63,878 bases of DNA from Calothrix sp. FI2-JRJ7 (GTDB lineage: Bacteria > Cyanobacteriota > Cyanobacteriia > Cyanobacteriales > Nostocaceae), in NCBI GenBank assembly GCA_019359675.1, contig JAHHGX010000021.1:1-63878 (forward strand), read 5' to 3'. Positions 1 to 63,878 of this stretch are shown here, one piece after another. The position numbers were made by a program, and so were the translations under genes. Position 1 is the stretch's first letter. The number at the start of each line of letters is the position of its first letter. Below the pieces are notes generated by a model. It saw nothing but the letters and a program-made list of their open reading frames with translations. It was not told where the DNA came from and ran no database searches.

Positions 1-117
1 TACATAGCGATACGGAACATGCGGCATTCCTTTTCCGCGCTTGGATGGTTCTTCAGGGAAGATATCCTTGAAAAGCTTCCATTCAAGGTCGCTTAATCCA
101 TCAAAACGCCCAGCCAT
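1..117 (-). CDS. IS5-like transposase, N-terminal part (runs off the left edge)
   Basis: The reverse strand encodes 39 residues from an ATG at 117 to the window edge. The peptide begins MAGRFDGLSDLEWKLF and continues with an EEPSKRGKGMPH segment, which is the usual start of cyanobacterial IS5-family DDE transposases. The catalytic DDE core would lie outside the window, so it is unknown whether the gene is intact. A C-terminal piece of the same transposase type lies at 24139-24276, so this IS family has been active in the region more than once. Recognition is from remembered family sequences, not a search. Confidence 0.75.
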   Translation of the reverse strand, partial: MAGRFDGLSDLEWKLFKDIFPEEPSKRGKGMPHVPYRYV

Positions 118-194
118 AAACAGATACGCCCTTTTTGTACAAGAGTAGATTACCATATTTTGGCATTAGTGGGATAGGTTCATAAATTCATGCT

Positions 195-599
195 TTAATA
201 GAATGCGTCTATTCCTTCTTCATTTACTTCAAGTTGGATATACTCGCCTGGTCTTTTTAAAGCTGCTTCAATAAAGTCTGTTTCTAGAAAATCAATACCG
301 TCATCTGGTCCAAACGATTCTTCCTTTACACGGCGCCATTCCTCAAAGGGTAATGTTAGAGGATTACACTCAGTAGCATATACTACAAATGCCGGATTAT
401 CTGGAGTTGCTTGCTCAAAGGCGCCGTTTTTAAATAATCCTGGGATTCCATTGGACACAAGATAAATACCTTCGTTTCCTACTATTAATAGTCCTGGTCG
501 TTGTGTACTTTCATCACCATATATAGGAACATGACTTTCAGCATTTTTAGTATGCTCTAATAGCTTTTGAACATCTCGCTTCAAGAAATGCAATAGCAT
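195..599 (-). CDS. DUF3085-like protein
   Basis: A 134-residue soluble protein. The chosen start is the ATG at 599 because GAGGAGGAG lies 5 nt upstream; an upstream TTG at 626 would only add nine residues encoded by the ribosome binding site itself. Motifs include LLIVGNEGIYLVSNG near the middle and a C-terminal stretch with PFEEWRRVKEESFGPDDG, a layout I associate with the DUF3085 family found on plasmids and in accessory regions. The function of that family is unknown. No membrane segment or signal peptide is visible. It stands alone between the transposase fragment and another minus-strand unknown gene. The family assignment is from memory. Confidence 0.7.
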   Translation of the reverse strand: MLLHFLKRDVQKLLEHTKNAESHVPIYGDESTQRPGLLIVGNEGIYLVSNGIPGLFKNGAFEQATPDNPAFVVYATECNPLTLPFEEWRRVKEESFGPDDGIDFLETDFIEAALKRPGEYIQLEVNEEGIDAFY

Positions 600-626
600 T
601 AACTCCTCCTCGATTACTTGAATCAA

Positions 627-988
627 TAGTTTAATACATATGTATGGTAACTATCGCCTGACCTAAACTATTAAACTAAACGCAGGCTAGTTGCATTGTT
701 TGTAATTGTTCCATTAATATTTACATCACTGCCAAAATCAACGGCAACACAACCTATACCACAAACTACACCTACTTTGACGGTGCAAGCAAACACTCCT
801 ACACCAACCATTACAACTTTTGAGGCGCCACCATTAACCCTAAAAGTAATAATGTGATTATTATTACTTTATATAACGTAGCCCCTTGGATTGTAAAACT
901 TCAAGTAATCCAAATTTCTTTATTTATTTGCGCTTTGCCTACCACTGAGAATAAAAAGCAAAAGTACACGGCGCCTCCATAATTCAAA
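627..988. other. Intergenic stretch with a possible coding remnant
   Basis: No convincing gene. On the minus strand a frame stays open from about 869 to the stop at 671. It reads as a glycine- and valine-rich peptide ending in GSDVNINGTITNNATSLRLV, reminiscent of cell-surface repeat proteins but without a good start codon or ribosome binding site. One GGCGCC lies at about 822. I treat it as a possible decayed fragment only. Confidence 0.3.
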
Positions 989-1423
989 TTATAAAGTCAG
1001 AGCAACTTTATCGTAGAGAATAACCGATTTAGCCGACATCACAGGCGTATACTCAGCAGCATCTTTATAGTAGAAGTACAAATGTTCTAAGTCGAGATTA
1101 TAAGTTACTCTTTGATAACCTTGATTAAAAAGTTCTTGCAAGTCTTGAACTCTAAGCATATCCCACGAAACAGAATTTAAAATACCAACTACATAAGCGT
1201 GTACATTTTTACGACCTTGACTAATCGCGCGCAGGCGCCCTTTCATTTCGACTTCAAAAGTCACATCAGTTAACTCACATATCGCTGCATGAGTAAGTAG
1301 TAATCCATTTTTGCCACCTTCTTTGATCGAGAACACGTAGTAGTGCAAATTGTAGTAGACCGCAACCCGGCGCCCGTAGTAGTCAGTAGGATTTATTACG
1401 CTAAACGGATATCGATGAGCCAT
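989..1423 (-). CDS. Hypothetical protein, 144 residues
   Basis: Unrecognised. The protein is soluble and rich in tyrosine (for example YYGRRVAVYYNLHYYVF near residues 15-31) with no signal peptide or membrane segment. The ATG at 1423 is preceded by AAGG about 12 nt upstream. The mix of short beta-strand-like segments and aromatic residues suggests a small globular domain. It is divergent from the HNH gene at 1561, so the roughly 135 bp between them probably holds both promoters. It could belong to the same accessory module, but nothing in the sequence proves this. Confidence 0.55.
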   Translation of the reverse strand: MAHRYPFSVINPTDYYGRRVAVYYNLHYYVFSIKEGGKNGLLLTHAAICELTDVTFEVEMKGRLRAISQGRKNVHAYVVGILNSVSWDMLRVQDLQELFNQGYQRVTYNLDLEHLYFYYKDAAEYTPVMSAKSVILYDKVALTL

Positions 1424-1560
1424 GCATTAAACCTTGATTCTTGCTGCATTGCATAGCTTACTACAAAAGTACCAACCCAAGCGTACTGATGTATTCCTGT
1501 GTTTTATATTACTCATGAGTTAGGCTGGTGCCGAACTGTGAGGAGTATAATTTAGTACTA

Positions 1561-2595
1561 ATGTTAGAAGCGAAGTTTTTTGCGATAGAGCCAAAGTTGG
1601 AGGATTATTGGCGCGCGATAATACTGTTTGGTCGGAATGTAGCTAGTTACAAGTTCGCTCTGGCAAAGTCGCTTTTAGAACTGGCGCCTTCTGGTAAGAC
1701 TATCATCACGTTAGAAGATTTAGCAGAACCATATTCAAGGTATATCACCGAACATATAAAAGTGGCTGACACGCAAACAACTTCAACTTCTAGCCGTTTT
1801 TTAGATGCCTGTCGCCAATTTAACTCACAAGGGATATCAAAAACTAGACTCATTGATACCACTGTACGTCTGGGATTTGGAAACGTTATCGATGCGTTTC
1901 ACAATCTGAGTGCTGGAGCAACACCAGTTAGGTTTTTTACCGATGAGCGTAAAGGCGCCACTAAAGGAATTGTGCTGACCGATGAATTATTTCAACTATT
2001 ACAGGTGTTACAGGCAGAAAATTTACCGTTGGAAGTAGAAGCAAGGTGGCGCTTGGTAGAATCAGCGTGGGATTTAAAGATTTCATCAAAGCTAATATCT
2101 TATGATTCTACGCAAGAATTGTTGTTTGCAGTAAATGATTTGAGGCGCCGAATTGATGTAACGTCTTGCAGGGACGCACTTAATGGTTATCAAAAAGGTA
2201 AATGTTTCTATTCCTTTGCTGATATTTCAATAATTTCTGGGTCAGAAAACTTAGCTGATGTAGACCATTTTTTCCCATATAGGCTTTTTAATGATATCCC
2301 CAACATTAACGGTGTATGGAATCTTGTGCTTGCATCCCAGGAATGTAACAGAGGGGAAAATGGTAAGTTTGACAGATTGGTTGCTATAAAATACCTAGAG
2401 CGTCTGAATAATCGTAACGAGTTTTTAATTACTAGCCACCACCCACTGCGACAAACCTTAATGCTTCAAACAGGTAATACAGAGAAACAACGGCGCCAAT
2501 TCCTACAGTCTACTTATACTGCTGCTCAGTTAAAATTAGGTACTGGGCGTAATGATGGTTGGAAGGCGCCGTTTGAACATCCCGCAACATTTTAA
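1561..2595 (+). CDS. HNH endonuclease-family protein
   Basis: About 344 residues. An upstream in-frame GTG at 1528 exists, but GAGGAG at 1540-1545 favours the ATG at 1561. The N-terminal two thirds (YWRAIILFGRNVASYKFAL near residue 16) is an all-alpha-looking domain that I recognise only as common in HNH proteins of accessory regions. Near residue 233 comes DVDHFFPYRLF, followed by WNLVLASQECNRGE and KFDRL, a typical HNH metal-binding nuclease core: Asp-His, then Asn, then the second Asn pair. Such proteins cut DNA, often in restriction or abortive defence. It is the first gene of the same-strand cassette reaching 13.7 kb, 276 bp before the XRE regulator. Target and partner are inferred, not shown. 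Confidence 0.75.
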   Translation: MLEAKFFAIEPKLEDYWRAIILFGRNVASYKFALAKSLLELAPSGKTIITLEDLAEPYSRYITEHIKVADTQTTSTSSRFLDACRQFNSQGISKTRLIDTTVRLGFGNVIDAFHNLSAGATPVRFFTDERKGATKGIVLTDELFQLLQVLQAENLPLEVEARWRLVESAWDLKISSKLISYDSTQELLFAVNDLRRRIDVTSCRDALNGYQKGKCFYSFADISIISGSENLADVDHFFPYRLFNDIPNINGVWNLVLASQECNRGENGKFDRLVAIKYLERLNNRNEFLITSHHPLRQTLMLQTGNTEKQRRQFLQSTYTAAQLKLGTGRNDGWKAPFEHPATF

Positions 2596-2839
2596 GTTCT
2601 GTAAATAATTTTAATTTTGAGCAGGTGTATTCTGCAACGATGCCTGTTGCTTGATAAGTTTTTTTAGCTAGGCGCGCGTTGAATCATACTAGCTTGACCA
2701 AACAATTTTACCTAAGTATTAATACTGAAAATAAAAGATATAATAGATAATATTTTGTATCAAAAAAATAATGTACTTAGGAACTTTAACCGATTACAAC
2801 AAGTCATCAAGCTGAATATAATGTAACAATTTACATAGC

Positions 2840-2855
2840 GTCTGCTATAGCAGAC
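2840..2855. promoter_or_regulatory. Perfect 16-bp palindrome, probable operator
   Basis: GTCTGCTATAGCAGAC is its own reverse complement and ends 16 nt before the ATG of the XRE-type regulator at 2872. A palindrome so close to a small HTH gene is the usual arrangement for autorepression. If the regulator controls the downstream genes, binding here would set expression of the helicase cassette. Confidence 0.6.
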
Positions 2856-2871
2856 AGTGTTTGAAGTACAG

Positions 2872-3093
2872 ATGACTATCAAAAAGAACCCAGCGATTAA
2901 TCAACCTGAATTTGGGTACGTATTACGCGAACTCAGGCAGAAGGCTGGTTTAACTCAGGAGCAATTTGCAGTTGTTTTAGGTGTTACCTATACTACGGTC
3001 AACCGTTGGGAAAATGGGCACTCAAAACCATCACCGATGGCAATGAAACTTATTGAGAAGGTACAGCAAGAAATTGCTGAAGATTCTCAGTAG
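2872..3093 (+). CDS. XRE-family HTH regulator
   Basis: A 73-residue protein that is essentially one Cro/CI-type helix-turn-helix: YVLRELRQKAGLTQEQFA, then VTYTTVNRWENGHSKP. The ATG at 2872 is preferred over the GTG at 2857; the latter leaves only two bases between the start and the palindrome at 2840-2855. The protein has no added sensor domain, so it likely binds DNA as a dimer and represses its own promoter through that palindrome. It sits between an HNH gene and the two unknown genes preceding the helicase, as expected for the control gene of a defence or plasmid module. Confidence 0.85.
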   Translation: MTIKKNPAINQPEFGYVLRELRQKAGLTQEQFAVVLGVTYTTVNRWENGHSKPSPMAMKLIEKVQQEIAEDSQ

Positions 3094-3463
3094 GAAATCG
3101 AGGTATAAATAAAATAACAACAAGCGATTGTTAAGAGTGATAGATACTCACTGCTATAAACGCGATTTTTTCGTTTCCTGTCGGACGATGCGGAGAGTGT
3201 AAAGGTTATTATTTGTGTTCAGAGTCAAGCGAGAAACTAACCTTTTTTATGCTGTTGCATAAATTGAAAATAGCTTAATTTCTCTGTTGTTGAAGTCAAA
3301 TTTCAATCAATGCTTCACTCAAATCTAATACTCATAATATTTATAAGTTTCCTAATTGGCGCCTTTTTCAAAATTATGATGTTTTTTGAGAGCATTTTTA
3401 ATTAGTGGGATTACGCCAAGTTCATTGATGTCAGAATTATTGCATATCTACCTAATCACAAAT
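3094..3463. other. Intergenic region before the helicase-associated genes
   Basis: No gene seen. The stretch is AT-rich, contains a GGCGCC at about 3358 and several near-start codons in frame with the next gene (TTG 3386, ATG 3428). It probably carries the promoter of the three-gene helicase operon. Confidence 0.4.
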
Positions 3464-5146
3464 ATGATAAGTTACGAACAATGGAATACAGCGCTAATAT
3501 CCTATTTTACTAGTGGGATGCAGCGTAGTACAAGGATTTACTTAAGTATTGATAATGAAACGCTTAAAAGTATTGGTTGGCAATTCCAAAGAGAAAATGT
3601 TTTTGATAATTGGGTTTCGAGCTTTTTAGAAGCTGTAAAAGCGAAAGTTGTTGTCGATAATCAAGTTAACCTTAATGTTCTACGAGGTCGTAATGTAAAT
3701 GGTTTGCCCAGAGGAGTTGCATTTTTAGTAATAATGGTCTTAGCTGCTAATGATATGGCAGAAGAAGTAGAAGTTTCAGAAAGTAATTATTTTAAACGAC
3801 TACGAGAAATATTAAATTTGAAAGGCTATGGGCGCCCGTCAGGAATGACTAATGGTTCTAACGCTGAAGAACCATTATGGAAAGAATGGAATTATTGGCT
3901 GATGGAAAACGGTTTTGAAGCTTCAGCTATTCGTGGAAACGGTGGACGAATGACTTATATTAATTACCCAATTTCCCAAAGTTTATTACGTCGTACAGAT
4001 AAAGATAGATTGTTAGTATTGTTTAATGAAAAGCAATGGAGAGTTCAGTGGGATGCTCTAAATTTGTTTTCTCAAATTCGACGACTAAGAGAGCAATTAC
4101 CATCACATCTGAGAGAATTAGTTACGAGCAACAAAGAACGTCACGAAGCAATTGCCGATAGAATTCACGAAGTTCATCAGCAATGGCTAGCTGAAGGGCG
4201 CCCAAATGTATTAAACGGGAAAGTATGCAATTTAAATAATCGTATTTTTGCAGGATTGTACCGTGATGAAGATATTTTATTTGGGAGCGTTAATTATTAT
4301 TTGTATCCAAAACAAGTGCGAGGAAGACAAGTAACAACTATTAAATTACAAAATGAAGATAAAACTTATGATTTAATTGAAGAGCGTCCAGGATGGTATT
4401 TGCCTTTAGACTTTCAGTTAAGTGCAAGTGATTTAGAAAATGGCCAGGAATACTCAATTACTCAACCAACTGAAATTAAATCGCTTATTTTACCTTCACG
4501 AGACTTTTGGATATTAATACCAGACCCTGATAGCCCAGATGCTGGCACATACGCCACTTGGGGACAGCCACCACTTGGGACTCTATTTATTTTACTGTGT
4601 AAAAAAGAGCTTTTGCCAGATATGGAACGCCTACGGGATGAAAAATTAATTAGTTGGGATGAAGAAGTTGAACCATTTGATAATTCAAACTGGATTGAAC
4701 TTCATCAATGTATGGTTACTTCACAAGCATGGGACGGAATATTTATTAAAAATCAATCACTCAAGGATGCATTGCAACCAAGCGTCTCTTTATCGATAAG
4801 TTTTTCTGATGGATTACGTATACCTAAACAAAATGCATTTTGTCATGGTTATGCTCCTAAAGTTACTGTTTTTGGCTTTTACCCTCAAGTTGAATTAAAA
4901 GTAACTAGAATTATTGACAACTCGTTAATATTCAAGACAAACGTTTGTACGAATATAGCAAATACAATAGAGTGGGCGGCACCGGGGGATTATATTGTTA
5001 GCGCAATTTGTGGAAATAAATCAACTTCTAGGTTTATAAAAATAGTCGATTGGGACAGTTTAACGATAGAAAAAAACTATATATATGAACATATTTCTAT
5101 CGATTCGATGAATTGTATATGTGGCAGCTTAATTAAATCTTTATAA
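3464..5146 (+). CDS. Unknown protein upstream of the DUF1998-type helicase
   Basis: About 560 residues from the ATG at 3464 (MISYEQWNTALISYFTSG). In-frame starts at 3386 and 3428 are possible, but I recall the YEQWN..I.YF segment as near the start in helicase-linked relatives. The N-terminal half is mixed alpha/beta, with a conserved-looking block LREILNLKGYGRPSGM followed by EEPLWKEWNYWL and YINYPISQSLLRRTDKDRL. The C-terminal half looks beta-rich, possibly Ig-like. There are no nuclease or ATPase motifs and no membrane segments. It lies 42 bp before the 448-residue gene, which overlaps the helicase, so all three are probably co-transcribed. I infer a DNA-recognition or scaffold role; the family name is unknown to me. 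Confidence 0.6.
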   Translation: MISYEQWNTALISYFTSGMQRSTRIYLSIDNETLKSIGWQFQRENVFDNWVSSFLEAVKAKVVVDNQVNLNVLRGRNVNGLPRGVAFLVIMVLAANDMAEEVEVSESNYFKRLREILNLKGYGRPSGMTNGSNAEEPLWKEWNYWLMENGFEASAIRGNGGRMTYINYPISQSLLRRTDKDRLLVLFNEKQWRVQWDALNLFSQIRRLREQLPSHLRELVTSNKERHEAIADRIHEVHQQWLAEGRPNVLNGKVCNLNNRIFAGLYRDEDILFGSVNYYLYPKQVRGRQVTTIKLQNEDKTYDLIEERPGWYLPLDFQLSASDLENGQEYSITQPTEIKSLILPSRDFWILIPDPDSPDAGTYATWGQPPLGTLFILLCKKELLPDMERLRDEKLISWDEEVEPFDNSNWIELHQCMVTSQAWDGIFIKNQSLKDALQPSVSLSISFSDGLRIPKQNAFCHGYAPKVTVFGFYPQVELKVTRIIDNSLIFKTNVCTNIANTIEWAAPGDYIVSAICGNKSTSRFIKIVDWDSLTIEKNYIYEHISIDSMNCICGSLIKSL

Positions 5147-5188
5147 CCAATTTAAATTTAAATTATTTGTAGTTAATCATATTATATT

Positions 5189-6535
5189 ATGGCGCAACTT
5201 CGTTGGTATTTAGGGTATAAATATAGAAATAGTTCTGATGAACTAATTAAAAATATTTCAGAAAAGATTCATCAGCATAATTTGAGTAAATATATTCCTG
5301 TGTTACGTATAGAGAAGAGAATTAAGGCGAGAGGAGAATTTTATTTTTTTATTGCTGTCGAAAGTTCACAAAAAGGAGTAATACCTAAAGAAGTTTATGA
5401 GTCAAATTTTCTCAAGTTAAAATATTTTAAAATTCCTGCGGTCTATGAAGGTGCCAGCTTTACTTACGAAGATATCAAGCCGATGGTTGGCGCCAGTCAT
5501 GATGTTTGTGATTACACTAATCCTATACCGTATAAACCTTTACCAAAAATCATCAACGAGCATTGGTTTGATTTTACAGAGTCACAAATAACAAATTATT
5601 TATCTCAATTAAGTGATGCTTCAAGTAAATATAAGCAGCTACTTTACTGGTTATCAGCACTTGGTTATGGAACTTGGGAATCATTTAAAAAGACTTGTGA
5701 TAAATTAGAAATTCAAGAGCCGACAAGAGTTTTGCGTCGGCTAAAATTGTTAGGACATATTGAATTTTCATTAGATGGAAAGCGATGGTCAATAGCACCA
5801 ACAGCAATTGTTCAAATTCCTTCAAATTCAAGTTTACAAGAGTTTATATTATGTGGGCAACAAAGTGTAGATTTATTAAATAAACTACAACAATATACGT
5901 TGGTTAATTTTATAAATCAACCATTTGAAGATGCACCTCCTTGTATTCATATTCAAGTTGATAGCTTTAACAATATCTCTACCTTATACAACAATGTTGG
6001 TACTAATCTTTCTATAACAAATGCTGCTCAAGTATCAAAACAGTTGGCAAGCATATTACCCAATATTAATATTTGGAAAAATAATCTTGTTAAATTACCA
6101 AGCATTGTAACAAGTTGTTACAACTGGCAGAAATTTAATGGCAATAATTTTGTCGATTGTGACTTGCCAACAGAATCTGGAATGTATCAAATGTATAGCC
6201 AAGATACAAGCGTTCATACTCCGCTTCGTACCTTGTTTTACGACAAAGAAAGTAATTGTTGGCTCTGTGGCGACTGGTATGGTTTGCGATTCTTAGCGTT
6301 GCAACAAATCCAGAAAGCATGTATATTTATTTACAATCAACAAACGAAACATTTGGTAGTACCTGTATCACAAAGATTCCCAGAGATTTACGAGCGTGCG
6401 TTGGTTCTGGCATCAGGGATACTTCCTACTTATAAAGATTCGTATTTGCTTTATACCAAAATAGAACCAGATTTAGCAAATTTGCTCAGTTCTAAACTAA
6501 ACCTAACTTGTAGCGGGGAATCGACTTATGCATGA
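5189..6535 (+). CDS. Unknown winged-helix-like protein overlapping the helicase gene
   Basis: 448 residues, unrecognised. Residues about 170-205 (ESFKKTCDKLEIQEP, then VLRRLKLLGHIEF and GKRWSIAPTAIV) have the pattern of a winged helix-turn-helix, suggesting DNA binding. The rest is mixed alpha/beta without catalytic motifs, signal or membrane segments. Its stop codon lies inside the helicase coding sequence: the two genes overlap by 8 bp (ATGCATGA), a sign of translational coupling and of a shared complex. Its size and position recall accessory subunits of large helicase defence systems such as Druantia or DISARM, but I see no residue-level signature that names one of them. Confidence 0.6.
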   Translation: MAQLRWYLGYKYRNSSDELIKNISEKIHQHNLSKYIPVLRIEKRIKARGEFYFFIAVESSQKGVIPKEVYESNFLKLKYFKIPAVYEGASFTYEDIKPMVGASHDVCDYTNPIPYKPLPKIINEHWFDFTESQITNYLSQLSDASSKYKQLLYWLSALGYGTWESFKKTCDKLEIQEPTRVLRRLKLLGHIEFSLDGKRWSIAPTAIVQIPSNSSLQEFILCGQQSVDLLNKLQQYTLVNFINQPFEDAPPCIHIQVDSFNNISTLYNNVGTNLSITNAAQVSKQLASILPNINIWKNNLVKLPSIVTSCYNWQKFNGNNFVDCDLPTESGMYQMYSQDTSVHTPLRTLFYDKESNCWLCGDWYGLRFLALQQIQKACIFIYNQQTKHLVVPVSQRFPEIYERALVLASGILPTYKDSYLLYTKIEPDLANLLSSKLNLTCSGESTYA

Positions 6536-9500
6536 TTTGGTTGGAGCGTATCAAAGGCTTGACCGTATTTATCAGTTATATATCAAAAGCGCATTTCCGC
6601 TACGTTATACAGCATTAGCTACTGAGCGTGATGATATTCTTAAAAAACCAGGTATTTTGAGTCAGGCGCCGTTAGTTGAGCCAATTCCTGCCTACCCCTC
6701 ATCAGGCATGAATTTAGCAACTGCCGCAGCTAAATTACCTATTGGATATGATGATTTAGTTTCTTTGGGACAAATGATTTTTGACCCAGGCATTCCGCTT
6801 TACGAGCATCAATGGAAAAGCTTGGAAGCAGTAATTTTAAATAAGAAAGATATTGTCGTTACCACAGGTACGGGTTCGGGTAAAACAGAATGTTTCTTAT
6901 TGCCACTTTTAGCACAGTTAGCAAAAGAATCCGCGCTTTGGGCGCCTAGTTCGCCAGCAATTAGTCAATATAATTGGTGGAATGGTAATGGGAACCGAGT
7001 ATCGCAGTGGACACATGCACCTCGACCAAAAGCTTTGCGTGCATTAATTTTATATCCGCTTAACGCTTTAGTTGAAGACCAGCTAAGACGATTACGAAAA
7101 GCATTGGACACAAAGCAAGTTCATCAATGGTTAGATAGTGCGCGCGGTGGTAATCGAATTACATTTGGTCGTTATACTGGGCAAACAGCAGTTTCAGGGG
7201 AAAGAAAACAAGATAGTATCGAACGGTTACGACGAGAGTTAAGAGAACGCGAGCAACAATGGACAGAAATTCAGAAATTACAAGACCCTGAATTAAATTA
7301 TTATTTTCCGCGTGTCGATGGTGGTGAGATGTGGTCTCGTTGGGACATGCAAGAGTGTCCACCGGATATTTTAATTACAAACTACTCAATGCTCAACATC
7401 ATGATGATGCGAAGTATTGAGAATGATATTTTTAGTGCAACACATGATTGGCTTGCAAGTGACCCTAGTAATGAGTTTTTCTTAATTATTGACGAACTTC
7501 ATAGCTATCGCGGTACTCCTGGGACTGAGATAGCCTATATTCTCCGTTTGCTGTACTCACGTCTTGGATTAACACCAAATTCACCACAACTACGGATATT
7601 AACGACAACAGCGAGTCTCGAACAAAATTCACAGGGAATGGATTTTTTAAGAGAGTTTTTTGGGCGCAATAACTTTACATTTATTAGTGGGCAGCAAATA
7701 TCACCTCAACACCAGGCGCAGTCTCAGATAATATCGCATCAAAATGCATTTGCCAACTTTGCTCAGTCTGTTCAGCCCGATCCATTTAAACCAATGGTGC
7801 CACCAGATATTAACGATTCTCAAAGTGCGATGTCCAATTTAGCTCAACAGTTAGTAACCTCAATAACAGGAGTGTCTTCTGAAGAGCAATTAGGCAAAGC
7901 CTTGGTTACTATAAGTGCTGGTGATGCATTACGAGGAGCGTGCCAAGATGTTAGCGGCAGTGTGCGTGCGACAAATATCCAAGTATTAGATAAAAAACTT
8001 TTCCCAAGCACCAACAATAATAGTTCTGTATCAGATGCAATGCGGGGGCTACTTTTAGCATTAGGGATGTCTAAACTTAGTAATGGACGTTCTGTGCTAC
8101 CAGTACGTGGACATTTATTCTTTCATAACTTACAAAGCCTTTGGGTATGCTGTAATCCAGATTGTACAGATAGTAGTGTAAATCAAAGCGTAAGGCAAAA
8201 CCCACAAAATTCTAATCGTCCAACAGTAGGCGCCATTCACGCTACTCACAGCCTAACTTGTTCGTGTGGTTCGCGCGTCCTTGATTTAGTTGTATGCGAG
8301 GTATGTGGTGAAGTTTTTCTAGGAGGGTACAAGACAACTTCTAAAATTGGCACAAAAGATGTAGAAATTTTGACACCCGACCAGCCCGACCTTGAGGGTA
8401 TTCCTGACCTCGTAATTCTTAATCAACGCTATGGAAACTATCGTTTATTCTGGCCATTACCCCACGATGTACCTGCTTGGAGTAATAAACCGCAAGATTT
8501 AGAGTGGCAGGTTCATAGCAATAAGTGTAAGTGGGTGCAAGCAAAGTTAAATTCTTCGACAGGAATACTTTTAGAAGGCGCCGCTCCACCACAACAAAGT
8601 TTTGAAATAGCAGGATGGGTATACAAAGTTGAAGGTATTAACGCTTCTGAACAACGTGCTTTACCCACAAAATGTCCCCGATGTGATTCTGACTATAGTA
8701 AACGCGAGCAATTTCCTACTCCACTACGTATCCATCGCACAGGTTTTCAAAAAGCGTGTCAAGTACTAGCGAGTGGTTTACTTAGGGAAATGCCAGCACC
8801 ACCTACACCAACAAGCCGTTCGTCACGTAAGCTAGTTATATTTTCTGATAGTCGTCAGGACGCAGCGAAATTAGCAGCAGGTATGGAACGTGACCATTAC
8901 CGTGATATGGTACGTCGGTTGCTAATTGAGTCATTTCAAAGATATTGGGGAGACCTTGTAGCTTTTTTACGTGTTAGCTGTACGGGTAATACTATTGCAT
9001 TAGCTTCTTTGCAAGCCGAAAACCCGCTTCTTTATAGTGCCGTTACTGCACCACCAGAAGCTGAGGATATGTCCAAGCGCAACCAATTTGGCATCGCTTA
9101 TCCTAGCTTAGTTAGTGAAGCTATGTCCTGGCTCTTCGGCGCTCCTGCATTTAATCCACAAGCGCGCGACGAATGGCTTAATTTAATTCGACGCTATCCC
9201 GAACGTATTCCCTTATTAAATTTAAGACGGACAGTTCGCGATGCTTTACTTTTATATGGAATGTGTCCAGGTGGTAGCGATTTTCGAGCTTTAAACTACA
9301 GTACTGGACAAAACAAAAGTCAGCAGTGGGAACCTTGGTATAACTGTTATAACTGGACGAATAGTTCTGTTAGCTCAATTGTTAACGCTACAATCCAACA
9401 AACTAACCATATTACTCGGTTGGAAGATATGCTAACCGACGAGTTGATGTATGCACTATTTCAACATATTGCACGAACCCTTGAAGGTATTGGCGAAGGG

Positions 9501-12215
9501 TGGTTAAGTTATCAACCACAAGGAAACCCACCACAAAAGCTTGTAGAAGTATGTGAAGCAATTATCCGACAACTTGGTATTCGTAAACTACACCGCTATT
9601 CTCGCTATGTCCCTGTTGGTAATAATCTTTTACAACCTTATTTAGAACGTTATATCAAACGAACTGATTTGAAGGAATCAGAAGTAGAGCAACACTTACT
9701 TCTGTCAAAAGTAGTTATACCTAGTGCGAAAGGACTTGCTCTCGATCCAGATTATCTTTATCTCGTTTTACCACCAAACCCAGTTAATGGTTCGCGTCAA
9801 GGATATCGATGCCCTCAATGTAATGCTTTCTTTCTTCAACCGGCAGCGGGTATTTGCCCCGAATGTAATAGCGACCGTCGTTTTGATGACCAAAACATTC
9901 CTTCGATTAAACTTGTTACTGGAAAGACTTCAAGCGATTTTGATTATTACAATTATCTTTCTTCTGAATCTGGTTCGCCATTTCGGATGAATGCCGAAGA
10001 GCTAACAGGACAAACCGACAAAAGCGAACGAATGAGGCGCCAACGTAGGTTCCAAGATATTTTTATTGATAATGAAAATCCCCGTGTTCAAGGAATTGAT
10101 TTACTTAGCGTTACTACAACGATGGAAGCAGGAGTTGATATTGGTTCGCTACTTGCTGTAATGATGGCAAATATGCCACCCCGTCGCTTTAATTATCAAC
10201 AAAGGGTAGGACGAGCAGGGCGCCGAGGAGTAGGCGTTTCCTTGGCTGTAACATTTTGTCGAGGTCGCAGTCACGACGATTTTTACTTTCAACGCACAGA
10301 AAGTATAACTGGCGATCCTCCACCACCTCCTTATGTTGATATGGCAAGCGAACCGATTTTTAAACGAGTTTTGATAAAAGAAGTATTGAGACAAGTGTTT
10401 TCGGTTGCAAAAGAAAACCTAAAAACAGCAGGTATTATTTTAGACGATAGTGGCACTGATAACGTACACGGTGAATTTGGTGCGGTTGTTGATTGGGTAC
10501 ATTACAAGCCAGAAATAAATACTTGGTTAAGTAGTACAGCAAATCAACGCAAAATTTCATCAATATTAAGCAGTTTAGTGCCTCAAACAAAATTGTCTAG
10601 TGGCATTCAAGCGGCAATGGTGGGTTATTTATGTAATCAACTGATATTAGATATTCAGAGGGTTGTAGATGATTCAACTTACACTCAAGATAAACTCAGT
10701 GAAAGACTAGCTAATGCTGGGTTGTTACCGATGTTTGGTTTCCCAACGCGAGTACGCTTACTTTACACCAGGTGGTTGTCTCAAGCTAAACAATGGCCTC
10801 CAGAAACAGGAGTTGTAGACCGTGACCTTGATTTAGCTATCAGCCAATTCGCACCATCATCACAAACAGTTAAAGACAAAGCCGTTCACACTGCGGTAGG
10901 AGTAGTTGAGTTACGTCCTCAAGGTAGTAAAGGTAATTTAGTTTCACAAAGCGGATTTACACCTGCACTTCCAGATGACAATTATACGCTTGCTATTTGT
11001 GGAAACTGCCAAGCCGTAACATATCCTTATCAACCAAATCAACGCATAACTGGCAGCAAATCAAAAAAAGAACTATGTCTTGTCTGTGGGACAAAAGAAC
11101 TACGCTGTATTGACGCACGAGAACCGAAGGGATTTTTTACAGACTTACGTCCGCAGGACTTTGATGGACGATTTGAATGGCAACCACGTTCAACACGACC
11201 ATCATTAAGTGTTGATGCAAACATTGGTTCACCAACTAATTTACTCAATGCTTCGGTGTACGCATTTAATGAGAATATCATCACCGTTAATGATAATGGG
11301 GGTAAAGGTGGTTTTGAATTTCAACAAGCAAAAGTTTTTGGAGAACTTAAAGGAGGCGCCTATGCAGTTTCCCCAGAAAATAGTGAATCTGTAACTACTT
11401 CTGGGAGTAAATATACAATTGCACTACTATCTCGCCGAAAAACTGATGTTTTGCTAGTAAATTTGAATCAGTGGACAAAAGGGGTATTTGCGAATCCAAC
11501 TGATGTTATAGGTCGTGCAGCCTGGTACTCATTTGCATTTTGGTTGCGGGTTGCTGCTGCTTCATTGTTAGATGTTGATGCATTGGAATTGCAAGCAGGT
11601 TTCCGCTCACTTGGACAAAACGGAATGATTTTTGGTCAAGCATTCCTCTGCGACCAATTAGAAAACGGCGCCGGGTACTGTAAATATCTTGCCCAACCTC
11701 ATGTATTTCAACAAATTATGATGCAAGCAGACCCAAATACTTTGAATAGTGTTGCTGCTATATGGTTAAATTCTCAAGGACATAGTAAGGATTGCGATAC
11801 TTCTTGCAATTTGTGTCTACGCGATTATCAAAACCTTGTTTATCATGGTTTACTCGATTGGCGCCTCGCACTTGATATGGCACGTTTAGTATCGAATTCA
11901 ATCGTCAAAGCTGACTTAAGCTCGCCTTGGAGTAGCTGTATTCAGAATCCTTGGTTAAGTTTAGTGAACAATGCAGTTCCAGCAACACTTCAGCGTTTGG
12001 GCTATTGTCCTCCAACGCAATTTAAAACACTTACAGGTTACGTTCACCGAAATCCCAAACGTAAAATTATCTTAATATTACGCCATCCCCTGTGGCAAAA
12101 TGACCATCCAGAGTGGATTGCAGCTTCTACTGAAGCTTTAGCACAATATCCAACTTATACAGTTACAGATGCAAATCCATTTATGGTTCTTCGACGACCA
12201 GGAGGATATGCATAA
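6528..12215 (+). CDS. Very large DEAD/DEAH-box helicase with DUF1998-like C-terminus
   Basis: 1895 residues. Superfamily 2 motifs appear in order: Walker A GTGSGKTE near residue 114, Ia LILYPLNALVEDQ, DEAH-variant DELHSYRG near 321, TTTASLEQ, then after a long insertion FSDSRQDAAKLAAG near 773, and TTTMEAGVDIGS with QRVGRAGRRG near 1224. Cysteine pairs suited to zinc ribbons occur near 541, 580-600, 718, 1095 and 1490-1520. A final CDTSCNLCLRDY near 1757 is typical of DUF1998/DrmB-like ends. Length and the SRQDAAKLAAG block resemble DruE of Druantia; the DUF1998 part also resembles DISARM and MrfA-type helicases. It presumably translocates on or unwinds DNA using ATP. It overlaps the preceding gene by 8 bp. 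The reading frame is intact throughout. Confidence 0.9.
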   Translation: MHDLVGAYQRLDRIYQLYIKSAFPLRYTALATERDDILKKPGILSQAPLVEPIPAYPSSGMNLATAAAKLPIGYDDLVSLGQMIFDPGIPLYEHQWKSLEAVILNKKDIVVTTGTGSGKTECFLLPLLAQLAKESALWAPSSPAISQYNWWNGNGNRVSQWTHAPRPKALRALILYPLNALVEDQLRRLRKALDTKQVHQWLDSARGGNRITFGRYTGQTAVSGERKQDSIERLRRELREREQQWTEIQKLQDPELNYYFPRVDGGEMWSRWDMQECPPDILITNYSMLNIMMMRSIENDIFSATHDWLASDPSNEFFLIIDELHSYRGTPGTEIAYILRLLYSRLGLTPNSPQLRILTTTASLEQNSQGMDFLREFFGRNNFTFISGQQISPQHQAQSQIISHQNAFANFAQSVQPDPFKPMVPPDINDSQSAMSNLAQQLVTSITGVSSEEQLGKALVTISAGDALRGACQDVSGSVRATNIQVLDKKLFPSTNNNSSVSDAMRGLLLALGMSKLSNGRSVLPVRGHLFFHNLQSLWVCCNPDCTDSSVNQSVRQNPQNSNRPTVGAIHATHSLTCSCGSRVLDLVVCEVCGEVFLGGYKTTSKIGTKDVEILTPDQPDLEGIPDLVILNQRYGNYRLFWPLPHDVPAWSNKPQDLEWQVHSNKCKWVQAKLNSSTGILLEGAAPPQQSFEIAGWVYKVEGINASEQRALPTKCPRCDSDYSKREQFPTPLRIHRTGFQKACQVLASGLLREMPAPPTPTSRSSRKLVIFSDSRQDAAKLAAGMERDHYRDMVRRLLIESFQRYWGDLVAFLRVSCTGNTIALASLQAENPLLYSAVTAPPEAEDMSKRNQFGIAYPSLVSEAMSWLFGAPAFNPQARDEWLNLIRRYPERIPLLNLRRTVRDALLLYGMCPGGSDFRALNYSTGQNKSQQWEPWYNCYNWTNSSVSSIVNATIQQTNHITRLEDMLTDELMYALFQHIARTLEGIGEGWLSYQPQGNPPQKLVEVCEAIIRQLGIRKLHRYSRYVPVGNNLLQPYLERYIKRTDLKESEVEQHLLLSKVVIPSAKGLALDPDYLYLVLPPNPVNGSRQGYRCPQCNAFFLQPAAGICPECNSDRRFDDQNIPSIKLVTGKTSSDFDYYNYLSSESGSPFRMNAEELTGQTDKSERMRRQRRFQDIFIDNENPRVQGIDLLSVTTTMEAGVDIGSLLAVMMANMPPRRFNYQQRVGRAGRRGVGVSLAVTFCRGRSHDDFYFQRTESITGDPPPPPYVDMASEPIFKRVLIKEVLRQVFSVAKENLKTAGIILDDSGTDNVHGEFGAVVDWVHYKPEINTWLSSTANQRKISSILSSLVPQTKLSSGIQAAMVGYLCNQLILDIQRVVDDSTYTQDKLSERLANAGLLPMFGFPTRVRLLYTRWLSQAKQWPPETGVVDRDLDLAISQFAPSSQTVKDKAVHTAVGVVELRPQGSKGNLVSQSGFTPALPDDNYTLAICGNCQAVTYPYQPNQRITGSKSKKELCLVCGTKELRCIDAREPKGFFTDLRPQDFDGRFEWQPRSTRPSLSVDANIGSPTNLLNASVYAFNENIITVNDNGGKGGFEFQQAKVFGELKGGAYAVSPENSESVTTSGSKYTIALLSRRKTDVLLVNLNQWTKGVFANPTDVIGRAAWYSFAFWLRVAAASLLDVDALELQAGFRSLGQNGMIFGQAFLCDQLENGAGYCKYLAQPHVFQQIMMQADPNTLNSVAAIWLNSQGHSKDCDTSCNLCLRDYQNLVYHGLLDWRLALDMARLVSNSIVKADLSSPWSSCIQNPWLSLVNNAVPATLQRLGYCPPTQFKTLTGYVHRNPKRKIILILRHPLWQNDHPEWIAASTEALAQYPTYTVTDANPFMVLRRPGGYA

Positions 12216-12410
12216 CTAGTAGTAGTGCAAAAATTCTTATCTTAGATAATAAATCCTCCAACATTTTAATTTTCTCTCAAAAAGATTATCTAAAAAGGTG
12301 TATAAAGTTATATAAATTGAATAATTTCCCTCAAAGCTTTTGCAGCAGAAGAAGCTGTTTGGTCTTCAGTGCCGTCAATTGGATTGGCGCCGTCTTGTCC
12401 ACCAGCCAAA
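12216..12410 (-). other. Region after the helicase; short remnant on the minus strand
   Basis: No complete gene. On the minus strand a 36-codon open frame ends near 12317 and reads SDLAGGQDGANPIDGTEDQT followed by a short helix. It has no start codon of its own and looks like the tail of a lost gene. No clear terminator for the helicase operon was found. Confidence 0.25.
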
Positions 12411-12599
12411 TCACTTAAACTGCTTACCTATAAAACGAACTTTTATGTCACTTAATTCACATATCTGTTGATTTAACACATAATAAATTATTTTTATCAT
12501 CGAATGTTTAGGGGAGTTTTCATGGCAAGTAGAAATGTTAGGGCACTTGTAGTCAATTCCGGTCATTTCACGACATTCTAATCCCATCGGACAATACAT
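12411..12599 (-). CDS. Small cysteine-containing hypothetical protein, 62 residues
   Basis: Begins MYCPMGLECREMTGIDYKCP and continues with NISTCHENS, giving four cysteines in a CxxxxxC..CxxxxxC spacing that could bind a metal or form disulfides. The rest is a hydrophobic helix and a short basic tail. There is no obvious ribosome binding site, and it is convergent with nothing nearby, so it may be a real small protein or a chance frame. It sits in the gap between the helicase and the second HNH gene on the opposite strand. Confidence 0.4.
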   Translation of the reverse strand: MYCPMGLECREMTGIDYKCPNISTCHENSPKHSMIKIIYYVLNQQICELSDIKVRFIGKQFK

Positions 12600-12730
12600 A
12601 ATTGATGTACTAAAAGTAAATGTGAATTATATCGGCGCCTGATATCTTCAACAATACATTATTTAAGGTGCCTGCATTCCACAATCACCAATGTATGTAT
12701 AATGTAGTACGCTTACGTAGATATAATACT

Positions 12731-13702
12731 ATGACTAAAGACCTATCCTACTACTGTAAAAAGTTTTCCCCTAGAGTAAAACACACAAATCCTAGCGGTT
12801 TAAACGTCAACCGTAGCATAGGAACGGCGCCTAACAAACCAATTCTACTGTTATCGATAATCGAACTTATAAGCAGAGGAGAGATAAAAAAAAACCAAAT
12901 ACCTTTATCTGGAGAGCTTATTGCTACATTCCTGAACTTATGGCGCCACTTGGAACCGAACCGCAACCCAGACATAGGACAACCGTTTTTTTACTTACGC
13001 AGTGACGGTTTTTGGCACTTTCAACCAAACCCAGGATTTGAGTTAGCGATTAATTCAAAAGCAAAACTGGTATCGGCAGGCGCCCTTAAACAAGCTATAG
13101 AGTATGCGTACTTGGATGATGAACTGTGGCAAATATTACAAGATTCTCAAAATAGAAGCGTACTAATTCAGGTACTGATTAATGAATGGTTTCCAGGCGC
13201 CAGTAATATAGAAGGAATTTTACAAGTAAATGTCTTTGCGGAATTGCAGGAAGAATTAGAGCGCGCTGGAGGGAAAATTTACCAGCCTGAAGAACTTGAT
13301 ACTGAACAGAAAGTTATAGTTAGGGACGCAGCATTCTGTAAAATAATCACTTCTACTTATGGATATCGCTGTGCATTTTGTGGATATCAGGTGCTTGATT
13401 TGAATGGGCAAGGAATAGTGGATGGCGCCCACATTCTCCCATTCTCAAAATTCTACGATGACAAAATAGACAATGGGCTGGCGTTATGCAAGACCCATCA
13501 CTGGGCTTTTGACCGTGGTTGGTTTAGTATAAATGATGACTATACGATTATAGTTGTGGAAAGTTTGCGAGAACAGGCGGCGAACTGTAAACCAATGCGT
13601 GATTTTCTGGGAGAGACAATTTTACTACCAGCACAACAACAATATTATCCGCGTGTGGAAGCGTTGCAGTGGCATAGAGATAATGTATTTGATGCAGCCT
13701 AA
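12731..13702 (+). CDS. HNH endonuclease with sulfur-binding-domain-like N-terminus
   Basis: About 323 residues from the ATG at 12731; a GTG at 12668 would add 21 unconserved residues. The N-terminal part contains GTAPNKPILLLSIIELI and PFFYLRSDGFWHF, a pattern I associate with the N-terminal specificity domains of McrA-like HNH restriction enzymes, including the phosphorothioate (sulfur)-binding domain family. The C-terminal HNH core has CAFCGYQ near residue 214, DGAHILPFS near 230 and CKTHHWAFDRGWF near 253, all key Cys/His residues present. Such enzymes cleave modified DNA. It follows the helicase on the same strand, after a 515-bp gap, so it may be an independent type IV-like restriction gene in the same island rather than an operon member. 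Confidence 0.75.
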   Translation: MTKDLSYYCKKFSPRVKHTNPSGLNVNRSIGTAPNKPILLLSIIELISRGEIKKNQIPLSGELIATFLNLWRHLEPNRNPDIGQPFFYLRSDGFWHFQPNPGFELAINSKAKLVSAGALKQAIEYAYLDDELWQILQDSQNRSVLIQVLINEWFPGASNIEGILQVNVFAELQEELERAGGKIYQPEELDTEQKVIVRDAAFCKIITSTYGYRCAFCGYQVLDLNGQGIVDGAHILPFSKFYDDKIDNGLALCKTHHWAFDRGWFSINDDYTIIVVESLREQAANCKPMRDFLGETILLPAQQQYYPRVEALQWHRDNVFDAA

Positions 13703-13732
13703 ATAACTACAAAATACTGTTTAATAATAGAG

Positions 13733-14227
13733 ATGAAAATACAAAAGATACATACAGATATTAAATTTAATCAGCTTGCTGCGGGATTGTTGTTGCTTGC
13801 CATATTATCTTTTTCCGCGTTTGTCGCAAGCCAATCGTCTCACGCGGAAATCCCCAAAATAAATAATATTGAAGCTATTATGAGCAAACTGAAAATAGTC
13901 AGAAACCGTGAAGATTTAGCTCGTTCTAATGGCAAGAAAGTAAAATTTGTAGGATATTATATATCACAATCTAGTAAGCCTAAATTTCCAGGAAATCCAA
14001 ATTTTAAAGGTGTTTACATCAAATCGCAAATTGTACTAGAAGATGGTACAATAGTACATATTTTTCCATCTTGGAACAAACAATCATTGCGTTCCCCCTC
14101 TGAAGCAGAAAAGTATAAAGGAAAAATTGTTGAAGCAATAGGAGTAGCTGAATTTGAAATCACATCTAGAATAAATCCCCAAATAAGGGAGTCTTTCATT
14201 AATTTAGAAGAATTAAAGAATGACTAA
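13733..14227 (+). CDS. Exported hypothetical protein, OB-fold-like
   Basis: 164 residues. Residues about 12-37 form a hydrophobic signal or anchor (QLAAGLLLLAILSFSAFVA) followed by a likely cleavage site around SSHAEIP, so the protein is exported or membrane-tethered. The mature part carries two beta-rich blocks, NGKKVKFVGYYI and IVLEDGTIVHIFPSW, with YKGKIVEAIGVAEF near the end, which looks like a small OB-type barrel. No catalytic motif is seen. It starts 30 bp after the HNH gene and may be read through from it, although its function looks unrelated. Confidence 0.6.
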   Translation: MKIQKIHTDIKFNQLAAGLLLLAILSFSAFVASQSSHAEIPKINNIEAIMSKLKIVRNREDLARSNGKKVKFVGYYISQSSKPKFPGNPNFKGVYIKSQIVLEDGTIVHIFPSWNKQSLRSPSEAEKYKGKIVEAIGVAEFEITSRINPQIRESFINLEELKND

Positions 14228-14629
14228 TCATGTTTGCTAGTTAACGTACATCACTCACTGGAGCCTAAATTCTGAGAATTTAACATTGATGGCGCACGCT
14301 TATATAGGGATGAGTTAATGGCGCCAGAATAAAAGTTAAAACTGATATTACCTTTATTGTAAGCACGTTTGCTATCGCGCCTTCTCACAAAGGTTTTTAA
14401 TGAAGGCGCCAATTACTAACTCAGTTAAATGATACGTTTCGTATCCAAAATTGTATCGTTGTTGTGTGTTTTAAAAGCGTAACGGCGCCTAAAATTTCAG
14501 TAAGTAACGCCCCCATTTTGTGAAACGGCGCCCATTGCTGATGTGGTTATTTATCTAATTAAAAGCGTAAATACTTATAATAATAAATAATATAATGTAT
14601 TTGATGCAACATGAGGGACGCGAACCGCT
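14228..14629. other. Intergenic region with five GGCGCC sites
   Basis: No gene seen. GGCGCC occurs at about 14321, 14404, 14483 and 14527, with a related GGCGCA at 14291. Several pairs are close enough to fold together. The stretch is otherwise AT-rich, low in coding potential, and lies between convergent genes at 13733 and 14630, so any terminators should be here. Confidence 0.4.
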
Positions 14630-14836
14630 CTAGAAATAGGTACTTAAAAGAAAATCAATATCTTCTGAACTTTCCCCAGCTTCTAAAGCCTCTACTAAGG
14701 AGGGAGCATCTTCTTTTTTTAGAATTTTAACCTTTTTACCGTTGTAGTAAATAACTATATAAGCACTGTTATCTTCATAATCATAAACCGGATAATCACA
14801 AGTATAAACTGGAGATTTTTTAATTTTTTTCTTCAT
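14630..14836 (-). CDS. Small hypothetical protein, 68 residues
   Basis: Begins with a lysine-rich MKKKIKKSPVYTCDYPVYD, followed by a beta-hairpin-like SAYIVIYYNGKKVKIL and an acidic helix. No known motif. The start ATG at 14836 is preceded by TAGGAAAGTAACAA on the minus strand, a passable ribosome binding site. The charge split (basic N-terminus, acidic C-terminus) is seen in small nucleic-acid-associated or antitoxin-like proteins, but there is no direct evidence for either. Confidence 0.45.
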   Translation of the reverse strand: MKKKIKKSPVYTCDYPVYDYEDNSAYIVIYYNGKKVKILKKEDAPSLVEALEAGESSEDIDFLLSTYF

Positions 14837-14932
14837 TTGTTACTTTCCTAGAGACCCTAATTATAATTCTATACGCATTCCTGTACATGATTTAATATTT
14901 AAATACAACATTGTCTTTAACCAAAGAAAAAG

Positions 14933-15289
14933 ATGGATTTAAAAGAAACTTTGATGACACTTGAGGAAAAGTTTTGGGAGGCTAGCTCTGCTGCTAATAT
15001 CAGCCTGATTCGGGAATACCTCACTGACGACGCTCTTGCTGTTGGAACTTTTGGAGTATTGGACAAAGAAACTACAATTGCGATTAATGAAGGGCAACCA
15101 CCATTCTTGTTTTGGCGCATTGACTCGGCGCCGCAAATTTTACAACTAACAGCAGACAGCGCTGTTGTAATTTATAAGGCTACAGCACAACGTGAGGAAC
15201 GCGAACCGTTTACAGTAATGATAAGTAGTACTTATGTAAATCGTTTAGGCTCGTGGAAACTTGTGTTTCATCATCAGACACCACTTTAG
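14933..15289 (+). CDS. NTF2-like (DUF4440/SnoaL-type) protein
   Basis: 118 residues with the cone-shaped NTF2-like pattern: an N-terminal helix (LMTLEEKFWEASSAANI), then LIREYLTDDALAVGTFGVLD, and a C-terminal sheet ending SWKLVFHHQTPL, the usual last strand of DUF4440 proteins. Members are found as small-molecule-binding or ketosteroid-isomerase-like folds; the pocket residues do not tell which ligand is used. It is a complete, single-domain cytoplasmic protein with no partner gene nearby. Confidence 0.8.
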   Translation: MDLKETLMTLEEKFWEASSAANISLIREYLTDDALAVGTFGVLDKETTIAINEGQPPFLFWRIDSAPQILQLTADSAVVIYKATAQREEREPFTVMISSTYVNRLGSWKLVFHHQTPL

Positions 15290-15448
15290 CTGCCACCGCA
15301 GAAGCCTCACACCAAGGATGATACTTTTGATACTTCGAGCCTTGATCTGGAAGAGAAATCCGGGTGACGAATTTGTTAATATTCAATCTGAAGTGTTGGT
15401 GCCGTAGAGGAGCATTATAGTTGTAAAATAATATCTAACTAATACATA

Positions 15449-15787
15449 ATGTCTATGCCTTGGTTATATATTCCTCATAAAAAACGTGAAGAAATAAAAG
15501 AAGACGATGAAATTTGGTATCTTGGTTTTGATAAAATATACTTTTTAGCAGAAAAAGATTGTATTTACTTTGAATATCAATCAGATAGTAAAGCGTCAGT
15601 TAGTACTAGCCGTAATAAAGATAATTTTGCTGTTAGAGTGGCGCCTTCCGGTAAAATTAAAGGTAAAGGTTCAGTTTCTCATAAAAGCACAATTGAATAT
15701 ATTCATAAGTGGTATAAAATCGCTATTGGAGAAACAAAAACAAATTTATCATCTAAATTTATAGACTCCCTGATTTATGATGAGTAA
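15449..15787 (+). CDS. Hypothetical protein, 112 residues
   Basis: Unrecognised soluble protein, charged (KKREEIKEDDEIWYLGF near the start) and predicted mostly beta. A second ATG two codons downstream is equally possible. The gene ends 58 bp before the next same-strand gene and could share a transcript with it. No motif supports a function. Confidence 0.5.
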   Translation: MSMPWLYIPHKKREEIKEDDEIWYLGFDKIYFLAEKDCIYFEYQSDSKASVSTSRNKDNFAVRVAPSGKIKGKGSVSHKSTIEYIHKWYKIAIGETKTNLSSKFIDSLIYDE

Positions 15788-15844
15788 GAGTACTTATAAA
15801 GTATTAGAATAAATACGGCGCCTATATTTGTATAATAAGTAAGA

Positions 15845-16705
15845 ATGAAAAAGCCCAAAGGATGGTATAAGCAGATAGTTATGCGCCCTCTCACTCATGT
15901 GCAGGGCTACGCATCGTATGAAAAAATCTGTGAGAATATAGCTAATATCTATTTTTCTGTAGGAGAAAACTTCGACATAGAGCGCGCGCTATTAGCCCAT
16001 CCAAAAGAATCAATGTATATCAGCGCATATGCAATGTACAAGGTAGGTGAAGCTAAATGCCCTACTTATTATGTATCTAAGGATTTGCTAACAGGATTAA
16101 TGCAATCAGATTTATCAGTAGAAACTGATACTCTAAATTGGGCGATGAAAACAGGGATTTTTATGTTACCGGAAGGCGCCATATTATCCCCAGAAAATCG
16201 TAGTATGCAAGCTATATACTGGCATTGTGATTCATCCAAAGGTTTGTTGTATTGGGCAGGGACAGATGGTTTATCTTCTTTTTGCCGCCGATATAAATTA
16301 ATTGAAAATCAAAATAGATTTTCTTATACTGATGCTCAGAATATGGATTCAGAAAAAGTAGTAGAATTTAATTCGTATTTACAATCAATATTTTTACGAT
16401 TACTTTTAATAATGGAATGTCGTCCAGAATATGTGGAAACATCCAGCGCGCGCGTCACTATCAATAAAGGTTTTTCTAAAAGCAGTGAGAAAGATTATTA
16501 CGAACCATTATGGATAGGTAAAGAGTATCGACTAAAAAGAGAAAATACTAACACTGAAAATACAGGCGCCAGTTCTGGAAGTTCTAAAAGCGTACACTGG
16601 CGCCGGGGTTACTTAAGGAATCAAGCTTACGGTGAAGGTAGACAGAAGCGAAAGCTCATATGGATTGAGCCTGTACTAGTGATGGGTGGCGCCTCTGACT
16701 TATAA
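15845..16705 (+). CDS. Hypothetical plasmid/phage-type protein, 286 residues
   Basis: Unrecognised family with a distinctive C-terminus: SVHWRRGYLRNQAYGEG followed by RKLIWIEPVLV. I have seen this HWRRGH..Q.YG.....+.I.P pattern in small proteins of phages and plasmids whose function is unknown. The N-terminal two thirds is alpha-helical and contains several cysteines and tryptophans, but no catalytic motif. Codon use resembles its neighbours and five GGCGCC sites lie within or just after it. It precedes the 155-residue paralogue-family gene by 36 bp on the same strand. Confidence 0.6.
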   Translation: MKKPKGWYKQIVMRPLTHVQGYASYEKICENIANIYFSVGENFDIERALLAHPKESMYISAYAMYKVGEAKCPTYYVSKDLLTGLMQSDLSVETDTLNWAMKTGIFMLPEGAILSPENRSMQAIYWHCDSSKGLLYWAGTDGLSSFCRRYKLIENQNRFSYTDAQNMDSEKVVEFNSYLQSIFLRLLLIMECRPEYVETSSARVTINKGFSKSSEKDYYEPLWIGKEYRLKRENTNTENTGASSGSSKSVHWRRGYLRNQAYGEGRQKRKLIWIEPVLVMGGASDL

Positions 16706-16741
16706 GGTTTATAATGACTTGACGCGCTTATATGTACTGAA

Positions 16742-17209
16742 ATGTTGGAAAAAGATACAGAAGAAAGTTTAGATAATCTAGACAGATACATTGAATATTT
16801 TATTAAATGTTGTGAGGAAAGAAATTTCAAAGGTTTTGATTTAGTCTTTGATCAAGTAATTGAGGGATTACAACTTTCATTCTTACAAGTTGTAGTTGGT
16901 ATTCTACACCGTCAGAATGATATTGATTCTCTTAATTGGCTTTGTAGTCACATGTGTTCTAAGATTGATTGCAGTTCAGATAATGATAAAGATAATCTAC
17001 CTATTACAAGAGTTTCTGTATTCTTAATTAGGTTAAAGATGTTACCATTTATTGACTTTTTGCCTTACTGTGACCGACTTGTTATTACCAACGTTCATAG
17101 TTTTAGAGCGTTATCTCCAGATGTACAAGCTTACCTTGAGAAAGAAATTGGCTTGATAGAATTCTCAAAAGAATATATGACAGCAGCAATAGATGAATTT
17201 AATTTGTAG
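16742..17209 (+). CDS. Member of a local paralogous family (copy 1)
   Basis: 155 residues. It aligns by eye with the protein at 19710-20192: both have DSLxWLC, then SSDNDK, then a PI..S..LI stretch and MxPFxDFxPY, and a C-terminal helix after FxALxxxVQ. The fold appears all-alpha. The N-terminus starts with an acidic helix (MLEKDTEESLDNLDRYIEY). A strong terminator follows at 17288. The function is unknown; the existence of three relatives within 5 kb, on both strands, points to local duplication. Confidence 0.6.
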   Translation: MLEKDTEESLDNLDRYIEYFIKCCEERNFKGFDLVFDQVIEGLQLSFLQVVVGILHRQNDIDSLNWLCSHMCSKIDCSSDNDKDNLPITRVSVFLIRLKMLPFIDFLPYCDRLVITNVHSFRALSPDVQAYLEKEIGLIEFSKEYMTAAIDEFNL

Positions 17210-17287
17210 GCGCCTGTGATTTATAAGGTAAAGTTAATATGATTGATTTACTTGAGATTCTAAAGTTTATAGCTCTAGAATCGTACT

Positions 17288-17322
17288 CCACCTTATAGTA
17301 AATCCTATAGGGTGGTTTTTTT
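17288..17322 (+). terminator. Rho-independent terminator
   Basis: CCACCTTATAG (17288-17298) pairs with CTATAGGGTGG (17305-17315) through 11 positions with one T-G wobble, around a 6-nt loop, and is followed directly by seven T residues. It lies 79 bp after the stop of the gene ending at 17209 and is oriented to end that transcript. Confidence 0.85.
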
Positions 17323-17340
17323 AACAATTCGCAATTATCT

Positions 17341-17420
17341 TCGGTACACTTTGCTTTCCTGCGGAACACTGCGTTAACGCAACACTGCGTGAACGTGAAC
17401 GCAAAACAAGCAACACAATA
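17341..17420. repeat. Short palindromic repeat cluster
   Basis: Contains TGCGTTAACGCA (17370-17381, perfect palindrome) and the strings TCGGTACACT, TTTCCTGCGGAACACT and CACTGCGTGAACGTGAAC. The same strings, in both orientations, make up the arms of the large inverted repeat at 46979-47114, so this is a partial member of a dispersed intergenic repeat family. Confidence 0.6.
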
Positions 17421-17511
17421 CGGATGCGGTTTTAAACCCTTTAACTTTGATAATTAATAAACATCTTCTTTTTTTATTCGGTTCTAGTTTACGCGCGTAA
17501 ATTTTGTTTAT

Positions 17512-17979
17512 TTACTGATTGTTTGATTTACGTTGGTAAATTTTTATCATGGTACTACCTAAAACGAGTACAAATAAGCCTGTAGCAATGCTAGGCTCAG
17601 GAACTACAGTTTTATCCGGTTCGGAAATCTCTGCTACTAAACCACCGAAACCATAAAGTTCAGGCTTAGGATTATTATCACCTATTAAATAAGATAATGA
17701 GTTTGTTCCTAAAGGATAATTAAAGTTACGTACATCGCTCAAATTATACTTGGCATCTTGACCCCAATATTGCCTTAAATCAGCATAAAAGTTAGACAAT
17801 TCACCTAATTCTATTGACCCATTTGTATTATTGTCTTTACCAGTAAAGTAGTTTAGACCAAATTCATAAATCCCTGGACTGTAAAAAGTAAAAGTTGCTG
17901 CTTGGACAGGGTTATCTTTAATTGTTGCAATGCTTAGTAAAACAACAATAGCTTTCAAAGTAAGCTTTCTACATAACAT
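17512..17979 (-). CDS. PEP-CTERM-type exported protein
   Basis: 155 residues. An N-terminal signal peptide (LKAIVVLLSIATI, cleavage near VQAATF) and a C-terminal VVPEPSIATGLFVLVLGS segment followed by a basic tail YQRKSN are the two halves of a PEP-CTERM exosortase sorting signal. The mature domain is short and rich in aromatic and polar residues (TFYSPGIYEFGLNYFTG), typical of secreted or sheath proteins. Sorting would need an exosortase elsewhere in the genome. A second PEP-CTERM-like protein is at 24297. Confidence 0.85.
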   Translation of the reverse strand: MLCRKLTLKAIVVLLSIATIKDNPVQAATFTFYSPGIYEFGLNYFTGKDNNTNGSIELGELSNFYADLRQYWGQDAKYNLSDVRNFNYPLGTNSLSYLIGDNNPKPELYGFGGLVAEISEPDKTVVPEPSIATGLFVLVLGSTMIKIYQRKSNNQ

Positions 17980-18228
17980 AGTACAAAAGGTTGAATTTTA
18001 GGAGTTTAAAAACCAAACTAACGGTAGGCGCCGTTTCTATTAAATTACTCAGTCATAAAAAATGTTACATGATGGCGCCATAATGTATAGCCTGATGATT
18101 ACAAAACTTCATAAAAACAGTCATAAGATACAAGCTGTATGTGTGTTTGCTATATAAGCAGCGTTGAGAAAGGCTTTTGTGTCTCAATGTCTTACCTGTC
18201 TTAAATCTATAAGGATAGGTAAATAATT

Positions 18229-18450
18229 ATGTGCAGCTACACTATTTCTGAAGGACCTATTGCCTTGCAGATACTTATCGGGCGCCTGCGTGAAGATCCT
18301 TCTATCCCTCTGCTAGGACTCACCACGTCTGTTCATAATCACACTGCACAGCGAGCATATTATAAAGCAGGCTTTAAAAACTTGCGGGAGTATGATGCAC
18401 CAGGCTATGGTAGGTGCCTGCTCATGGTAATGAGCTTGAGCCATGACTAG
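18229..18450 (+). pseudogene. C-terminal fragment of a GNAT acetyltransferase
   Basis: 73 codons. LQILIGRLREDPS, then TTSVHNHTAQRAYYKAGF and an ending with YGRCLLMVMSL match the C-terminal half of GNAT enzymes of the aminoglycoside 6'-acetyltransferase-like type. The acetyl-CoA-binding motif A expected upstream is missing. The open frame begins only at ATG 18229, so this is very likely a truncated remnant rather than a functional enzyme. Confidence 0.7.
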
Positions 18451-18750
18451 CAGAAGTACAAGGTATCAAGTGAGATTCTAAACTTGTTGTGGTTTTTATT
18501 ATTGGTGCCTATTGATAAAGTCATATCGAGTACGTATTTTCAAATTAAATGTAATCATTTGGATTGTAAGTCAGCATATTAAATATTAAAAATCCATTCA
18601 TAAGTGTTGCTATTAAGTAGTTACGCAAAATTAAATATATATTGCCCACAGTGTACCGCAAGGGTTTGAGCGTGTCGCAACGTATAAATATTTTTGCGTA
18701 CCCACTTAATACAAGAAGAGATACCAACATAAGTGTAGTTTAGGAATTTT

Positions 18751-18793
18751 ATGGCGCCGTTCAATAGGGCGCTGCTTTTTTAATAGGCGCCAT
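18751..18793. terminator. GGCGCC-paired hairpin with T-run
   Basis: ATGGCGCC at 18751-18758 and GGCGCCAT at 18786-18793 are perfect inverted repeats. Nested inside, GCGCC pairs with GGGCGC before TGCTTTTTT. It ends just before the gene at 18825 and could be a terminator of upstream transcription or a leader structure of that gene. Confidence 0.45.
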
Positions 18794-18824
18794 ATAATCG
18801 TTGTGTTATTACCTAGATGAGAAA

Positions 18825-19598
18825 ATGTATTTCAATTTTTTTATAAGTTCGAGTATTGGTTTTGTTGTCCTACTACTTCTAGCTTTTGGGATACTACAAT
18901 GGTTTAACATCCCTACAGGTAATTTTTTAGACTGGGTAATTGGTGGTACAAGCTTTTGGTGGTTATTAGTGATTGTTACCGTACCTTGGAACGTTCATTT
19001 TCAGGCAAAACAAGTTTTAGCAGAAGCAGAACAATCAAGAGAAAAAGGTATTCCTGTACATGAAAAACAATTAGCATACGTTAAAATTGTAGCAAAGCGT
19101 TCTCTTGTAGTCGCGCTGGCTTTGCATCTAGTATCAACCCTCAGTCTTTATGTACTTGCCGCTGCTGGTATTAGCGCTGTGGGATATATTGGTTCCGGTG
19201 CCGCTTTATTATTAACAGGTTTGCGACCAGCTATAAGTGCATATGAATATTTATCTACTAGGTTAACTGCTATTCGTCAAGAATGGACTTATCCGCGCGA
19301 AGATGTTGTTGAGCTACGTGGTCGTGTCTCTGAGTTAGAAGAAACAATCAAACGTTTTGAAGAACAACTAAACCCAGAACAACCTTATTCCTTAGCTGCT
19401 AATCAACAAATTTATATTGATGAAACTCGTAGAGAATTAGCGCGCTTGGCAAACAACTTGGAAGAATTGCGCGCTGTCAACCAATCAGAACATGAACGTT
19501 TGGCTGGGGAAACTAGAAACGCAATTTCTCAATTGTCTACTGATGCTCAATTTTTAGATCATGTTCGCGAAATTATTCGGTTTTTCAAGACAGCTTAA
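18825..19598 (+). CDS. Hypothetical inner-membrane protein with coiled coil
   Basis: About 257 residues from the ATG at 18825; the TTG at 18801 would add eight residues without support. Hydrophobic segments near residues 5-27, 35-55 and 95-145 (including LVVALALHLVSTLSLYVLA) indicate three to four membrane helices. A long heptad-like C-terminal part (VVELRGRVSELEETIKRF and later helices) should form a cytoplasmic coiled coil. No enzyme motif. Such layouts occur in cyanobacterial envelope proteins of unknown role. Confidence 0.65.
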   Translation: MYFNFFISSSIGFVVLLLLAFGILQWFNIPTGNFLDWVIGGTSFWWLLVIVTVPWNVHFQAKQVLAEAEQSREKGIPVHEKQLAYVKIVAKRSLVVALALHLVSTLSLYVLAAAGISAVGYIGSGAALLLTGLRPAISAYEYLSTRLTAIRQEWTYPREDVVELRGRVSELEETIKRFEEQLNPEQPYSLAANQQIYIDETRRELARLANNLEELRAVNQSEHERLAGETRNAISQLSTDAQFLDHVREIIRFFKTA

Positions 19599-19709
19599 AT
19601 TTATAATTCATAAGTATTATTAAAGGCGCCGCTTTTTAGAATGAATATCGCGCGTATTTAAATGTTTAAGTAGTTGTAACGGCGCCGAGTGCTTAATGAG
19701 TAGGCGCCG

Positions 19710-20192
19710 TTAATCAACCAGCATTTCAGCCAGCAGTGCATCGTTAATCGCGCGCGCTTCTTCGTCAGATTGTTCCATAACCTCAAAGGCGCCGTTTATA
19801 GCTTCTTGTACTTTGGCTGGCAACGCTTCAAACTTGTCTGTATCAATTATCTGAATTCTACAACCAGTGTATGGCGCGAAATCAGTGAACGGCGCCATAC
19901 CATGTTTTATTAGTAGCTTAGATAATAAAATTATTGGATGTCGAGGTTTATCGTTATCTGAACTGCTGTTAATTTCCGAGGCAAAATATCCACATAACCA
20001 GCTTAAAGAATCAACATCTTGCTTTAATGTTTTAACCGTTCCTTTTAATACTTTGTTATTAAGCTCAACAGGGAGATTATCGAATATTTTATCAAGCGCT
20101 TCAGGATTCCGGCGCCGACAATAATCAACTGCCTGCTCAATATATTTATCAAGCTTGGTAGGTTGTGTTTTTCCAAATCCTTTCGATGACAT
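19710..20192 (-). CDS. Member of a local paralogous family (copy 2)
   Basis: 160 residues, similar to the protein at 16742 (shared DSLxWLC, SSDNDK, PFxDFxPY) and nearly identical at its C-terminus to the short frame at 21198 (FEALPAKVQEAI, then EARAINDALLAEMLVD). Start ATG at 20192 has CAGGG about 7 nt upstream. All-helical, soluble, no motif with a known function. Three GGCGCC sites lie within the coding region and three more within 100 bp downstream. Confidence 0.65.
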   Translation of the reverse strand: MSSKGFGKTQPTKLDKYIEQAVDYCRRRNPEALDKIFDNLPVELNNKVLKGTVKTLKQDVDSLSWLCGYFASEINSSSDNDKPRHPIILLSKLLIKHGMAPFTDFAPYTGCRIQIIDTDKFEALPAKVQEAINGAFEVMEQSDEEARAINDALLAEMLVD

Positions 20193-20317
20193 AATGCCCT
20201 GTGTTTTTTACAAGATTATCAGATTATCAGCGCATCCAAACGCAAATTAAAATCAATTGCGTGTAATTTTTGAAAATCAGATATTTTTAAGATTAAACTA
20301 ATAAGTGATAACAGCAA

Positions 20318-20803
20318 TCATTTTAACTCTTTTTTCATTGTTAAAGAATTATCAACTTGATGAACAATTTCAAATCCTAAACGTTGATAAAGCCGCAATG
20401 CCGGATTTTCCAGAGATACGCTTAGAGAAATTGCTGGGTACAAATTTTTGATATTTTCTAATAAATGTACAATTAGTTGAGTACCAATGCCTTGCTGTCG
20501 ATATTCAGGTAGTACAGCTATTGATAGTTCAGGTGTTTCATCATTAAGATATCCATAACCTTGATTATTATTATTGAATAGACGAATCCATACGGCGCCT
20601 GCTTGTATTTGAGTAGATTCTAAAACCGCAACAAAACCCACATCCTCTTTTTGCCAATCTTGAACATACTTTGATAATTCTGGACTATAAATAATTTCTC
20701 TTGGCAGTAGGTTAGCTCCTGGTGGAACATAAAGCGCCTGGTATAACATTTCCCACAAAAAAGCTTCATCGCCAGGTTTAAAAGGACGAATGATATATGA
20801 CAT
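20318..20803 (-). CDS. GNAT-family N-acetyltransferase
   Basis: 161 residues, full-length GNAT fold: N-terminal MSYIIRPFKPGDEAFLWEML, motif A LSIAVLPEYRQQGIGTQLI (acetyl-CoA pyrophosphate loop Q-x-x-G-I-G) and motif B ALRLYQRLGFEIV. The acceptor substrate cannot be told from sequence. It is a stand-alone gene with complete motifs, unlike the truncated GNAT at 18229. Confidence 0.9.
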   Translation of the reverse strand: MSYIIRPFKPGDEAFLWEMLYQALYVPPGANLLPREIIYSPELSKYVQDWQKEDVGFVAVLESTQIQAGAVWIRLFNNNNQGYGYLNDETPELSIAVLPEYRQQGIGTQLIVHLLENIKNLYPAISLSVSLENPALRLYQRLGFEIVHQVDNSLTMKKELK

Positions 20804-21197
20804 AAGAAATACTACTCACAAGCATTAATTTACTCTTTCATATCCTCTATTGTGGCGCCTCTGTTCCAGCTTCTCAAAAATCTCTATACCTTGCTGATAA
20901 TCGGAACACTATACATCTTGAGATTTTCCAAAAGCATGTTTGACAGCACTACGCCATGTTTTTGTAATAATCCAGGCGCCTCTTTGAGAGTGAAAGAGAT
21001 TTAATAAGCAGCCGATTTGCTACCTAGACTTACTTATAGCTTTTCAATATAAGCAAGTTTTGGACAATTAACTTTTTCTTTAAATGTTACAAAATTGATA
21101 CAATTTTCAACATAAACCTTCATAAAGTCATATCGAGTATGATTTAAGTAATTTCAGAGGCAGGTTTGCGAATCTGGTCAAAAATGAGTACGCACCG

Positions 21198-21395
21198 TTA
21201 ATCAACCAGCATTTCAGCAAGTAGTGCATCATTAATCGCGCGCGCTTCATCATCGGAGCGTTCTAATATATCAAAGGCGCCCTTTATAGCTTCTTGTACT
21301 TTGGCAGGTAATGCTTCAAACATATCTGTACCTATTATATTGACATTAGCTTTGAACTTGTTAAAATTTGGGAAGTGTTCTGACAATAAATTCAC
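21198..21395 (-). pseudogene. Truncated member of the local paralogous family (copy 3)
   Basis: 65 codons. The last 45 or so residues match the C-terminus of copy 2 closely (FEALPAKVQEAIKGAFD, then EARAINDALLAEMLVD), while the first 20 (MNLLSEHFPNFNKF) have no counterpart there. The central SSDNDK and PFxDFxPY blocks are missing. It looks like a duplication remnant fused to unrelated sequence, close to the 18-bp repeat at 21122 that also occurs near 18515. Confidence 0.6.
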
Positions 21396-21466
21396 ATCGT
21401 CAAATTTTTTATCACCTGGCGAGAAGAAACTAACTTTTAAGAAACTATTAATTGGAGACTATTAAA

Positions 21467-22075
21467 ATGTTTAGAGCAATTGCTTCGGAAGCGCTTGGTT
21501 TGAGTGACATCGGCTCCATAATTCAGCCCCAAGATTTTAATAAGGTTGATGCTGATGATTATTTGTTTCACGAAGATGGTGAAAAGATATTTTTCCTAAT
21601 TAAGTCAAAGAAAGACGAGTACTGTTTTACTAACTTTGCGTTAATTCACGTAGACGGTGTTACTGCTGCTTCCTCAAAGCGGTCTATCAAAAGATACGAG
21701 TATGCTTCGGAGATAATTTCAGACGTAACATTGGAAACAGCCGGAAACATAGATATGGATATCGAATTGAAGTTTAATATTGGAGCAAACTCATTCATTA
21801 TAAATGTGCGAAAGGACTTTATCGAACAATTGAAGGATATCTATAAAACCTTGATTAGTATTAGTAAGCGTCAGTATACCGATAATATTTGTAGAAATAA
21901 TGCACTAAAAACGCTAGATGCCATCGCATCTATGTACAAGATTAGTAATGTAACCTCTGGAGAAGCGATAACAACTCAATTCAATCATATTCTTACAAAC
22001 CTCAATTCCATCATGTTGGTAAATTATACAAAATATGACTTTAGTGATGTTTTTAGCAAATATATTCGCTCTTAG
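21467..22075 (+). CDS. Bacterial PH-domain protein (YvbH/YozO-like)
   Basis: About 202 residues; the ATG at 21467 follows GGAGA with normal spacing. The N-terminal half has IASEALGLSDIGSIIQP, DADDYLFHEDGEKIFFLIK and YCFTNFALIHVDGVTA, the hallmark of the bacterial PH-like family (bPH_1) also seen in Bacillus YvbH. The C-terminal helices (VRKDFIEQLKDIYKTLI) correspond to the YvbH-type oligomerisation extension. The proteins are cytoplasmic oligomers of unknown function, sometimes linked to stress. No genes of an obvious pathway surround it. Confidence 0.85.
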   Translation: MFRAIASEALGLSDIGSIIQPQDFNKVDADDYLFHEDGEKIFFLIKSKKDEYCFTNFALIHVDGVTAASSKRSIKRYEYASEIISDVTLETAGNIDMDIELKFNIGANSFIINVRKDFIEQLKDIYKTLISISKRQYTDNICRNNALKTLDAIASMYKISNVTSGEAITTQFNHILTNLNSIMLVNYTKYDFSDVFSKYIRS

Positions 22076-22150
22076 AAAATGTTGCTACGGTATACAAAGT
22101 TATTAAAAAGTGCGCCTTTAAAAAGATGTAGCAAATTAAGCAGACGCCTT

Positions 22151-22273
22151 CTAATTTGCCAAAAATTCTTCTTTATATTTTTTTAGGGTTTCTCGCACTT
22201 CTGCTTCTATATTTGGGCTGATACGATTGCTTTCAACAAGATTTTCACTCTCCTTATAGTTGGAAAACTGCAT
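22151..22273 (-). CDS. Possible small protein, 40 residues
   Basis: Minus-strand frame MQFSNYKESENLVESNRI continuing into an amphipathic helix EAEVRETLKKYKEEFLA before the stop at 22151. Too short for confident calling and without a clear ribosome binding site. The helical, charged C-terminus is compatible with an antitoxin-like fragment or with the tail of a lost gene. It is divergent from the deiminase-like gene. Confidence 0.3.
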   Translation of the reverse strand: MQFSNYKESENLVESNRISPNIEAEVRETLKKYKEEFLAN

Positions 22274-22281
22274 AAGCTGAT

Positions 22282-22366
22282 TTTGGGTACATGTATTTAT
22301 ATTCTACATTCCGCTGAACTTGGGACAGTTAGGGTGCGGAATGTGGGTTTGGGTACATGTATCTAT
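22282..22366. promoter_or_regulatory. Direct and inverted repeats upstream of the pentein gene
   Basis: TTTGGGTACATGTAT occurs at 22282-22296 and again at 22348-22362 (66 bp apart, whole turns of the helix near six). Between them ACATTCCGC (22306-22314) and GCGGAATGT (22336-22344) form a perfect inverted repeat. The layout, 50-130 bp before the ATG at 22413, suggests regulator binding sites or a leader hairpin. Confidence 0.45.
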
Positions 22367-22412
22367 ATACAGAACGTTACCAAGCTCTAAATCTAGAGGA
22401 GAGGTTTATTTT

Positions 22413-23726
22413 ATGACACAGGAAAATCAATTACGTCAAAATCCTTTACCATTACCAAAAAGCTTAAAGCGTCGTAATAGACCAAAGTTGAATATTCAAG
22501 AACTAGATGCCGCAAAGATTGAATCAAAGACAAGAGCTATCAAATCTGGTCTTCGCGAGCCAAGAATTGTTTCTTCAGCACATGGAGCAATAAAACATAT
22601 TCTTTTATGTTATCCAGCTTACGCGGATGGAGAGTATAGCTACAAAGAAGTATATGAAGATTTATTTATCAAATTACCTGAAACTACTAGATTTACAATT
22701 CTTACCCACCCTAGCGTTAGCAATGATTTAAAAGCATCTCTGCATGAGGCAAAAGCATATAGTCGTGCAACAATTGTTGAAGCACCAGAATTTTTGAATT
22801 TCCTTGTTTGGGCAGAAGATCCATATGTTGCAGTCCAAGACGCAGCAAATAAGAGCGAAACCACTTTTTTGGTTGAACCATTCACTTTTACAAGAGTCGG
22901 AGATTCTGCAATTGCAGAGTTAGTCGCTTCTTCAACTCGCGTACAAAGTATCCAATCTCCACTGTACTTTCAGGGAGGAAATGTGCTAATTGGAGATAAT
23001 TTTATTTTCATTGGCGCTGATTATCCTGAAAATACGAAGAATGTGATTGAGCAGTATGGAAATATTATCGTTCCTGAAGATGTAGAGATAGACGCTTTTA
23101 TTAAAGATTTATATTCTCAGACATTTGACCCCAAGCGCAAGCTTTTTTATATCAGTACAGATTTACCTGTTCCTCAATATGAAGCTCGACCAATTACTAT
23201 TAATGGGGAAGAATGGACAGAAGAAATTTACCTAGGAACTGGCGATAAACAGCCAATATTCCACATTGACATGTTTATTTCCTTAGCAGGCCGCAATGAA
23301 CAGGGTAAATATCGTTTAGTAGTTGGTTCTCCCACAGAAGCAGACAAAATTCTTGGGCGTTCGGCTTCTTTTCATGCAATGGCAGAAATTTTTGATGATG
23401 TTGCGTCGAAGCTCGAAGATTTGGGCTTTGAAGTTATCCGCAATCCATTACCATTAACTTATGTAGATTTTCCTGACATTAAGTACCGTAGTTGGTATTT
23501 TGCTACAGCTAATAACTGCTTGGTACAAATTGATAAATGTGATGGAAATCATGTTTGGCTACCAACCTATGGACATGGAGCTTGGGCTGATTTAGCTGCG
23601 GTGGATGCTGAGAATAAACGGATTTGGGAAGGATTAGGTTTTGAGGTTCACGAGTTAGCTGATTTTCATCCCTTTGCTCAGAATTTAGGTTCTGTTCACT
23701 GTATCAAGAAATATCTTGATCGTTGA
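22413..23726 (+). CDS. Pentein-fold guanidino-modifying hydrolase (agmatine/arginine deiminase-like)
   Basis: 437 residues. AGAGGAGAGG just before the ATG at 22413 decides the start. Motifs of the guanidine-modifying superfamily are present in order: FLVWAEDPYVAV near residue 130, LYFQGGNVLIGDN near 185, FHIDMFISL near 284 (His-x-Asp) and a final AQNLGSVHCIKKYL near 427 with the expected nucleophilic cysteine after His. These enzymes hydrolyse the guanidinium of arginine, agmatine or peptidyl-arginine. The exact substrate is uncertain because the N-terminal 70 residues and the H-x-D surroundings do not match agmatine deiminase closely. The gene lacks GGCGCC sites, unlike the region at large. 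Confidence 0.75.
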   Translation: MTQENQLRQNPLPLPKSLKRRNRPKLNIQELDAAKIESKTRAIKSGLREPRIVSSAHGAIKHILLCYPAYADGEYSYKEVYEDLFIKLPETTRFTILTHPSVSNDLKASLHEAKAYSRATIVEAPEFLNFLVWAEDPYVAVQDAANKSETTFLVEPFTFTRVGDSAIAELVASSTRVQSIQSPLYFQGGNVLIGDNFIFIGADYPENTKNVIEQYGNIIVPEDVEIDAFIKDLYSQTFDPKRKLFYISTDLPVPQYEARPITINGEEWTEEIYLGTGDKQPIFHIDMFISLAGRNEQGKYRLVVGSPTEADKILGRSASFHAMAEIFDDVASKLEDLGFEVIRNPLPLTYVDFPDIKYRSWYFATANNCLVQIDKCDGNHVWLPTYGHGAWADLAAVDAENKRIWEGLGFEVHELADFHPFAQNLGSVHCIKKYLDR

Positions 23727-23757
23727 GGCTTAATCGAAAAATACAGGTGTCTAGGTG

Positions 23758-24064
23758 GGTGTTGGCCAAGATAACGGTAAAATGGGACACTTTGTAAACT
23801 TATGTGAAGCTTGCCTGACAAAACCCTTGATACATGGTTGTTTCAACATGACGCGCGCTTTGCTCACCTCCAGATAAAAACATTCCCAATTTGGGTCATA
23901 TATAGGCGAGAGTAAAGGATGATTTGGGATGTCCGCTTTGTTTTAACGTTTGATTTGAAAATTCATCTAATATCATTTTTGAGAAAATTAGTAAATTGAT
24001 AAGACAGACTCTGCAATATTTATTTACTTCGGTGTCCCTTTTTACCGTTATCTCGGCCAACACC
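23758..24064. mobile_element. 307-bp element with 33-bp terminal inverted repeats (MITE or IS remnant)
   Basis: The first 33 bases (starting GGTGTTGGCCAAGATAACGG) and the last 33 (ending CTCGGCCAACACC) are inverted repeats matching at 31 of 33 positions. The interior is 241 bp without a transposase frame, so the element is non-autonomous. It is embedded next to a SHOCT-like tail (ALEQLILLREKGYI on the minus strand, about 24067-24135) and an IS5 transposase remnant. Confidence 0.75.
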
Positions 24065-24138
24065 TATCAAACTGTATCCGCCTTTTATATAGCCTTTTTC
24101 ACGCAGTAATATGAGTTGCTCCAATGCTTCAGGAGAAC

Positions 24139-24276
24139 CTATCCCACTAATAAAATCCTTTGAACCCATATGTGGATAGTTGCAAGGTCAAGAAAGGAAT
24201 CAAAATATACTGACTGCCGTTCCCAACGTACACTTAGGCGACGATATTTAGGTTGATACCAAAAGCATCCCAGAGC
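24139..24276 (-). pseudogene. IS5-like transposase, C-terminal remnant
   Basis: The minus strand reads FWYQPKYRRLSVRWERQ, then FDSFLDLATIHIWVQRILLVG-type residues and a stop at 24139. This is the standard C-terminus of the same cyanobacterial IS5-type transposase whose N-terminus lies at 1-117. No upstream part is present here, so the copy is a fragment. Confidence 0.7.
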
Positions 24277-24296
24277 AGTAATAAATATCTAAGTAT

Positions 24297-24956
24297 TTAA
24301 GTATTTATTTTTGTTGTGAAAGTGAATTTGTTTCGGCGTACCAAGGTAGTTGCTCCAATCAACCCAAAACCAATAAGTGCCGCATTAGTATCCGATTCCG
24401 GAACTTTAATAGGCACAATGATGTTGCCACTGACAAGATTCCGACCTTTCATCATAGTAGTTGGGTTCGGGCTGATTGTGTTATTTTCAACAAAGGTCAA
24501 TGTACCAGTGGCGCCGTTGAATTTGCCTTCACCACCAGTGATGGTTATTGTATCAGAAACATTTCCAACAAGGTTTTGAAAGTCAATTAAACCAGTGCCG
24601 CTAACAGTTCCAAACAATTTATTGTTTGTTGAGCCAAAATATGTGATTGAGCCAAATGGTAAGTTTTCAAGGTTAAACGTTGCAGGGTCTGGACTAAATT
24701 TAATTACACCAGTACTTGGATTCAATTCACTATAATTCGTATTTATAAAGTTTGTTAAACCATATGGCGCATCAATATTAATACCTGTGTTAGTTACTCT
24801 AGAGATATTTGCTGTGATAGGTACTATAGTAGTTTCATATTCCTGAATAGTTTCAAATGGATAAATTATTTGCGCCTGGGCACTTTTTAAATTCAGCCCA
24901 AAACCTAAGAGAGTGAGAGCGAAGGGAGTAAGATAAGCAGCAAATAAGCGAACCAT
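24297..24956 (-). CDS. Exported protein with PEP-CTERM-like C-terminus
   Basis: 219 residues. The signal peptide (YLTPFALTLLGFGLN, cleavage near SAQAQ) is followed by a beta-rich body with TVSGTGLIDFQNLVG and GGEGKFNGATGTLTF, a glycine pattern seen in allene-oxide-cyclase/dirigent-like barrels. The C-terminal VPESDTNAALIGFGLI with a following RRNK tail is a variant PEP-CTERM anchor (E-S-D instead of PEP-S). The protein should be processed by an exosortase and remain surface-associated. One of two such proteins in the window. Confidence 0.75.
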   Translation of the reverse strand: MVRLFAAYLTPFALTLLGFGLNLKSAQAQIIYPFETIQEYETTIVPITANISRVTNTGINIDAPYGLTNFINTNYSELNPSTGVIKFSPDPATFNLENLPFGSITYFGSTNNKLFGTVSGTGLIDFQNLVGNVSDTITITGGEGKFNGATGTLTFVENNTISPNPTTMMKGRNLVSGNIIVPIKVPESDTNAALIGFGLIGATTLVRRNKFTFTTKINT

Positions 24957-25132
24957 GATTAATGTCCTTCCTTCTCAGCAGTGTTTACTTTAACTAAGAG
25001 TAAATTACCGTGTATTTATCAAAAAATCAACTTTTACCTTTAATTAGAGCAGAGTGCGAGTGTCAGAAATAACTTTGCTTAGTGGAGTTTTGTCAATCAA
25101 CGAGCATTTGTACTAATTAATACAGGATTATA

Positions 25133-25547
25133 TTGTTTCAATGGAACAATGCGCCGTGTTGCATATTAAAAATTGGTCAGAAAGCTTGTAAAATCAAAAG
25201 TTTCATCCCGTATCTTGATACCAATTTAAAATTAAATGATGGTGGTGAAGAAAGCGACGATTACGAAGAAATTGAAAAAGTTGATAGTGATAAATTTTAC
25301 AGCGCACTGAAATACTACACTACCAACTTTGAGTGGAATACATTTAAAGAGCATTTCGGAGACGGCGCCAATACCGAATCAGAAATGGTTGATTCCTGGT
25401 ATAGAGCGCAAGAATTTAGGAGTCAAAATCAAAGAAGGAACTACAAACGTTTGCTTTGATATGCCAAGCAAATACCTTGTAGGAGTTTCAGTTCCAATCT
25501 TCCTTAAACCTTGGATGCCTAAAGCATCAAGCGCTGCAAAAGTTTAA
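25133..25547 (+). pseudogene. Hypothetical gene broken by a frameshift
   Basis: Two overlapping frames appear to be one gene. The first (25133-25459) carries LKYYTTNFEWNTFKEHFG and EMVDSWYRAQEF, then loses sense. The second continues from about 25415 with LGVKIKEGTTNVCFDMP and VSVPIFLKPWMPKASSA to a stop at 25547. A one-base change near 25420 would join them. The N-terminus also lacks a proper start. The product is unrecognised. Confidence 0.45.
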
Positions 25548-25591
25548 CAATTTTTATCATAGGCGCCGCGAATTCGAGCAACTGTAATTCT

Positions 25592-25822
25592 TCAAGCTTC
25601 CATACGCACACCTAGGTCGATATTTAATACTTCTTCGATTCTACGTAGAGTTTCGATTGGCAAGGCTTTTGTTTCTTCCGACTCAATTTTGTACCAGTTG
25701 ACAGGACTCATAGGAATTTGTCGGCATATCTCCGCAAGTGAGCGCCTATCTGTTAGCCTTGCTTCTTTAATCTTTTCCCCTAATCCAGGTACTTTTATAT
25801 CTGTAACTTTTCTTACTATCAT
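25592..25822 (-). CDS. XRE-type HTH regulator
   Basis: 76 residues: LGEKIKEARLTDRRSLAEIC, then MSPVNWYKIESEETKALP and LRRIEEVLNIDLGVRM, a Cro/CI helix-turn-helix with short flanks. It is divergent from the ParB/plasmid-like gene at 25977, and the 154 bp between them contain a 17-bp palindrome and a pair of 14-bp direct repeats. This is the arrangement of a plasmid control region, in which the small regulator would repress one or both genes. Confidence 0.8.
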   Translation of the reverse strand: MIVRKVTDIKVPGLGEKIKEARLTDRRSLAEICRQIPMSPVNWYKIESEETKALPIETLRRIEEVLNIDLGVRMEA

Positions 25823-25858
25823 TTGCTCGACTTAATGATTGAGGCTTCTTATTTAACT

Positions 25859-25922
25859 ATAAACTGTCAGTTTATCTTTTTTCATTAACTTACAATTAAT
25901 AGTTTATAAACTTACAATTAAT
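25859..25922. promoter_or_regulatory. Operator region between divergent regulator genes
   Basis: ATAAACTGTCAGTTTAT (25859-25875) is a perfect odd-centred inverted repeat. AACTTACAATTAAT is repeated exactly at 25887-25900 and 25909-25922, 22 bp apart, placing both on one face of the helix. Both are between the XRE gene (start 25822) and the gene at 25977 and are good candidates for binding sites of the XRE protein. Confidence 0.6.
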
Positions 25923-25976
25923 GATTTATACTAAAAGTGTTCGAGACAACAATTTTTTAGTAGGGGCGCCTGCGTT

Positions 25977-26789
25977 ATGAGTCAAGCAACGTTGGATGTA
26001 TTGATTGAAGTCACAGACTTTCCGGAGCTTTCTTACGATGAACAGCAAGAACGTGAACACCTCGAACGATTAGTGGAACGCGCGTTTTATGAGGCGGGGA
26101 AAGGACTACGTATTTTGCGTGATAAAAAACTATATCGCAGTACTCACAGGAGTTTCGAGGTTTACTGTCGTGAAAGGTTTGGATTTGAAAGGCGCCAACC
26201 GTACCGTCTAATTGAAGCTGCGGACGTAGTAGATAATCTCATAGAAATGTGTCCGACTCGGACACATCTCCTACCAACTAACGAATATCAAGTTCGGCCA
26301 TTGACCAAACTGGAAGCTTCTGAACAAAAGGAATGTTGGCGCCTAGCCGTAGAAGAAGCTGGAGGGAAATTACCATCTAATAACTCAGTCAAAAGCATTG
26401 TAGATAGAATACGAGAGAGGACTAAAATCCCAATACCTTACACCAAAGGTGAAGTATGTACAATTATTACCAAGGACAACCCAGAACTTAAAGGCAGAGG
26501 CGGGCATTGGTGTATCGTTAATAACGTATATGAATTTAGTTGTTCTGTTTTAAGTTGGGATGGAGAGTTTACGATGAAACCAGAGAACTTAAAGAGTTTA
26601 GATTTATTAGACTCGGATACCGCCGCAATGCAAGATTTATGTAGTCGGTTACGGCGCCTTAACAGCGTCAAAAAAATAGACGATATTGAACGCTCTATAC
26701 TCCAAGCAATGGGACGCCGGACTAAACCATTAACGCCAGTACAAGAGCAAGTTTTAGCTTTAATTGAAAAAGCATATGGGGTTGGGTAG
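25977..26789 (+). CDS. Cyanobacterial plasmid-type DNA-associated protein
   Basis: 270 residues. The segment GKGLRILRDKKLYRSTHRSF, then YCRERFGFERRQPYRLIEAA and NEYQVRPLTKLEASEQKECW, belongs to a family frequent on cyanobacterial plasmids and genomic islands. An HTH resembling that of ParB-like proteins lies around residues 55-80 and a basic VDRIRERTKIP segment follows. I infer DNA binding in replication, partition or regulation. The divergent XRE gene and operator fit such a control region. A good start ATG is at 25977, preceded by GGGGCGCCTGCGTT. Confidence 0.65.
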   Translation: MSQATLDVLIEVTDFPELSYDEQQEREHLERLVERAFYEAGKGLRILRDKKLYRSTHRSFEVYCRERFGFERRQPYRLIEAADVVDNLIEMCPTRTHLLPTNEYQVRPLTKLEASEQKECWRLAVEEAGGKLPSNNSVKSIVDRIRERTKIPIPYTKGEVCTIITKDNPELKGRGGHWCIVNNVYEFSCSVLSWDGEFTMKPENLKSLDLLDSDTAAMQDLCSRLRRLNSVKKIDDIERSILQAMGRRTKPLTPVQEQVLALIEKAYGVG

Positions 26790-26873
26790 ATGATGGCGCC
26801 GTAACAACGCACGTGCAGTTACGTCACCGTAGAAAAGTGCAGTAAGTATTTATGGCTTGCTTGTAGGAGTATT

Positions 26874-27293
26874 TTATTTACCTTGTTGAAGTAACTGTTT
26901 TGCTTGAAGTAGTTGAATTTCGTTCGTTAAACGATAATGTGTTACTTGTAGAAGTTGAAATCGAGTCATAACACCAGCTTGATTCCGTAGTGTTGCAAGT
27001 CTTTCCAACTCTTGAGCAATTTTCAATTGTTCTTCTCGTATTGCTATTTCTTGTGGTGTAATAATTGATGGAATTATTGAAGCGGTAGAAGGAAGACCAA
27101 CTACATCACTAATTGAACTGCCTGTTCGTATATTAGATGTTGATATAGTAGGTGTTAGTATTGGGGTTGGAGACGAAGTAACACTTGACTGTTGACTTTT
27201 TTGTAGGAGTATATTGTTACAAGCAAAAAGTAGGAAAGATAAACAAATAATAAATAATTTTTTGACTACGCTCTGATTTACCCCAGTAATCAT
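26874..27293 (-). CDS. Putative lipoprotein
   Basis: 139 residues. A basic N-terminus and the hydrophobic stretch KLFIICLSFLLFACNN end in a lipobox (L-F-A-C), so the cysteine near residue 25 is probably lipidated. It is followed by a Ser/Thr/Pro-rich linker (SSVTSSPTPILTPTISTS) and a charged coiled-coil-like helix (REEQLKIAQELERLATL). No enzymatic motif. Likely an outer- or inner-membrane-anchored structural protein of unknown role. Confidence 0.65.
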   Translation of the reverse strand: MITGVNQSVVKKLFIICLSFLLFACNNILLQKSQQSSVTSSPTPILTPTISTSNIRTGSSISDVVGLPSTASIIPSIITPQEIAIREEQLKIAQELERLATLRNQAGVMTRFQLLQVTHYRLTNEIQLLQAKQLLQQGK

Positions 27294-27496
27294 AAATAAT
27301 CCTCCAATATAAAAGCTATTCTGTTAGACATCTAATCTTTATATTTCAGCGTAAATGTTACTTATGCAAATTTTGTAGCATATGTTTTATTTGTAAGTGT
27401 TTGGCTGACTGCGGTTTTTGTAATAAGGCGCCAACATCATGAGCCTTAGCAAAAATGACCCATGTACTGATTCATTTTTGTTTTGTACACTATTTA

Positions 27497-27689
27497 GGGG
27501 TAAAAGTAGCAAGCGTGACATAAGCCGCCACGTATCTCTTAAAGTTTTTACAGAGCAAAGGTTACAGGACTAAAATGCGCTAACTAAAAGTGAAATTTGA
27601 GCATGGGCAAAAATTTTGGTGGAAGTATTGGGTAGCAATACTTCCAGCCTCCGCGTGGCGGTTCATAGCAGCTTCGTTACTTTTACGCC
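27497..27689 (+). mobile_element. 193-bp MITE, copy A
   Basis: Begins GGGGTAAAAGTAGCAAGCG and ends GCTTCGTTACTTTTACGCC; the ends are imperfect inverted repeats over about 35 bp. The interior holds the hairpin GGAAGTATTG / CAATACTTCC. It is flanked by TA on both sides, consistent with a mariner/IS630-type target. A nearly identical 193-bp copy lies inverted at 33476-33668. No coding frame is present, so transposition would need a transposase in trans. Confidence 0.85.
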
Positions 27690-27888
27690 TAGTTAAAGGA
27701 TTATTCGAGTTGTCTATACATTATCAAATTTTTAACTTCCCCAAGTTGTATGAGTATGGTCTTTTCTGATGAATCATTTAGTAGGATTGCTATAGCTAAA
27801 GGTAAATGCACGAGAGTGTTTTCTAGTTTCTTTGGTTCTAAGTTATGTAGCCACTTTCGCTTTCAACGTAAATTTCTATGTACCAGCT

Positions 27889-30800
27889 TCAGTTCGGCAC
27901 TGTTTCAAATGCTCCCAGAAGTTTTAAAGTAGACTTTTCTGCCTCTGTTAAACCTGTAACGCTAGTAATGTTCATATTTTCATAGGGTTTAAGTACCCTT
28001 AGTGTTTTCAAGCACTCACCACCTTTTATATCCCAAAGCTTTATCGTCTCATCTTCGCTGGCACTGGCTACAGTTTTTCCATCAGGATTAAAAGTAACTG
28101 ACCTTACCCAGTTAATGTGACCCAGCAAAATTTTGAGGCATTTTCCTGCATTGATATCCCATATTCTGACTGTATTGTCTTCGCTAGCACTAGCGAGTAT
28201 ATTATCTTGAGGGCTAAAAGTAATCTCCCAAACCCAGTTATTGTGCCCATCTAAGGTTTGCAAGCATTTACCTGTGCTTACACTCCATATTTTTATTGTT
28301 TTGTCGTCACTACCCGAAGCAATAGTTTTACCGTCACAGCTAAATGCAACTGAACGCACCATACCTGTATGACCGTGCAAATTGTGGATGCATTTTTCAA
28401 TGCTAAGGTCGCTGATATCCCATATTTTTATTGTTTGGTCGCTACTACAGGTAGCTAAAAGACCGTTAGGGCTAAAGGCAACTGACTGCACCCAATGACT
28501 ATGACAGTGTAATATTTTTAGACATTCTCCAGTATAAATGTCCCATATCCTTACAGTTTTATCTTCGCTGCCACTAGCTAAAATATTACCTTGAGGGCTA
28601 AAAGCAACTGATACTACTATTGTAGTATGACCATGCAAAGTATTTAGGCATCGCCCAGTGCGAATATCCCAAAGCTTTATTTTCTCATCATCGCCACTAC
28701 TAGCTAAAGTTTGACCATCGCGACTAAAAACAACTGATTTTAAGGTATTGGTATGTCCTTCAAATGCTTTTATACAATTTCCTGTATGAACATCCCATAC
28801 CCTTACAATCCTATCTACACCACCACTTGCTATTAGATTACCTTGAGGGTTAAAGCATACTGACCGTAACCAATTAACATTTCCTTCAAAAGTTTTTACA
28901 CATTGACCAGTGTCAACGTTCCACAGCTTTACTCTTTGGTCGTGACTACCGCTAGCTACAATACTACCTTGCGGATTAAAAGCTACTGACTTTAAAACGT
29001 TAGTATGTCCCTGTAAAGTTTTTATACACTGACCAGTATTAACATCCCAAAGCCTTAATGTTTTGTCATTGCTAGCACTGGCTATAATATTACCTTGCGG
29101 ATTAAAAGCGACTGACTGTACATCGTGCGTGTGCCCTTTAAGGATATGGTGGCATTTTCCAGTCTCAATATCCCAAAGTCTAACTGTATTGTCATTCCCA
29201 CCGCTGGCTAGAGTCTTGCTTTGTAGGTTAAAGGCAATCGAACGCACCATAGCAGTATGACCGTGTAAAGTATTAATGCATTGACCAGTATTAATATCCC
29301 ATAATTTAATTGTTTGATCTGCGCTGCCGCTAGCTGCAATACCATCAGGACTGAAAGCAACCGACGATATCCAACTAGTGTGTCCTTGCAAAGTTTTAAT
29401 AGATTGGTAAGTATTTATGTCCCAAATTCTTACCGTTTGGTCAGTACTACCACTAATTATTAGTTGACCATCAGAGCTAATGGCACCTGAAAGTACCCAT
29501 CCCGTATGACCTGTCAATGTTTTAATGCACTGACCTGTGTTTACGTCCCATATTTTTAATGTCTCGTCTTCGCTACTGCTGATTAAAATTTCACCGTTAG
29601 GGCTAAAAACAACCGATGTTACCCAATTAGTGTGTTCTCCTGTAAACAATTTTTGAGTGTCAGCAATGTTCCACAGACAAACATTGCCGCTAGTATCACC
29701 TGTAGCCAAGAATTTTCCATCTGGGCTGAATGCTACTGATAACACATTACCAAAAATTTTAGTAAAAACTGATTTAATTATATGCGAGTGTGCAAAATTA
29801 ATAGAGCGTAGGTTCTTACCTTGGAGGTATGCCTGCGAAATAATCAATCCAGAGAAATCATAATTATTTAGCTCTTTATTTAATTGACAAAACAAATTTA
29901 GGATGTTCCCTGCTAAATATCCTAATATTCGTTGAGATTGATTTTGTAAGGTTTGCACAAATACTATTAGTCGATTTTCAATATCAACATCTACTAAATT
30001 ATTTATAATCGGTTGAAGAATAAGGCGGGCTTGAGTTTCTCTAACATAATCTTTTGCAGTTGCTTTTATTAAAGCGTATTTGTTGAAGTTTTCAAACTTT
30101 TTATTTCTTATTTCTGAGCTAATTTTCTCTATCAGCTGGTCTGTTATGTACTCCATGACAACATTTTGTAAAGAAAATCCTCGTTCATCTCTTTCAATTA
30201 ATGAACGCCAACTTAAATACTCTAGGCTCTCTAGTAATTTTGCTTGGGTAATTAATGGTATTATATCATCACGTAATTCGTTGACTGAGACTGCCTCTCG
30301 ATTAATAGCAAGCCAATACATAACTGACTTTTCTAAGCCTGACAAACGATTAAGCTGTTGAGCTAGTAAAGCACGGATACCATTAAAAACAGATGTAGAC
30401 TGCGATAAAAATTCTGTAATGTTACCAGCAAATAAGTCTTTAATTGAGGTTGCAACAATTTTTAAAGCCAAGGGATTACCGCTATAGCGTTCAATAATTG
30501 CAAGTATTTGTTCTTCTTCTCCAGACAACCCCTGAAAATATATGATTTTTCGTGCTTCTGACTTTAAACCAACTAAACGTAAACTTCTAATGGGTAAAGC
30601 ATCGCTTTCAAGTGCTATTAATTCAATTGGTTTCTCACGGCTAGTTATCACGACACAACTTTTATGAAATAACTCACCAATTAGCTTAAGTAGATCTCCA
30701 TACTCTTGATAACCTTCGCGATATTGCCATAATTCATTACCTGTTTGTAGAATTGATTCAATGTTATCAAGTATTATTAAACATCGAGAGGACTGTAAAT

Positions 30801-31569
30801 GAGAAATTAATCGCTTTATCTTATCACTTGGAGTTTTTGGTAAATCTGTCTCTTGTTGATTTGATATAAATTTTATTAAGTCATCTAAAATCTTTTCTAG
30901 TGGTGGAGATTCGCGAATACTTCGCCAAATGACATACTGAAACTGATTTTGAATATTTTGTACTAGTTTGGCACATAAAGCTGTTTTGCCAATTCCCCCC
31001 ATTCCTAACAGTGCCACAAGTCGGCATTTTTCATTTACAATCCATTGCTCTAGCGTAGCTAATTCTTCATCACGTCCATAAAAATGAGTAACATCTGGGA
31101 CTTCTACCAAATCTTGATACCTTTCTGTTACCTCTTGCTTGCTTCTTACTTTTGCAGATATTTTCGCTTGCTCTTTAGACTTTCGTGTTCTCCGTTTTTC
31201 CCACTCTATCTCAAGCTGCTTAATATTCTCTTGTTTATCTTTAGACCAAAGCGAAAGCGTAAATTGCCAGTATCGTGAACCTTGCTGATTGGGGCGCCTT
31301 TCCAAAATCTCCAAAAAATCTTCTAAATAGCTAAGTGCTTCCCTAATGGCTTCAACAGATAGCTCTCCCTTCGTTAGTTCTTTTAAAGATTGTAATGTTC
31401 CCTTAACTTCAAGCTTTGGGTTAGAATTACACACTTTTTGCCATCGACATTTTTCTAAGCCACGATAATAATAACAATTATCAATTTCATCACAAGCATA
31501 AGCCACCACCGCCTCTAATAAAAGCTTAACTCGTTGTTCAACCGCAGGACCGTAGCTACGTTTTGGCAT
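27889..31569 (-). CDS. STAND NTPase: NB-ARC domain with 14 WD40 repeats
   Basis: 1226 residues. A helical N-terminus (about 1-160) of unknown type precedes an NB-ARC ATPase: Walker A LLGMGGIGKTALC near 190, Walker B CLIILDNIESIL near 260 and VVITSREKP. A helical linker follows, then 14 WD40 repeats from about 610 to 1205 (each ending like TLKIWDVNTGQC), enough for two seven-bladed propellers. The closing NITSVTGLTEAEKSTL is usual in cyanobacterial members. STAND proteins act as ligand-sensing switches, in signalling or phage defence. The N-terminal effector has no nuclease or TIR signature that I can see. The gene is bracketed by MITE copies and contains only one GGCGCC. Confidence 0.9.
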   Translation of the reverse strand: MPKRSYGPAVEQRVKLLLEAVVAYACDEIDNCYYYRGLEKCRWQKVCNSNPKLEVKGTLQSLKELTKGELSVEAIREALSYLEDFLEILERRPNQQGSRYWQFTLSLWSKDKQENIKQLEIEWEKRRTRKSKEQAKISAKVRSKQEVTERYQDLVEVPDVTHFYGRDEELATLEQWIVNEKCRLVALLGMGGIGKTALCAKLVQNIQNQFQYVIWRSIRESPPLEKILDDLIKFISNQQETDLPKTPSDKIKRLISHLQSSRCLIILDNIESILQTGNELWQYREGYQEYGDLLKLIGELFHKSCVVITSREKPIELIALESDALPIRSLRLVGLKSEARKIIYFQGLSGEEEQILAIIERYSGNPLALKIVATSIKDLFAGNITEFLSQSTSVFNGIRALLAQQLNRLSGLEKSVMYWLAINREAVSVNELRDDIIPLITQAKLLESLEYLSWRSLIERDERGFSLQNVVMEYITDQLIEKISSEIRNKKFENFNKYALIKATAKDYVRETQARLILQPIINNLVDVDIENRLIVFVQTLQNQSQRILGYLAGNILNLFCQLNKELNNYDFSGLIISQAYLQGKNLRSINFAHSHIIKSVFTKIFGNVLSVAFSPDGKFLATGDTSGNVCLWNIADTQKLFTGEHTNWVTSVVFSPNGEILISSSEDETLKIWDVNTGQCIKTLTGHTGWVLSGAISSDGQLIISGSTDQTVRIWDINTYQSIKTLQGHTSWISSVAFSPDGIAASGSADQTIKLWDINTGQCINTLHGHTAMVRSIAFNLQSKTLASGGNDNTVRLWDIETGKCHHILKGHTHDVQSVAFNPQGNIIASASNDKTLRLWDVNTGQCIKTLQGHTNVLKSVAFNPQGSIVASGSHDQRVKLWNVDTGQCVKTFEGNVNWLRSVCFNPQGNLIASGGVDRIVRVWDVHTGNCIKAFEGHTNTLKSVVFSRDGQTLASSGDDEKIKLWDIRTGRCLNTLHGHTTIVVSVAFSPQGNILASGSEDKTVRIWDIYTGECLKILHCHSHWVQSVAFSPNGLLATCSSDQTIKIWDISDLSIEKCIHNLHGHTGMVRSVAFSCDGKTIASGSDDKTIKIWSVSTGKCLQTLDGHNNWVWEITFSPQDNILASASEDNTVRIWDINAGKCLKILLGHINWVRSVTFNPDGKTVASASEDETIKLWDIKGGECLKTLRVLKPYENMNITSVTGLTEAEKSTLKLLGAFETVPN

Positions 31570-32115
31570 AGATCAAGTGCAAATATTTTTGACTTCATTA
31601 ATATTGTGGTAATTACTGACGGCTCTATTATAATTTAGTTTCAAAAATAACATCTATTAAATACCTGCCAATTATTCTTGAAAATCAGTACTAATTAGTA
31701 AGAAGCTTTTTCCTGCTTTAACCCCTCTACCTTGGCAGTTCTGTTGTAAAAAAAAGTTTTGACTCCCCCAAAGTTTATCTACCCCAAACTTGCCTCTAAC
31801 CCTTGCTGGTAAAAGCTTATATCCATTTTTATTTCAAACTTGAGGGGCTAACTATTCAAAGGATATGCTTTAACCATAATCTAACTGCCATGAATATAAG
31901 TATCAATATCATGACAGTGTATTTCTGTTGACCCATCTTTATGAGTATAAATGCTTAAGGTAAGTAGGAGACTTAACTTGTTAAGAGAGAAGTGCAAACC
32001 TTTAGTCTCTCTTCGTTTACGTTTAAACCTTACTTAACTGCCCTAATTACTCGAACTAATCATAGGTGAATGCCTAGCTGCATCTTCATTAACTAACAAT
32101 TACTGTGAGAAAACT
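31570..32115. other. Divergent promoter region between STAND gene and membrane protein gene
   Basis: 546 bp without a gene. A hairpin of 8 bp (AAGAGAGA 31983-31990, TCTCTCTT 32006-32013) may act in the leader of the 32116 gene. The rest is AT-rich; promoters for both divergent genes should be here. Confidence 0.4.
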
Positions 32116-33156
32116 ATGAACGAGCTACAAAATAACAATAGTCATGTAAACAATGCGGAACAAAGCAACAACTCCATTAATGAGATCAAACATCCTATAA
32201 CGGAACAAAGCAACAACTCCATTAATGAGATCAAACATCCTATAACAGAACAAAGCAACAACTCTATTAATGAGAGCGATCATCCTATAACTGCTGGCTT
32301 CAAATTTTTTTCTTACTTGCTAGAATCACCAGTTAGAACCAAGTATTCACTGTTATTTGGAACAAGTGTATTCATATTTATATGGTTGTTAATACTAACG
32401 TTTCTGATTGTTATGCGACCCAAAACAGTAAGTTTTGGAGATATTAAGCTTGATGCTGGAACAATTACGTTAAAGGATGAAGATAATACTAGTAAAACAT
32501 TAGTTTTAAATCCAAATGGTGGAACTGATAGTGCATGGGTAGACACCCAAATTCAAGTAGAAAAAGGAGACCATATAAAAATTAATGCTACTGGAAAAAT
32601 TAATTTGGCTGTAGGTAGACTGATCAATTCAGCTAAAGATGATATCCAGTTACAAACTCCTTGGGCAGACCCAGATGGTATATCTCCTAAATATGGAGAT
32701 GACCCTAATTACCCTGAAATCAAAAATTATAAAATTATGAAAAATCAACCCTTTGGTCAGTTGATAGCAGGAGTGAAAGGAAAAGATGGAAGCATCACTT
32801 TCTATGCTATTGGTAAAGAGAATGACTTTGTAGCAGATAAAAAAGGAAACCTTTTGCTAACAGTTAATGATATTTGGTTATCACCAGAAAATAAAGCTGC
32901 TTATCTTCCTCCTGAAAGCAATAGCGATTATTATAAAAATACCGTTTTTGATTCGATTTCTACCGATAGAAATACAGCTTTACAAAAAACATCAGGATGG
33001 AACGAAGAACAATGGAAGCAAGAGATACATAAACAGTATTTAATAAGGAAACGTAAATGGGATACCATCAAAAACGATAGAAATTACAGTTTGTGGTATG
33101 ACGATAATGTTGGTGCTTTTGCAGTTACGATATCTATCGAGCGTGTAAAAAATTAA
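32116..33156 (+). CDS. Single-pass membrane protein with extracytoplasmic lectin-like domain
   Basis: 346 residues. The cytoplasmic N-terminus contains three tandem copies of a 15-residue unit EQSNNSINEIKHPIT (DNA 32158-32292, 45 bp each). One membrane helix follows at about 76-100 (LFGTSVFIFIWLLILTFLIV). The outer domain has DSAWVDTQIQVEKGDHIKI and INATGKINLAV, a pattern of PA-IL/galactose-binding-like beta sandwiches. Such domains bind carbohydrates or cap surface receptors. Gene and STAND neighbour share a divergent promoter region inside the MITE-bounded segment, so they may have moved together; a functional link is not proven. Confidence 0.65.
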   Translation: MNELQNNNSHVNNAEQSNNSINEIKHPITEQSNNSINEIKHPITEQSNNSINESDHPITAGFKFFSYLLESPVRTKYSLLFGTSVFIFIWLLILTFLIVMRPKTVSFGDIKLDAGTITLKDEDNTSKTLVLNPNGGTDSAWVDTQIQVEKGDHIKINATGKINLAVGRLINSAKDDIQLQTPWADPDGISPKYGDDPNYPEIKNYKIMKNQPFGQLIAGVKGKDGSITFYAIGKENDFVADKKGNLLLTVNDIWLSPENKAAYLPPESNSDYYKNTVFDSISTDRNTALQKTSGWNEEQWKQEIHKQYLIRKRKWDTIKNDRNYSLWYDDNVGAFAVTISIERVKN

Positions 33157-33475
33157 TTGATCTTTATCAATCTTTTATACAAGCCCTAACACCATATAAG
33201 GGTGAAGCAATACGAACAAAGGCTGCTGCGCGCAGCCTAATAATATGCAAGTTTAATGTAATCTTACTGCTCTTCCATAACTTTGGTCAGAGAAAAATTA
33301 AACGGAACTTTCCCCCAAGCGAAAGAGCTAACTGTTGACCAGAGCGACTTTCAAGCTTTTTTAATTCGCTCTTACTGGGTACAAATTGCCAAAGGGTCTT
33401 GCGGAGCGAGTTTGAGGCGTTGACCCTCCGTTTTTTAGATTACCATAGATGTCCTAACATTTATCTGGCTTACAT
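33157..33475. other. Intergenic region with a GC-rich hairpin
   Basis: No gene. GGCTGC TGCGC GCAGCC at 33221-33237 is a 6-bp stem hairpin downstream of the membrane-protein gene; it lacks a T-run but may still help end transcription. The remainder holds no recognisable motif. Confidence 0.35.
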
Positions 33476-33668
33476 GGCGTAAAAGTAACGAAGCTGCTAT
33501 GAACCGCCATGCGGAGGCTGGAAGTATTGGGTAGCAATACTTCCACCAAAATTTTTGCCCATGTTCAAATTTCACTTTTAGTTAGCGCATTTTAGTCCTG
33601 TAACCTTTGCTCTGTAAGAACTTTAGGAGATACGTGGCGGTTTATGTCACGCTTGCTACTTTTACCCC
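33476..33668 (-). mobile_element. 193-bp MITE, copy B (inverted relative to copy A)
   Basis: Reverse complement matches copy A at 27497-27689 with only a few differences by eye and the same length. The internal hairpin is conserved. Flanking TA is not evident here. Copies A and B enclose 5.8 kb carrying the STAND and membrane-protein genes, forming an inverted-repeat-bounded segment. Confidence 0.85.
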
Positions 33669-33790
33669 TGCTAGTTTTTCGGTTTGCTTGTGAATAATTT
33701 GGATTATTTGTGAAGCATAGTTAGGAGCTTGCAGTTAATTTCTAAGTCGCTTAATTCTTCATCTTCAGTAGATTCTAAATTAGGGTCTTG

Positions 33791-33848
33791 TAGGTATTGA
33801 GTTAGGTCGAGGGGGAATATTATCTCCCTCGACCTAACTCGATACCTA
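33791..33848. repeat. Long hairpin, 23-bp stem
   Basis: TAGGTATTGAGTTAGGTCGAGGG (given here by position 33791-33813) pairs with 33826-33848 with one mismatch over 23 bp, around a 12-nt loop GGAATATTATCT. This stability is far beyond chance and lies in a gene-free gap with the MITE. Candidates are a processed small RNA, a strong bidirectional terminator or a small mobile palindromic repeat. Confidence 0.8.
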
Positions 33849-34037
33849 TTTAGTAGCGCATTCTTTTGCAACATGAACAAAAGGTGCCCAAATTTTACCG
33901 CTCTCTATATTGAGAGCTATAATTACATCTCTGACAATCTCTATATCCATCATATATTAAAGCGCAAATAGATGATTATGCTTTTAATATGCCCAAAATG
34001 ATGATAGATATTAACATTGCGGGTAAGAAGATGGCGC

Positions 34038-34532
34038 CTATTCTGAAATATTGATAACGGCGCCTTCTGGGAACCCGTTCCTCTTAAATTCATGCTCTAA
34101 CATATGGTCGCTGTCCAAGATGCCGTAATATTTAAGCTTCTTACCCATGTCTAGTACAAACTCTCTATTAAATACCACACCGAAGTACACGGCGCCTGCC
34201 AAGTCATCCTCTAAGGTGATATCAATTACATTATCCTCCTTATCTATTAACCAAGCATGTGCAATTGCGATATTAATATCATCGTAGATAAAATATCCTT
34301 CACAGTAATAGTAATCATCGTTAAACATTATTGCTTTAAAGCAGTTTTCATAACAAACTCGTTTCTTTCCTTTATGAGAAGTTAATTTTCTATTTGTAAA
34401 ACCTCTTCCTGTTTCAAGTACAAGACGCTCGATACTTTTATACTTATAATCTAATCTGGAACTTAATAATCTATCTAGTAAATCAGCTTGTTCGTTGAGT
34501 TTTTCTAGTAAGCGCGCGAGTCTCTCACTCAT
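34038..34532 (-). CDS. Hypothetical cysteine protein, tandem paralogue 1
   Basis: 164 residues. It is a clear paralogue of the next gene (34583-35065), with the same order: N-terminal helix LxxLLxKLxEQADLLD, CYENCFKAI near residue 60, CEGYF, then IAHAWLID near 95 and a VIDITLEDD stretch, then VYFGVVFNREFVLD. The Cys, His and Asp in order resemble a papain/transglutaminase-like triad; in this copy the Asp is in DITLEDD instead of DPTW. Phage-type proteins with this layout exist, but their role is unknown to me. The gene pair shows local duplication 50 bp apart. Confidence 0.6.
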   Translation of the reverse strand: MSERLARLLEKLNEQADLLDRLLSSRLDYKYKSIERLVLETGRGFTNRKLTSHKGKKRVCYENCFKAIMFNDDYYYCEGYFIYDDINIAIAHAWLIDKEDNVIDITLEDDLAGAVYFGVVFNREFVLDMGKKLKYYGILDSDHMLEHEFKRNGFPEGAVINISE

Positions 34533-34582
34533 ACTAATTAAATAATTATCAATACATAACTATTCTAGAATAAATTGAATTA

Positions 34583-35065
34583 TTAATTAATAACGGCGCC
34601 TTTTGGGAATCCTTCAATCTTAAACTTATGCTCCTGTCGGTAGTCACTCTCCAAAATACCGTACTCTTTAAATTTAGTTACGAAGTCAATCACGAAGTCA
34701 CGGTTAAAAGCGGCGCCGAAGTATACTACATTCGATGCATCTTGCCAGGTAGGGTCTACAACTTCCCCTTTATCATTGATTAGCCAAGCATGAGTAAATA
34801 CAAAGGTTACAATGTCATCACTAGCATATCCTTCACAATAAATCAAGTCTTGACGTTTTCTAATAATATTAAAGCAGTTCTCGTAACAATTCTTAGGAGT
34901 ACCTTTAAGTTTAGAATTCTTAGCTATAGTTAAATATGGTTTGCCAACTTCAAGAATAAGCTTTTCCATACTTTTATATTTATACATTGGATTTAAAGGG
35001 AACGAATCAATTAAATCTGCTCGTTCTTGAAGTTTATCTAGCAAGCGTGTAAGGTTATCACTCAT
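34583..35065 (-). CDS. Hypothetical cysteine protein, tandem paralogue 2
   Basis: 160 residues. Conserved with the preceding paralogue: CYENCFNII near residue 60, YCEGYASDD, TFVFTHAWLINDKGEVVDP with TW, and VYFGAAFNRDFVIDFVTK. Here the putative triad reads C, H, D in canonical form (C..., HAW, DPTW), so this copy is the better candidate for an active thiol enzyme. It is divergent from the gene at 35111. Gene order and small size suit a plasmid or phage accessory block. Confidence 0.6.
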   Translation of the reverse strand: MSDNLTRLLDKLQERADLIDSFPLNPMYKYKSMEKLILEVGKPYLTIAKNSKLKGTPKNCYENCFNIIRKRQDLIYCEGYASDDIVTFVFTHAWLINDKGEVVDPTWQDASNVVYFGAAFNRDFVIDFVTKFKEYGILESDYRQEHKFKIEGFPKGAVIN

Positions 35066-35110
35066 ATTAAAATATAGTACAATGAGTAGAAGTATAGATA
35101 ATTGTTAAAT

Positions 35111-35515
35111 ATGAAGCAAAACTATTTTATTATATTTGATACAGCAGAAGGCGCCTATCTTTGTCTCACACCTGACGGCAATGCAATACTTACATACTCA
35201 ACGCATAAAGAAGCTAGAGATGTTTTTGAACTATATTATCAAGAATGCCACGAACACAATGAATCTATAACTTGGTCTACTAGCGCAACACTGCACTGGA
35301 TGATATTAAAACCTTTTGTAGTAGCTCTTGATGCGAGCTTATCCCCTGTAGAAGTAGTAAATATGTTATCAAACTTGGCGCCTGACCCAACAGTATATTC
35401 TTTACGTAGTACAGTAGTACGTACAATTCAAGGGCTTAAAGTTGATTTGAATACCTGCCGTCAGTATGAAATTTCACAGGTTAGGTTGATTGTAGAAAAG
35501 GCGCCTGCAATGTAA
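35111..35515 (+). CDS. Hypothetical protein, 134 residues
   Basis: Unrecognised; starts MKQNYFIIFDTAEGAYLC. The ATG at 35111 is used instead of the TTG at 35102. Mixed alpha/beta, soluble. Three GGCGCC sites fall inside the frame and each encodes Gly-Ala or Ala-Pro, showing the motif is tolerated in real genes. No operon partner on this strand. Confidence 0.5.
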   Translation: MKQNYFIIFDTAEGAYLCLTPDGNAILTYSTHKEARDVFELYYQECHEHNESITWSTSATLHWMILKPFVVALDASLSPVEVVNMLSNLAPDPTVYSLRSTVVRTIQGLKVDLNTCRQYEISQVRLIVEKAPAM

Positions 35516-35521
35516 ATCTTG

Positions 35522-35905
35522 TTAATTATCTTCATGCTTTACCAGACTAAAAATATATTCTGGTTTATGTCCCCTCTTCCATGAAGGAGTTCTTTTTAAT
35601 AAAACCTTTTTAATAATGCCTCTCCTAGCTAATTTATTTAATAACGAACTAATGGCGTTAGGGTCAATATTTGTATCTGCTGCTATCTGCGCGCGCGATG
35701 CAGAACCACCAAGCTTTTCTAAGCACTCAATAATTGTATCAATTTTAGCTGGTGCATAGGGTGATATCTCTCCAAGTTCTGCTAATACAGTGGATTTTAT
35801 CTGTTCTAAAGTTTCTTGATTTACATCAATTTGTTTAATCTCGTACAACAAATCAATCGTTAGTTGAACAGCTTTTAGTATTTTTGCATTACTGGGATTA
35901 GGCAT
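35522..35905 (-). CDS. Winged-helix regulator-like protein
   Basis: About 127 residues (ATG 35905, GTG 35917 also possible). The C-terminal two thirds has a typical winged HTH: AKIDTIIECLEKLGGSASR, AQIAADTNIDPNAISSLLN and a wing with RRGIIKKVLLKR. The N-terminal helix probably dimerises. It is the last gene of a minus-strand row of small genes between 37.7 and 35.5 kb and may regulate them. Confidence 0.7.
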   Translation of the reverse strand: MPNPSNAKILKAVQLTIDLLYEIKQIDVNQETLEQIKSTVLAELGEISPYAPAKIDTIIECLEKLGGSASRAQIAADTNIDPNAISSLLNKLARRGIIKKVLLKRTPSWKRGHKPEYIFSLVKHEDN

Positions 35906-35938
35906 TACAAGGGACACGGCGCCGACTTGATTAATATA

Positions 35939-36142
35939 TCATCGTTTTTTGTACGAAGCATACCAAGGTCTTTGATTATGAGGTTTTAACTCAGGTGCCA
36001 GTTCTCCATATACCTCTTCATACCGTTCAACCATCTCGCAAAGGTTCATCACTTCGGGGGTAGCGTCTGTTATGGTGTCACTAAGTAACAACCTCTTAGA
36101 CTGCGTAGCTATAGATACTAGTAGCTGTTGCTGTGTGTTCAT
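35939..36142 (-). CDS. Small hypothetical protein, 67 residues
   Basis: Starts MNTQQQLLVSIATQSKRLL at ATG 36142 (an upstream ATG at 36157 adds five residues). A helical N-terminus, then VMNLCEMVERYEEVYGEL and a Pro/Trp-rich tail. It abuts the next gene (18 bp) and is likely co-transcribed in the small-gene row. Function unknown. Confidence 0.5.
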   Translation of the reverse strand: MNTQQQLLVSIATQSKRLLLSDTITDATPEVMNLCEMVERYEEVYGELAPELKPHNQRPWYASYKKR

Positions 36143-36159
36143 GATTGGGCGCCTCAATT

Positions 36160-36405
36160 TTAGTTATTTGGAGATTTAACAAACTTCATAACTTTATCTA
36201 AAAATAATCGTCTATCAACTGCTTGAATTTCAACAACAGTTTTACCAATAGGGTCGTAATTATCTGGAATTTCAAAATACTCTGATGCCCAGTAATTTTT
36301 ATTTGTCTCTTGCTCATACTTTGCAACCTCGTCATATGAACCAATACAAATACTCGCCTCTGTAAAATATAACTTCACTTTTCCTTCTTCGTTACGTATA
36401 AACAT
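36160..36405 (-). CDS. Small hypothetical protein, 81 residues
   Basis: Begins MFIRNEEGKVKLYFTEAS, contains a YWASEYFEIPDNYDPIGKT segment and ends with VDRRLFLDKVMKFV. Predicted alpha/beta, no motif known to me. Located 18 bp before the next downstream gene in the same direction. Confidence 0.5.
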   Translation of the reverse strand: MFIRNEEGKVKLYFTEASICIGSYDEVAKYEQETNKNYWASEYFEIPDNYDPIGKTVVEIQAVDRRLFLDKVMKFVKSPNN

Positions 36406-36538
36406 AGAACTTATATATTGATAATTACTACTGAACTTATTTTACACTTTGCTTGGCGCCGTTATCACACGCATATTTTTTCGACGCCTATTTTCTAATA
36501 ATTAAATTGATAATTATTACCAAAATTCCAACGCTGTA

Positions 36539-36982
36539 TTATACAGAGTCATGCTCACTTAAATACTTCTCAACCTTGTGTCTAATCTCCGACTCCATCA
36601 CATCTAGATGACCGTCTACGTCAGCATACCAGCCATGCTGATTTAAGACTTTAATTAAGGCGCCTACCGCTTCCCGCGCGCAGGTTTCTCGTTTCCCTTT
36701 GGGTGACTCTAAGTAAGCCTGATACTCTGATTCTGTTTTCCCTTTACGTAATGCGGATTTTTCAATAATGCTAGTTGCTTTCTCAACACTACATAGATAG
36801 GTAGCGTCAGTGTAGGCGCCGATTTCTTTACCCTTCGCATTATACCTAGTCCCGTCCTTAAGAGTTACAAGTCCTTTCGGGGAAACTTTTTCGACTTCGT
36901 GAATTTCTGCTTTACTACCACGAGCATCATCATAGAAAAATATGCCAACTTTGTTTCCTGGTTTTAATTCTAAGGTATTCAT
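36539..36982 (-). CDS. Hypothetical protein, 147 residues
   Basis: N-terminal half looks like an SH3/KOW-type barrel: LKPGNKVGIFFYDDARG, VSPKGLVTLKDGTRYNAKG. The C-terminal half is helical and basic (EKSALRKGKTESEYQAYL, ending VEKYLSEHDSV). This could be a nucleic-acid-binding accessory protein of phage or plasmid origin, which is inference from fold appearance. Start ATG at 36982 with AAAAAGTA upstream. Confidence 0.5.
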   Translation of the reverse strand: MNTLELKPGNKVGIFFYDDARGSKAEIHEVEKVSPKGLVTLKDGTRYNAKGKEIGAYTDATYLCSVEKATSIIEKSALRKGKTESEYQAYLESPKGKRETCAREAVGALIKVLNQHGWYADVDGHLDVMESEIRHKVEKYLSEHDSV

Positions 36983-37052
36983 TACTTTTTAATAATCACT
37001 TTTCAATAATATCGGCGCCGATACGGACGAGCGCGCGTTTTCATGCTCGACC

Positions 37053-37148
37053 CTAATTACAGCCAGCTTTTGAACAATCGATTACAAGTATGCCTGTATC
37101 AAATATTGCATTTGTAGCTGGATTCCAAGAGTTACTATTATCGCTCAT
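37053..37148 (-). CDS. Possible microprotein 2 of an overlapping pair, 31 residues
   Basis: Reads MSDNSNSWNPATNAIFDTG then ILVIDCSKAGCN and stop. It starts inside the end of the upstream 33-codon frame (11-bp overlap). The two C-terminal cysteines and the leader-like polar N-terminus are notable but prove nothing. Confidence 0.4.
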   Translation of the reverse strand: MSDNSNSWNPATNAIFDTGILVIDCSKAGCN

Positions 37149-37239
37149 AATAACTACCGTTGGTATAGTACTGAGCGCTTTCTTGATTAAAAGATTCTAA
37201 AAATTGGTTAGCTAAATATTGCGCTTCGCTTTTAGGCAT
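37138..37239 (-). CDS. Possible microprotein 1 of an overlapping pair, 33 residues
   Basis: Reads MPKSEAQYLANQFLESFNQ then ESAQYYTNGSYYER and stop. Composition is protein-like (amphipathic helix followed by a Tyr-rich tail). Its end overlaps the start of the 31-residue frame, the normal arrangement for coupled translation. The ribosome binding site (CAGG) is weak. Confidence 0.4.
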   Translation of the reverse strand: MPKSEAQYLANQFLESFNQESAQYYTNGSYYER

Positions 37240-37535
37240 CCTGAGCAGAATTATAAGCTAGTCCACTCCGGAAGTATACGTTTGATAACCGAGTAAGCTT
37301 GAACTCTCGTGATTATTTTATATGTATTTAGCACATTCCTCGAGTCCAAAGAAAGAAGCTAGTTCTATAAGGTTTATTGATATGGTTATGCCACAATGTA
37401 TTAACCAACCTTCTTCATTAAGCGTCAATTATCTTATCACAAATGTTCATGCTTGATACTAGCTATTATCTTTCAATATTGCTGCAATTTAAGAATTTGT
37501 ATCATTCTATTTAACTGGTCCTTGCGTTTCTAATC

Positions 37536-37724
37536 CTAATTATCGTTCCATTCCTCTGCTGTAAACCCTACTTCTACTTCCTCCGGAAACTGTTTTTCCA
37601 TCTCGGCGATAGCTTCTTCTTGTGAGTTAGCTTTTATGTAGTGGCCTTGACGTGCGCTGGTTTTGGTGGCGCCGGGTACATCATCAGTATAAGGCTTGTT
37701 ACGAGTGCATCTGTACATTTTCAT
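37536..37724 (-). CDS. Small hypothetical protein, 62 residues
   Basis: MKMYRCTRNKPYTDDVPGAT start, chosen because AAGGTGA lies 5 nt before ATG 37724; an upstream GTG at 37733 is part of that site. Then HYIKANSQEEAIAEMEKQF and an acidic tail ending EEWNDN. Looks like a compact beta-alpha unit of the phage/plasmid small-protein type. First gene of the minus-strand row. Confidence 0.55.
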   Translation of the reverse strand: MKMYRCTRNKPYTDDVPGATKTSARQGHYIKANSQEEAIAEMEKQFPEEVEVGFTAEEWNDN

Positions 37725-37772
37725 AGTATTCACCTTGGTAATAATAATGACAATTATATACTGGGGAGATTA

Positions 37773-37867
37773 GTGGCGCCTGTAAAGCTGTTGGCTACTG
37801 TAGCTACAGTATAAGGCACGACGAAAGCTGTAGTTAGTGGCGCCATTGCAAAAAGCCGCATACTTCC
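37773..37867 (-). repeat. Remnant of a haemagglutinin-like C-terminal tail (copy 1)
   Basis: On the minus strand LFAMAPLTTAFVV followed by PYTVATVANSFTGA, interrupted relative to the copy at 44727-44862, which has the same first 13 residues. It also matches the coding style of the C-terminus of the decayed gene at 47182 (ELVAMAPNTNEGARIIASG). No start or continuing frame. Confidence 0.5.
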
Positions 37868-37959
37868 ATTATTTACTGGCGCCCTTGAAGATTGTAAAAT
37901 TGTTGACGGTTAACATATGTATTTTGGCAAAGTTAAAAATCATACAGGAGTAAATACGA

Positions 37960-39081
37960 TTGCAGCGAATTATTTTAGTATTGATTAGTACTATCTTAAG
38001 TATTACAGTACTTGACTGGCATCACGCACTTGTTGCACAGGAAACTAGAAGTGACCCGAAGCCAACAGATGTCATCAAATCAATCAAAGCAACTCTGCTG
38101 CGTAATACTCCTGTAACAGGCAAAATAGCGCGCGCTGTGGCAATTACCCCGGATGGACAAACAATTATTGTTGGCACAGACGAAGGTAAGATTCAATTGT
38201 GGGCATTAAAAACCGGAAAACTAATCCGTGCGCTTGACTCACATACTAATTGGACTCAATCCGTTACCATCAGTCCTGATGGTAAGGTACTTGCAAGCTG
38301 TAGTCCTGATGGTACAATTAAATTCTGGAAGTTAGACGGTACACTTTTACAAACGCTACAAAATATAAAAGGAGTTTATTCTTTAGCTTGGAGTCCAGAT
38401 GGTCGATTTTTACTTAGTGGCGACAATGCAGGTCAAATCAAAATATGGACACGCAATGCAAAACTAGTTCGTACTATAAATGCCCATAAAGGTAATATCG
38501 TAGCTATTGCAATTAGCGGTAAAGGAATTATTGCAAGTCGAAGTTTTGTAAGTATTGATGAGAAAGAGCAAGATATTAAACTTTGGAATTTAAATACAGG
38601 CAAATTAATTCGTAACATTAGCGCAGGTTCGGTAGGGGGAATAAATTCTTTAGCAATAAGTCGCGATGGAAACTTACTTGCAGGTTACTCTATTACTAAT
38701 AAAGGGACTCCAGAAAATTCTAATAGTACGGAAACAGTAAAGATATGGAACTTGCGAACTGGGGAGAATATTTATACTTTAACTCCAAAAATTGACCGTC
38801 CTCATGCAATCGCATTTAGTCCCGATAATAAAACCGTGGCAATAGGAGGATTCTCAAACCAAATTGAAATCTGGGACATCGACAGTCAAGCAGAAACTTC
38901 GGCGCCTACTTCGGTGCCAGAATCTAATATACTAGAAATTAAGTATAAATACATTAGTAATAAACTGATAACAATTCCTTCAAAACATCAAACCTACTCA
39001 CTTATTTTTAGCCAAGATGGTAAAAAATTAATTAGCAGTGGTTCGCAGTCGTTTACTGTGTGGTCAATTCAAGCACCATAA
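37960..39081 (+). CDS. Exported WD40-repeat protein
   Basis: 373 residues, TTG start supported by CAGGAG 9 nt upstream. A signal peptide (MQRIILVLISTILSITVL, cleavage near LVAQE) directs it to the periplasm or outside. Six to seven WD40 repeats follow, with units such as AVAITPDGQTIIVGTDEGKI and SVTISPDGKVLASC, giving one seven-bladed propeller of the protein-interaction type. One GGCGCC occurs near 38902. Unlike the STAND gene there is no ATPase domain. The partner is unknown. Confidence 0.8.
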   Translation: MQRIILVLISTILSITVLDWHHALVAQETRSDPKPTDVIKSIKATLLRNTPVTGKIARAVAITPDGQTIIVGTDEGKIQLWALKTGKLIRALDSHTNWTQSVTISPDGKVLASCSPDGTIKFWKLDGTLLQTLQNIKGVYSLAWSPDGRFLLSGDNAGQIKIWTRNAKLVRTINAHKGNIVAIAISGKGIIASRSFVSIDEKEQDIKLWNLNTGKLIRNISAGSVGGINSLAISRDGNLLAGYSITNKGTPENSNSTETVKIWNLRTGENIYTLTPKIDRPHAIAFSPDNKTVAIGGFSNQIEIWDIDSQAETSAPTSVPESNILEIKYKYISNKLITIPSKHQTYSLIFSQDGKKLISSGSQSFTVWSIQAP

Positions 39082-39316
39082 ATGATGTTATTTTTGATTA
39101 CATAAAACACTCCTTGTTTAGCCGTTACATGCTCTCTCTTGCCTACTTATTGTTTTATGATGGATATGCAGGTCATCTACAGCAGCTTTGTGCTAGCTCG
39201 TGTTGCTTTTTCTGAGAAGTGTTAAACCAGTGGCACCGCTAATGTTCATTTGTTTACAGGGTCTTTTTTTTATTCCTGGGATTTAGCACCATGCTAAACT
39301 ATAGTTAGATAGAAGG

Positions 39317-39601
39317 CTAATTGCAAAGCATTTTCTCAATACTGTCACAAGCAGTCTTTATACCATTTTCAGATTGGACTAGCTTGCCTATTTCGATTGC
39401 TTTATTTTTATAACTTTGGTTATTAAGTAGGAGTTGTAGTTCGGTGGTAGCTCGTGTAGATGTGTATTCATTTTTAGGTATAGTTCGAGCTACTCCCAAA
39501 CGGGTTACACGAGCAGCATTATCAGGTTGGTCATGACTCCAAGGGACAACAAGCACAGGACGACCAGCTATAAGCGCTTGTCCCGTGGTGCCAATTCCCC
39601 C
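39317..39601 (-). pseudogene. Glycosyltransferase (UGT/MGT-type) C-terminal fragment
   Basis: The frame open from 39601 encodes GIGTTGQALIAGRP, then VPWSHDQPDNAARVTRLG and ends with ACDSIEKMLCN. This is the nucleotide-sugar-binding end of macrolide-type family 1 glycosyltransferases (G-G-x-G-T....P-x..DQ..NA). The N-terminal acceptor-binding half is absent and the frame is closed by TAA at 39602. The upstream 170 bp show only decayed sequence. It lies next to the foreign monooxygenase, so the insertion may have removed the rest. Confidence 0.75.
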
Positions 39602-39808
39602 TTATCAACGGCGCCGGATAACTAAATTACAGTGACGTTTTTATACAACTTTCTCAACCACTAAATAGACAACCTGGAAGTTGTTTTCATTACTGGATTT
39701 TCGTCCTTGCTTGCCCAGTTGTACTTGTAAAGCGGGATGACTGGCACTATGTATCAGTCAGTTACAAGTATGATAGGCGCCTGGTTAGCCACGGGGGAGT
39801 GCAGCATG

Positions 39809-41446
39809 TCATTGCCCCCGAATTAATACGAACCCTTCGTAGCCTTTTGCCGCAACGTCGTCGCATTTCTGCACGTATGGGGGAAAGCCGAGGTAGGGCA
39901 TGAACACGCGGGACTTGCCAGGAATGTTTGCGCCCAGGTACCACGAGTTACACGTAGGATAGAGCGTGGCCGATGCCACTTCGTTGACGTGGTTGACCCA
40001 AGCGTCCTGCGCCGCGAGCGTCGGCTCGATACACACAAAGCCGTGGTCGCGAACGTAGAGAACGCAGTCGGCGATCCATTCAACGTGCTGCTCTATAGAC
40101 GGAATCATGTTCGTCAGTACCGAAGGACTGCCGGGACCAGTGATAGTGAACAGGTTTGGGAAGCCGACCGTCGCAACCCCAAGATAGGTGCGTGGTCCTT
40201 CAGCCCACGCCTCCTTGAGCGATCGCCCGCCTTTGCCGCGAATATCAATTTTCAGCAATGAGCCTGTCATCGCGTCATACCCGGTGGCGAACACGATGGC
40301 ATCGAGCTCGTATTCTTTGCCCTTCACCGTGAGGCCATGCTCCGTGATCTCCTCGATGGGCGAGCTGCTCACGTCGATTAAGGTAACGTTTGACCGATTG
40401 AACGTTTGGTAGTACCCCGTATCGACACACAAGCGCTTGCAACCGACGACGGTGCGAGGCAATAGCTTCTCGGCAATGGCCGGATCGTGTACAGCCTCGC
40501 GGATTTTCCCATGAATAAACTCTGCTGCCGTGTCGTTGGCTTCCTTGCTGAACAACAAGTCGGCAAACGCCCCGAGGAATGGCAACCCGCCATGCGCCCA
40601 TCGCTCCTCGTATTCGCGCTGCCGCTCATCAGGCGGCATCGCCAATGCTGAGACCTCGTTGTGACGAATGTTGATACCGGAGGGCAGAAGCTTGTTGTGT
40701 GCTCTGAGACTGGCGTAGTTGGCTTTGACTTCTCGCTGCACCTCTGGGTTAAGCGGACCGTTGCGCGCGGGAATGGTGTAGGCGGGAGTGCGCTGGAACA
40801 CGAAGAGGTGGGAAGCCTGCTGCGCGATGAGGGGAATACACTGAATAGCCGACGAACCCGTGCCGATCACGCCGACCCACTTGCCAGTGAAGTCAACTCC
40901 CTCATGCGGCCAGTTGCCAGTGTGATACAACGACCCTGCAAAGTGTTCGCGCCCCTTGAAGTTCGGCGTGTTCGTGGATGAGAGGCATCCCGTCGCCATC
41001 ACACAGAATTGTGCCGACACCCGGTCGCCCGCGCTCGTCTCGATGATCCAGCGCCCTGCCGTCTCATTGAAGGTGGCGGACAGCACGCGCGTGTTGAGTT
41101 GGATATCACGCCGCAGTAAGAAGCGATCCGCAACGTGATTGAGGTATCGCAGAATCTCCGGTTGTGAGGCGTACCGCTCCGTCCACACCCACTCTTGTTG
41201 CAGCTCATCAGAGAACTGGTAGGAATACTCCATGCTCTCGATGTCGCACCGCGCCCCCGGATAGCGATTCCAAAACCACGTGCCGCCGACACCGCTGCCC
41301 GCCTCGAACACGCGGGCAGAGAGTCCAAGCCCGCACATACGGTGCAGCATATAGAGTCCGGCGAACCCGGCACCGACAATCACTGCATCGAAATCACCGT
41401 CCGACTTTTGGTTGGTTTCCATAGGGTTCAGTTTTACCTCAGCCAT
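39809..41446 (-). CDS. Baeyer-Villiger-type flavin monooxygenase
   Basis: 545 residues, full length for the family. The FAD-binding GAGFAG near residue 27, NADPH-binding GTGSSA near 195, and between them FAGSLYHTGNW near 172 match the Baeyer-Villiger fingerprint FxGxxxHxxxW. FQRTPAYTIPARNGPL follows. Such enzymes insert oxygen next to a ketone using NADPH and O2; the substrate is unknown. The gene is markedly GC-rich in all codon positions against an AT-rich background, lacks GGCGCC completely and has the one GCGATCGC seen (40219-40226), so recent acquisition is likely. It replaces part of a glycosyltransferase region; the regulator-like gene at 41508 lies upstream. Confidence 0.92.
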   Translation of the reverse strand: MAEVKLNPMETNQKSDGDFDAVIVGAGFAGLYMLHRMCGLGLSARVFEAGSGVGGTWFWNRYPGARCDIESMEYSYQFSDELQQEWVWTERYASQPEILRYLNHVADRFLLRRDIQLNTRVLSATFNETAGRWIIETSAGDRVSAQFCVMATGCLSSTNTPNFKGREHFAGSLYHTGNWPHEGVDFTGKWVGVIGTGSSAIQCIPLIAQQASHLFVFQRTPAYTIPARNGPLNPEVQREVKANYASLRAHNKLLPSGINIRHNEVSALAMPPDERQREYEERWAHGGLPFLGAFADLLFSKEANDTAAEFIHGKIREAVHDPAIAEKLLPRTVVGCKRLCVDTGYYQTFNRSNVTLIDVSSSPIEEITEHGLTVKGKEYELDAIVFATGYDAMTGSLLKIDIRGKGGRSLKEAWAEGPRTYLGVATVGFPNLFTITGPGSPSVLTNMIPSIEQHVEWIADCVLYVRDHGFVCIEPTLAAQDAWVNHVNEVASATLYPTCNSWYLGANIPGKSRVFMPYLGFPPYVQKCDDVAAKGYEGFVLIRGQ

Positions 41447-41507
41447 ATCTCAGCCTCCTCGGAGTCGTAATTTAAACTGACAGGGGCTTCGCTCATCAGT
41501 CTCTTAG

Positions 41508-41765
41508 CTAACAATCTATTGTACAGAGCTTTGCTGCCTCGTTTGAAAATCCTATATTCCGCATTGTCTTGATCCACTGGTCACGCGGAGTTTCCACTAC
41601 CTTGACTGGTTTAAGTAAAACTTTGGCCGACATGTTGAAAGTTCCAGCAATTTTGTATTGAGAACGCCCAATTAAAATTAGCAGCAAGAGTTCTTTTTCA
41701 AACTCAGTAAATTTCTGTTTGAACTCAGTTAAGAAGTTTACCGCTAATCTGTCCTGTTCCATCAA
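41508..41765 (-). CDS. Possible LuxR-type HTH remnant
   Basis: 85 residues. FTEFEKELLLLILIGRSQYK followed by IAGTFNMSAKVL resembles the helix-turn-helix of LuxR/FixJ-type regulators (L..E...L.LI..G.S...IA..L..S..). The rest is not typical and key positions (for example V at the recognition helix) differ, so it may be a degraded or unusual copy. It sits directly upstream of the monooxygenase on the same strand. Confidence 0.4.
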   Translation of the reverse strand: MMEQDRLAVNFLTEFKQKFTEFEKELLLLILIGRSQYKIAGTFNMSAKVLLKPVKVVETPRDQWIKTMRNIGFSNEAAKLCTIDC

Positions 41766-41838
41766 TATTTTTAAGCTTTGAAATCGAAGTTACATGAACG
41801 CTTGAAAGCTCCGATAGCTCTCTGTTTGTTATCTTTTT

Positions 41839-42087
41839 TCAGTCATTAATACTCGCAGGCGCCAGCGTATCATTGTTTTGCTTGTCTTGAAGTAAATTTT
41901 TGCGTTTAGCTCTCTTTCGTTTTATAAGGCTAAAAACTTTGTCGGCTTCAGGTGGTTTCTTTGAGTCAACAGAATAATCAAGCAAATCTCCAGGGGATCC
42001 AAGCTTTTTGAACCTATCTGAAAGAATTTTATTATTCATGCTTATATAACTAAAAAATACTGTGCCTATCCTGTAACTAGGCGCCAT
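41839..42087 (-). CDS. Hypothetical basic small protein
   Basis: 82 residues from ATG 42087 (GAGAG upstream); an internal ATG at 42039 is an alternative. Basic, lysine-rich centre and C-terminus (VFSLIKRKRAKRKNLL) compatible with nucleic-acid binding. GGCGCC occurs at both ends of the frame. It is divergent from the XRE gene at 42233. Confidence 0.4.
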   Translation of the reverse strand: MAPSYRIGTVFFSYISMNNKILSDRFKKLGSPGDLLDYSVDSKKPPEADKVFSLIKRKRAKRKNLLQDKQNNDTLAPASIND

Positions 42088-42232
42088 TTTACTCTCGATA
42101 GAATGAAGTTAATCTACTGCGTATTTAAATTTTGCCATGAAAACAAGAGCGGCAATCATGAGTTGATCCGCTTTTTTTGTTTTATAAATAGACTGGTCTA
42201 TTTTATGTCTATAGTACAAAACCTTATATATA

Positions 42233-42583
42233 ATGTCAACTAGCAGTTCACACAAAGAGTCATCTCAAGGTTCGGAAATATTTATGGTTCCATTAGATTT
42301 AGTTGTAATGATAGCTTGGGATTCTAAATGCGGTGAAAATTTAAAACATATACGAGGTGATGTGTCAAGACGTGAAATAGCCCGCAGGGTAGCAAGCCGT
42401 GGTATCGAATGTTCACAAGAATACATAAGAAAGTTGGAGCAAGGAACAGCAACCGTAGTTTCAACAAAAATAGTTATTGCACTGGCACAAACACTTGAAG
42501 TAGACCTAGCTCAAATAATGCCTGGTTTAAGAGTCAAATTATCGCCATTGTTTGTACTGTCAGTTGCCAATTTGCCCGAATAA
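42233..42583 (+). CDS. XRE-family regulator
   Basis: 116 residues with a C-terminal-half HTH: NLKHIRGDVSRREIARRVAS, then CSQEYIRKLEQGTATVV and IVIALAQTLEVDLAQIMPG. The N-terminal 35 residues are polar and may be flexible. This is the usual style of cyanobacterial single-domain repressors. It lies 95 bp upstream of the acidic 427-residue gene on the same strand, separated by a GGCGCC-based inverted repeat. Confidence 0.85.
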   Translation: MSTSSSHKESSQGSEIFMVPLDLVVMIAWDSKCGENLKHIRGDVSRREIARRVASRGIECSQEYIRKLEQGTATVVSTKIVIALAQTLEVDLAQIMPGLRVKLSPLFVLSVANLPE

Positions 42584-42616
42584 AGTTGTATAATCTTAGT
42601 ACAAGCAAAAAAACAA

Positions 42617-42656
42617 GGCGCCTGCGACATTCCCCGAAGGGTTTAAAACAGGCGCC
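42617..42656. terminator. GGCGCC inverted repeat between the XRE gene and the next gene
   Basis: GGCGCCTG (42617-42624) and CAGGCGCC (42649-42656) can form an 8-bp GC-rich stem with a 24-nt loop that itself contains CCCC/GGGG-like pairing (TTCCCCGAAGGG). There is no T-run, so it could be a weak terminator or leader structure for the gene at 42678. Confidence 0.45.
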
Positions 42657-42677
42657 CACAAACTAAAAAGCTCTACT

Positions 42678-43961
42678 ATGATTACACACCTCCAGGGTCT
42701 AAGCATTACCAGTTTGGATGAACTAGTGATATCTCCATCACTATCCAACGATTTTATGAACGATGCAAATAATGTTGTGCATCCAATCGGCGCCTTATAT
42801 ACATCGACTGTACAGCTTGTACGTTACTCGTTTTGGTTAGGAGAGCAAAAAGAAATTTTACCGAAACAGCAATATAAAGATTTGTTAAGCCAGCTTGGTT
42901 GGGAGAACGAAGAAAAAGCTTATCTGAAGATAAAAGCAGCTTTTAGCGGCTTTACCCCATACGAACTAGCACAAGTTGAACCACGTACTATCTTTCTAAT
43001 CGCTCTTAACTTTAAAAAATACCAGTCTGTTATTCCCCAAATGAGGGCTTTGCCTCAAATCACCCAAGATAAAGTTCGCTGTTTCATGAAGCAATGCCAT
43101 AAACCTAGAGCTAAAAAGGAATCCGAGGAAGCTACGATTTGGCGAATGATGCCAGATGGTTTGCGTGCGTTTGAGATTGGAACAATATATAACCAATCTC
43201 TGGGTGTCATTCTTGAAGAAATGATGAAACAAGAGGGTAGAACCGCACAATCAATCGTCTCTGAAGCGATAGTTGCTCGCTATAAGTCTAGATATGGGTT
43301 TCCAATCAAAGAAGATACCCAAGACAGCGAAACGGCACCTGTTGAGGAAGAAATAGCACAAGATGAAAAGGAAACGGCGCCTTTACACGAAGTGACAAGT
43401 GGTAATCAAACGGCGCCTGATTATGAGGAAGTAGCACTAGACAGTTCTGTTTATTCCTGGGATGAAGACCAACTGAGCGCAGAAGAAGATTTACAGGACG
43501 AAACATCCTCGTATAATCCCTGGAGTGATGGAGAGGGTGTTATCAAAGATACCTGGAGTTTTGAACCAGATGAAAAAGAAGATTTTATTGAAGACTACGA
43601 GGTTTTAACAATGGTAGATAGTCAACCACAAAAAATGGCGCCCGTTGACATATTAATTCAAGCATTGCGAACAGCTACCTCTTGGCAAGAAATATCGGAA
43701 GCGCTCAAAATCGGTGAAGAGTATAAGCAGTCAGCTTGGAATGCCCTTACACAATCAGAACGTTTGAGAATTATAGAACTCACTCCCCCTGCTATCAAAA
43801 AGCTTAGTTATGCTAAACATGAAGGTTTAATCGCAGAGTTTCGTGTGGAGCGTGAAGGTGTGTATCAAGTTAGAGAAAATGGTTGTTTTATCTGGGACAT
43901 TGTTTTTGAGTATCGAGTTGATGAGTATCTTGGGCGCTTTGTAAATCAATACCAAAATTGA
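42678..43961 (+). CDS. Acidic cyanobacterial plasmid-type hypothetical protein
   Basis: 427 residues, unrecognised. An N-terminal helical domain (AALYTSTVQLVRYSF-like region, then WENEEKAYLKIKAAF and PYELAQVEPRTIFLIALN) is followed by a long acidic, low-complexity linker (residues about 215-305, many Glu/Asp) and a C-terminal globular part starting VDILIQALRTATSWQEISE. The ATG at 42678 has no strong site. Similar proteins next to XRE genes are common on cyanobacterial plasmids. GGCGCC sites within encode AP or GA. Confidence 0.55.
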   Translation: MITHLQGLSITSLDELVISPSLSNDFMNDANNVVHPIGALYTSTVQLVRYSFWLGEQKEILPKQQYKDLLSQLGWENEEKAYLKIKAAFSGFTPYELAQVEPRTIFLIALNFKKYQSVIPQMRALPQITQDKVRCFMKQCHKPRAKKESEEATIWRMMPDGLRAFEIGTIYNQSLGVILEEMMKQEGRTAQSIVSEAIVARYKSRYGFPIKEDTQDSETAPVEEEIAQDEKETAPLHEVTSGNQTAPDYEEVALDSSVYSWDEDQLSAEEDLQDETSSYNPWSDGEGVIKDTWSFEPDEKEDFIEDYEVLTMVDSQPQKMAPVDILIQALRTATSWQEISEALKIGEEYKQSAWNALTQSERLRIIELTPPAIKKLSYAKHEGLIAEFRVEREGVYQVRENGCFIWDIVFEYRVDEYLGRFVNQYQN

Positions 43962-44109
43962 TAGGGCGTCAAATACCTGCATGTTCATATTTAAGTATTT
44001 GAGTATCTGAATGTTTAGATACTTAAATATATCTAGCTGAACCAACTCAAAGCCGCAATGTAACGCTGGTTTATATTGGATAGGCGCCTATTATTTTAAT
44101 CATCAAAAA

Positions 44110-44404
44110 ATGGTGTGTATGGGTATAAATAATCCTACTGCCAATGCGTTAGTAAGAATAGAAGCTCGGCGCCTATCCAAAGAATTGAATATATATGTGT
44201 GTCAAGGAAAAGAACGTTACGATTTTACTAAACGCTCTAAACAAATGGTTGACGCGGTATCCGGCGCCAATAGTAAGTTATATGCCTTTGCTAATAAGGC
44301 TTGTCCAAATGGGTGTAAGCCTAGTAAAAATCAAGAGCGGTCATGGCTCCGGTACTTGGCTTACTGTTGCTTATGCTCACTATTTAGGTATACAGTGGAA
44401 ATAA
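44110..44404 (+). pseudogene. Frameshifted C-terminal part of a SLOG/DUF2493-like protein
   Basis: The frame has ANALVRIEARRLSKELN, then QGKERYDFTKRSKQMVDAV, and after a one-base shift near 44332 continues in another frame as SGHGSGTWLTVAYAHYLG. The shared string ALVRI(E/Q)ARRL occurs also in the fragment at 48077, which holds the N-terminal part. Together they would make a complete YspA-type nucleotide-binding protein. So both are broken copies. Confidence 0.65.
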
Positions 44405-44500
44405 TTTTCAACCAGGGATGGAATCGAGGCGCCCTCCCTGGTTGAACATTCCCGCCGCAGCGAAAGACCATCATCAACAGTTAACACTTTGATAAATGTA

Positions 44501-44624
44501 GTTAAAAATTTGGGGTGAGTTAAACCAACCACCCCAAACAACACTTGTAAATTCTCGAATGCATATTACCAGTAGCAATAATAACATCGTGCTTAATATG
44601 GTGCTTTCCTAGTAATTACGGAAA
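44501..44624 (+). repeat. Dispersed ~125-bp repeat, copy 1
   Basis: Contains TTAAAAATTTGGGGTGAG, then ACCACCCCAAACAACACTT, GTAAATTCTCGAATGCAT, ATTACCAGTAGCAATAATA and a closing AGTAATTACGGAAAT. The TTTGGGG / CCCC(A)AA halves can pair. The same order of blocks recurs at 49077, 49321, 53134, 53281, 53422 and, diverged, 61490. Confidence 0.75.
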
Positions 44625-44726
44625 TTTGGTTAAAACCATTTTTGCTTCAATTTATTTAAGCGAAGCAAATAACTAGAATTCTAACTACTTTCCGAACGGC
44701 GATAATCTCGGCCGGATTTATTGCGG

Positions 44727-44862
44727 GTGGCGCCTGTAAACCTGTTGGCTACTGAACGTAAGGAGGTGCCTATAAATAGTTGATTAACCACCAGAACATG
44801 TAGCTACAGTATCACGCACGACGAAAGCTGTAGTTAGTGGCGCCATTGCAAAAAGCCGTACT
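44727..44862 (-). repeat. Remnant of a haemagglutinin-like C-terminal tail (copy 2)
   Basis: On the minus strand SVRLFAMAPLTTAFVVRDTV, then ATCSGG and a stop, i.e. a complete tail, 136 bp in all, with flanking GGCGCC sites. A shortened copy is at 37773-37867. No upstream frame continues, so it is a gene tail moved or left behind. Confidence 0.55.
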
Positions 44863-45077
44863 GAAACATGTAGTTATAGAAGCGCACGCCAAATTTCTAA
44901 AAAGGTGGCGCCATTCCATTTTAGTACAAATGAATTATAGTAATAAATACTTAGTGAGAAAATAAGCTTCTAAGGGGTGCATAAAAAAAATTCTTAACCG
45001 TTTGAGTTAATAGAGAGTTTAAACGGCGCTCGTAAAATTATTGTCCACCCTTCTTAAGATTATCTATTAAATCAATT

Positions 45078-46907
45078 ATGAGTATAATTACGATTGAGCA
45101 AAAAAATCACCAATTGATTGTTTCTAAATTTATCAATAATTTTCGTCAATTGCTTTCTCAAGGTAAAAATGATTACTTTGAAACAAAAGGAAAAGTTTCT
45201 CTAACTGAGCAAATAATGCATTTTATCCAAAAAGGTCAAGCGATAGAAATGATTTTACCTGGATTTCCTTGCAAGTCACCCAATAATAATACTAAAGTAT
45301 TAGGCTATTTACCTGACCGAGGAGAAGAAATTGCTTTAAAAAACTTGGATAATTTCTGTGAAGAGGTGAGAAAATTTTATGCACCAGGATGTAAACTTAT
45401 CATTTTTAGTGATGGAACTACATTCTCTGATTTGATTGGAGTTAGCGAAGAGACTCAAGAAAAATACAATACTGCTCTCAAAAATCTTATTAAACTTCGT
45501 CATATCTCCTGGGAATCTTTGGATAGTTTTTTCTCTAACGAAAATGGATATGATGCTCTCCGGGAAGAACTTATGAGCCAATACTGTTCTCTGAATAAAC
45601 AGCAGATAGAAGAGCAGATTCAAAATGATGAGCAAATACGCCAAACTTACCAAGGTTTGAAAAATTTCCTTTTTCAAGATAATCCTTGGAGTAATAGCAA
45701 TTCTCCTGAAACCAAAAAAACTCGACTGAAGCAAAGTGGTGAATTTGCAAGAGTTATGATTCAACGGAATGATGCATTAACAAAATTACTTTCAGAAAAA
45801 TTTCCGCATCATCTGAGGCTTTCTGTTCATGGTCATAATAATGCAGGTCCTAAATTTGCAGTTCATATACTACCTAATGATTATCGTTGTATCACCCCTT
45901 GGCATAACGTAGTTGTTAACACTTTTTACAATCAAGAAATTCTTATGAAGAAAGAAGAAGCTGAAAAATTACCTAACACTGCTCTGGTTAGGCGCCAACA
46001 ACAACCTTGGTATTACATACAATCAACAACAGAAATTTGGGGTCAATGTGAATTAGAAATTATCAAGGCGCCAAAAACTGGAATTCGCATTACTTATAAA
46101 GGTAATGATAATCAGAAAAAGCCTGATTGCTCAAGCCTTGATTCAAAGACATTACAACATCTGTGTCTAGAATATGGATTTGTAGTTTTACGAGGTTTTC
46201 ATGTTAATAGCAAAGAGCATCTTGTCGAATTTTCATTACTGTTTGGAGAACCAGTAATTTGGGACTTTGGTGCTGTACATACAATTCGACCGAAAAAAGT
46301 CCCTGATGGCTACATTGCATCTCGTGAAGCTGTTCCTTTACATTGGGATGTAAGTATGCCACCTTCTTACTTAGAAAGAAATGGTCGCTATGAAGATTTT
46401 ACTCCTCAGTATTTTATTCTTTATTGCCATATTGCTCCAGCAAGTGGAGAAGGACAAACTACAGTAGTTGATGGCCGAAGAGTTCTTGAGAATGCAGGAA
46501 GAGCAAAAGTTGAGGCATGGAAACAAGTAGTAATCGATTATTATACCAAACATACTTACTATGGAGGTAAACAGCGCAGCTATCCATTAATAATGCAACA
46601 TCCAATTACAGGTGAAGATATCCTTCGGTATCAAGAAGGTTCAGACTCTAAATTACAAACCTTTGAGTTATCTTCAAAAAGTTTACCTCAACAAGATTGG
46701 GAAGAACTAATTGCTGAATTACAAGCTAAAGTGTACGATGATAGCTGCTTAATTTGCCATGACTGGCAGCAAGGCGACATACTATTAATCGAAAATCATT
46801 ACATGTTACACGGTAGAACACCTGCAAGCGACTTAACTGATGACCGAGAACTGTGGCGCGTACAATTATTACCACATAATACTTTAGATTCAACCAAAGT
46901 TGCGTAA
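45078..46907 (+). CDS. Isonitrile synthase fused to TauD-type Fe(II)/2OG dioxygenase
   Basis: 609 residues. Residues about 1-330 are a DIT1/PvcA-type isocyanide synthase: MILPGFPCKSPN, LGYLPDRGEE, IIFSDGTTFSDLIG and LRLSVHGHNNAGPKFAVH. In PvcA relatives this step turns an amino-acid amine into an isonitrile using ribulose 5-phosphate. From about 345 a TauD/TfdA dioxygenase follows, as in PvcB, with the iron ligands in LHWDVSM near 421 and YMLHGR near 578 and the 2-oxoglutarate arginine in ELWRVQL. The two steps, usually separate genes in bacteria, are one polypeptide here. The amino-acid substrate is unknown. No tyrosinase, NRPS or P450 follows directly. Confidence 0.88.
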   Translation: MSIITIEQKNHQLIVSKFINNFRQLLSQGKNDYFETKGKVSLTEQIMHFIQKGQAIEMILPGFPCKSPNNNTKVLGYLPDRGEEIALKNLDNFCEEVRKFYAPGCKLIIFSDGTTFSDLIGVSEETQEKYNTALKNLIKLRHISWESLDSFFSNENGYDALREELMSQYCSLNKQQIEEQIQNDEQIRQTYQGLKNFLFQDNPWSNSNSPETKKTRLKQSGEFARVMIQRNDALTKLLSEKFPHHLRLSVHGHNNAGPKFAVHILPNDYRCITPWHNVVVNTFYNQEILMKKEEAEKLPNTALVRRQQQPWYYIQSTTEIWGQCELEIIKAPKTGIRITYKGNDNQKKPDCSSLDSKTLQHLCLEYGFVVLRGFHVNSKEHLVEFSLLFGEPVIWDFGAVHTIRPKKVPDGYIASREAVPLHWDVSMPPSYLERNGRYEDFTPQYFILYCHIAPASGEGQTTVVDGRRVLENAGRAKVEAWKQVVIDYYTKHTYYGGKQRSYPLIMQHPITGEDILRYQEGSDSKLQTFELSSKSLPQQDWEELIAELQAKVYDDSCLICHDWQQGDILLIENHYMLHGRTPASDLTDDRELWRVQLLPHNTLDSTKVA

Positions 46908-46978
46908 CGCGCAGACGGATGTTACTAATGACCTCGACAATTCAAAATTCATTCATGTCCCGAACCTTTGAAAATAAC

Positions 46979-47114
46979 CTTTGGTACACTGCGTGAACAT
47001 TCATTGTCGTTGACGTAGTGTTCCGCAGGAAAGACAAATTCAAAATTTAAGAGATCGTAATTTGTCTGCGACAATGAATGCATTTTGCATTTTGTTCACG
47101 TAGTGTACCGAAGG
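46979..47114. repeat. Nested large inverted repeat (136 bp)
   Basis: Outer arms CCTTTGGTACACTGCGTGAAC and its approximate complement GTTCACGTAGTGTACCGAAGG; next ATTCATTGTCG against CGACAATGAAT; inner AGACAAATT against AATTTGTCT. The whole can fold into one long, interrupted hairpin. Related strings occur at 17341-17420. Confidence 0.75.
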
Positions 47115-47181
47115 TAATTTGAGCGAAGCTATTGACAGGCGCCTTTAACAATTATTTTATTGGGCGCCTATAAATAGTTGA

Positions 47182-47636
47182 TTAATTAGTTGGACACCCA
47201 GATGCAATAATACGCGCGCCCTCGTTAGTATTCGGCGCCATTGCAACAAGCTCCATACTCCCATCTTTATTCTTAATGCAACCTTGTGCTTCGACTATTG
47301 TGTTTTGCGCTTTATTAGTGGCTATGTCTGATACATTGGTATTGTTATTATCCAAAGTTGCTAACTTAGTGGTGTTAGCGGCGCCCGTAATGGTTTAAGA
47401 GGGCTGGATGGTAAAGAACCGCGTCCTGTGATGGTAAATTCTCGTAACGGTTTGGCGCCGGGTTCTCTTGGACAAATGCAATTCGGTCATTGTAATTAGG
47501 GTCGCTACTGCTAATTATTACTTTGTCAGTAGCGTTGACTGTGGTTTTACCCGCGCGTCCGTCACTTGAGGTAGTGGTTAAGTTTAGAAGTCTCCTCCCT
47601 TAAGGTATTATCAGGTGTAATCTGTGCATCAACTGA
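47182..47636 (-). pseudogene. Decayed C-terminus of a filamentous-haemagglutinin-like protein
   Basis: Frames in order on the minus strand: SSDPNYNDRIAFVQENPAPN, then FTITGRGSLPSSPLK, then TIVEAQGCIKNKDGSMELVA and RIIASGCPTN ending at 47182. GRG.LP.(S/N)P and IVEAQG are hallmarks of the C-terminal end of cyanobacterial two-partner-secreted surface proteins. Two or more frameshifts interrupt it, and the N-terminal thousands of residues are absent. Confidence 0.65.
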
Positions 47637-48076
47637 AGTGTTAATGAATACTAAAAAACTACAGAATAAAAGCTCAATATTATTTTACGCGCGGGCCGTT
47701 TGGGAAGACTTCAAGCTACAAGAACGCTTCAAGCATCCGCAAGACCTTTTACCTCTAAGTACAACATGTGCTATATTTACATTTATGATTTTTCCGATTG
47801 GCAAATTCTATGAGGTCGGTTGCGAGAACAGGCGCCATTGCATTGATGATTGTTATATATGGGATGCCTAGAAAAATTAAAACTCGGTTTTGAAGAGTTG
47901 AGGAAGAGTGGTTCTATTGTGGATGCATTTATAAAGTATTCGGCACCTGTTAGGCAAGACCTAAGCTCATTTTTCCCTATTATCCTACCTGCGTGCGATA
48001 AATTAATAATATAAATATATAGTATTTATGTTTTAACTTGATTATAATATTACTATTAAAGTATTAAAAGCTAGGT

Positions 48077-48346
48077 ATGAAAATAGTATTTACTGGTTCA
48101 AGAAATACTGATTCTAGTCAATCCTTAATCGTCAAGAATAAATTACAGGAAGTTGCCCAAATGGATGCAGTTTGGCACGTAGGCGATGCAATGGGTGTTG
48201 ATGCACTCGTCAGAATTCAAGCAAGGCGCCTATGCACCGACGCGCCGATGCCAAGCAGATGGTTCAACTTCATCGCATTGGGAAGAACTGTAAATTGCCC
48301 CTACTTAAGATTTGAAACTGTGCAAACTCCTTCTAAACATTACTGA
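48077..48346 (+). pseudogene. N-terminal part of a SLOG/DUF2493-like protein
   Basis: MKIVFTGSRNTDSSQSLIV and AVWHVGDAMGVDALVRIQ are the two conserved halves of the YspA-type SLOG domain (TGSR...; HVGD..G.DAL). Directly after ARRL the sequence becomes unrelated (CTDAPMPSRWF), exactly at a GGCGCC at 48226. The missing half is like that preserved at 44110. Such proteins bind nucleotides and are frequent in phage/plasmid neighbourhoods. Confidence 0.65.
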
Positions 48347-48355
48347 GGTTGATCA

Positions 48356-48979
48356 ATGAAGCTCTATGAATTTGCTCCTACCCGGTCAATTCGTGTTCGT
48401 TGGGTACTCCAAGAACTTGGGGTGGAATTTGAAGCAATATCCATAAATATGCTGGCAGGTGAACACCGCACACCCGCCTTCCTCGCAATCAATCCCGCTG
48501 GGAAGCTTCCTGTGTTGGTCGATGGTGAGCATTCAATCACTGAGTCAGTGGCTATCACCTTGTACCTTGCCGAAAAGTACCCAGACCGTAACTTCGTGCC
48601 CACAAACCTACAAGAGCGAGCGCAACTTTATCGCTGGCTTTTCTTTGCTGCAACCGAACTAGAACAACCACTGTGGCGCATTTCTCGCCACACCTTTTTG
48701 TATCCAGAGGAGTCGAGATTGCCTGCTGAGGTCTCTCTAGCTCGACAAGATTTCATAAGCATGGCTGTCGTTTTGGAAAACCATATGTTGAGTCGCCATT
48801 TTGTAGTCGGTGAACATGTCACGGTGGCTGATTTTGTACTTGCTTACACGCTTGATTGGGCTAACGAAATTCAGCTACTCACCACTTTTCCCACTTTGGC
48901 AGCCTACATGGAACGAATGTACGAGCGACCAAAGGCGCCTAAGCGAATCGCGTCTGCGTTAGGGAGTATAGGTAGCTAA
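48356..48979 (+). CDS. Glutathione S-transferase
   Basis: 207 residues, complete. N-terminal thioredoxin-like domain with MKLYEFAPTRSIRVRWVL (serine-arginine in the active-site area), NPAGKLPVLVDGEHSITES (the cis-Pro and glutathione-binding ES) and a C-terminal helical domain with VVGEHVTVADFVLAYTLDW. GAGG upstream of ATG 48356 fits. The substrate is unknown; it could conjugate electrophilic products such as isonitrile-derived compounds of the neighbouring enzyme, but that is a guess. Confidence 0.9.
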   Translation: MKLYEFAPTRSIRVRWVLQELGVEFEAISINMLAGEHRTPAFLAINPAGKLPVLVDGEHSITESVAITLYLAEKYPDRNFVPTNLQERAQLYRWLFFAATELEQPLWRISRHTFLYPEESRLPAEVSLARQDFISMAVVLENHMLSRHFVVGEHVTVADFVLAYTLDWANEIQLLTTFPTLAAYMERMYERPKAPKRIASALGSIGS

Positions 48980-49076
48980 GTCTACATAGTATATAGAAAC
49001 TTAGCAGCAGCAATGACAACGGTTACAGTTATATACAGGTGCCCCCCAGGTTGAATATCTCAACCGTAGAACAATA

Positions 49077-49190
49077 GTCAAAAATTTGGGGCAAGTATTT
49101 AAACTGCCCCACACGAAACTTATAAATGCTCGAAATAGATATTACTAGTAGTAATAATAACATTATTTTTAATATGGCACCGTAATCCTT
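49077..49190 (+). repeat. Dispersed ~125-bp repeat, copy 2
   Basis: AAAAATTTGGGGCAAGT, CTGCCCCACACGAAACTTATA and ATTACTAGTAGTAATAATAACAT-type blocks in the usual order, diverged at its end (ATATGGCACCGTAATCC). Confidence 0.65.
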
Positions 49191-49320
49191 CGCAATATTT
49201 ACCCTTGCGGAAACAACGAGGCGCGCTCCCTGGTTGAACATCTCCACCGCAGTAAAAGACTATCATCCGCAGTTAACACTTTGGTAAATATATATAGTTA
49301 AAAATTTTAGTTAAAAATTT

Positions 49321-49438
49321 TAGTTAAAAATTTGGGGCAATTCGTAAATTACCCCAGTGCTTGTAAATACGTTGAAGACATTTTACTAGTATCAATTTTA
49401 ACTTTGTAGTCAATAGGCGCCTTCCCTGAAATTGCTGA
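49321..49438 (+). repeat. Dispersed ~125-bp repeat, copy 3
   Basis: GTTAAAAATTTGGGGCAATT, ACCCCAGTGCTTGTAAATAC and ATTTTACTAGTATCAATTTTA, ending at GGCGCCTTCCCTGAAATTGC. Preceded by two extra partial copies of its first 13 bases. Confidence 0.65.
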
Positions 49439-49865
49439 AATCGCCCTGAAAACCTGCTCGGTAGCATCATATGTTTTCTTAACATTTCTTTATTTTTTAG
49501 ATTCCTAAACTTAACTTTAGTATAGTGTTTCGTGAAAATGCTTATTGTAGATTATAAAATCGAATACGCTATCTAATTGCAATGCGAAATTAAGGAGCAA
49601 TATCTGAAGTAATGAAGTGAATTCAAAATGAATTATGAGCAAACTATAAATTATTATAAATACAAAAATATTAAAGTTTTAAATCAATTTTTTAAAGTTT
49701 AATATTATATATAAATTTCCTCAAAAACGTTGCGATAGCACACTTAAAGCTTTAAATAAAACTTCTTAATTTACGTCCACTTTCTAATGCTCTGTGGGCA
49801 GCGATTGAGCGATAAAAATCAAACTGCGTAACTCAAGTAAAATCAATTAGAATGACAAAAAAACT

Positions 49866-51794
49866 ATGCTGAATCATTTTTATAACCGTCGTCGCTTTCT
49901 TCAAAATGCTGCTCTATTCTCTACTGGTTTAGCAACTTCATTCCTCCACCCAAGAAAAGCTGTTGCCATTAACCCGTCGGCGCCTGTTGAATACATAGTA
50001 GTTGGTTCTGGTGCTGGCGGTGGTCCTCTCGCTGTCAATCTGGCGAAGGCGGGGTATAAGGTAGTTTTAATAGAGGCAGGTGGCGCCGATGAAGCTAACG
50101 ATATAATCTCAGTGCCATTATTAAGTCCGGTCGTTGGCGAAGACCCAAGAGTGAGATGGGACTACTTTGTCCGACAATATACCGACGAGGGGCGCCAAAG
50201 CCACAATAGTAAGTATGTTGCTGACAAAGGCGGTGTGTTGTATCCGCGATCTGGTACGCTTGGCGGATGCACTGTTCATAATTTGATGATCACGATTTAT
50301 CCAAATAATAGTGACTGGGATGAAATTGCGGAACTGACTAGCGATTCTAGTTGGAAAGCTGAGAATATGCGCTCATACTTTGAGCGGCTTGAGGACTGCC
50401 GTTATGTTCAGCGACCAACAGGAATTGACAACCCAACACGTCATGGATTTGAAGGCTGGCTTTCAACCGAGGTTACTGACCCAGCATTGTGGACAAACGA
50501 CAGTAATATGCAGCGAATTTTACTTTCAGCTGCAACTGAGGCTGGTTCCAAAAGCTTACTTGATGCATTTTCACGTCGCGAACTCGATCCAAATTCTTGG
50601 GTCGTTAACTCAAAGGATGTTCAGGGGTTCTACAATATTCCGCAAGCTACTCGAAGTGGTCGGCGCCGTGGTCCACGCGACCTAATTAAAGAGACTGCTG
50701 CCGCGCTGCCCAATAACTTGATTGTTAAAACTAACACCCTGGTAACGCGCGTTCTTTTCCGTGGTAGAAATGCAATTGGTGTTGAATTCCTTGAAGGCGC
50801 CCATCTTTACCGCGCTGATCCCAAGGCTCCAACTGATGGACCAGAACCTACACCAAGAAAACAAATGTATGCTGCTCGCGAAGTTATCCTGGCAGCAGGC
50901 GCCTTTAACAGCCCGCAGATTCTGAAACTCTCTGGTATCGGACCTGCTGATGAACTAAAAAAACATGGTATTAGACCAATCATTAACCTTCCGGGAGTTG
51001 GAGAGAACCTGCAAGACCGCTATGAAGTTGGTGTAATCACGCAGATGAATTCAAATTTTACACTTGCTCAAAACTGCACGCCAGGACAACCGTCAGACCC
51101 TTGCGCTGCTGAGTTGGAAAAAGGTCAGGGAATTTATACGAGCAATGCCACGTTTGCAGGTCATATCCGAAAATCTGACCCTGCGCGCCCAGTTCCCGAC
51201 CTCTTCATCTTTGGTTTACCTGTACCATATAAAGGCTACTATCCTGGTTGGTCTGTACCTCTTTCAGAAATAAAAAACCAATTTAGTTGGACTGTTCTCA
51301 AGGCACACACACGTAATCGTGCTGGAAGCGTAAAACTACGTTCATCTGACCCGCGCGATACTCCCGAAATCAATTTCCATTATTTTACCGAAGGCAGCGA
51401 CATCGAAGGTGAGGATTTGGCATCAGTTATTAATGGTGTCGAATTTGTGCGTAAAATGAATGCGCGTATTGCTGATATCTCAAAAGAGATAATACCCGGC
51501 CCAAACGTTCAATCACGCGAGGAAATTATCAAATTTATAGAGGCTGAAGCGTGGGGTCATCATGCTTCATGTACTAACAAGATAGGTCCAAAAAGTGACC
51601 CAATGGCTGTGGTTGATAGTGAATTCCGCGTTCATGGTACGCGAAATCTGCGTGTTGTAGATGCTTCAGTCTTCCCGCGCGTTCCTGGCTACTTTATCGT
51701 CACACCAATTTATATAATTAGTGAAAAAGCAAGTGACGTAATAATAGCAAGCGCTAAAAGCAAAAGGATTTTGCCCGTATATGAAAATATGTGA
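49866..51794 (+). CDS. Tat-exported GMC (choline-dehydrogenase-like) oxidoreductase
   Basis: 642 residues. A twin-arginine signal (YNRRRFLQNAALFSTGLA) precedes IVVGSGAGGGPLAVNLA (FAD-binding GxGxxG) near residue 46. LGGCTVHNLMITIYPNNSDW and VILAAGAFNSPQILKLSGIG are typical GMC signatures, and the C-terminus has GHHASCTNKIGPKSD, then FRVHGTRNLRVVDASVFP and VPGYFIVTPIYII. The catalytic His is in GHHAS; the second conserved polar position of the family is replaced in PGYFIVTP, so activity may differ from standard dehydrogenases. Exported folded with FAD. Substrate unknown (alcohol or sugar). GGCGCC sites are present in the coding region. Confidence 0.88.
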   Translation: MLNHFYNRRRFLQNAALFSTGLATSFLHPRKAVAINPSAPVEYIVVGSGAGGGPLAVNLAKAGYKVVLIEAGGADEANDIISVPLLSPVVGEDPRVRWDYFVRQYTDEGRQSHNSKYVADKGGVLYPRSGTLGGCTVHNLMITIYPNNSDWDEIAELTSDSSWKAENMRSYFERLEDCRYVQRPTGIDNPTRHGFEGWLSTEVTDPALWTNDSNMQRILLSAATEAGSKSLLDAFSRRELDPNSWVVNSKDVQGFYNIPQATRSGRRRGPRDLIKETAAALPNNLIVKTNTLVTRVLFRGRNAIGVEFLEGAHLYRADPKAPTDGPEPTPRKQMYAAREVILAAGAFNSPQILKLSGIGPADELKKHGIRPIINLPGVGENLQDRYEVGVITQMNSNFTLAQNCTPGQPSDPCAAELEKGQGIYTSNATFAGHIRKSDPARPVPDLFIFGLPVPYKGYYPGWSVPLSEIKNQFSWTVLKAHTRNRAGSVKLRSSDPRDTPEINFHYFTEGSDIEGEDLASVINGVEFVRKMNARIADISKEIIPGPNVQSREEIIKFIEAEAWGHHASCTNKIGPKSDPMAVVDSEFRVHGTRNLRVVDASVFPRVPGYFIVTPIYIISEKASDVIIASAKSKRILPVYENM

Positions 51795-51986
51795 TTAATC
51801 TTCAAGTATATTAATGTTGATTTTGCCGCCAATGATACTTTTTCTGTGGGGACAGCGACAGTAAAACCTCCATCAATATTAATGTTACCTCGTCACCACC
51901 AAGTTGTTCAGTACCTGCGTTTGTTGGAAGAAGCCAGCCTAATAAATTTACATCCAATAAGTTAGGTGCATGTATGATTTATTACA

Positions 51987-52577
51987 TTAATAAATTTGGG
52001 GCAACACATCTTGAAACATTACTTGAAGTAGCTGTGCGCCTTCTGGTCTACTCCAATCTTGCGCTAATTCCGCCATGATTGTATTGGTTGCAGTCAAAAT
52101 AACACCTTCGCGTCCCATTCTGAGTCTCGACATTTCTTCTGAGATTTCATAGGGTGAGCCGGAAGCGTCCATCACAGCTTGAACTTGATAACCTTCACGA
52201 CGCGCGCTAATTGCAGGGAAAACAAGACAAACATCAGTTGTAACACCAGCCATTATCAAGTTTTTTCGTCCAGTAGCTTCAACTGCTGCTTTGAAGTTTT
52301 CATCATTCCATGCATTCACAATACCTGCTCGTTTGATACGAGTTTCAAAAGCGCCTGGTAAAATCTCTGCGAGTTCCGGTAAAAGGGCACCTTGAATATT
52401 TTCTTCTTGACTACTTGTAAGAATCACAGGGATGTTAAGAATTTTTGCTGTCTTTGCCAGTGCTAGAGTATTTCGTTTCACTGTTTCGAGCGGAATATTA
52501 TGAATTAATTTCATCGTTCCAACTTGGTGATCTATCAAAAGCAATGCTGAGTTTTCGGATGTGAAGATATTATTCAT
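51987..52577 (-). CDS. Isochorismatase-family hydrolase
   Basis: 196 residues. The catalytic triad is visible: Asp16 in ALLLIDHQVG, Lys in FETRIKRAG near 83 and Cys in MAGVTTDVCLVFPA near 117, with the usual cis-peptide before Val-Thr. YcaC-type relatives hydrolyse ureido or amide bonds with unknown physiological substrates. It is divergent from the HxlR regulator at 52710, a common pair in which the regulator controls the hydrolase. Confidence 0.92.
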   Translation of the reverse strand: MNNIFTSENSALLLIDHQVGTMKLIHNIPLETVKRNTLALAKTAKILNIPVILTSSQEENIQGALLPELAEILPGAFETRIKRAGIVNAWNDENFKAAVEATGRKNLIMAGVTTDVCLVFPAISARREGYQVQAVMDASGSPYEISEEMSRLRMGREGVILTATNTIMAELAQDWSRPEGAQLLQVMFQDVLPQIY

Positions 52578-52709
52578 TTCTGCCTCTGCTTTAATACGTG
52601 CGCTCTTTAACTTGATGTTTTGATTATCGTTCTATTACAATTAAAAGCGCAAGTAGGCACAAAAAACTGCTATACATACAAATATGTGTGTATATATCTC
52701 TCTCGTTGT

Positions 52710-53075
52710 ATGAATAAAAACAAAAATAATGTCTTAGATTCGCATCCTTACTTACGTCAAGCTCTCGATTTAATAGCAGACAAGTGGATTGTTGCTGCAT
52801 TGTACGTTCTTTCTCAAGGAACAAAGCGTTATGGGGAGATGCAGAAAGAAATTGGAGATATCTCACAGCGGATGTTAACCCGGACATTGCGCGATTTAGA
52901 GCGCAATGGATTAGTGCATCGTAAAGTTTATCCTGTTGTACCACCAATGGTTGAGTATTCGTTAACTCCACTAGGTAAAACATTAAATGAAGTCTTGAAA
53001 GCTCTCTGTGATTGGTCAACCGACAATTTTAAGCAAGTGGAATCTGCAAGAACAAATTATGATGCTGTCCAGTGA
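52710..53075 (+). CDS. HxlR-family transcriptional regulator
   Basis: About 121 residues from ATG 52710; the longer frame upstream includes the promoter region. DKWIVAALYVLSQGTKRYGE, ISQRMLTRTLRDLERNGLV and VEYSLTPLGKTLNEVL are typical for the winged-helix HxlR group, which often senses reactive aldehydes, quinones or thiols. No conserved cysteine near the N-terminus remains in this short form. Most likely regulates the divergent isochorismatase gene. Confidence 0.9.
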   Translation: MNKNKNNVLDSHPYLRQALDLIADKWIVAALYVLSQGTKRYGEMQKEIGDISQRMLTRTLRDLERNGLVHRKVYPVVPPMVEYSLTPLGKTLNEVLKALCDWSTDNFKQVESARTNYDAVQ

Positions 53076-53133
53076 AATTTGAACGTAGTGAGTGGTGCCT
53101 TACCGAATGTTAAACATTTTACCAGTAGAATAT

Positions 53134-53255
53134 TAGTTAAAAATTTGGGGCAAGTCTCCAAACCGCCCCAAACAATACTTGTAAATACTCGAATTCATTT
53201 ACCAGTAATAATTTTAACAATTTATGACCTAGATGCCTTCTCGGTAATTGCGGAT
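53134..53255 (+). repeat. Dispersed ~125-bp repeat, copy 4
   Basis: GTTAAAAATTTGGGGCAAGT, ACCGCCCCAAACAATACTTG, AATTCATTTACCAGTAATAA and CTCGGTAATTGCGGA. First of three copies in a row. Confidence 0.75.
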
Positions 53256-53280
53256 ATCAAGCGATGCGGGGGCGCCTGTC

Positions 53281-53404
53281 AAAAATTTGGGGTGAATTTT
53301 GAAACAAACCACCCCAACAACACTAGTAAATTCTCGAATGCATATTACCAGTAGTAATAATAACATCGTACTTAATACGGTGCCTTCCTGGTAATTACGG
53401 AAAT
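53281..53404 (+). repeat. Dispersed ~125-bp repeat, copy 5
   Basis: Immediately after a GGCGCC at 53271; AAAAATTTGGGGTGAATT, ACCACCCCAACAACACTAGT, CGAATGCATATTACCAGTAG and GGTAATTACGGAAAT. Nearly the same as copy 1. Confidence 0.75.
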
Positions 53405-53421
53405 AAAAACAGGCACCTGTT

Positions 53422-53546
53422 AAAAATTTGGGGTAAGTCTTGAAACAAACCACCCCAAACAACACTTGTAAATACTCGAATCCATTTACCAGTAGCAATA
53501 ATAACCGAAGCGCGGGGGACGGCGCCTTCGGAGTAATTGCGGAAAT
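53422..53546 (+). repeat. Dispersed ~125-bp repeat, copy 6
   Basis: TAAAAATTTGGGGTAAGTCT, ACCACCCCAAACAACACTTG, CGAATCCATTTACCAGTAGC and GGAGTAATTGCGGAAAT; the block ends with GGCGCC at 53521. Copies 4-6 form a short tandem array. Confidence 0.75.
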
Positions 53547-53844
53547 AAAATAGTGGCGCCTATCCGTGTTCTTATATATACCTTTAGGAAATTAAATCCA
53601 AAACCCTATTTTTACGCTTGGTCAATTCGGGACATAGCTTGGAAATCGGCTATATATGTCCCCTCAAAGAAAATTTTTAGGGGTTGTGTGCGAGTGAAAC
53701 TTCGTGTACTGGTGCCAATACATTGATAATCGTTATAAATTTATACAAGTAGCTATATGTACCTCTAGAAAATCGAAATTAATGTATGTTCCCAAAAATA
53801 AAATCCGAAGCTTGATTTTTTAAACTTGCTGAAAATAGGCGCCG

Positions 53845-55575
53845 TTAATTTTGTTGATCTGATTCAGTGGTCTCTTTGTTGAAATGGCGCTCGCGGGCTT
53901 GGAATGCAGCGATTGCAGTATGCAAGGTAAGATAAATATGTTCAGAATCAATATGGAGTAGAAGCTGTGACCCCTTCAATTGCTTGTATAAATCCTGTTT
54001 TACACGTGTCATGGCAAAAGTAATACCCCTGGCGGCTAGTTCGCGATGCAATTCTGTTAATGTGTCGATGGCAGTAATATCAACTTCAACAATTGCTTCT
54101 GTGTTCAACACAAACCACTCTACGGGTGTTGTTTCTGCCTCAATTGCCTGCAATACTCGTTGTTTGAAATGTTCTACATTGGCAAAGAAAAGGGGAGCGT
54201 CATACCGATAAATGACCAATCCTGGTATAGTTTTGGCGCCTTCCCAGTCTTCAATATCGTGCAATCCTGGTATACCAGGTACTTCTCCTAAAACTGCATC
54301 ATGCGGTCGTGCAATCCTTGCAAATAAATCAATCACAGATAAACCTATCGCTACACCAACACCAACTAAAATATCTGTGATTAAAACTCCAACTGTTGTA
54401 GCCAGAGCCACGAATAGTTCAATACGTCGGAATTTTGCCAACCTAAAAAATTCTGGTATTTCAATCAGTTTGGTAGCTGCATAGATGACAATTGCCCCCA
54501 ACGCCGCCTTGGGAAACTGTGCCAGCAACGGTCGCAAAAATAACAATACTAAGATGACTACAATTAGAGCAACTAAAGAGAACATTTGGCTTTTACTGCC
54601 TAATGAATCCGCAATTGCAGTACGACTACCACTACTACTAATGGGAAAACCCTGCATCAATCCGTTTCCCAAGTTTGAAGCTCCTAGTGCCAATAGTTCT
54701 TGGTTAGCGTCAATTTTGTAGTGGTTGCGGGTAGCAAATGCCCTTGCTGTGAGAACATTATCTGAATAGCCAACAACCGCAATCCCAATCGCTGAAGCTA
54801 CAAGTGTTGATATGTCTTTAGTTGATAGCTGAGGTAAAGTAAAATGCGGTAAGCCAGCCGGAATTTCTCCTACTACAGCAACCCCTTGTTGTTTCAGATG
54901 GAATAGTCCCACACTCGCTGTTGCCAGTAACACCACCAACAGTGGACCGGGTGCATTCGGAAAGCGATGTTGAATTATGAATAAAAAACCTAAAACTATA
55001 GCTCCTAAAATCAGAGTTGGTTGGTGAATTTGATCTAGCTTTCCCAAAAATTCACTTACTTCCCCAAAAACAGTATTTGCTTCAATCTTAATGCCGCCTA
55101 TTTTACCTAACTGCCCAGCAATCATAATCACGGCAACCCCTGCCATATAACCAACCAAGATTGGTTTAGACAGCAAATTTGCAAGAAAACCCAGACGGGC
55201 AATGTAGCCAATGATGCATATAGCACCAACCATTAAAGCCAGCATAGAAACGAGGCTGGCATAGTTACCACCATTAGATGCAACCAAAGGAGCAATCGCT
55301 GCCGCTGTCATTACCGCAGTAGTCGATTCTGGCCCTACCGAAATTTGTGGTGATGACCCAAGTATTGTATAAATAACCATTGGCGGTATAATTGCCCACA
55401 ACCCCACCACAGGTTGCACCCCTGCTAACTCTCCATAAGCCATACACTGTGGTATTAAGTAAGCCGCTACTGTTACACCTGCTAATATGTCTCCACGTAA
55501 CCATTCTCGCTGGTAAGATAGTAACCGTTTCAACCCTGGTATGCGTGGTAACTTTATTTTGTACTTTTGGGACAT
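53845..55575 (-). CDS. SulP-family anion transporter with STAS domain
   Basis: About 576 residues (ATG 55575; ATG 55584 adds three). Ten or more hydrophobic helices start with WLRGDILAGVTVAAYLIPQC, followed by GLWAIIPPMVIYTILGSSPQ and VGPESTTAVMTAAA, the SulP signature regions. A C-terminal STAS domain begins near 445 (IPGLVIYRYDAPLFFANVEH) and ends with a short tail. SulP proteins in cyanobacteria move sulfate or bicarbonate across the cytoplasmic membrane, the latter with Na+. The substrate cannot be decided here. It is convergent with no gene and preceded by a long AT-rich gap. Confidence 0.9.
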   Translation of the reverse strand: MSQKYKIKLPRIPGLKRLLSYQREWLRGDILAGVTVAAYLIPQCMAYGELAGVQPVVGLWAIIPPMVIYTILGSSPQISVGPESTTAVMTAAAIAPLVASNGGNYASLVSMLALMVGAICIIGYIARLGFLANLLSKPILVGYMAGVAVIMIAGQLGKIGGIKIEANTVFGEVSEFLGKLDQIHQPTLILGAIVLGFLFIIQHRFPNAPGPLLVVLLATASVGLFHLKQQGVAVVGEIPAGLPHFTLPQLSTKDISTLVASAIGIAVVGYSDNVLTARAFATRNHYKIDANQELLALGASNLGNGLMQGFPISSSGSRTAIADSLGSKSQMFSLVALIVVILVLLFLRPLLAQFPKAALGAIVIYAATKLIEIPEFFRLAKFRRIELFVALATTVGVLITDILVGVGVAIGLSVIDLFARIARPHDAVLGEVPGIPGLHDIEDWEGAKTIPGLVIYRYDAPLFFANVEHFKQRVLQAIEAETTPVEWFVLNTEAIVEVDITAIDTLTELHRELAARGITFAMTRVKQDLYKQLKGSQLLLHIDSEHIYLTLHTAIAAFQARERHFNKETTESDQQN

Positions 55576-55584
55576 GGCGCTCAC

Positions 55585-55918
55585 TGCTCGGACTTAGAGG
55601 ATGTTTAAGAAAATAATAAAATATTGAGTGCGCTCACGCTTCTAAAAGCAAGGTAGGGTTCGCTGTGGTGCTTTGAAATTGTTAGTTTTTACTCATTGAA
55701 AACAACAGGCGCCGTTCTTAAACTTTATGTTGGCGCCAAGGCAATAAAAAATACCCAATCCTGAATATTAGGTACTTAGAGCGTCGGACTAATTAATTGT
55801 TCCAACAGCAACATAACGCATGAGAATTAATCAGTGTATCCAATTTTGTAACCATTCCTGCTTGCCAAAAATCCTCGATTATATTGAAACCATCAATAAA
55901 TCGTAGAATAAATAACTT
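55585..55918. other. Intergenic gap before the exported protein gene
   Basis: No gene. GGCGCC at 55709 and 55732. It holds the divergent promoters of the SulP gene and the 55919 gene. Confidence 0.4.
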
Positions 55919-56773
55919 ATGTTACTACCTAAATTTGCTGTTTTAAATACACTGTTAAGCGTAATTATAGGTACGCAAATCTTTGTTACTACTAATGCTA
56001 ACAGTCAAGTTGTAGAAAAGAGTACTATCACTCAAACAAGAGCGGAACCCACCCAAAAACCAAACGTAGAAAAACTACCTCAAAGAACTTTCCGCTTAAT
56101 TCAACGTGATATTCAAAAACGTTTTGGTACCTCGCCAGCTAGTTTGCGCTTTCATGCAGCAAGTCGCGAAACTTGGGATGGATGTATGGGTTTACCAAAG
56201 CCTAATGGCGCCTGTACTGCAATTGCTATTCCTGGTTGGCGGGTAGTTGTTTCCGACCAAGCGAAAAATGCTTTCTGGGTTTACCATACCAGTAACGATG
56301 GTAAAATCCTAGCCTATAATGCTACCGCAAGTTTACCTCGTAATGCTAAAATTAGCGCTCCCAATATTATCAATAAAGATAAAATTATTCCTACATCCAG
56401 CAGTTCGGTTATTTTCCAAGCAGCCCAAATTACAGGCTTTTCATCAGAATATTATGCTTGGGAATTAACTAATGATGGTCTATTAACCCGCCGTGCGATT
56501 GGCAGAAATCCAGGTAAACCAGAAACAATTCGTCAATTAAGTAAACAGGAACTCAAACGATTTAATGATGTTTTAACTCAAAACTCGTTTAATCATTTTC
56601 ATCGCTTGAGCTATTTGGACATGGGTGCGATAGCTGCTGATGCAGCTAGTTTCCAACTTAATTACAACGGCGCCGTGATTGAGTACACTCAAACTGATAT
56701 ACAAAAATATCCTGCCAATCTTAGACGAATTATTTCCGCATGGGACACGTTGCAGCAACGGAATAGTCAGTAA
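55919..56773 (+). CDS. Exported hypothetical protein, 284 residues
   Basis: The N-terminal hydrophobic segment VLNTLLSVIIGTQIFVT ends near TTNANSQ, so the protein is exported. A Pro/Thr-rich linker, then RTFRLIQRDIQKRFG and SASRETWDGCMGLPKP-like and WRVVVSDQAKNAFWVYHT segments follow, with two cysteines (CMGLP, GACTAI). A second half holds FSSEYYAWELTNDGLLTRR. The pattern W.VVVSD......VYH is found in cyanobacterial periplasmic proteins of unknown function. No catalytic motif known to me. The GGCGCC at 56207 is inside the gene. Confidence 0.65.
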   Translation: MLLPKFAVLNTLLSVIIGTQIFVTTNANSQVVEKSTITQTRAEPTQKPNVEKLPQRTFRLIQRDIQKRFGTSPASLRFHAASRETWDGCMGLPKPNGACTAIAIPGWRVVVSDQAKNAFWVYHTSNDGKILAYNATASLPRNAKISAPNIINKDKIIPTSSSSVIFQAAQITGFSSEYYAWELTNDGLLTRRAIGRNPGKPETIRQLSKQELKRFNDVLTQNSFNHFHRLSYLDMGAIAADAASFQLNYNGAVIEYTQTDIQKYPANLRRIISAWDTLQQRNSQ

Positions 56774-56983
56774 AAACAATGTTTTCGCGTACCTCACATC
56801 TTGCACCAAGAAAAATTTATGGAATTTAAGCACTCAGTATTAAAGCTCAAGCCCTTAATCTAGCGATAAAAAGCAATAAAAATAATGTAGCTTTATCGCC
56901 CTAATTTTTACTTAACCTGAGTATATACGGAGAGGTGCAAGATATAAGGTACCCTGAAATCTAAGATTATCCTGGCCGTTTAA

Positions 56984-57480
56984 AAATAAATCCGAAACCC
57001 GATTTTTAACGCTTGCTGAAAAACAGGCGCCGTTACTCGTCTGTTATATATGCCTGTTTCAAAAAAAAATTCAATCCAGTTTTGGAACTTCGAGGGCTGG
57101 CGCATTGCCTCCCAAGTGTCCGTTAGAAGATTACACTGGTAGCTAAATATACTTTGTAAAATCTGAGTTAATATATATCCTCAAAAAATTAAATCCGCAT
57201 AGCTGATTTTTAGGGATTGTTGAAAAACAGGCGCCGTTACTCGTCTGTTATATGTGCCTGTTTTAAAAAAAATTTCAATTCAGTTTGAAACTTTGGCGAC
57301 TGGCGTAACTTCTAAATGTTAGTTCTGAATTATACGGGTAGTTAAATATACCTTACAAAATCTGAGTTAATATATATGTCCTCAAAAAAAATAAATTTGC
57401 TTGCAGAAAAACTGGCGCCGCTAGTCATCTGTTATATGTCTGTTTCAAATAAAATTTTAACCCAGTTTTTATATTCCCTC
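56984..57480 (+). repeat. Tandem repeat, three units of about 200 bp
   Basis: Each unit has AAATAAATCCG or similar, then AAAAACAGGCGCCGTTACTC, GTCTGTTATATATGCCTGTT, then AATTCAGTTT and a closing TAAATATACCTTACAAAATC. GGCGCC sits at the same place in all three (57026, 57231, 57414). The third unit is less conserved. No open frame; likely an inert or structural repeat. Confidence 0.75.
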
Positions 57481-57982
57481 ACGAAACACTCATGGTGATG
57501 TGAAAAGGCGCCCGTTGGAATAGGCGCCGTTCTTCAATGTTTAGTCAGAAGCTTTGTTATGCAAGTACGCGGCCACGATGTGATGGCAGTATGGGCGCCC
57601 GTTTAAAATTTTCCAGTACATCGGCAACTCGGAAGGAATCCGGTTTCTCCAACAACGGTACTTCATACAAGAGCAAGTCCAGCCAATTTTAGTAGCCGTT
57701 ACAAAATACTTATCACTGCACTGTCTGGATTGAACCCACCAACCACCGTCCACCTTTTCAACTGGTAATTGTGATGCGATTTCAGTTGAAGCTTCTCTCG
57801 TATATTCGTTCAATTGACGGTAACTGATGATTGTTCCAGCTTCTTTAATCCAAATGCCAACTGCCCAAGCTTCGACTGTCAAATTATGTTCTGTGTATTT
57901 GCTCTCCCATTTAGTTCTGCCAAGCTGTTTAAGCACTGCTGCTACTGTGAATTTTGGAAACAATTGTGATTGAAGTTGTGAA

Positions 57983-59491
57983 CTGGAGTTTAGACTAAGC
58001 AGCAAAAAATGACCCAGTAGCACTGAGTTCACAAAAAACAAACTTGAAGCGCAGAATTGATTAATACTAAGCCGATTTGTCTTGCTCTTTACGTGGTTTC
58101 GGCGTAGTTTTTTTGACTATAGGATAGCGAATTTTACGTTGTCGTGGTTGTCCAGCTTTCCAGCCCGGTGACTTTCCGCGAGGTTTGGGTGAATGGGCAG
58201 GTGTGCTAATAGCCTCTAAAACCAAACCCATTGCCTGGGCAACCCTTCCAGGGGTTAGTTTGTCTAAGGACTTTTGCCAAGGTAAAGGGTTGTCTGCAAC
58301 AATATCACGAGTGAGCCACAATTCCCAAGTCATCATTGGCATTAAATCGCTCCAACGCTCACACTGCTTGGTAGTGCCGAGTTTTGGAAGAGTCCAATGA
58401 AGACGTTGTTTTGCAAAACGATACCAATGGTCAACAGTAAACCGACGTAAATAAAGGCGCCATATTTCACCCAAAGCAGGGATTTCTTCTCCTACCCAAG
58501 CTAACCATAATGGTTTTGCAACCCTTAAATTACCTTTATCATCAAGGCGTTCAACCCTTATTATCGACATTGGACGTGCAGCAGTTTTACGGAAATGCAA
58601 ATTTTCCCATAAGCGAATTTTTACCAGTCCTAAGTTTGGATCATTTAACGTCAGTTCTGTCTTTGCTTTCTGCCATGAATCCGGTTCCGAGAGTTTAAAT
58701 TTGTTACCATGCTTTCGTGGGCGCCCCTTGCCTGAATATTCTGGGGGTGCTGTCCATAAACTGCATATTTGAACGCAAACGTACAAGAATGTCTGCTGGA
58801 ATGTCGGCTGTTTTTAAAATAAAAGGGGCACAACCATATTCGCTATCCCACACAGAAATCGGTCTTGTAGGTAAGTTCTTACACACTTGCTTTAATTGCC
58901 AAGTCGCCTTATCGATTGGATTTTCGTAACTGGTTATTCTCTCATGCCGCAATGGTAATGCCCAACTACCTGAATCTTCTGGTATCCAAGCTATGGTGCT
59001 ATATCCCTCACCAACACCAATTGGTTTGTTTCCACCGAACCCAGGACTTGTATGCTCAATTGTTCTATCTTGAAGCGTTACTGCATCTGGTCTCGGCCAT
59101 AGGGTATGGTCTCCAGCCAATAAAGGACGATTTTCTGTTGGTATCTGTTTTATATACAGGTGCATCAATTTCTGTCGCTGAGGTCTAGTGTCCTGTAATG
59201 CCTCGTAAATACTTGGCCACTTGCGTCGAAAAAGTGGCGATAGGGATAAATCAGCCAAACTGTAGGCGTTGCGTGTTGTTAATATTGCATCTGTTAGTTC
59301 AAATGTTGCATCATGTGCTTTGCCTAAAAGCTTGTAAGCAGCTTGACGGAATTCTCGAAGTTTGTCAGATTTCATAATGGCAGGTTTGAGATTTGGTGGT
59401 TCTTATCTCAGCATCTGTCAAAAGGGGGACTGTATTCAATCAGACCCCCTATTTTTTTGCTTCGGGTTCCATCATTTAGTCTAAACTCCAG
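57983..59491 (-). mobile_element. Complete insertion sequence, 1509 bp
   Basis: Ends are perfect 16-bp inverted repeats, CTGGAGTTTAGACTAA at the left and its complement at the right. The directly flanking TGTGAA (57977-57982 and 59492-59497) is the target duplication. It carries one transposase gene, broken by a frameshift. Comparison to IS701/IS4-like DDE elements is from the protein pattern only. Confidence 0.88.
58067..59375 (-). pseudogene. DDE transposase of the IS, frameshifted
   Basis: The first part (58704-59375) has LLAGDHTLWPRPDAVTLQDR and ISVWDSEYGCAP (two catalytic acids), then loses frame near SNMQFMDST. The second (58067-58786) carries on with CSLWTAPPEYSGKGRPRKHG and, later, RRFTVDHWYRFAKQRL, with the likely catalytic Glu area. 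A single-base change at about 58766 separates them, so the encoded enzyme is broken unless ribosomes shift; no slippery heptamer is apparent. Confidence 0.8.
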
Positions 59492-59508
59492 TGTGAAGAA
59501 ACTTGCAT

Positions 59509-59854
59509 ACAAAACCCTGTGTTTTACTATAATTATTCTCTCAATAAAGAATAAATTTGTCAATACATAATTACTAATAAAAGTTGTGTTTATATGTGAA
59601 ATTATCAATGTATAAAATGTTGTGTTGTTGTTAGAAATAAATCGAATTGTTAAATATAAAAAAGATAGTTGATGTAATTGCAGGCGCCGGAATTGCCAGA
59701 AAAAGACCCGATACAATGTACCGGGCAGATTACACAGGGTTTAAAATTATATTTTAACTTTTTATGGCGTCAATAGAATTAATTAGTGGGTTTCGATTGT
59801 ATGGGCGCCGTTTGAAAAGAGTGTTTTGAATGCCCCAGTTGGGGCAGCAAGTTA
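59509..59854. other. Intergenic gap with conserved leader of the SWIM genes
   Basis: Upstream of the interrupted gene the minus strand reads a TTTATTCTTTATTGAGAGAA leader that resembles the leader of the intact paralogue (TTTATTATTCTTTGAGAAAA near 60350). GGCGCC occurs at 59682 and 59803. No other gene is seen. Confidence 0.45.
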
Positions 59855-60313
59855 TTAAACTTTTAAACTTGAGTAAGCCGCTGCGATATGTTTACAGTAG
59901 GGCTTGTGATTTATAACTTCCCAGTATGCAGGTAACTCATGAGGAAGGCGGTTTTTCCAGCAACGGTATCTCATGCATGTGCAAAGCCAGCAGGAATTCT
60001 GCCTAGAATATCTAACAAAGTGCTTTTTGTTTTGCTGACTTACTGACTCAATTAGCCAGCCCATATGAGTTTTCTCAACATCTAGAATTTCACCCTGTGC
60101 TTGTGCGAAACTACGATGAAAATTATTTAAGATGCTGTAGCTAATAGTTGTATCTTCTTGGCATACCCAAATACCGCCTTCTTGCGCTTCTGTTATTAAT
60201 TCGTATTCACTTTTACATACATATTCCCAACCAGTCATGCCTAATTGACAAAGAATATGCGCCACTAATTGATTACTGAAAAGTTGCGATTTTAGCTGTG
60301 AAGAAACTTTCAT
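59855..60313 (-). CDS. SWIM zinc-finger protein (intact paralogue)
   Basis: About 152 residues from ATG 60313 (MKVSSQLKSQLFSNQLVAHI); the TTG at 60418 would place the promoter in the protein. It has SCWLCTCMRYRCW and HKPYCKHIAAAY, the C-x-C...C-x-H zinc-binding layout of SWIM domains, used for DNA or protein binding. It is parallel to the copy interrupted by the IS, 35-45% alike by eye. SWIM proteins of this short type are common in cyanobacterial accessory regions; the role is not established. Confidence 0.75.
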   Translation of the reverse strand: MKVSSQLKSQLFSNQLVAHILCQLGMTGWEYVCKSEYELITEAQEGGIWVCQEDTTISYSILNNFHRSFAQAQGEILDVEKTHMGWLIESVSQQNKKHFVRYSRQNSCWLCTCMRYRCWKNRLPHELPAYWEVINHKPYCKHIAAAYSSLKV

Positions 60314-60449
60314 AAAAACCCCGTGTTTGACTGTATTTATTTTCTCAAAGAATAATAAATAAGTCAATACATAAATACTACAGATAGCTTTTACAGGTAC
60401 ACGCTTACAGTAATTCAAATAATAATAATTAAAGCATTTATATCAATTT

Positions 60450-60710
60450 TCACTCCTCAGATAACACATCTGTAACAGAAGAATTTTGTCTAAGATAAGC
60501 AATTACAGCAGCTTCAAGCCATTGAGCCTTTGCTAGTCCAGATTCGGCAATTGCTGCATTAATCTCTGCTAAGAGTGAAACTGTAGGGCGGAAGCACATC
60601 GGCTGTTCTGAACGTGGTTCTTTCCCTTCTTCTACTTTAAAAGTTGTTGCATTTTTCTTTAACGGGTTCTTTTGACCGGGATTTCCGGTTCTTCCTTTTC
60701 TAGCTACCAT
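60450..60710 (-). CDS. Ribbon-helix-helix-like small protein
   Basis: 86 residues. A basic N-terminus (MVARKGRTGNPGQKNPLKKN) and the pattern RPTVSLLAEINAAIAESG, KAQWLEAAVIAYLRQN are compatible with a CopG/Arc-type ribbon-helix-helix DNA-binding fold. It is divergent from the HNH gene at 60874, with a short shared region carrying the promoter. Plasmid regulators of this size are usual; a toxin partner is not visible. Confidence 0.6.
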   Translation of the reverse strand: MVARKGRTGNPGQKNPLKKNATTFKVEEGKEPRSEQPMCFRPTVSLLAEINAAIAESGLAKAQWLEAAVIAYLRQNSSVTDVLSEE

Positions 60711-60873
60711 TGCTCTGCTACCAATGTAAAGTTATATGTATTTTCCCTTGTATACTTGGCTTTATTACGTATACATGGCATAATAAGTATAGCAGAAAGA
60801 AATTCTGACTGCCGCCCAACCCGACCAAGAGCAAGCGGCAGTTACCACCCAATATTCGAGAGGTAACTCAATC

Positions 60874-61437
60874 ATGACACATCAGGCGCCACAAAATTTT
60901 GAAGATAAATTCTGGCAACGTGTTGAAAAAACAGAAACTTGCTGGTTATGGAAGAGTAGTAAAACTAGAGATGGGTATGGTTTATTCCAAAAAGATGGGC
61001 GCCGACAGTATGCTCATCGCATCGCATGGGAGCTATACCACAAAACTCCAATTCCTAATGGAATGTTTATTTGCCATGTATGTGATGTTCCATCTTGTGT
61101 AAGAGACTCTCATCTTTTTCTGGGTACTCATAAAGACAATATGCAGGACATGATTTCCAAGGGTAGAAATTTTGCTATTACAAAGCCTGAACGTATTGCA
61201 CGAGGAGAACGCCATCGCTCTAGAACAAAACCTGAAAGTATAGTTAAAGGTGAAGCAGTTAATACTGCTAAATTAACCCAGCAGCAAATAGATGAAATAC
61301 GTCGTAGGTATCACCCTAAAGCCAGATATGGACATCCTGGTAGTAGGGCTGGACAATTGGCTCAAGAGTTTGGTGTGTCACGCAGTCAGATATGGAAAAT
61401 TGTTACCAACAAAGCTTGGAAAGCTGAAATCGATTAA
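60874..61437 (+). CDS. HNH endonuclease (phage/homing-like)
   Basis: 187 residues. FWQRVEKTETCWLWKSSK start, then RIAWELYHKTPIPNGMFICH with VCDVPSCVRDSHLFLGTHKD, which carries the HNH-type Cys/His residues (C-H-V-C...C...H...N). The C-terminal part has KLTQQQIDEIRRRYHP and VSRSQIWKIVTNKAWK, a short HTH for DNA recognition, as in free-standing homing endonucleases of phages. GAGAGGTAA lies 6-8 nt before the ATG. A different HNH type from those at 1561 and 12731. Confidence 0.88.
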   Translation: MTHQAPQNFEDKFWQRVEKTETCWLWKSSKTRDGYGLFQKDGRRQYAHRIAWELYHKTPIPNGMFICHVCDVPSCVRDSHLFLGTHKDNMQDMISKGRNFAITKPERIARGERHRSRTKPESIVKGEAVNTAKLTQQQIDEIRRRYHPKARYGHPGSRAGQLAQEFGVSRSQIWKIVTNKAWKAEID

Positions 61438-61489
61438 ATTCACTGGTAACTTTGACAAGCTAAAGCGCTGACTTAGACGAAAATAACTT

Positions 61490-61590
61490 GGGATGGTGCC
61501 ATCCCAAGTGCTTGCAAAAACTTGAATTCATTTACCATTCATAAGGTTAACAGCAGAGTTAAAAAGGCGCCTCACAGTAATCACGGAATT
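61490..61590 (+). repeat. Dispersed repeat, diverged copy 7
   Basis: GGGATGGTGCCATCCCAAGT (itself a hairpin GGGATGG/CCATCCC) then CTTGAATTCATTTACCATTC and CAGTAATCACGGAATT keep the order of the ~125-bp family but without the TTTGGGG block. Confidence 0.5.
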
Positions 61591-61624
61591 TATCGCAAAA
61601 CAACCATTTATCTAATTAAGAATC

Positions 61625-62023
61625 ATGGCTATGACACCCGAACAAACAGAACTCTGGCTCGAAATTCAACACAGACAGATGCTCGCACTCGAACGGATTG
61701 CAGACACACTTGATAGCCTTGCTCCAAAATCGGCGCCTGACATCAAGCGACCCATCGAAGAATTTAAGAATTTTGATTGGTCGAGTATCGGTGCCAGAGT
61801 TGATAAATCAGATTCATACGGTGCAGCGGTCGTAAGCTGGAAAGGACAAATTTACACAAGACGCAGCCCCCAGAATAAATTTGGAGTGGCAATTTGGTTT
61901 AGTCGTTGTGTTGGTAAAGAGGAAGATGGCGCCAACAAATATGAGCGGTTAATCACCTTCAAACCTTTCTCAAACATTGAAGCCGAGCCATTACCACCAA
62001 AAGCTCAAAACCACATTGGATAA
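61625..62023 (+). CDS. Conserved cyanobacterial hypothetical protein, 132 residues
   Basis: Helical N-terminus (TELWLEIQHRQMLALERIAD) followed by EEFKNFDWSSIGARVDKSD, GAAVVSWKGQIYTRRSPQNK and FGVAIWFSRCVGKEEDG. The W-SSIGA and RRSP.NKFG.AIWFSR blocks form a family that I have met in cyanobacterial phage/plasmid DNA, possibly with an OB-like fold linked to single-stranded DNA. That assignment is weak. Start with good context at 61625. Confidence 0.6.
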   Translation: MAMTPEQTELWLEIQHRQMLALERIADTLDSLAPKSAPDIKRPIEEFKNFDWSSIGARVDKSDSYGAAVVSWKGQIYTRRSPQNKFGVAIWFSRCVGKEEDGANKYERLITFKPFSNIEAEPLPPKAQNHIG

Positions 62024-62034
62024 ATTTTAATTCA

Positions 62035-62054
62035 GGCGCCACTATAACGGCGCC
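62035..62054. terminator. GGCGCC pair forming a short hairpin
   Basis: GGCGCC (62035-62040) and GGCGCC (62049-62054), each palindromic, can pair over 6 bp with an 8-nt loop between the genes ending at 62023 and starting at 62084. Weak T content follows. Confidence 0.4.
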
Positions 62055-62083
62055 TCTCTTACATTCACTTCGGGTAAAGTTGT

Positions 62084-62458
62084 ATGCCATTAATCACCGA
62101 CTATCGCACGTCCATCATTGACGACTTAAAGATTTTTGAAAATTCTCTTCGCGGCGCCACTATTAGAGTTAAAAAGCTACTGAAGGCAAAAGATACCGAT
62201 GTTTTGGTTAAGTACGAGTGCTACCAAGTACAAGAATTTTTAAACACTGCATTAATATCGATTGAGAAAATTAATCAACCTAGGATTAATCAGCAGCAAA
62301 CAATACAATTATTAAAAGCTGCTAGTATTGATTTACACATTGCTGTAACCAAAACTATTACTCTACAAGGCTTCATACATGACTTGGTGTGTAAATTGTA
62401 CATTGATATTTTTCAATTACTGCCTAGGGGTTTATGGTTTGAGCCTCTCTGTTACTGA
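62084..62458 (+). CDS. Hypothetical protein, 124 residues
   Basis: All-helical, unrecognised. MPLITDYRTSIIDDLKIFEN, VKYECYQVQEFLNTALISIE and TITLQGFIHDLVCKLYIDIF. No charged catalytic motif. It is the last gene before the tandem-repeat block, with a terminator-like GGCGCC hairpin 120 bp downstream. Confidence 0.5.
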   Translation: MPLITDYRTSIIDDLKIFENSLRGATIRVKKLLKAKDTDVLVKYECYQVQEFLNTALISIEKINQPRINQQQTIQLLKAASIDLHIAVTKTITLQGFIHDLVCKLYIDIFQLLPRGLWFEPLCY

Positions 62459-62574
62459 AACATAGAGGTTGAATCGTTGACCATTAAGGCAAAATCATCT
62501 AAAACAAAATTCAAAAAAACTTTTTCGGGGACTGTATTACAGGGTGAACAGTTGGAGATAGGATTTTAGAAATT

Positions 62575-62605
62575 GGCGCCTCTCCAAAGCGGCGCCTTAA
62601 TTTTT
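62575..62605 (+). terminator. Rho-independent-like terminator built from a GGCGCC pair
   Basis: GGCGCC (62575-62580), a 10-nt loop, GGCGCC (62591-62596) and then TTAATTTTT. It would end transcription from the gene at 62084. Confidence 0.6.
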
Positions 62606-62654
62606 CAGATTGAAAAAATATTTTCAAACAGGCACATATAGAGAATTTAGTGAG

Positions 62655-63030
62655 GTATCAATTTTGACTTAAAAAAAACATTTTAAAGTGGCATATATTA
62701 GAAAATCCAGCTTAATTTTTAACAAATTTTAGAGGTATTAATTTTGACTTAAAAAAAATTTGAAAACACTACTATATACAAAATTCACGGCAATTTATCA
62801 GCAAGTCGTAGCGAGTATCATTTTTGACTTTAAAATAAATTTTGAAAACACTACCATATACAAAATTCGCGATAATTTATCAGCGAGTTGCTGCGAGTAT
62901 CATTTTTGACTTTGAAAAAAATGTTGAAAACACCGCATATATAAAAACACTCTAGTTTTCAACAAATTTCAGCAAGTATAAATTTTAACCATCATCTAAA
63001 ATTTTCAAACGGGCATATAAAAAATTTACA
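62655..63030 (+). repeat. Tandem repeat, about five units of 80 bp
   Basis: GAGGTATCAATTTTGACTT-like blocks start at about 62655, 62735, 62815, 62897 and 62976, so the period is 79-82 bp. Each is followed by a poly-A stretch, AACACT.C.ATATA-like and AATTTATCAGC-like segments. A further related half-unit lies near 63590. No open frame. Confidence 0.75.
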
Positions 63031-63117
63031 AGCTGAAACGCGCACGGTCTCGAAAATAAAAACTTTCATGCGAACATTAATTTTAATTCCCTGGCGCCGG
63101 ATAAATGTATATTCACA

Positions 63118-63146
63118 TAAAAAATCCCCCTTCGCGGAGGAGTTTT
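63118..63146 (-). terminator. Rho-independent terminator of the 63149 gene
   Basis: Read on the minus strand: TCCTCC GCGAA GGGGGA with a run of six T. The stem is 6 bp including one T-G pair. It begins two bases after the stop of the minus-strand gene at 63149. Confidence 0.65.
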
Positions 63147-63148
63147 GT

Positions 63149-63415
63149 TTAATTAACTTCGACCTTAATCTTTATTTCATTAACCCACCATTTGAATTCA
63201 TATTCTTTTTCATACTCGTAGATATCGAAAATTCCCTCTAAACACTGTTCTAAATTATCAAAATCACAATTATTGTCTCGCATATCTTGCCATTCTTTAA
63301 GATGAGGTACAAAATAACCTAGATGCTTTCTCTTAAAAGAGATTGAATAAGTGATGTAACCTGAATCAACACAACCAGTATGAACGAGACGGTAGGTGTT
63401 AGAAGTAGTTAACAT
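63149..63415 (-). CDS. Small hypothetical protein, 88 residues
   Basis: Begins MLTTSNTYRLVHTGCVDSG and contains FKRKHLGYFVPHLKEWQDM and YEYEKEYEFKWWVNEIKIKV. Acidic and aromatic, soluble, no motif with known function. It has a terminator directly downstream, which supports that it is transcribed as a single gene. Confidence 0.5.
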   Translation of the reverse strand: MLTTSNTYRLVHTGCVDSGYITYSISFKRKHLGYFVPHLKEWQDMRDNNCDFDNLEQCLEGIFDIYEYEKEYEFKWWVNEIKIKVEVN

Positions 63416-63691
63416 GTTAGATACCTGTTTACTTAACTATAATTATTATACAAATTAATAGTAATAAATAGTTATAAAATTACTTATTTAGTAACAATTG
63501 TAATAATTAAAAATATAATTTTCAAACACTATATAAACATTATTTATGAGCATATATTTATCGGCGCCATCATTAATAAATTCAGAGCAAACATTAATTT
63601 TCAGCTTTGAATAAATTTCTTAATAAGGCATATATATAAAAATTGATATTAACCATTAACTTAGCACTCAGAACTCAGCACTTTTAACTTC

Positions 63692-63878
<187 letters not shown>

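Follow-up and report, generated by a model that had tools for sequence, protein, structure and literature searches.

A probable Druantia type IV-like operon set among plasmid-type HNH genes in Calothrix sp. FI2-JRJ7

Druantia type IV was published in 2021 as a system of DruE, DruF and DruL that lacks DruM and DruG (PMC8565338). A 2025 preprint assigns Druantia types I and II to the type IV CoCoNuTs, their CnuB homolog being inactivated (PMC12458937). For Druantia III, DruE is reported to engage 3′-tailed DNA and intermediates that contain single-stranded DNA (PMC13192584). The locus described here lies in a 63,878-nucleotide stretch of Calothrix sp. FI2-JRJ7 (contig JAHHGX010000021.1), the whole of which is referred to as the window. 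A first-pass annotation had claimed six same-strand genes, and all six ORFs are indeed found on the + strand (1528-13702 region). Three of them very probably constitute a Druantia type IV-like druF-druL-druE operon of a divergent, widespread sub-branch, accompanied by an XRE gene and placed between plasmid-type HNH neighbors; its proposed mechanism is that of a helicase responding to DNA structure.

The druF-druL-druE core

The three core genes are tightly spaced, with 42 bp between druF and druL and an 8-bp overlap between druL and druE. The last of them, druE (6528-12215, + strand), encodes the 1895-residue SF2 (YprA-family) helicase of DruE type that the annotation had recognized. Its match to the PADLOC profile PDLC00051 (DruE4) reaches 1602 bits over residues 2-1892, nearly the full length; the DruE2 models of type II score almost as high (1516-1543 bits). 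The helicase motifs are intact: GTGSGKT (114-120), DELH (322-325) and QRxGRxGR (1225-1232) occupy invariant columns of the 16-row alignment A3. Several CxxC pairs are also present, and solved structures matching DruE include 9wae, entitled 'Helicase' (E 1e-170), and 9tu7. The DUF1998 domain ascribed to the helicase was not recovered in a Pfam scan at E ≤ 1. Judged from its sequence, DruE itself contains no recognizable nuclease, and its tail lacks a conserved nuclease signature: the protein has no HKD pattern, and a check of the C-terminal tail in 35 of 36 clade rows revealed no conserved acidic residue past 1796.

The two genes in front of druE had been left unrecognized and the usual Druantia partners absent. 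PADLOC profiles name their products DruF-like and DruL-like, and DruF and DruL beside DruE define Druantia type IV (PMC8565338). Judged by hmmscan E-values, apart from PADLOC's own system thresholds, the match to this named, complete system is strong for DruE and moderate in score for its two partners. The druF-like gene (3464-5146, + strand, in an ORF open from 3386) encodes 560 aa, and a start at 3464 agrees with the family alignment. DruF matches PDLC00054 with an E-value of 4.1e-18, over positions 1-244 of 678 (the first 36% of the profile) only. It is built of a helical N-terminal part and a beta-rich C-terminal part, the latter with an Ig-like sandwich (residues 440-534, approximately 4781-5065). 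Foldseek found nothing for DruF at E ≤ 0.001, and the helical part is without a fold match because none of the 50 VIA rows listed extends below residue 257.

DruL (5189-6535, + strand, 448 aa), identified by PADLOC profile and alignment A1, matches PDLC00057 (DruL4) over residues 150-435 (E 4.8e-21, positions 5-299 of 309). Its AF2 model has a pLDDT of 87.2 and includes a winged-helix-like region (residues 141-258, 5609-5962). The protein also carries a clade-specific N-terminal domain of about 100 residues (residues 2-102, 5192-5494), whose predicted ferredoxin-like fold resembles the NGN domain of NusG. Homology to NusG found no support in sequence comparisons. Against an alignment of only 6 NusG sequences, hhalign gave the domain a score of 17.1; eight column-shuffled controls reached 7.9-11.5 and a reversed control 10.3, but six unrelated alignments scored 10.9, 14.5, 15.1, 15.4, 19.1 and 26.5. 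Of 26 DruL N-terminal domains, 2 matched the Pfam family NusG (best E 0.073), and five other families matched a single domain apiece, two of these at lower E-values than NusG. Foldseek returned nothing for DruL at E ≤ 0.001. Neither DruL nor DruF of the window has a solved sequence relative at E ≤ 0.1, and a GxxxxGK[ST]-type P-loop is absent from both.

Genes that flank the core

The genes around the core are spaced more loosely, with gaps of ~260 bp between HNH1 and the XRE gene, ~370 bp from there to druF, and ~515 bp between druE and HNH6. The XRE-type regulator (2857-3093, + strand, 78 aa) is an HTH_3 protein (56.6 bits, Pfam). A perfect 16-bp palindrome, GTCTGCTATAGCAGAC, lies in front of it at 2840-2855 and is a candidate operator; at up to 2 mismatches the window holds one match vs 0.02 expected, and 2 of 100 shuffles had one. 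No second site occurs elsewhere in the genome at ≤ 1 mismatch. The genome contains 7 further XRE matches, three of them at 77, 62 and 49% identity (on C43, C82 and C41, respectively). No XRE homolog stands beside druF in the other surveyed loci, among which L066 alone has an XRE match, a paralog, without a site like GTCTGCTATAGCAGAC at ≤ 3 mismatches. A role for the XRE protein as a dedicated Druantia regulator was rejected on the genomic paralogs, the lack of a homolog beside druF elsewhere and the missing palindrome at L066.

HNH1 (1528-2595, + strand, 355 aa) shows weak PtuB and Cas9-HNH matches and an HNH_4 score of 21.9 bits, just below the Pfam cut-off of 22. HNH6 (12668-13702, + strand, with an ATG at 12731) combines a sulfur-binding domain (SBD) with an HNH domain (HNH_2, 46 bits, Pfam). 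The description of the last gene as an SBD-like HNH protein was borne out by a match of its SBD to the solved structure 8h0l (E 2.9e-18), and its HNH part matches that of TagI (E 1.9e-5). The reported absence of methyltransferase and phospholipase genes also held: no methyltransferase family appeared in Pfam scans of 9 proteins (E ≤ 1) or 10 proteins (E ≤ 0.01), and the sole phospholipase-D match was a PLDc_2 hit under the cut-off (E 0.11) inside HNH6.

Both HNH genes occur without the core on cyanobacterial plasmids, together with several outer genes. Plasmid2 of Calothrix NIES-4105 carries homologs of HNH1 (77%) and HNH6 (85%) along with further genes of the flanks, and no Druantia lies in between. 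In blastn against this plasmid (L183), aligned blocks stop at 2621 and restart at 12724; the unaligned stretch of the window (2622-12723, + strand) holds the XRE gene and druF-druL-druE. Two Nostoc plasmids have both HNH genes ~0.6 kb apart, again without Druantia. No transposon-like ends were seen, in that 2551-3463 and 12216-12800 share no direct or inverted exact repeat of at least 12 bases. Elsewhere, HNH6 is found in 95 plasmid records, and a phmmer search with HNH1 against the proteins predicted from 135 stretches recovered the window's own copy only. In Dulcicalothrix desertica (L058, L070) an HNH6 of at least 80% identity follows DruE, the sole such case among the surveyed loci, and therefore a functional link between HNH6 and Druantia in this genus may exist. 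HNH6-profile matches lie near four further DruE loci, at full strength in L132, which is one of the profile's three members, and at E-values of 4e-8 to 4e-10 in L116, L133 and L138. Calothrix PCC 6303 has an HNH gene (457 aa, divergent orientation) beside a related core; it does not match HNH1 or HNH6 significantly, the best E-value being 1.5.

A reading of all six genes as a single new helicase-plus-nucleases system, with HNH1 and HNH6 as effectors, was dropped because the Calothrix and Nostoc plasmids carry the HNH genes, linked to each other and to outer neighbors, without Druantia. The genes are adjacent on one strand, DruE has no recognizable nuclease, HNH6 keeps its place beside DruE in D. 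desertica, and an HNH nickase, ZorE, reportedly acts together with Druantia III (PMC13192584); yet HNH6 of at least 80% identity adjoins DruE in that species only among the surveyed loci, and the flanking gaps are wide against those of the core, which leaves a six-gene system highly improbable. What stood of the original idea is a helicase-centered, defense-type operon. Conserved co-occurrence extends to its three core genes and not to HNH1 or XRE, and hardly to HNH6. HNH1 is a neighbor outside the system, and HNH6 is probably one as well. HNH6 could instead be a partner of host phosphorothioation (Dnd), a sulfur-sensing nuclease like SspE or the phosphorothioate (PT)-dependent restriction enzymes, a reading that is possible but less likely than not. 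The SBD match to 8h0l favors this, as do dndC, dndD (680 bits, cut-off 246) and dndE (129, cut-off 72) on C67 of the same genome, relatives adjoining dndB-E-D-C in Chlorohelix and a relative beside a Dnd-associated methyltransferase gene in Picosynechococcus. These two are, however, the only plasmid records with Dnd genes nearby among the 7 whose surroundings were examined. HNH6 also scores under the cut-off of NF045808, the PT-dependent SBD-HNH restriction enzymes (132.3 vs 180 bits), and the presumed position of the conserved sulfur-pocket His, reported as H116 in ScoMcrA (PMC6224610), is Asn (APNKP), an equivalence we infer from an alignment without ScoMcrA. Lastly, 42 of 43 genomes listed for the host family and 94 of 386 for the phylum have dndC (kinship labels, the phylum being taken as Cyanobacteriota from the nearest named relatives), so that dnd co-occurrence is uninformative. 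A specific partnership between dnd and this Druantia was rejected for the same reason: dndC is present in 5 of 5 genomes tested, but equally in nearly the whole family. Reading the locus as a named core with mobile neighbors averts the definition of a false system.

The wider clade and possible modes of action

Of 108 surveyed DruE loci, 66 have F-L(-L)-E as same-strand neighbors (ORFs of <90 aa ignored, fused F-L included), and this order spans cyanobacteria to Chloroflexota and Poribacteria. The remaining 42 loci include cases of cut contigs, broken genes, an extra inner gene, or partners missed by the profiles used. The surveyed genome loci are the best 80 of 560 relatives, and viral-scan loci (L147-L173) are labeled and stand outside the counts. 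L058 and L070 (both 11,688 bases), like L054 and L107 (both 21,032), are very probably identical contigs, so the 108 loci amount to ~106 and the 43 with a DruL N-terminal domain to ~42. Survey ORFs came from a simple greedy caller that may have miscalled small genes. Labels for C5-methylase, DruK and transglycosylase derive from profiles built from the survey's own clusters, with one or two members each checked against Pfam or PADLOC.

The window clade is a divergent Druantia sub-branch. In a FastTree tree of 82 rows, which carries long-branch warnings, the DruL N-domain label needs 5 changes, and L109 lies inside the clade with a C5-methylase label and without the N-terminal domain. DruK-like and C5-methylase-like genes are within reach of none of the 43 N-domain loci vs 14 and 17, respectively, of the 65 others. 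A GNAT/transglycosylase module is nearby in 16 of the 43 vs 1 of the 65 (16/38 vs 1/50 where at least 4 kb is available on one side), and that one locus, L076, belongs to the same clade; for L095 and L096, profile search did not bear the module out. Oscillatoria nigro-viridis PCC 7112 is one strain that has both the clade core and the transglycosylase module. The comparison reveals a large branch of Druantia with an altered DruL; most of it lacks the methylase and DruK, and a base-modification module recurs as a neighbor.

From these neighbors it might be argued that the clade works as a hybrid with GNAT, a DpdA-like transglycosylase and a BrxC-like ATPase, of which the window would be a reduced copy that lost the module. 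The skewed distribution of the module speaks for such a hybrid, as does the phylum's one transglycosylase (E ≤ 1e-20, 386 genomes), which shares a contig with an N-domain-clade DruE. That copy, however, has two in-frame stops and its DruE one; 27 of the 43 loci lack the module within the stretch examined; its position and strand relative to the core are inconsistent; and similar modules occur without Druantia on a Haloplanus plasmid stretch and in BRC systems, as reported (PMC12839542). The module is absent from the window locus, and the window genome has no TGT homolog at E ≤ 1e-20, only a partial match (31%, E 2.6e-8), which lies on C65. The hybrid is unlikely. A related reading, comparably doubtful, makes the clade a separate Druantia subtype in which DruL would have acquired a NusG-like NGN domain tying the helicase to RNA polymerase that transcribes invading DNA, and the self/non-self signal, where present, would be a transglycosylase-made base modification in place of the C5 methylation found near other type IV loci. 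If the domain did bind RNA polymerase, it would offer a concrete and testable sensing route for Druantia types whose trigger is not known to have been described; in the papers cited here, a sensor (DruH) is proposed for type III only.

For the type IV-like core, we infer the whole of the action against phage by analogy with Druantia III DruE (PMC13192584), from which the DNA-structure model is borrowed. DruE, driven by ATP, would load on phage DNA with single-stranded stretches, such as replication or recombination intermediates. DruL, with its winged helix and NGN-like domain, and DruF, with its helical part and Ig-like sandwich, may serve as a sensor or adaptor that recruits or gates DruE. 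Since the core has neither a modification gene nor a recognizable nuclease, selectivity would come from DNA structure instead of a self-mark, and destruction would proceed via blocked replication or other nucleases.

Comparison with known systems

The PT-dependent SBD-HNH enzymes of NF045808 share the SBD and HNH domains of HNH6, which differs in falling under the family cut-off and in the apparent Asn in place of the pocket His. The GNAT/TGT/BrxC-like genes of BRC systems (PMC12839542) are similar to the module found close to other members of the clade but missing from the window; in the main text of that paper, the word 'Druantia' never occurs. ARMADA, DISARM and BRIGADE (PMC12458937) likewise possess a YprA-family helicase, but the window locus shows neither a BrxHII-like helicase nor a PglX-like methylase, nor any 7-deazaguanine genes. 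Among the scanned proteins there is no DrmB, DrmC or DISARM methylase match, and DrmA matches to the DruE helicase motifs are weak (25-27 bits). An ARMADA-like gene set is present elsewhere in the same genome (L066).

Druantia III (DruH-DruE) shares the DruE-family helicase, whereas in the window the profiles name no DruH and DruE lacks the HKD pattern. Resemblance to type II extends to the DruE2 models and to some DruF2 models, whose C-terminal part matches the window DruL, although the DruM methylase and DruG of that type are lacking among the six genes. In contrast to Druantia I and II as type IV CoCoNuT-like systems, neither DruF nor DruL of the window has the P-loop pattern. From type IV the window differs in a DruF of 560 aa, vs 678-703 for DruF4 models, matched only in its N-terminal third, in the extra N-terminal domain of DruL, and, across the 43 N-domain loci, in having DruK-like and C5-methylase-like genes out of reach. 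What it has in common with type IV is the set of DruE, DruF and DruL, with no PADLOC match to DruM or DruG among the six genes (further genes being scanned by Pfam only).

Identity, arrangement and spread of the core genes

The three middle genes of the six are Druantia genes, an assignment that is well supported. The first-pass annotation had left the two proteins before the helicase unrecognized, but PADLOC profiles name them. The druF product (3464-5146, + strand) matches DruF4 in its N-terminal part only (E 4.1e-18), and the druL product (5189-6535, +) matches DruL4 over residues 150-435 (E 4.8e-21). The product of druE (6528-12215, +) matches DruE4 over nearly its full length with 1602 bits, versus 1543 and 1516 bits for the DruE2 models. 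Pfam and NCBIfam yield no family for DruF and insignificant families only for DruL, which would explain the initial non-recognition. According to the PADLOC paper, Druantia type IV comprises DruE, DruF and DruL without DruM and DruG, and is known from 11 phyla (PMC8565338).

All six ORFs of the first-pass annotation were recovered as described. Spacing already separates the core trio from HNH1 (1528-2595, +), XRE (2857-3093, +) and HNH6 (12731-13702, +): druF and druL lie 42 bp apart and druL and druE overlap by 8 bp, versus gaps of ~260 bp (HNH1-XRE), ~370 bp (XRE-druF) and ~515 bp (druE-HNH6), computed with druF starting at 3464 and HNH6 at the ATG at 12731. Elsewhere in the window, a PvcA/DIT1-type domain is fused to a TauD dioxygenase domain (45078-46907), and two proteins each bear many WD40-repeat matches (27889-31569 and 37960-39081). 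The palindrome GGCGCC occurs 152 times across the 63,878 bases (38.4% G+C), where base composition alone predicts ~3 copies; GCGATCGC occurs once in the whole window.

The helicase motifs of DruE are invariant over 16 aligned rows. Beyond residue 1796, no position keeps an acidic residue in at least 85% of the clade rows compared (35 of 36), in agreement with the inactivated Vsr domain in which DruE of Druantia types I and II reportedly ends (PMC12458937). Druantia III DruE is described as engaging ssDNA-containing intermediates and 3'-tailed DNA (PMC13192584). The window DruE may follow the same DNA-structure logic, with DruL and DruF as putative adaptors.

DruE4 matches at E up to 1e-150 occur in 23 of 386 cyanobacterial genomes, and a DruL protein query matched 5 of 60 relatives, so the core is patchily distributed. 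The survey joined 27 fetched genome regions and 80 named loci (the best 80 of 560 relatives), giving 108 DruE-bearing loci with the window, ~106 of them distinct. Co-occurrence of the three genes in other genomes is borne out by 66 of these 108, where F-L(-L)-E is contiguous on one strand; among the remaining 42 are truncated contigs, disrupted genes, cores interrupted by an additional gene, other DruE kinds (L055, L056, L066) and partners missed by the profiles. In Dulcicalothrix desertica, the nearest relative (L058/L070), druE is broken into two frames (294 + 1554 aa), and its Druantia may be inactive. Locus L066, in the window's own genome (contig C82, 25000-44000), holds an ARMADA-like set with a PglX/DrmMI-like methylase (1425 aa), a GajB/UvrD-like protein (693 aa) and another helicase of the YprA family (1910 aa); an XRE paralogue (62%) lies close by.

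The flanking HNH genes

The proposal that all six genes form one system is not supported: HNH1 and HNH6 homologues stand together without druF, druL or druE on L183, a 17-kb stretch of Calothrix NIES-4105 plasmid2. L183 shares 81 and 75% DNA identity with window 181-646 and 995-2621, 80% with 12724-13704, and 78-90% with further blocks up to 15823, in partly different order. It has no match to the three core genes, and the plasmid2 record has none to DruL; between its two HNH genes lies one annotated as filamentous hemagglutinin. Either gain in the window lineage or loss in Calothrix could account for the core difference. HNH1 relatives occur in 10 plasmid records and HNH6 relatives in 95. All three cyanobacterial HNH1 records carry an HNH6 homologue 0.6-4.4 kb away, and none of them is among the three DruL-bearing plasmid records.

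A Dnd-related role for HNH6 is possible, if somewhat doubtful. Its N-terminal half is similar to SBDHga1, a sulfur-binding domain of solved structure, although the full-length protein scores under the NF045808 cut-off and carries Asn at the presumed equivalent of the conserved sulfur-pocket His, which is a warning against such a role. The host genome has dndC, dndD and dndE, but dndC is present in nearly all of the host family; Dnd genes lie near HNH6 relatives in two of seven plasmid records read, whereas the other five have none nearby.

The DruL N-domain sub-branch and its modification neighbor

An extra N-terminal DruL domain is found in 43 of the 108 loci, the window included (E up to 1e-4; best 80 of 560 relatives included). 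On a DruE tree (FastTree, 82 rows; long-branch warnings given) these cluster together with a few domain-negative rows (L071, whose contig begins inside druE, L076, L082, L086, L087, L104 and L109; L107 is next outside), and the domain label requires five changes. Two genes neighbor other type IV loci: a C5 methylase (identified by PF00145 in L137) is labeled in 17/65 other loci versus 0/43 N-domain loci, and DruK, a PD-(D/E)XK protein (PDLC00060 in L132), in 14/65 versus 0/43; restricted to loci with 4 kb or more of sequence to one side, the counts are 17/50 and 13/50 versus 0/38. Directly upstream of clade druF genes lie a PIWI/argonaute gene (pAgo, 1039 bits; L050, 3548-5779) and a DndB homologue (317 bits; L049, 4498-5586). 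On a Calothrix PCC 6303 plasmid (L203, 95-1468), a different HTH-HNH gene lies upstream of a closely related druF, in divergent orientation.

These clade-level features, the DruL N-domain and a modification neighbor, are the portion deserving specialist attention. The neighbor is a module of a GNAT, a DpdA-like transglycosylase (weak match to PDLC02807, E 4.5e-6), a ~290-aa unknown protein and a ~870-1460-aa BrxC-like ATPase, present near 16/43 N-domain loci versus 1/65 others (L076, of the same clade; best 80 of 560 relatives included). It was recorded at L067, L073, L075, L076, L079, L084, L090-L094, L097-L100, L102, L131 and L181, close to clade cores of cyanobacteria, Chloroflexota, Poribacteria and some other groups. 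In Oscillatoria nigro-viridis PCC 7112, on plasmid pOSC7112.01, the module lies downstream of the core, within 8 kb. At E up to 1e-20 the transglycosylase occurs in one of 386 cyanobacterial genomes (G197), with two in-frame stops and ~22 kb from a clade DruE on the same contig, and is absent from the window genome. In three plasmid records, matches to it at 26-29% identity bear the annotation dpdA or tgt. No publication combining Druantia with a transglycosylase or DpdA was found in the open-licence PMC literature. On a Haloplanus plasmid, a transglycosylase homologue adjoins queC and queE, one BrxC-like and one HerA-like ATPase, a GNAT and a gene with a weak match to PglZ, a gene set that resembles that of the published BRC systems (PMC12839542).
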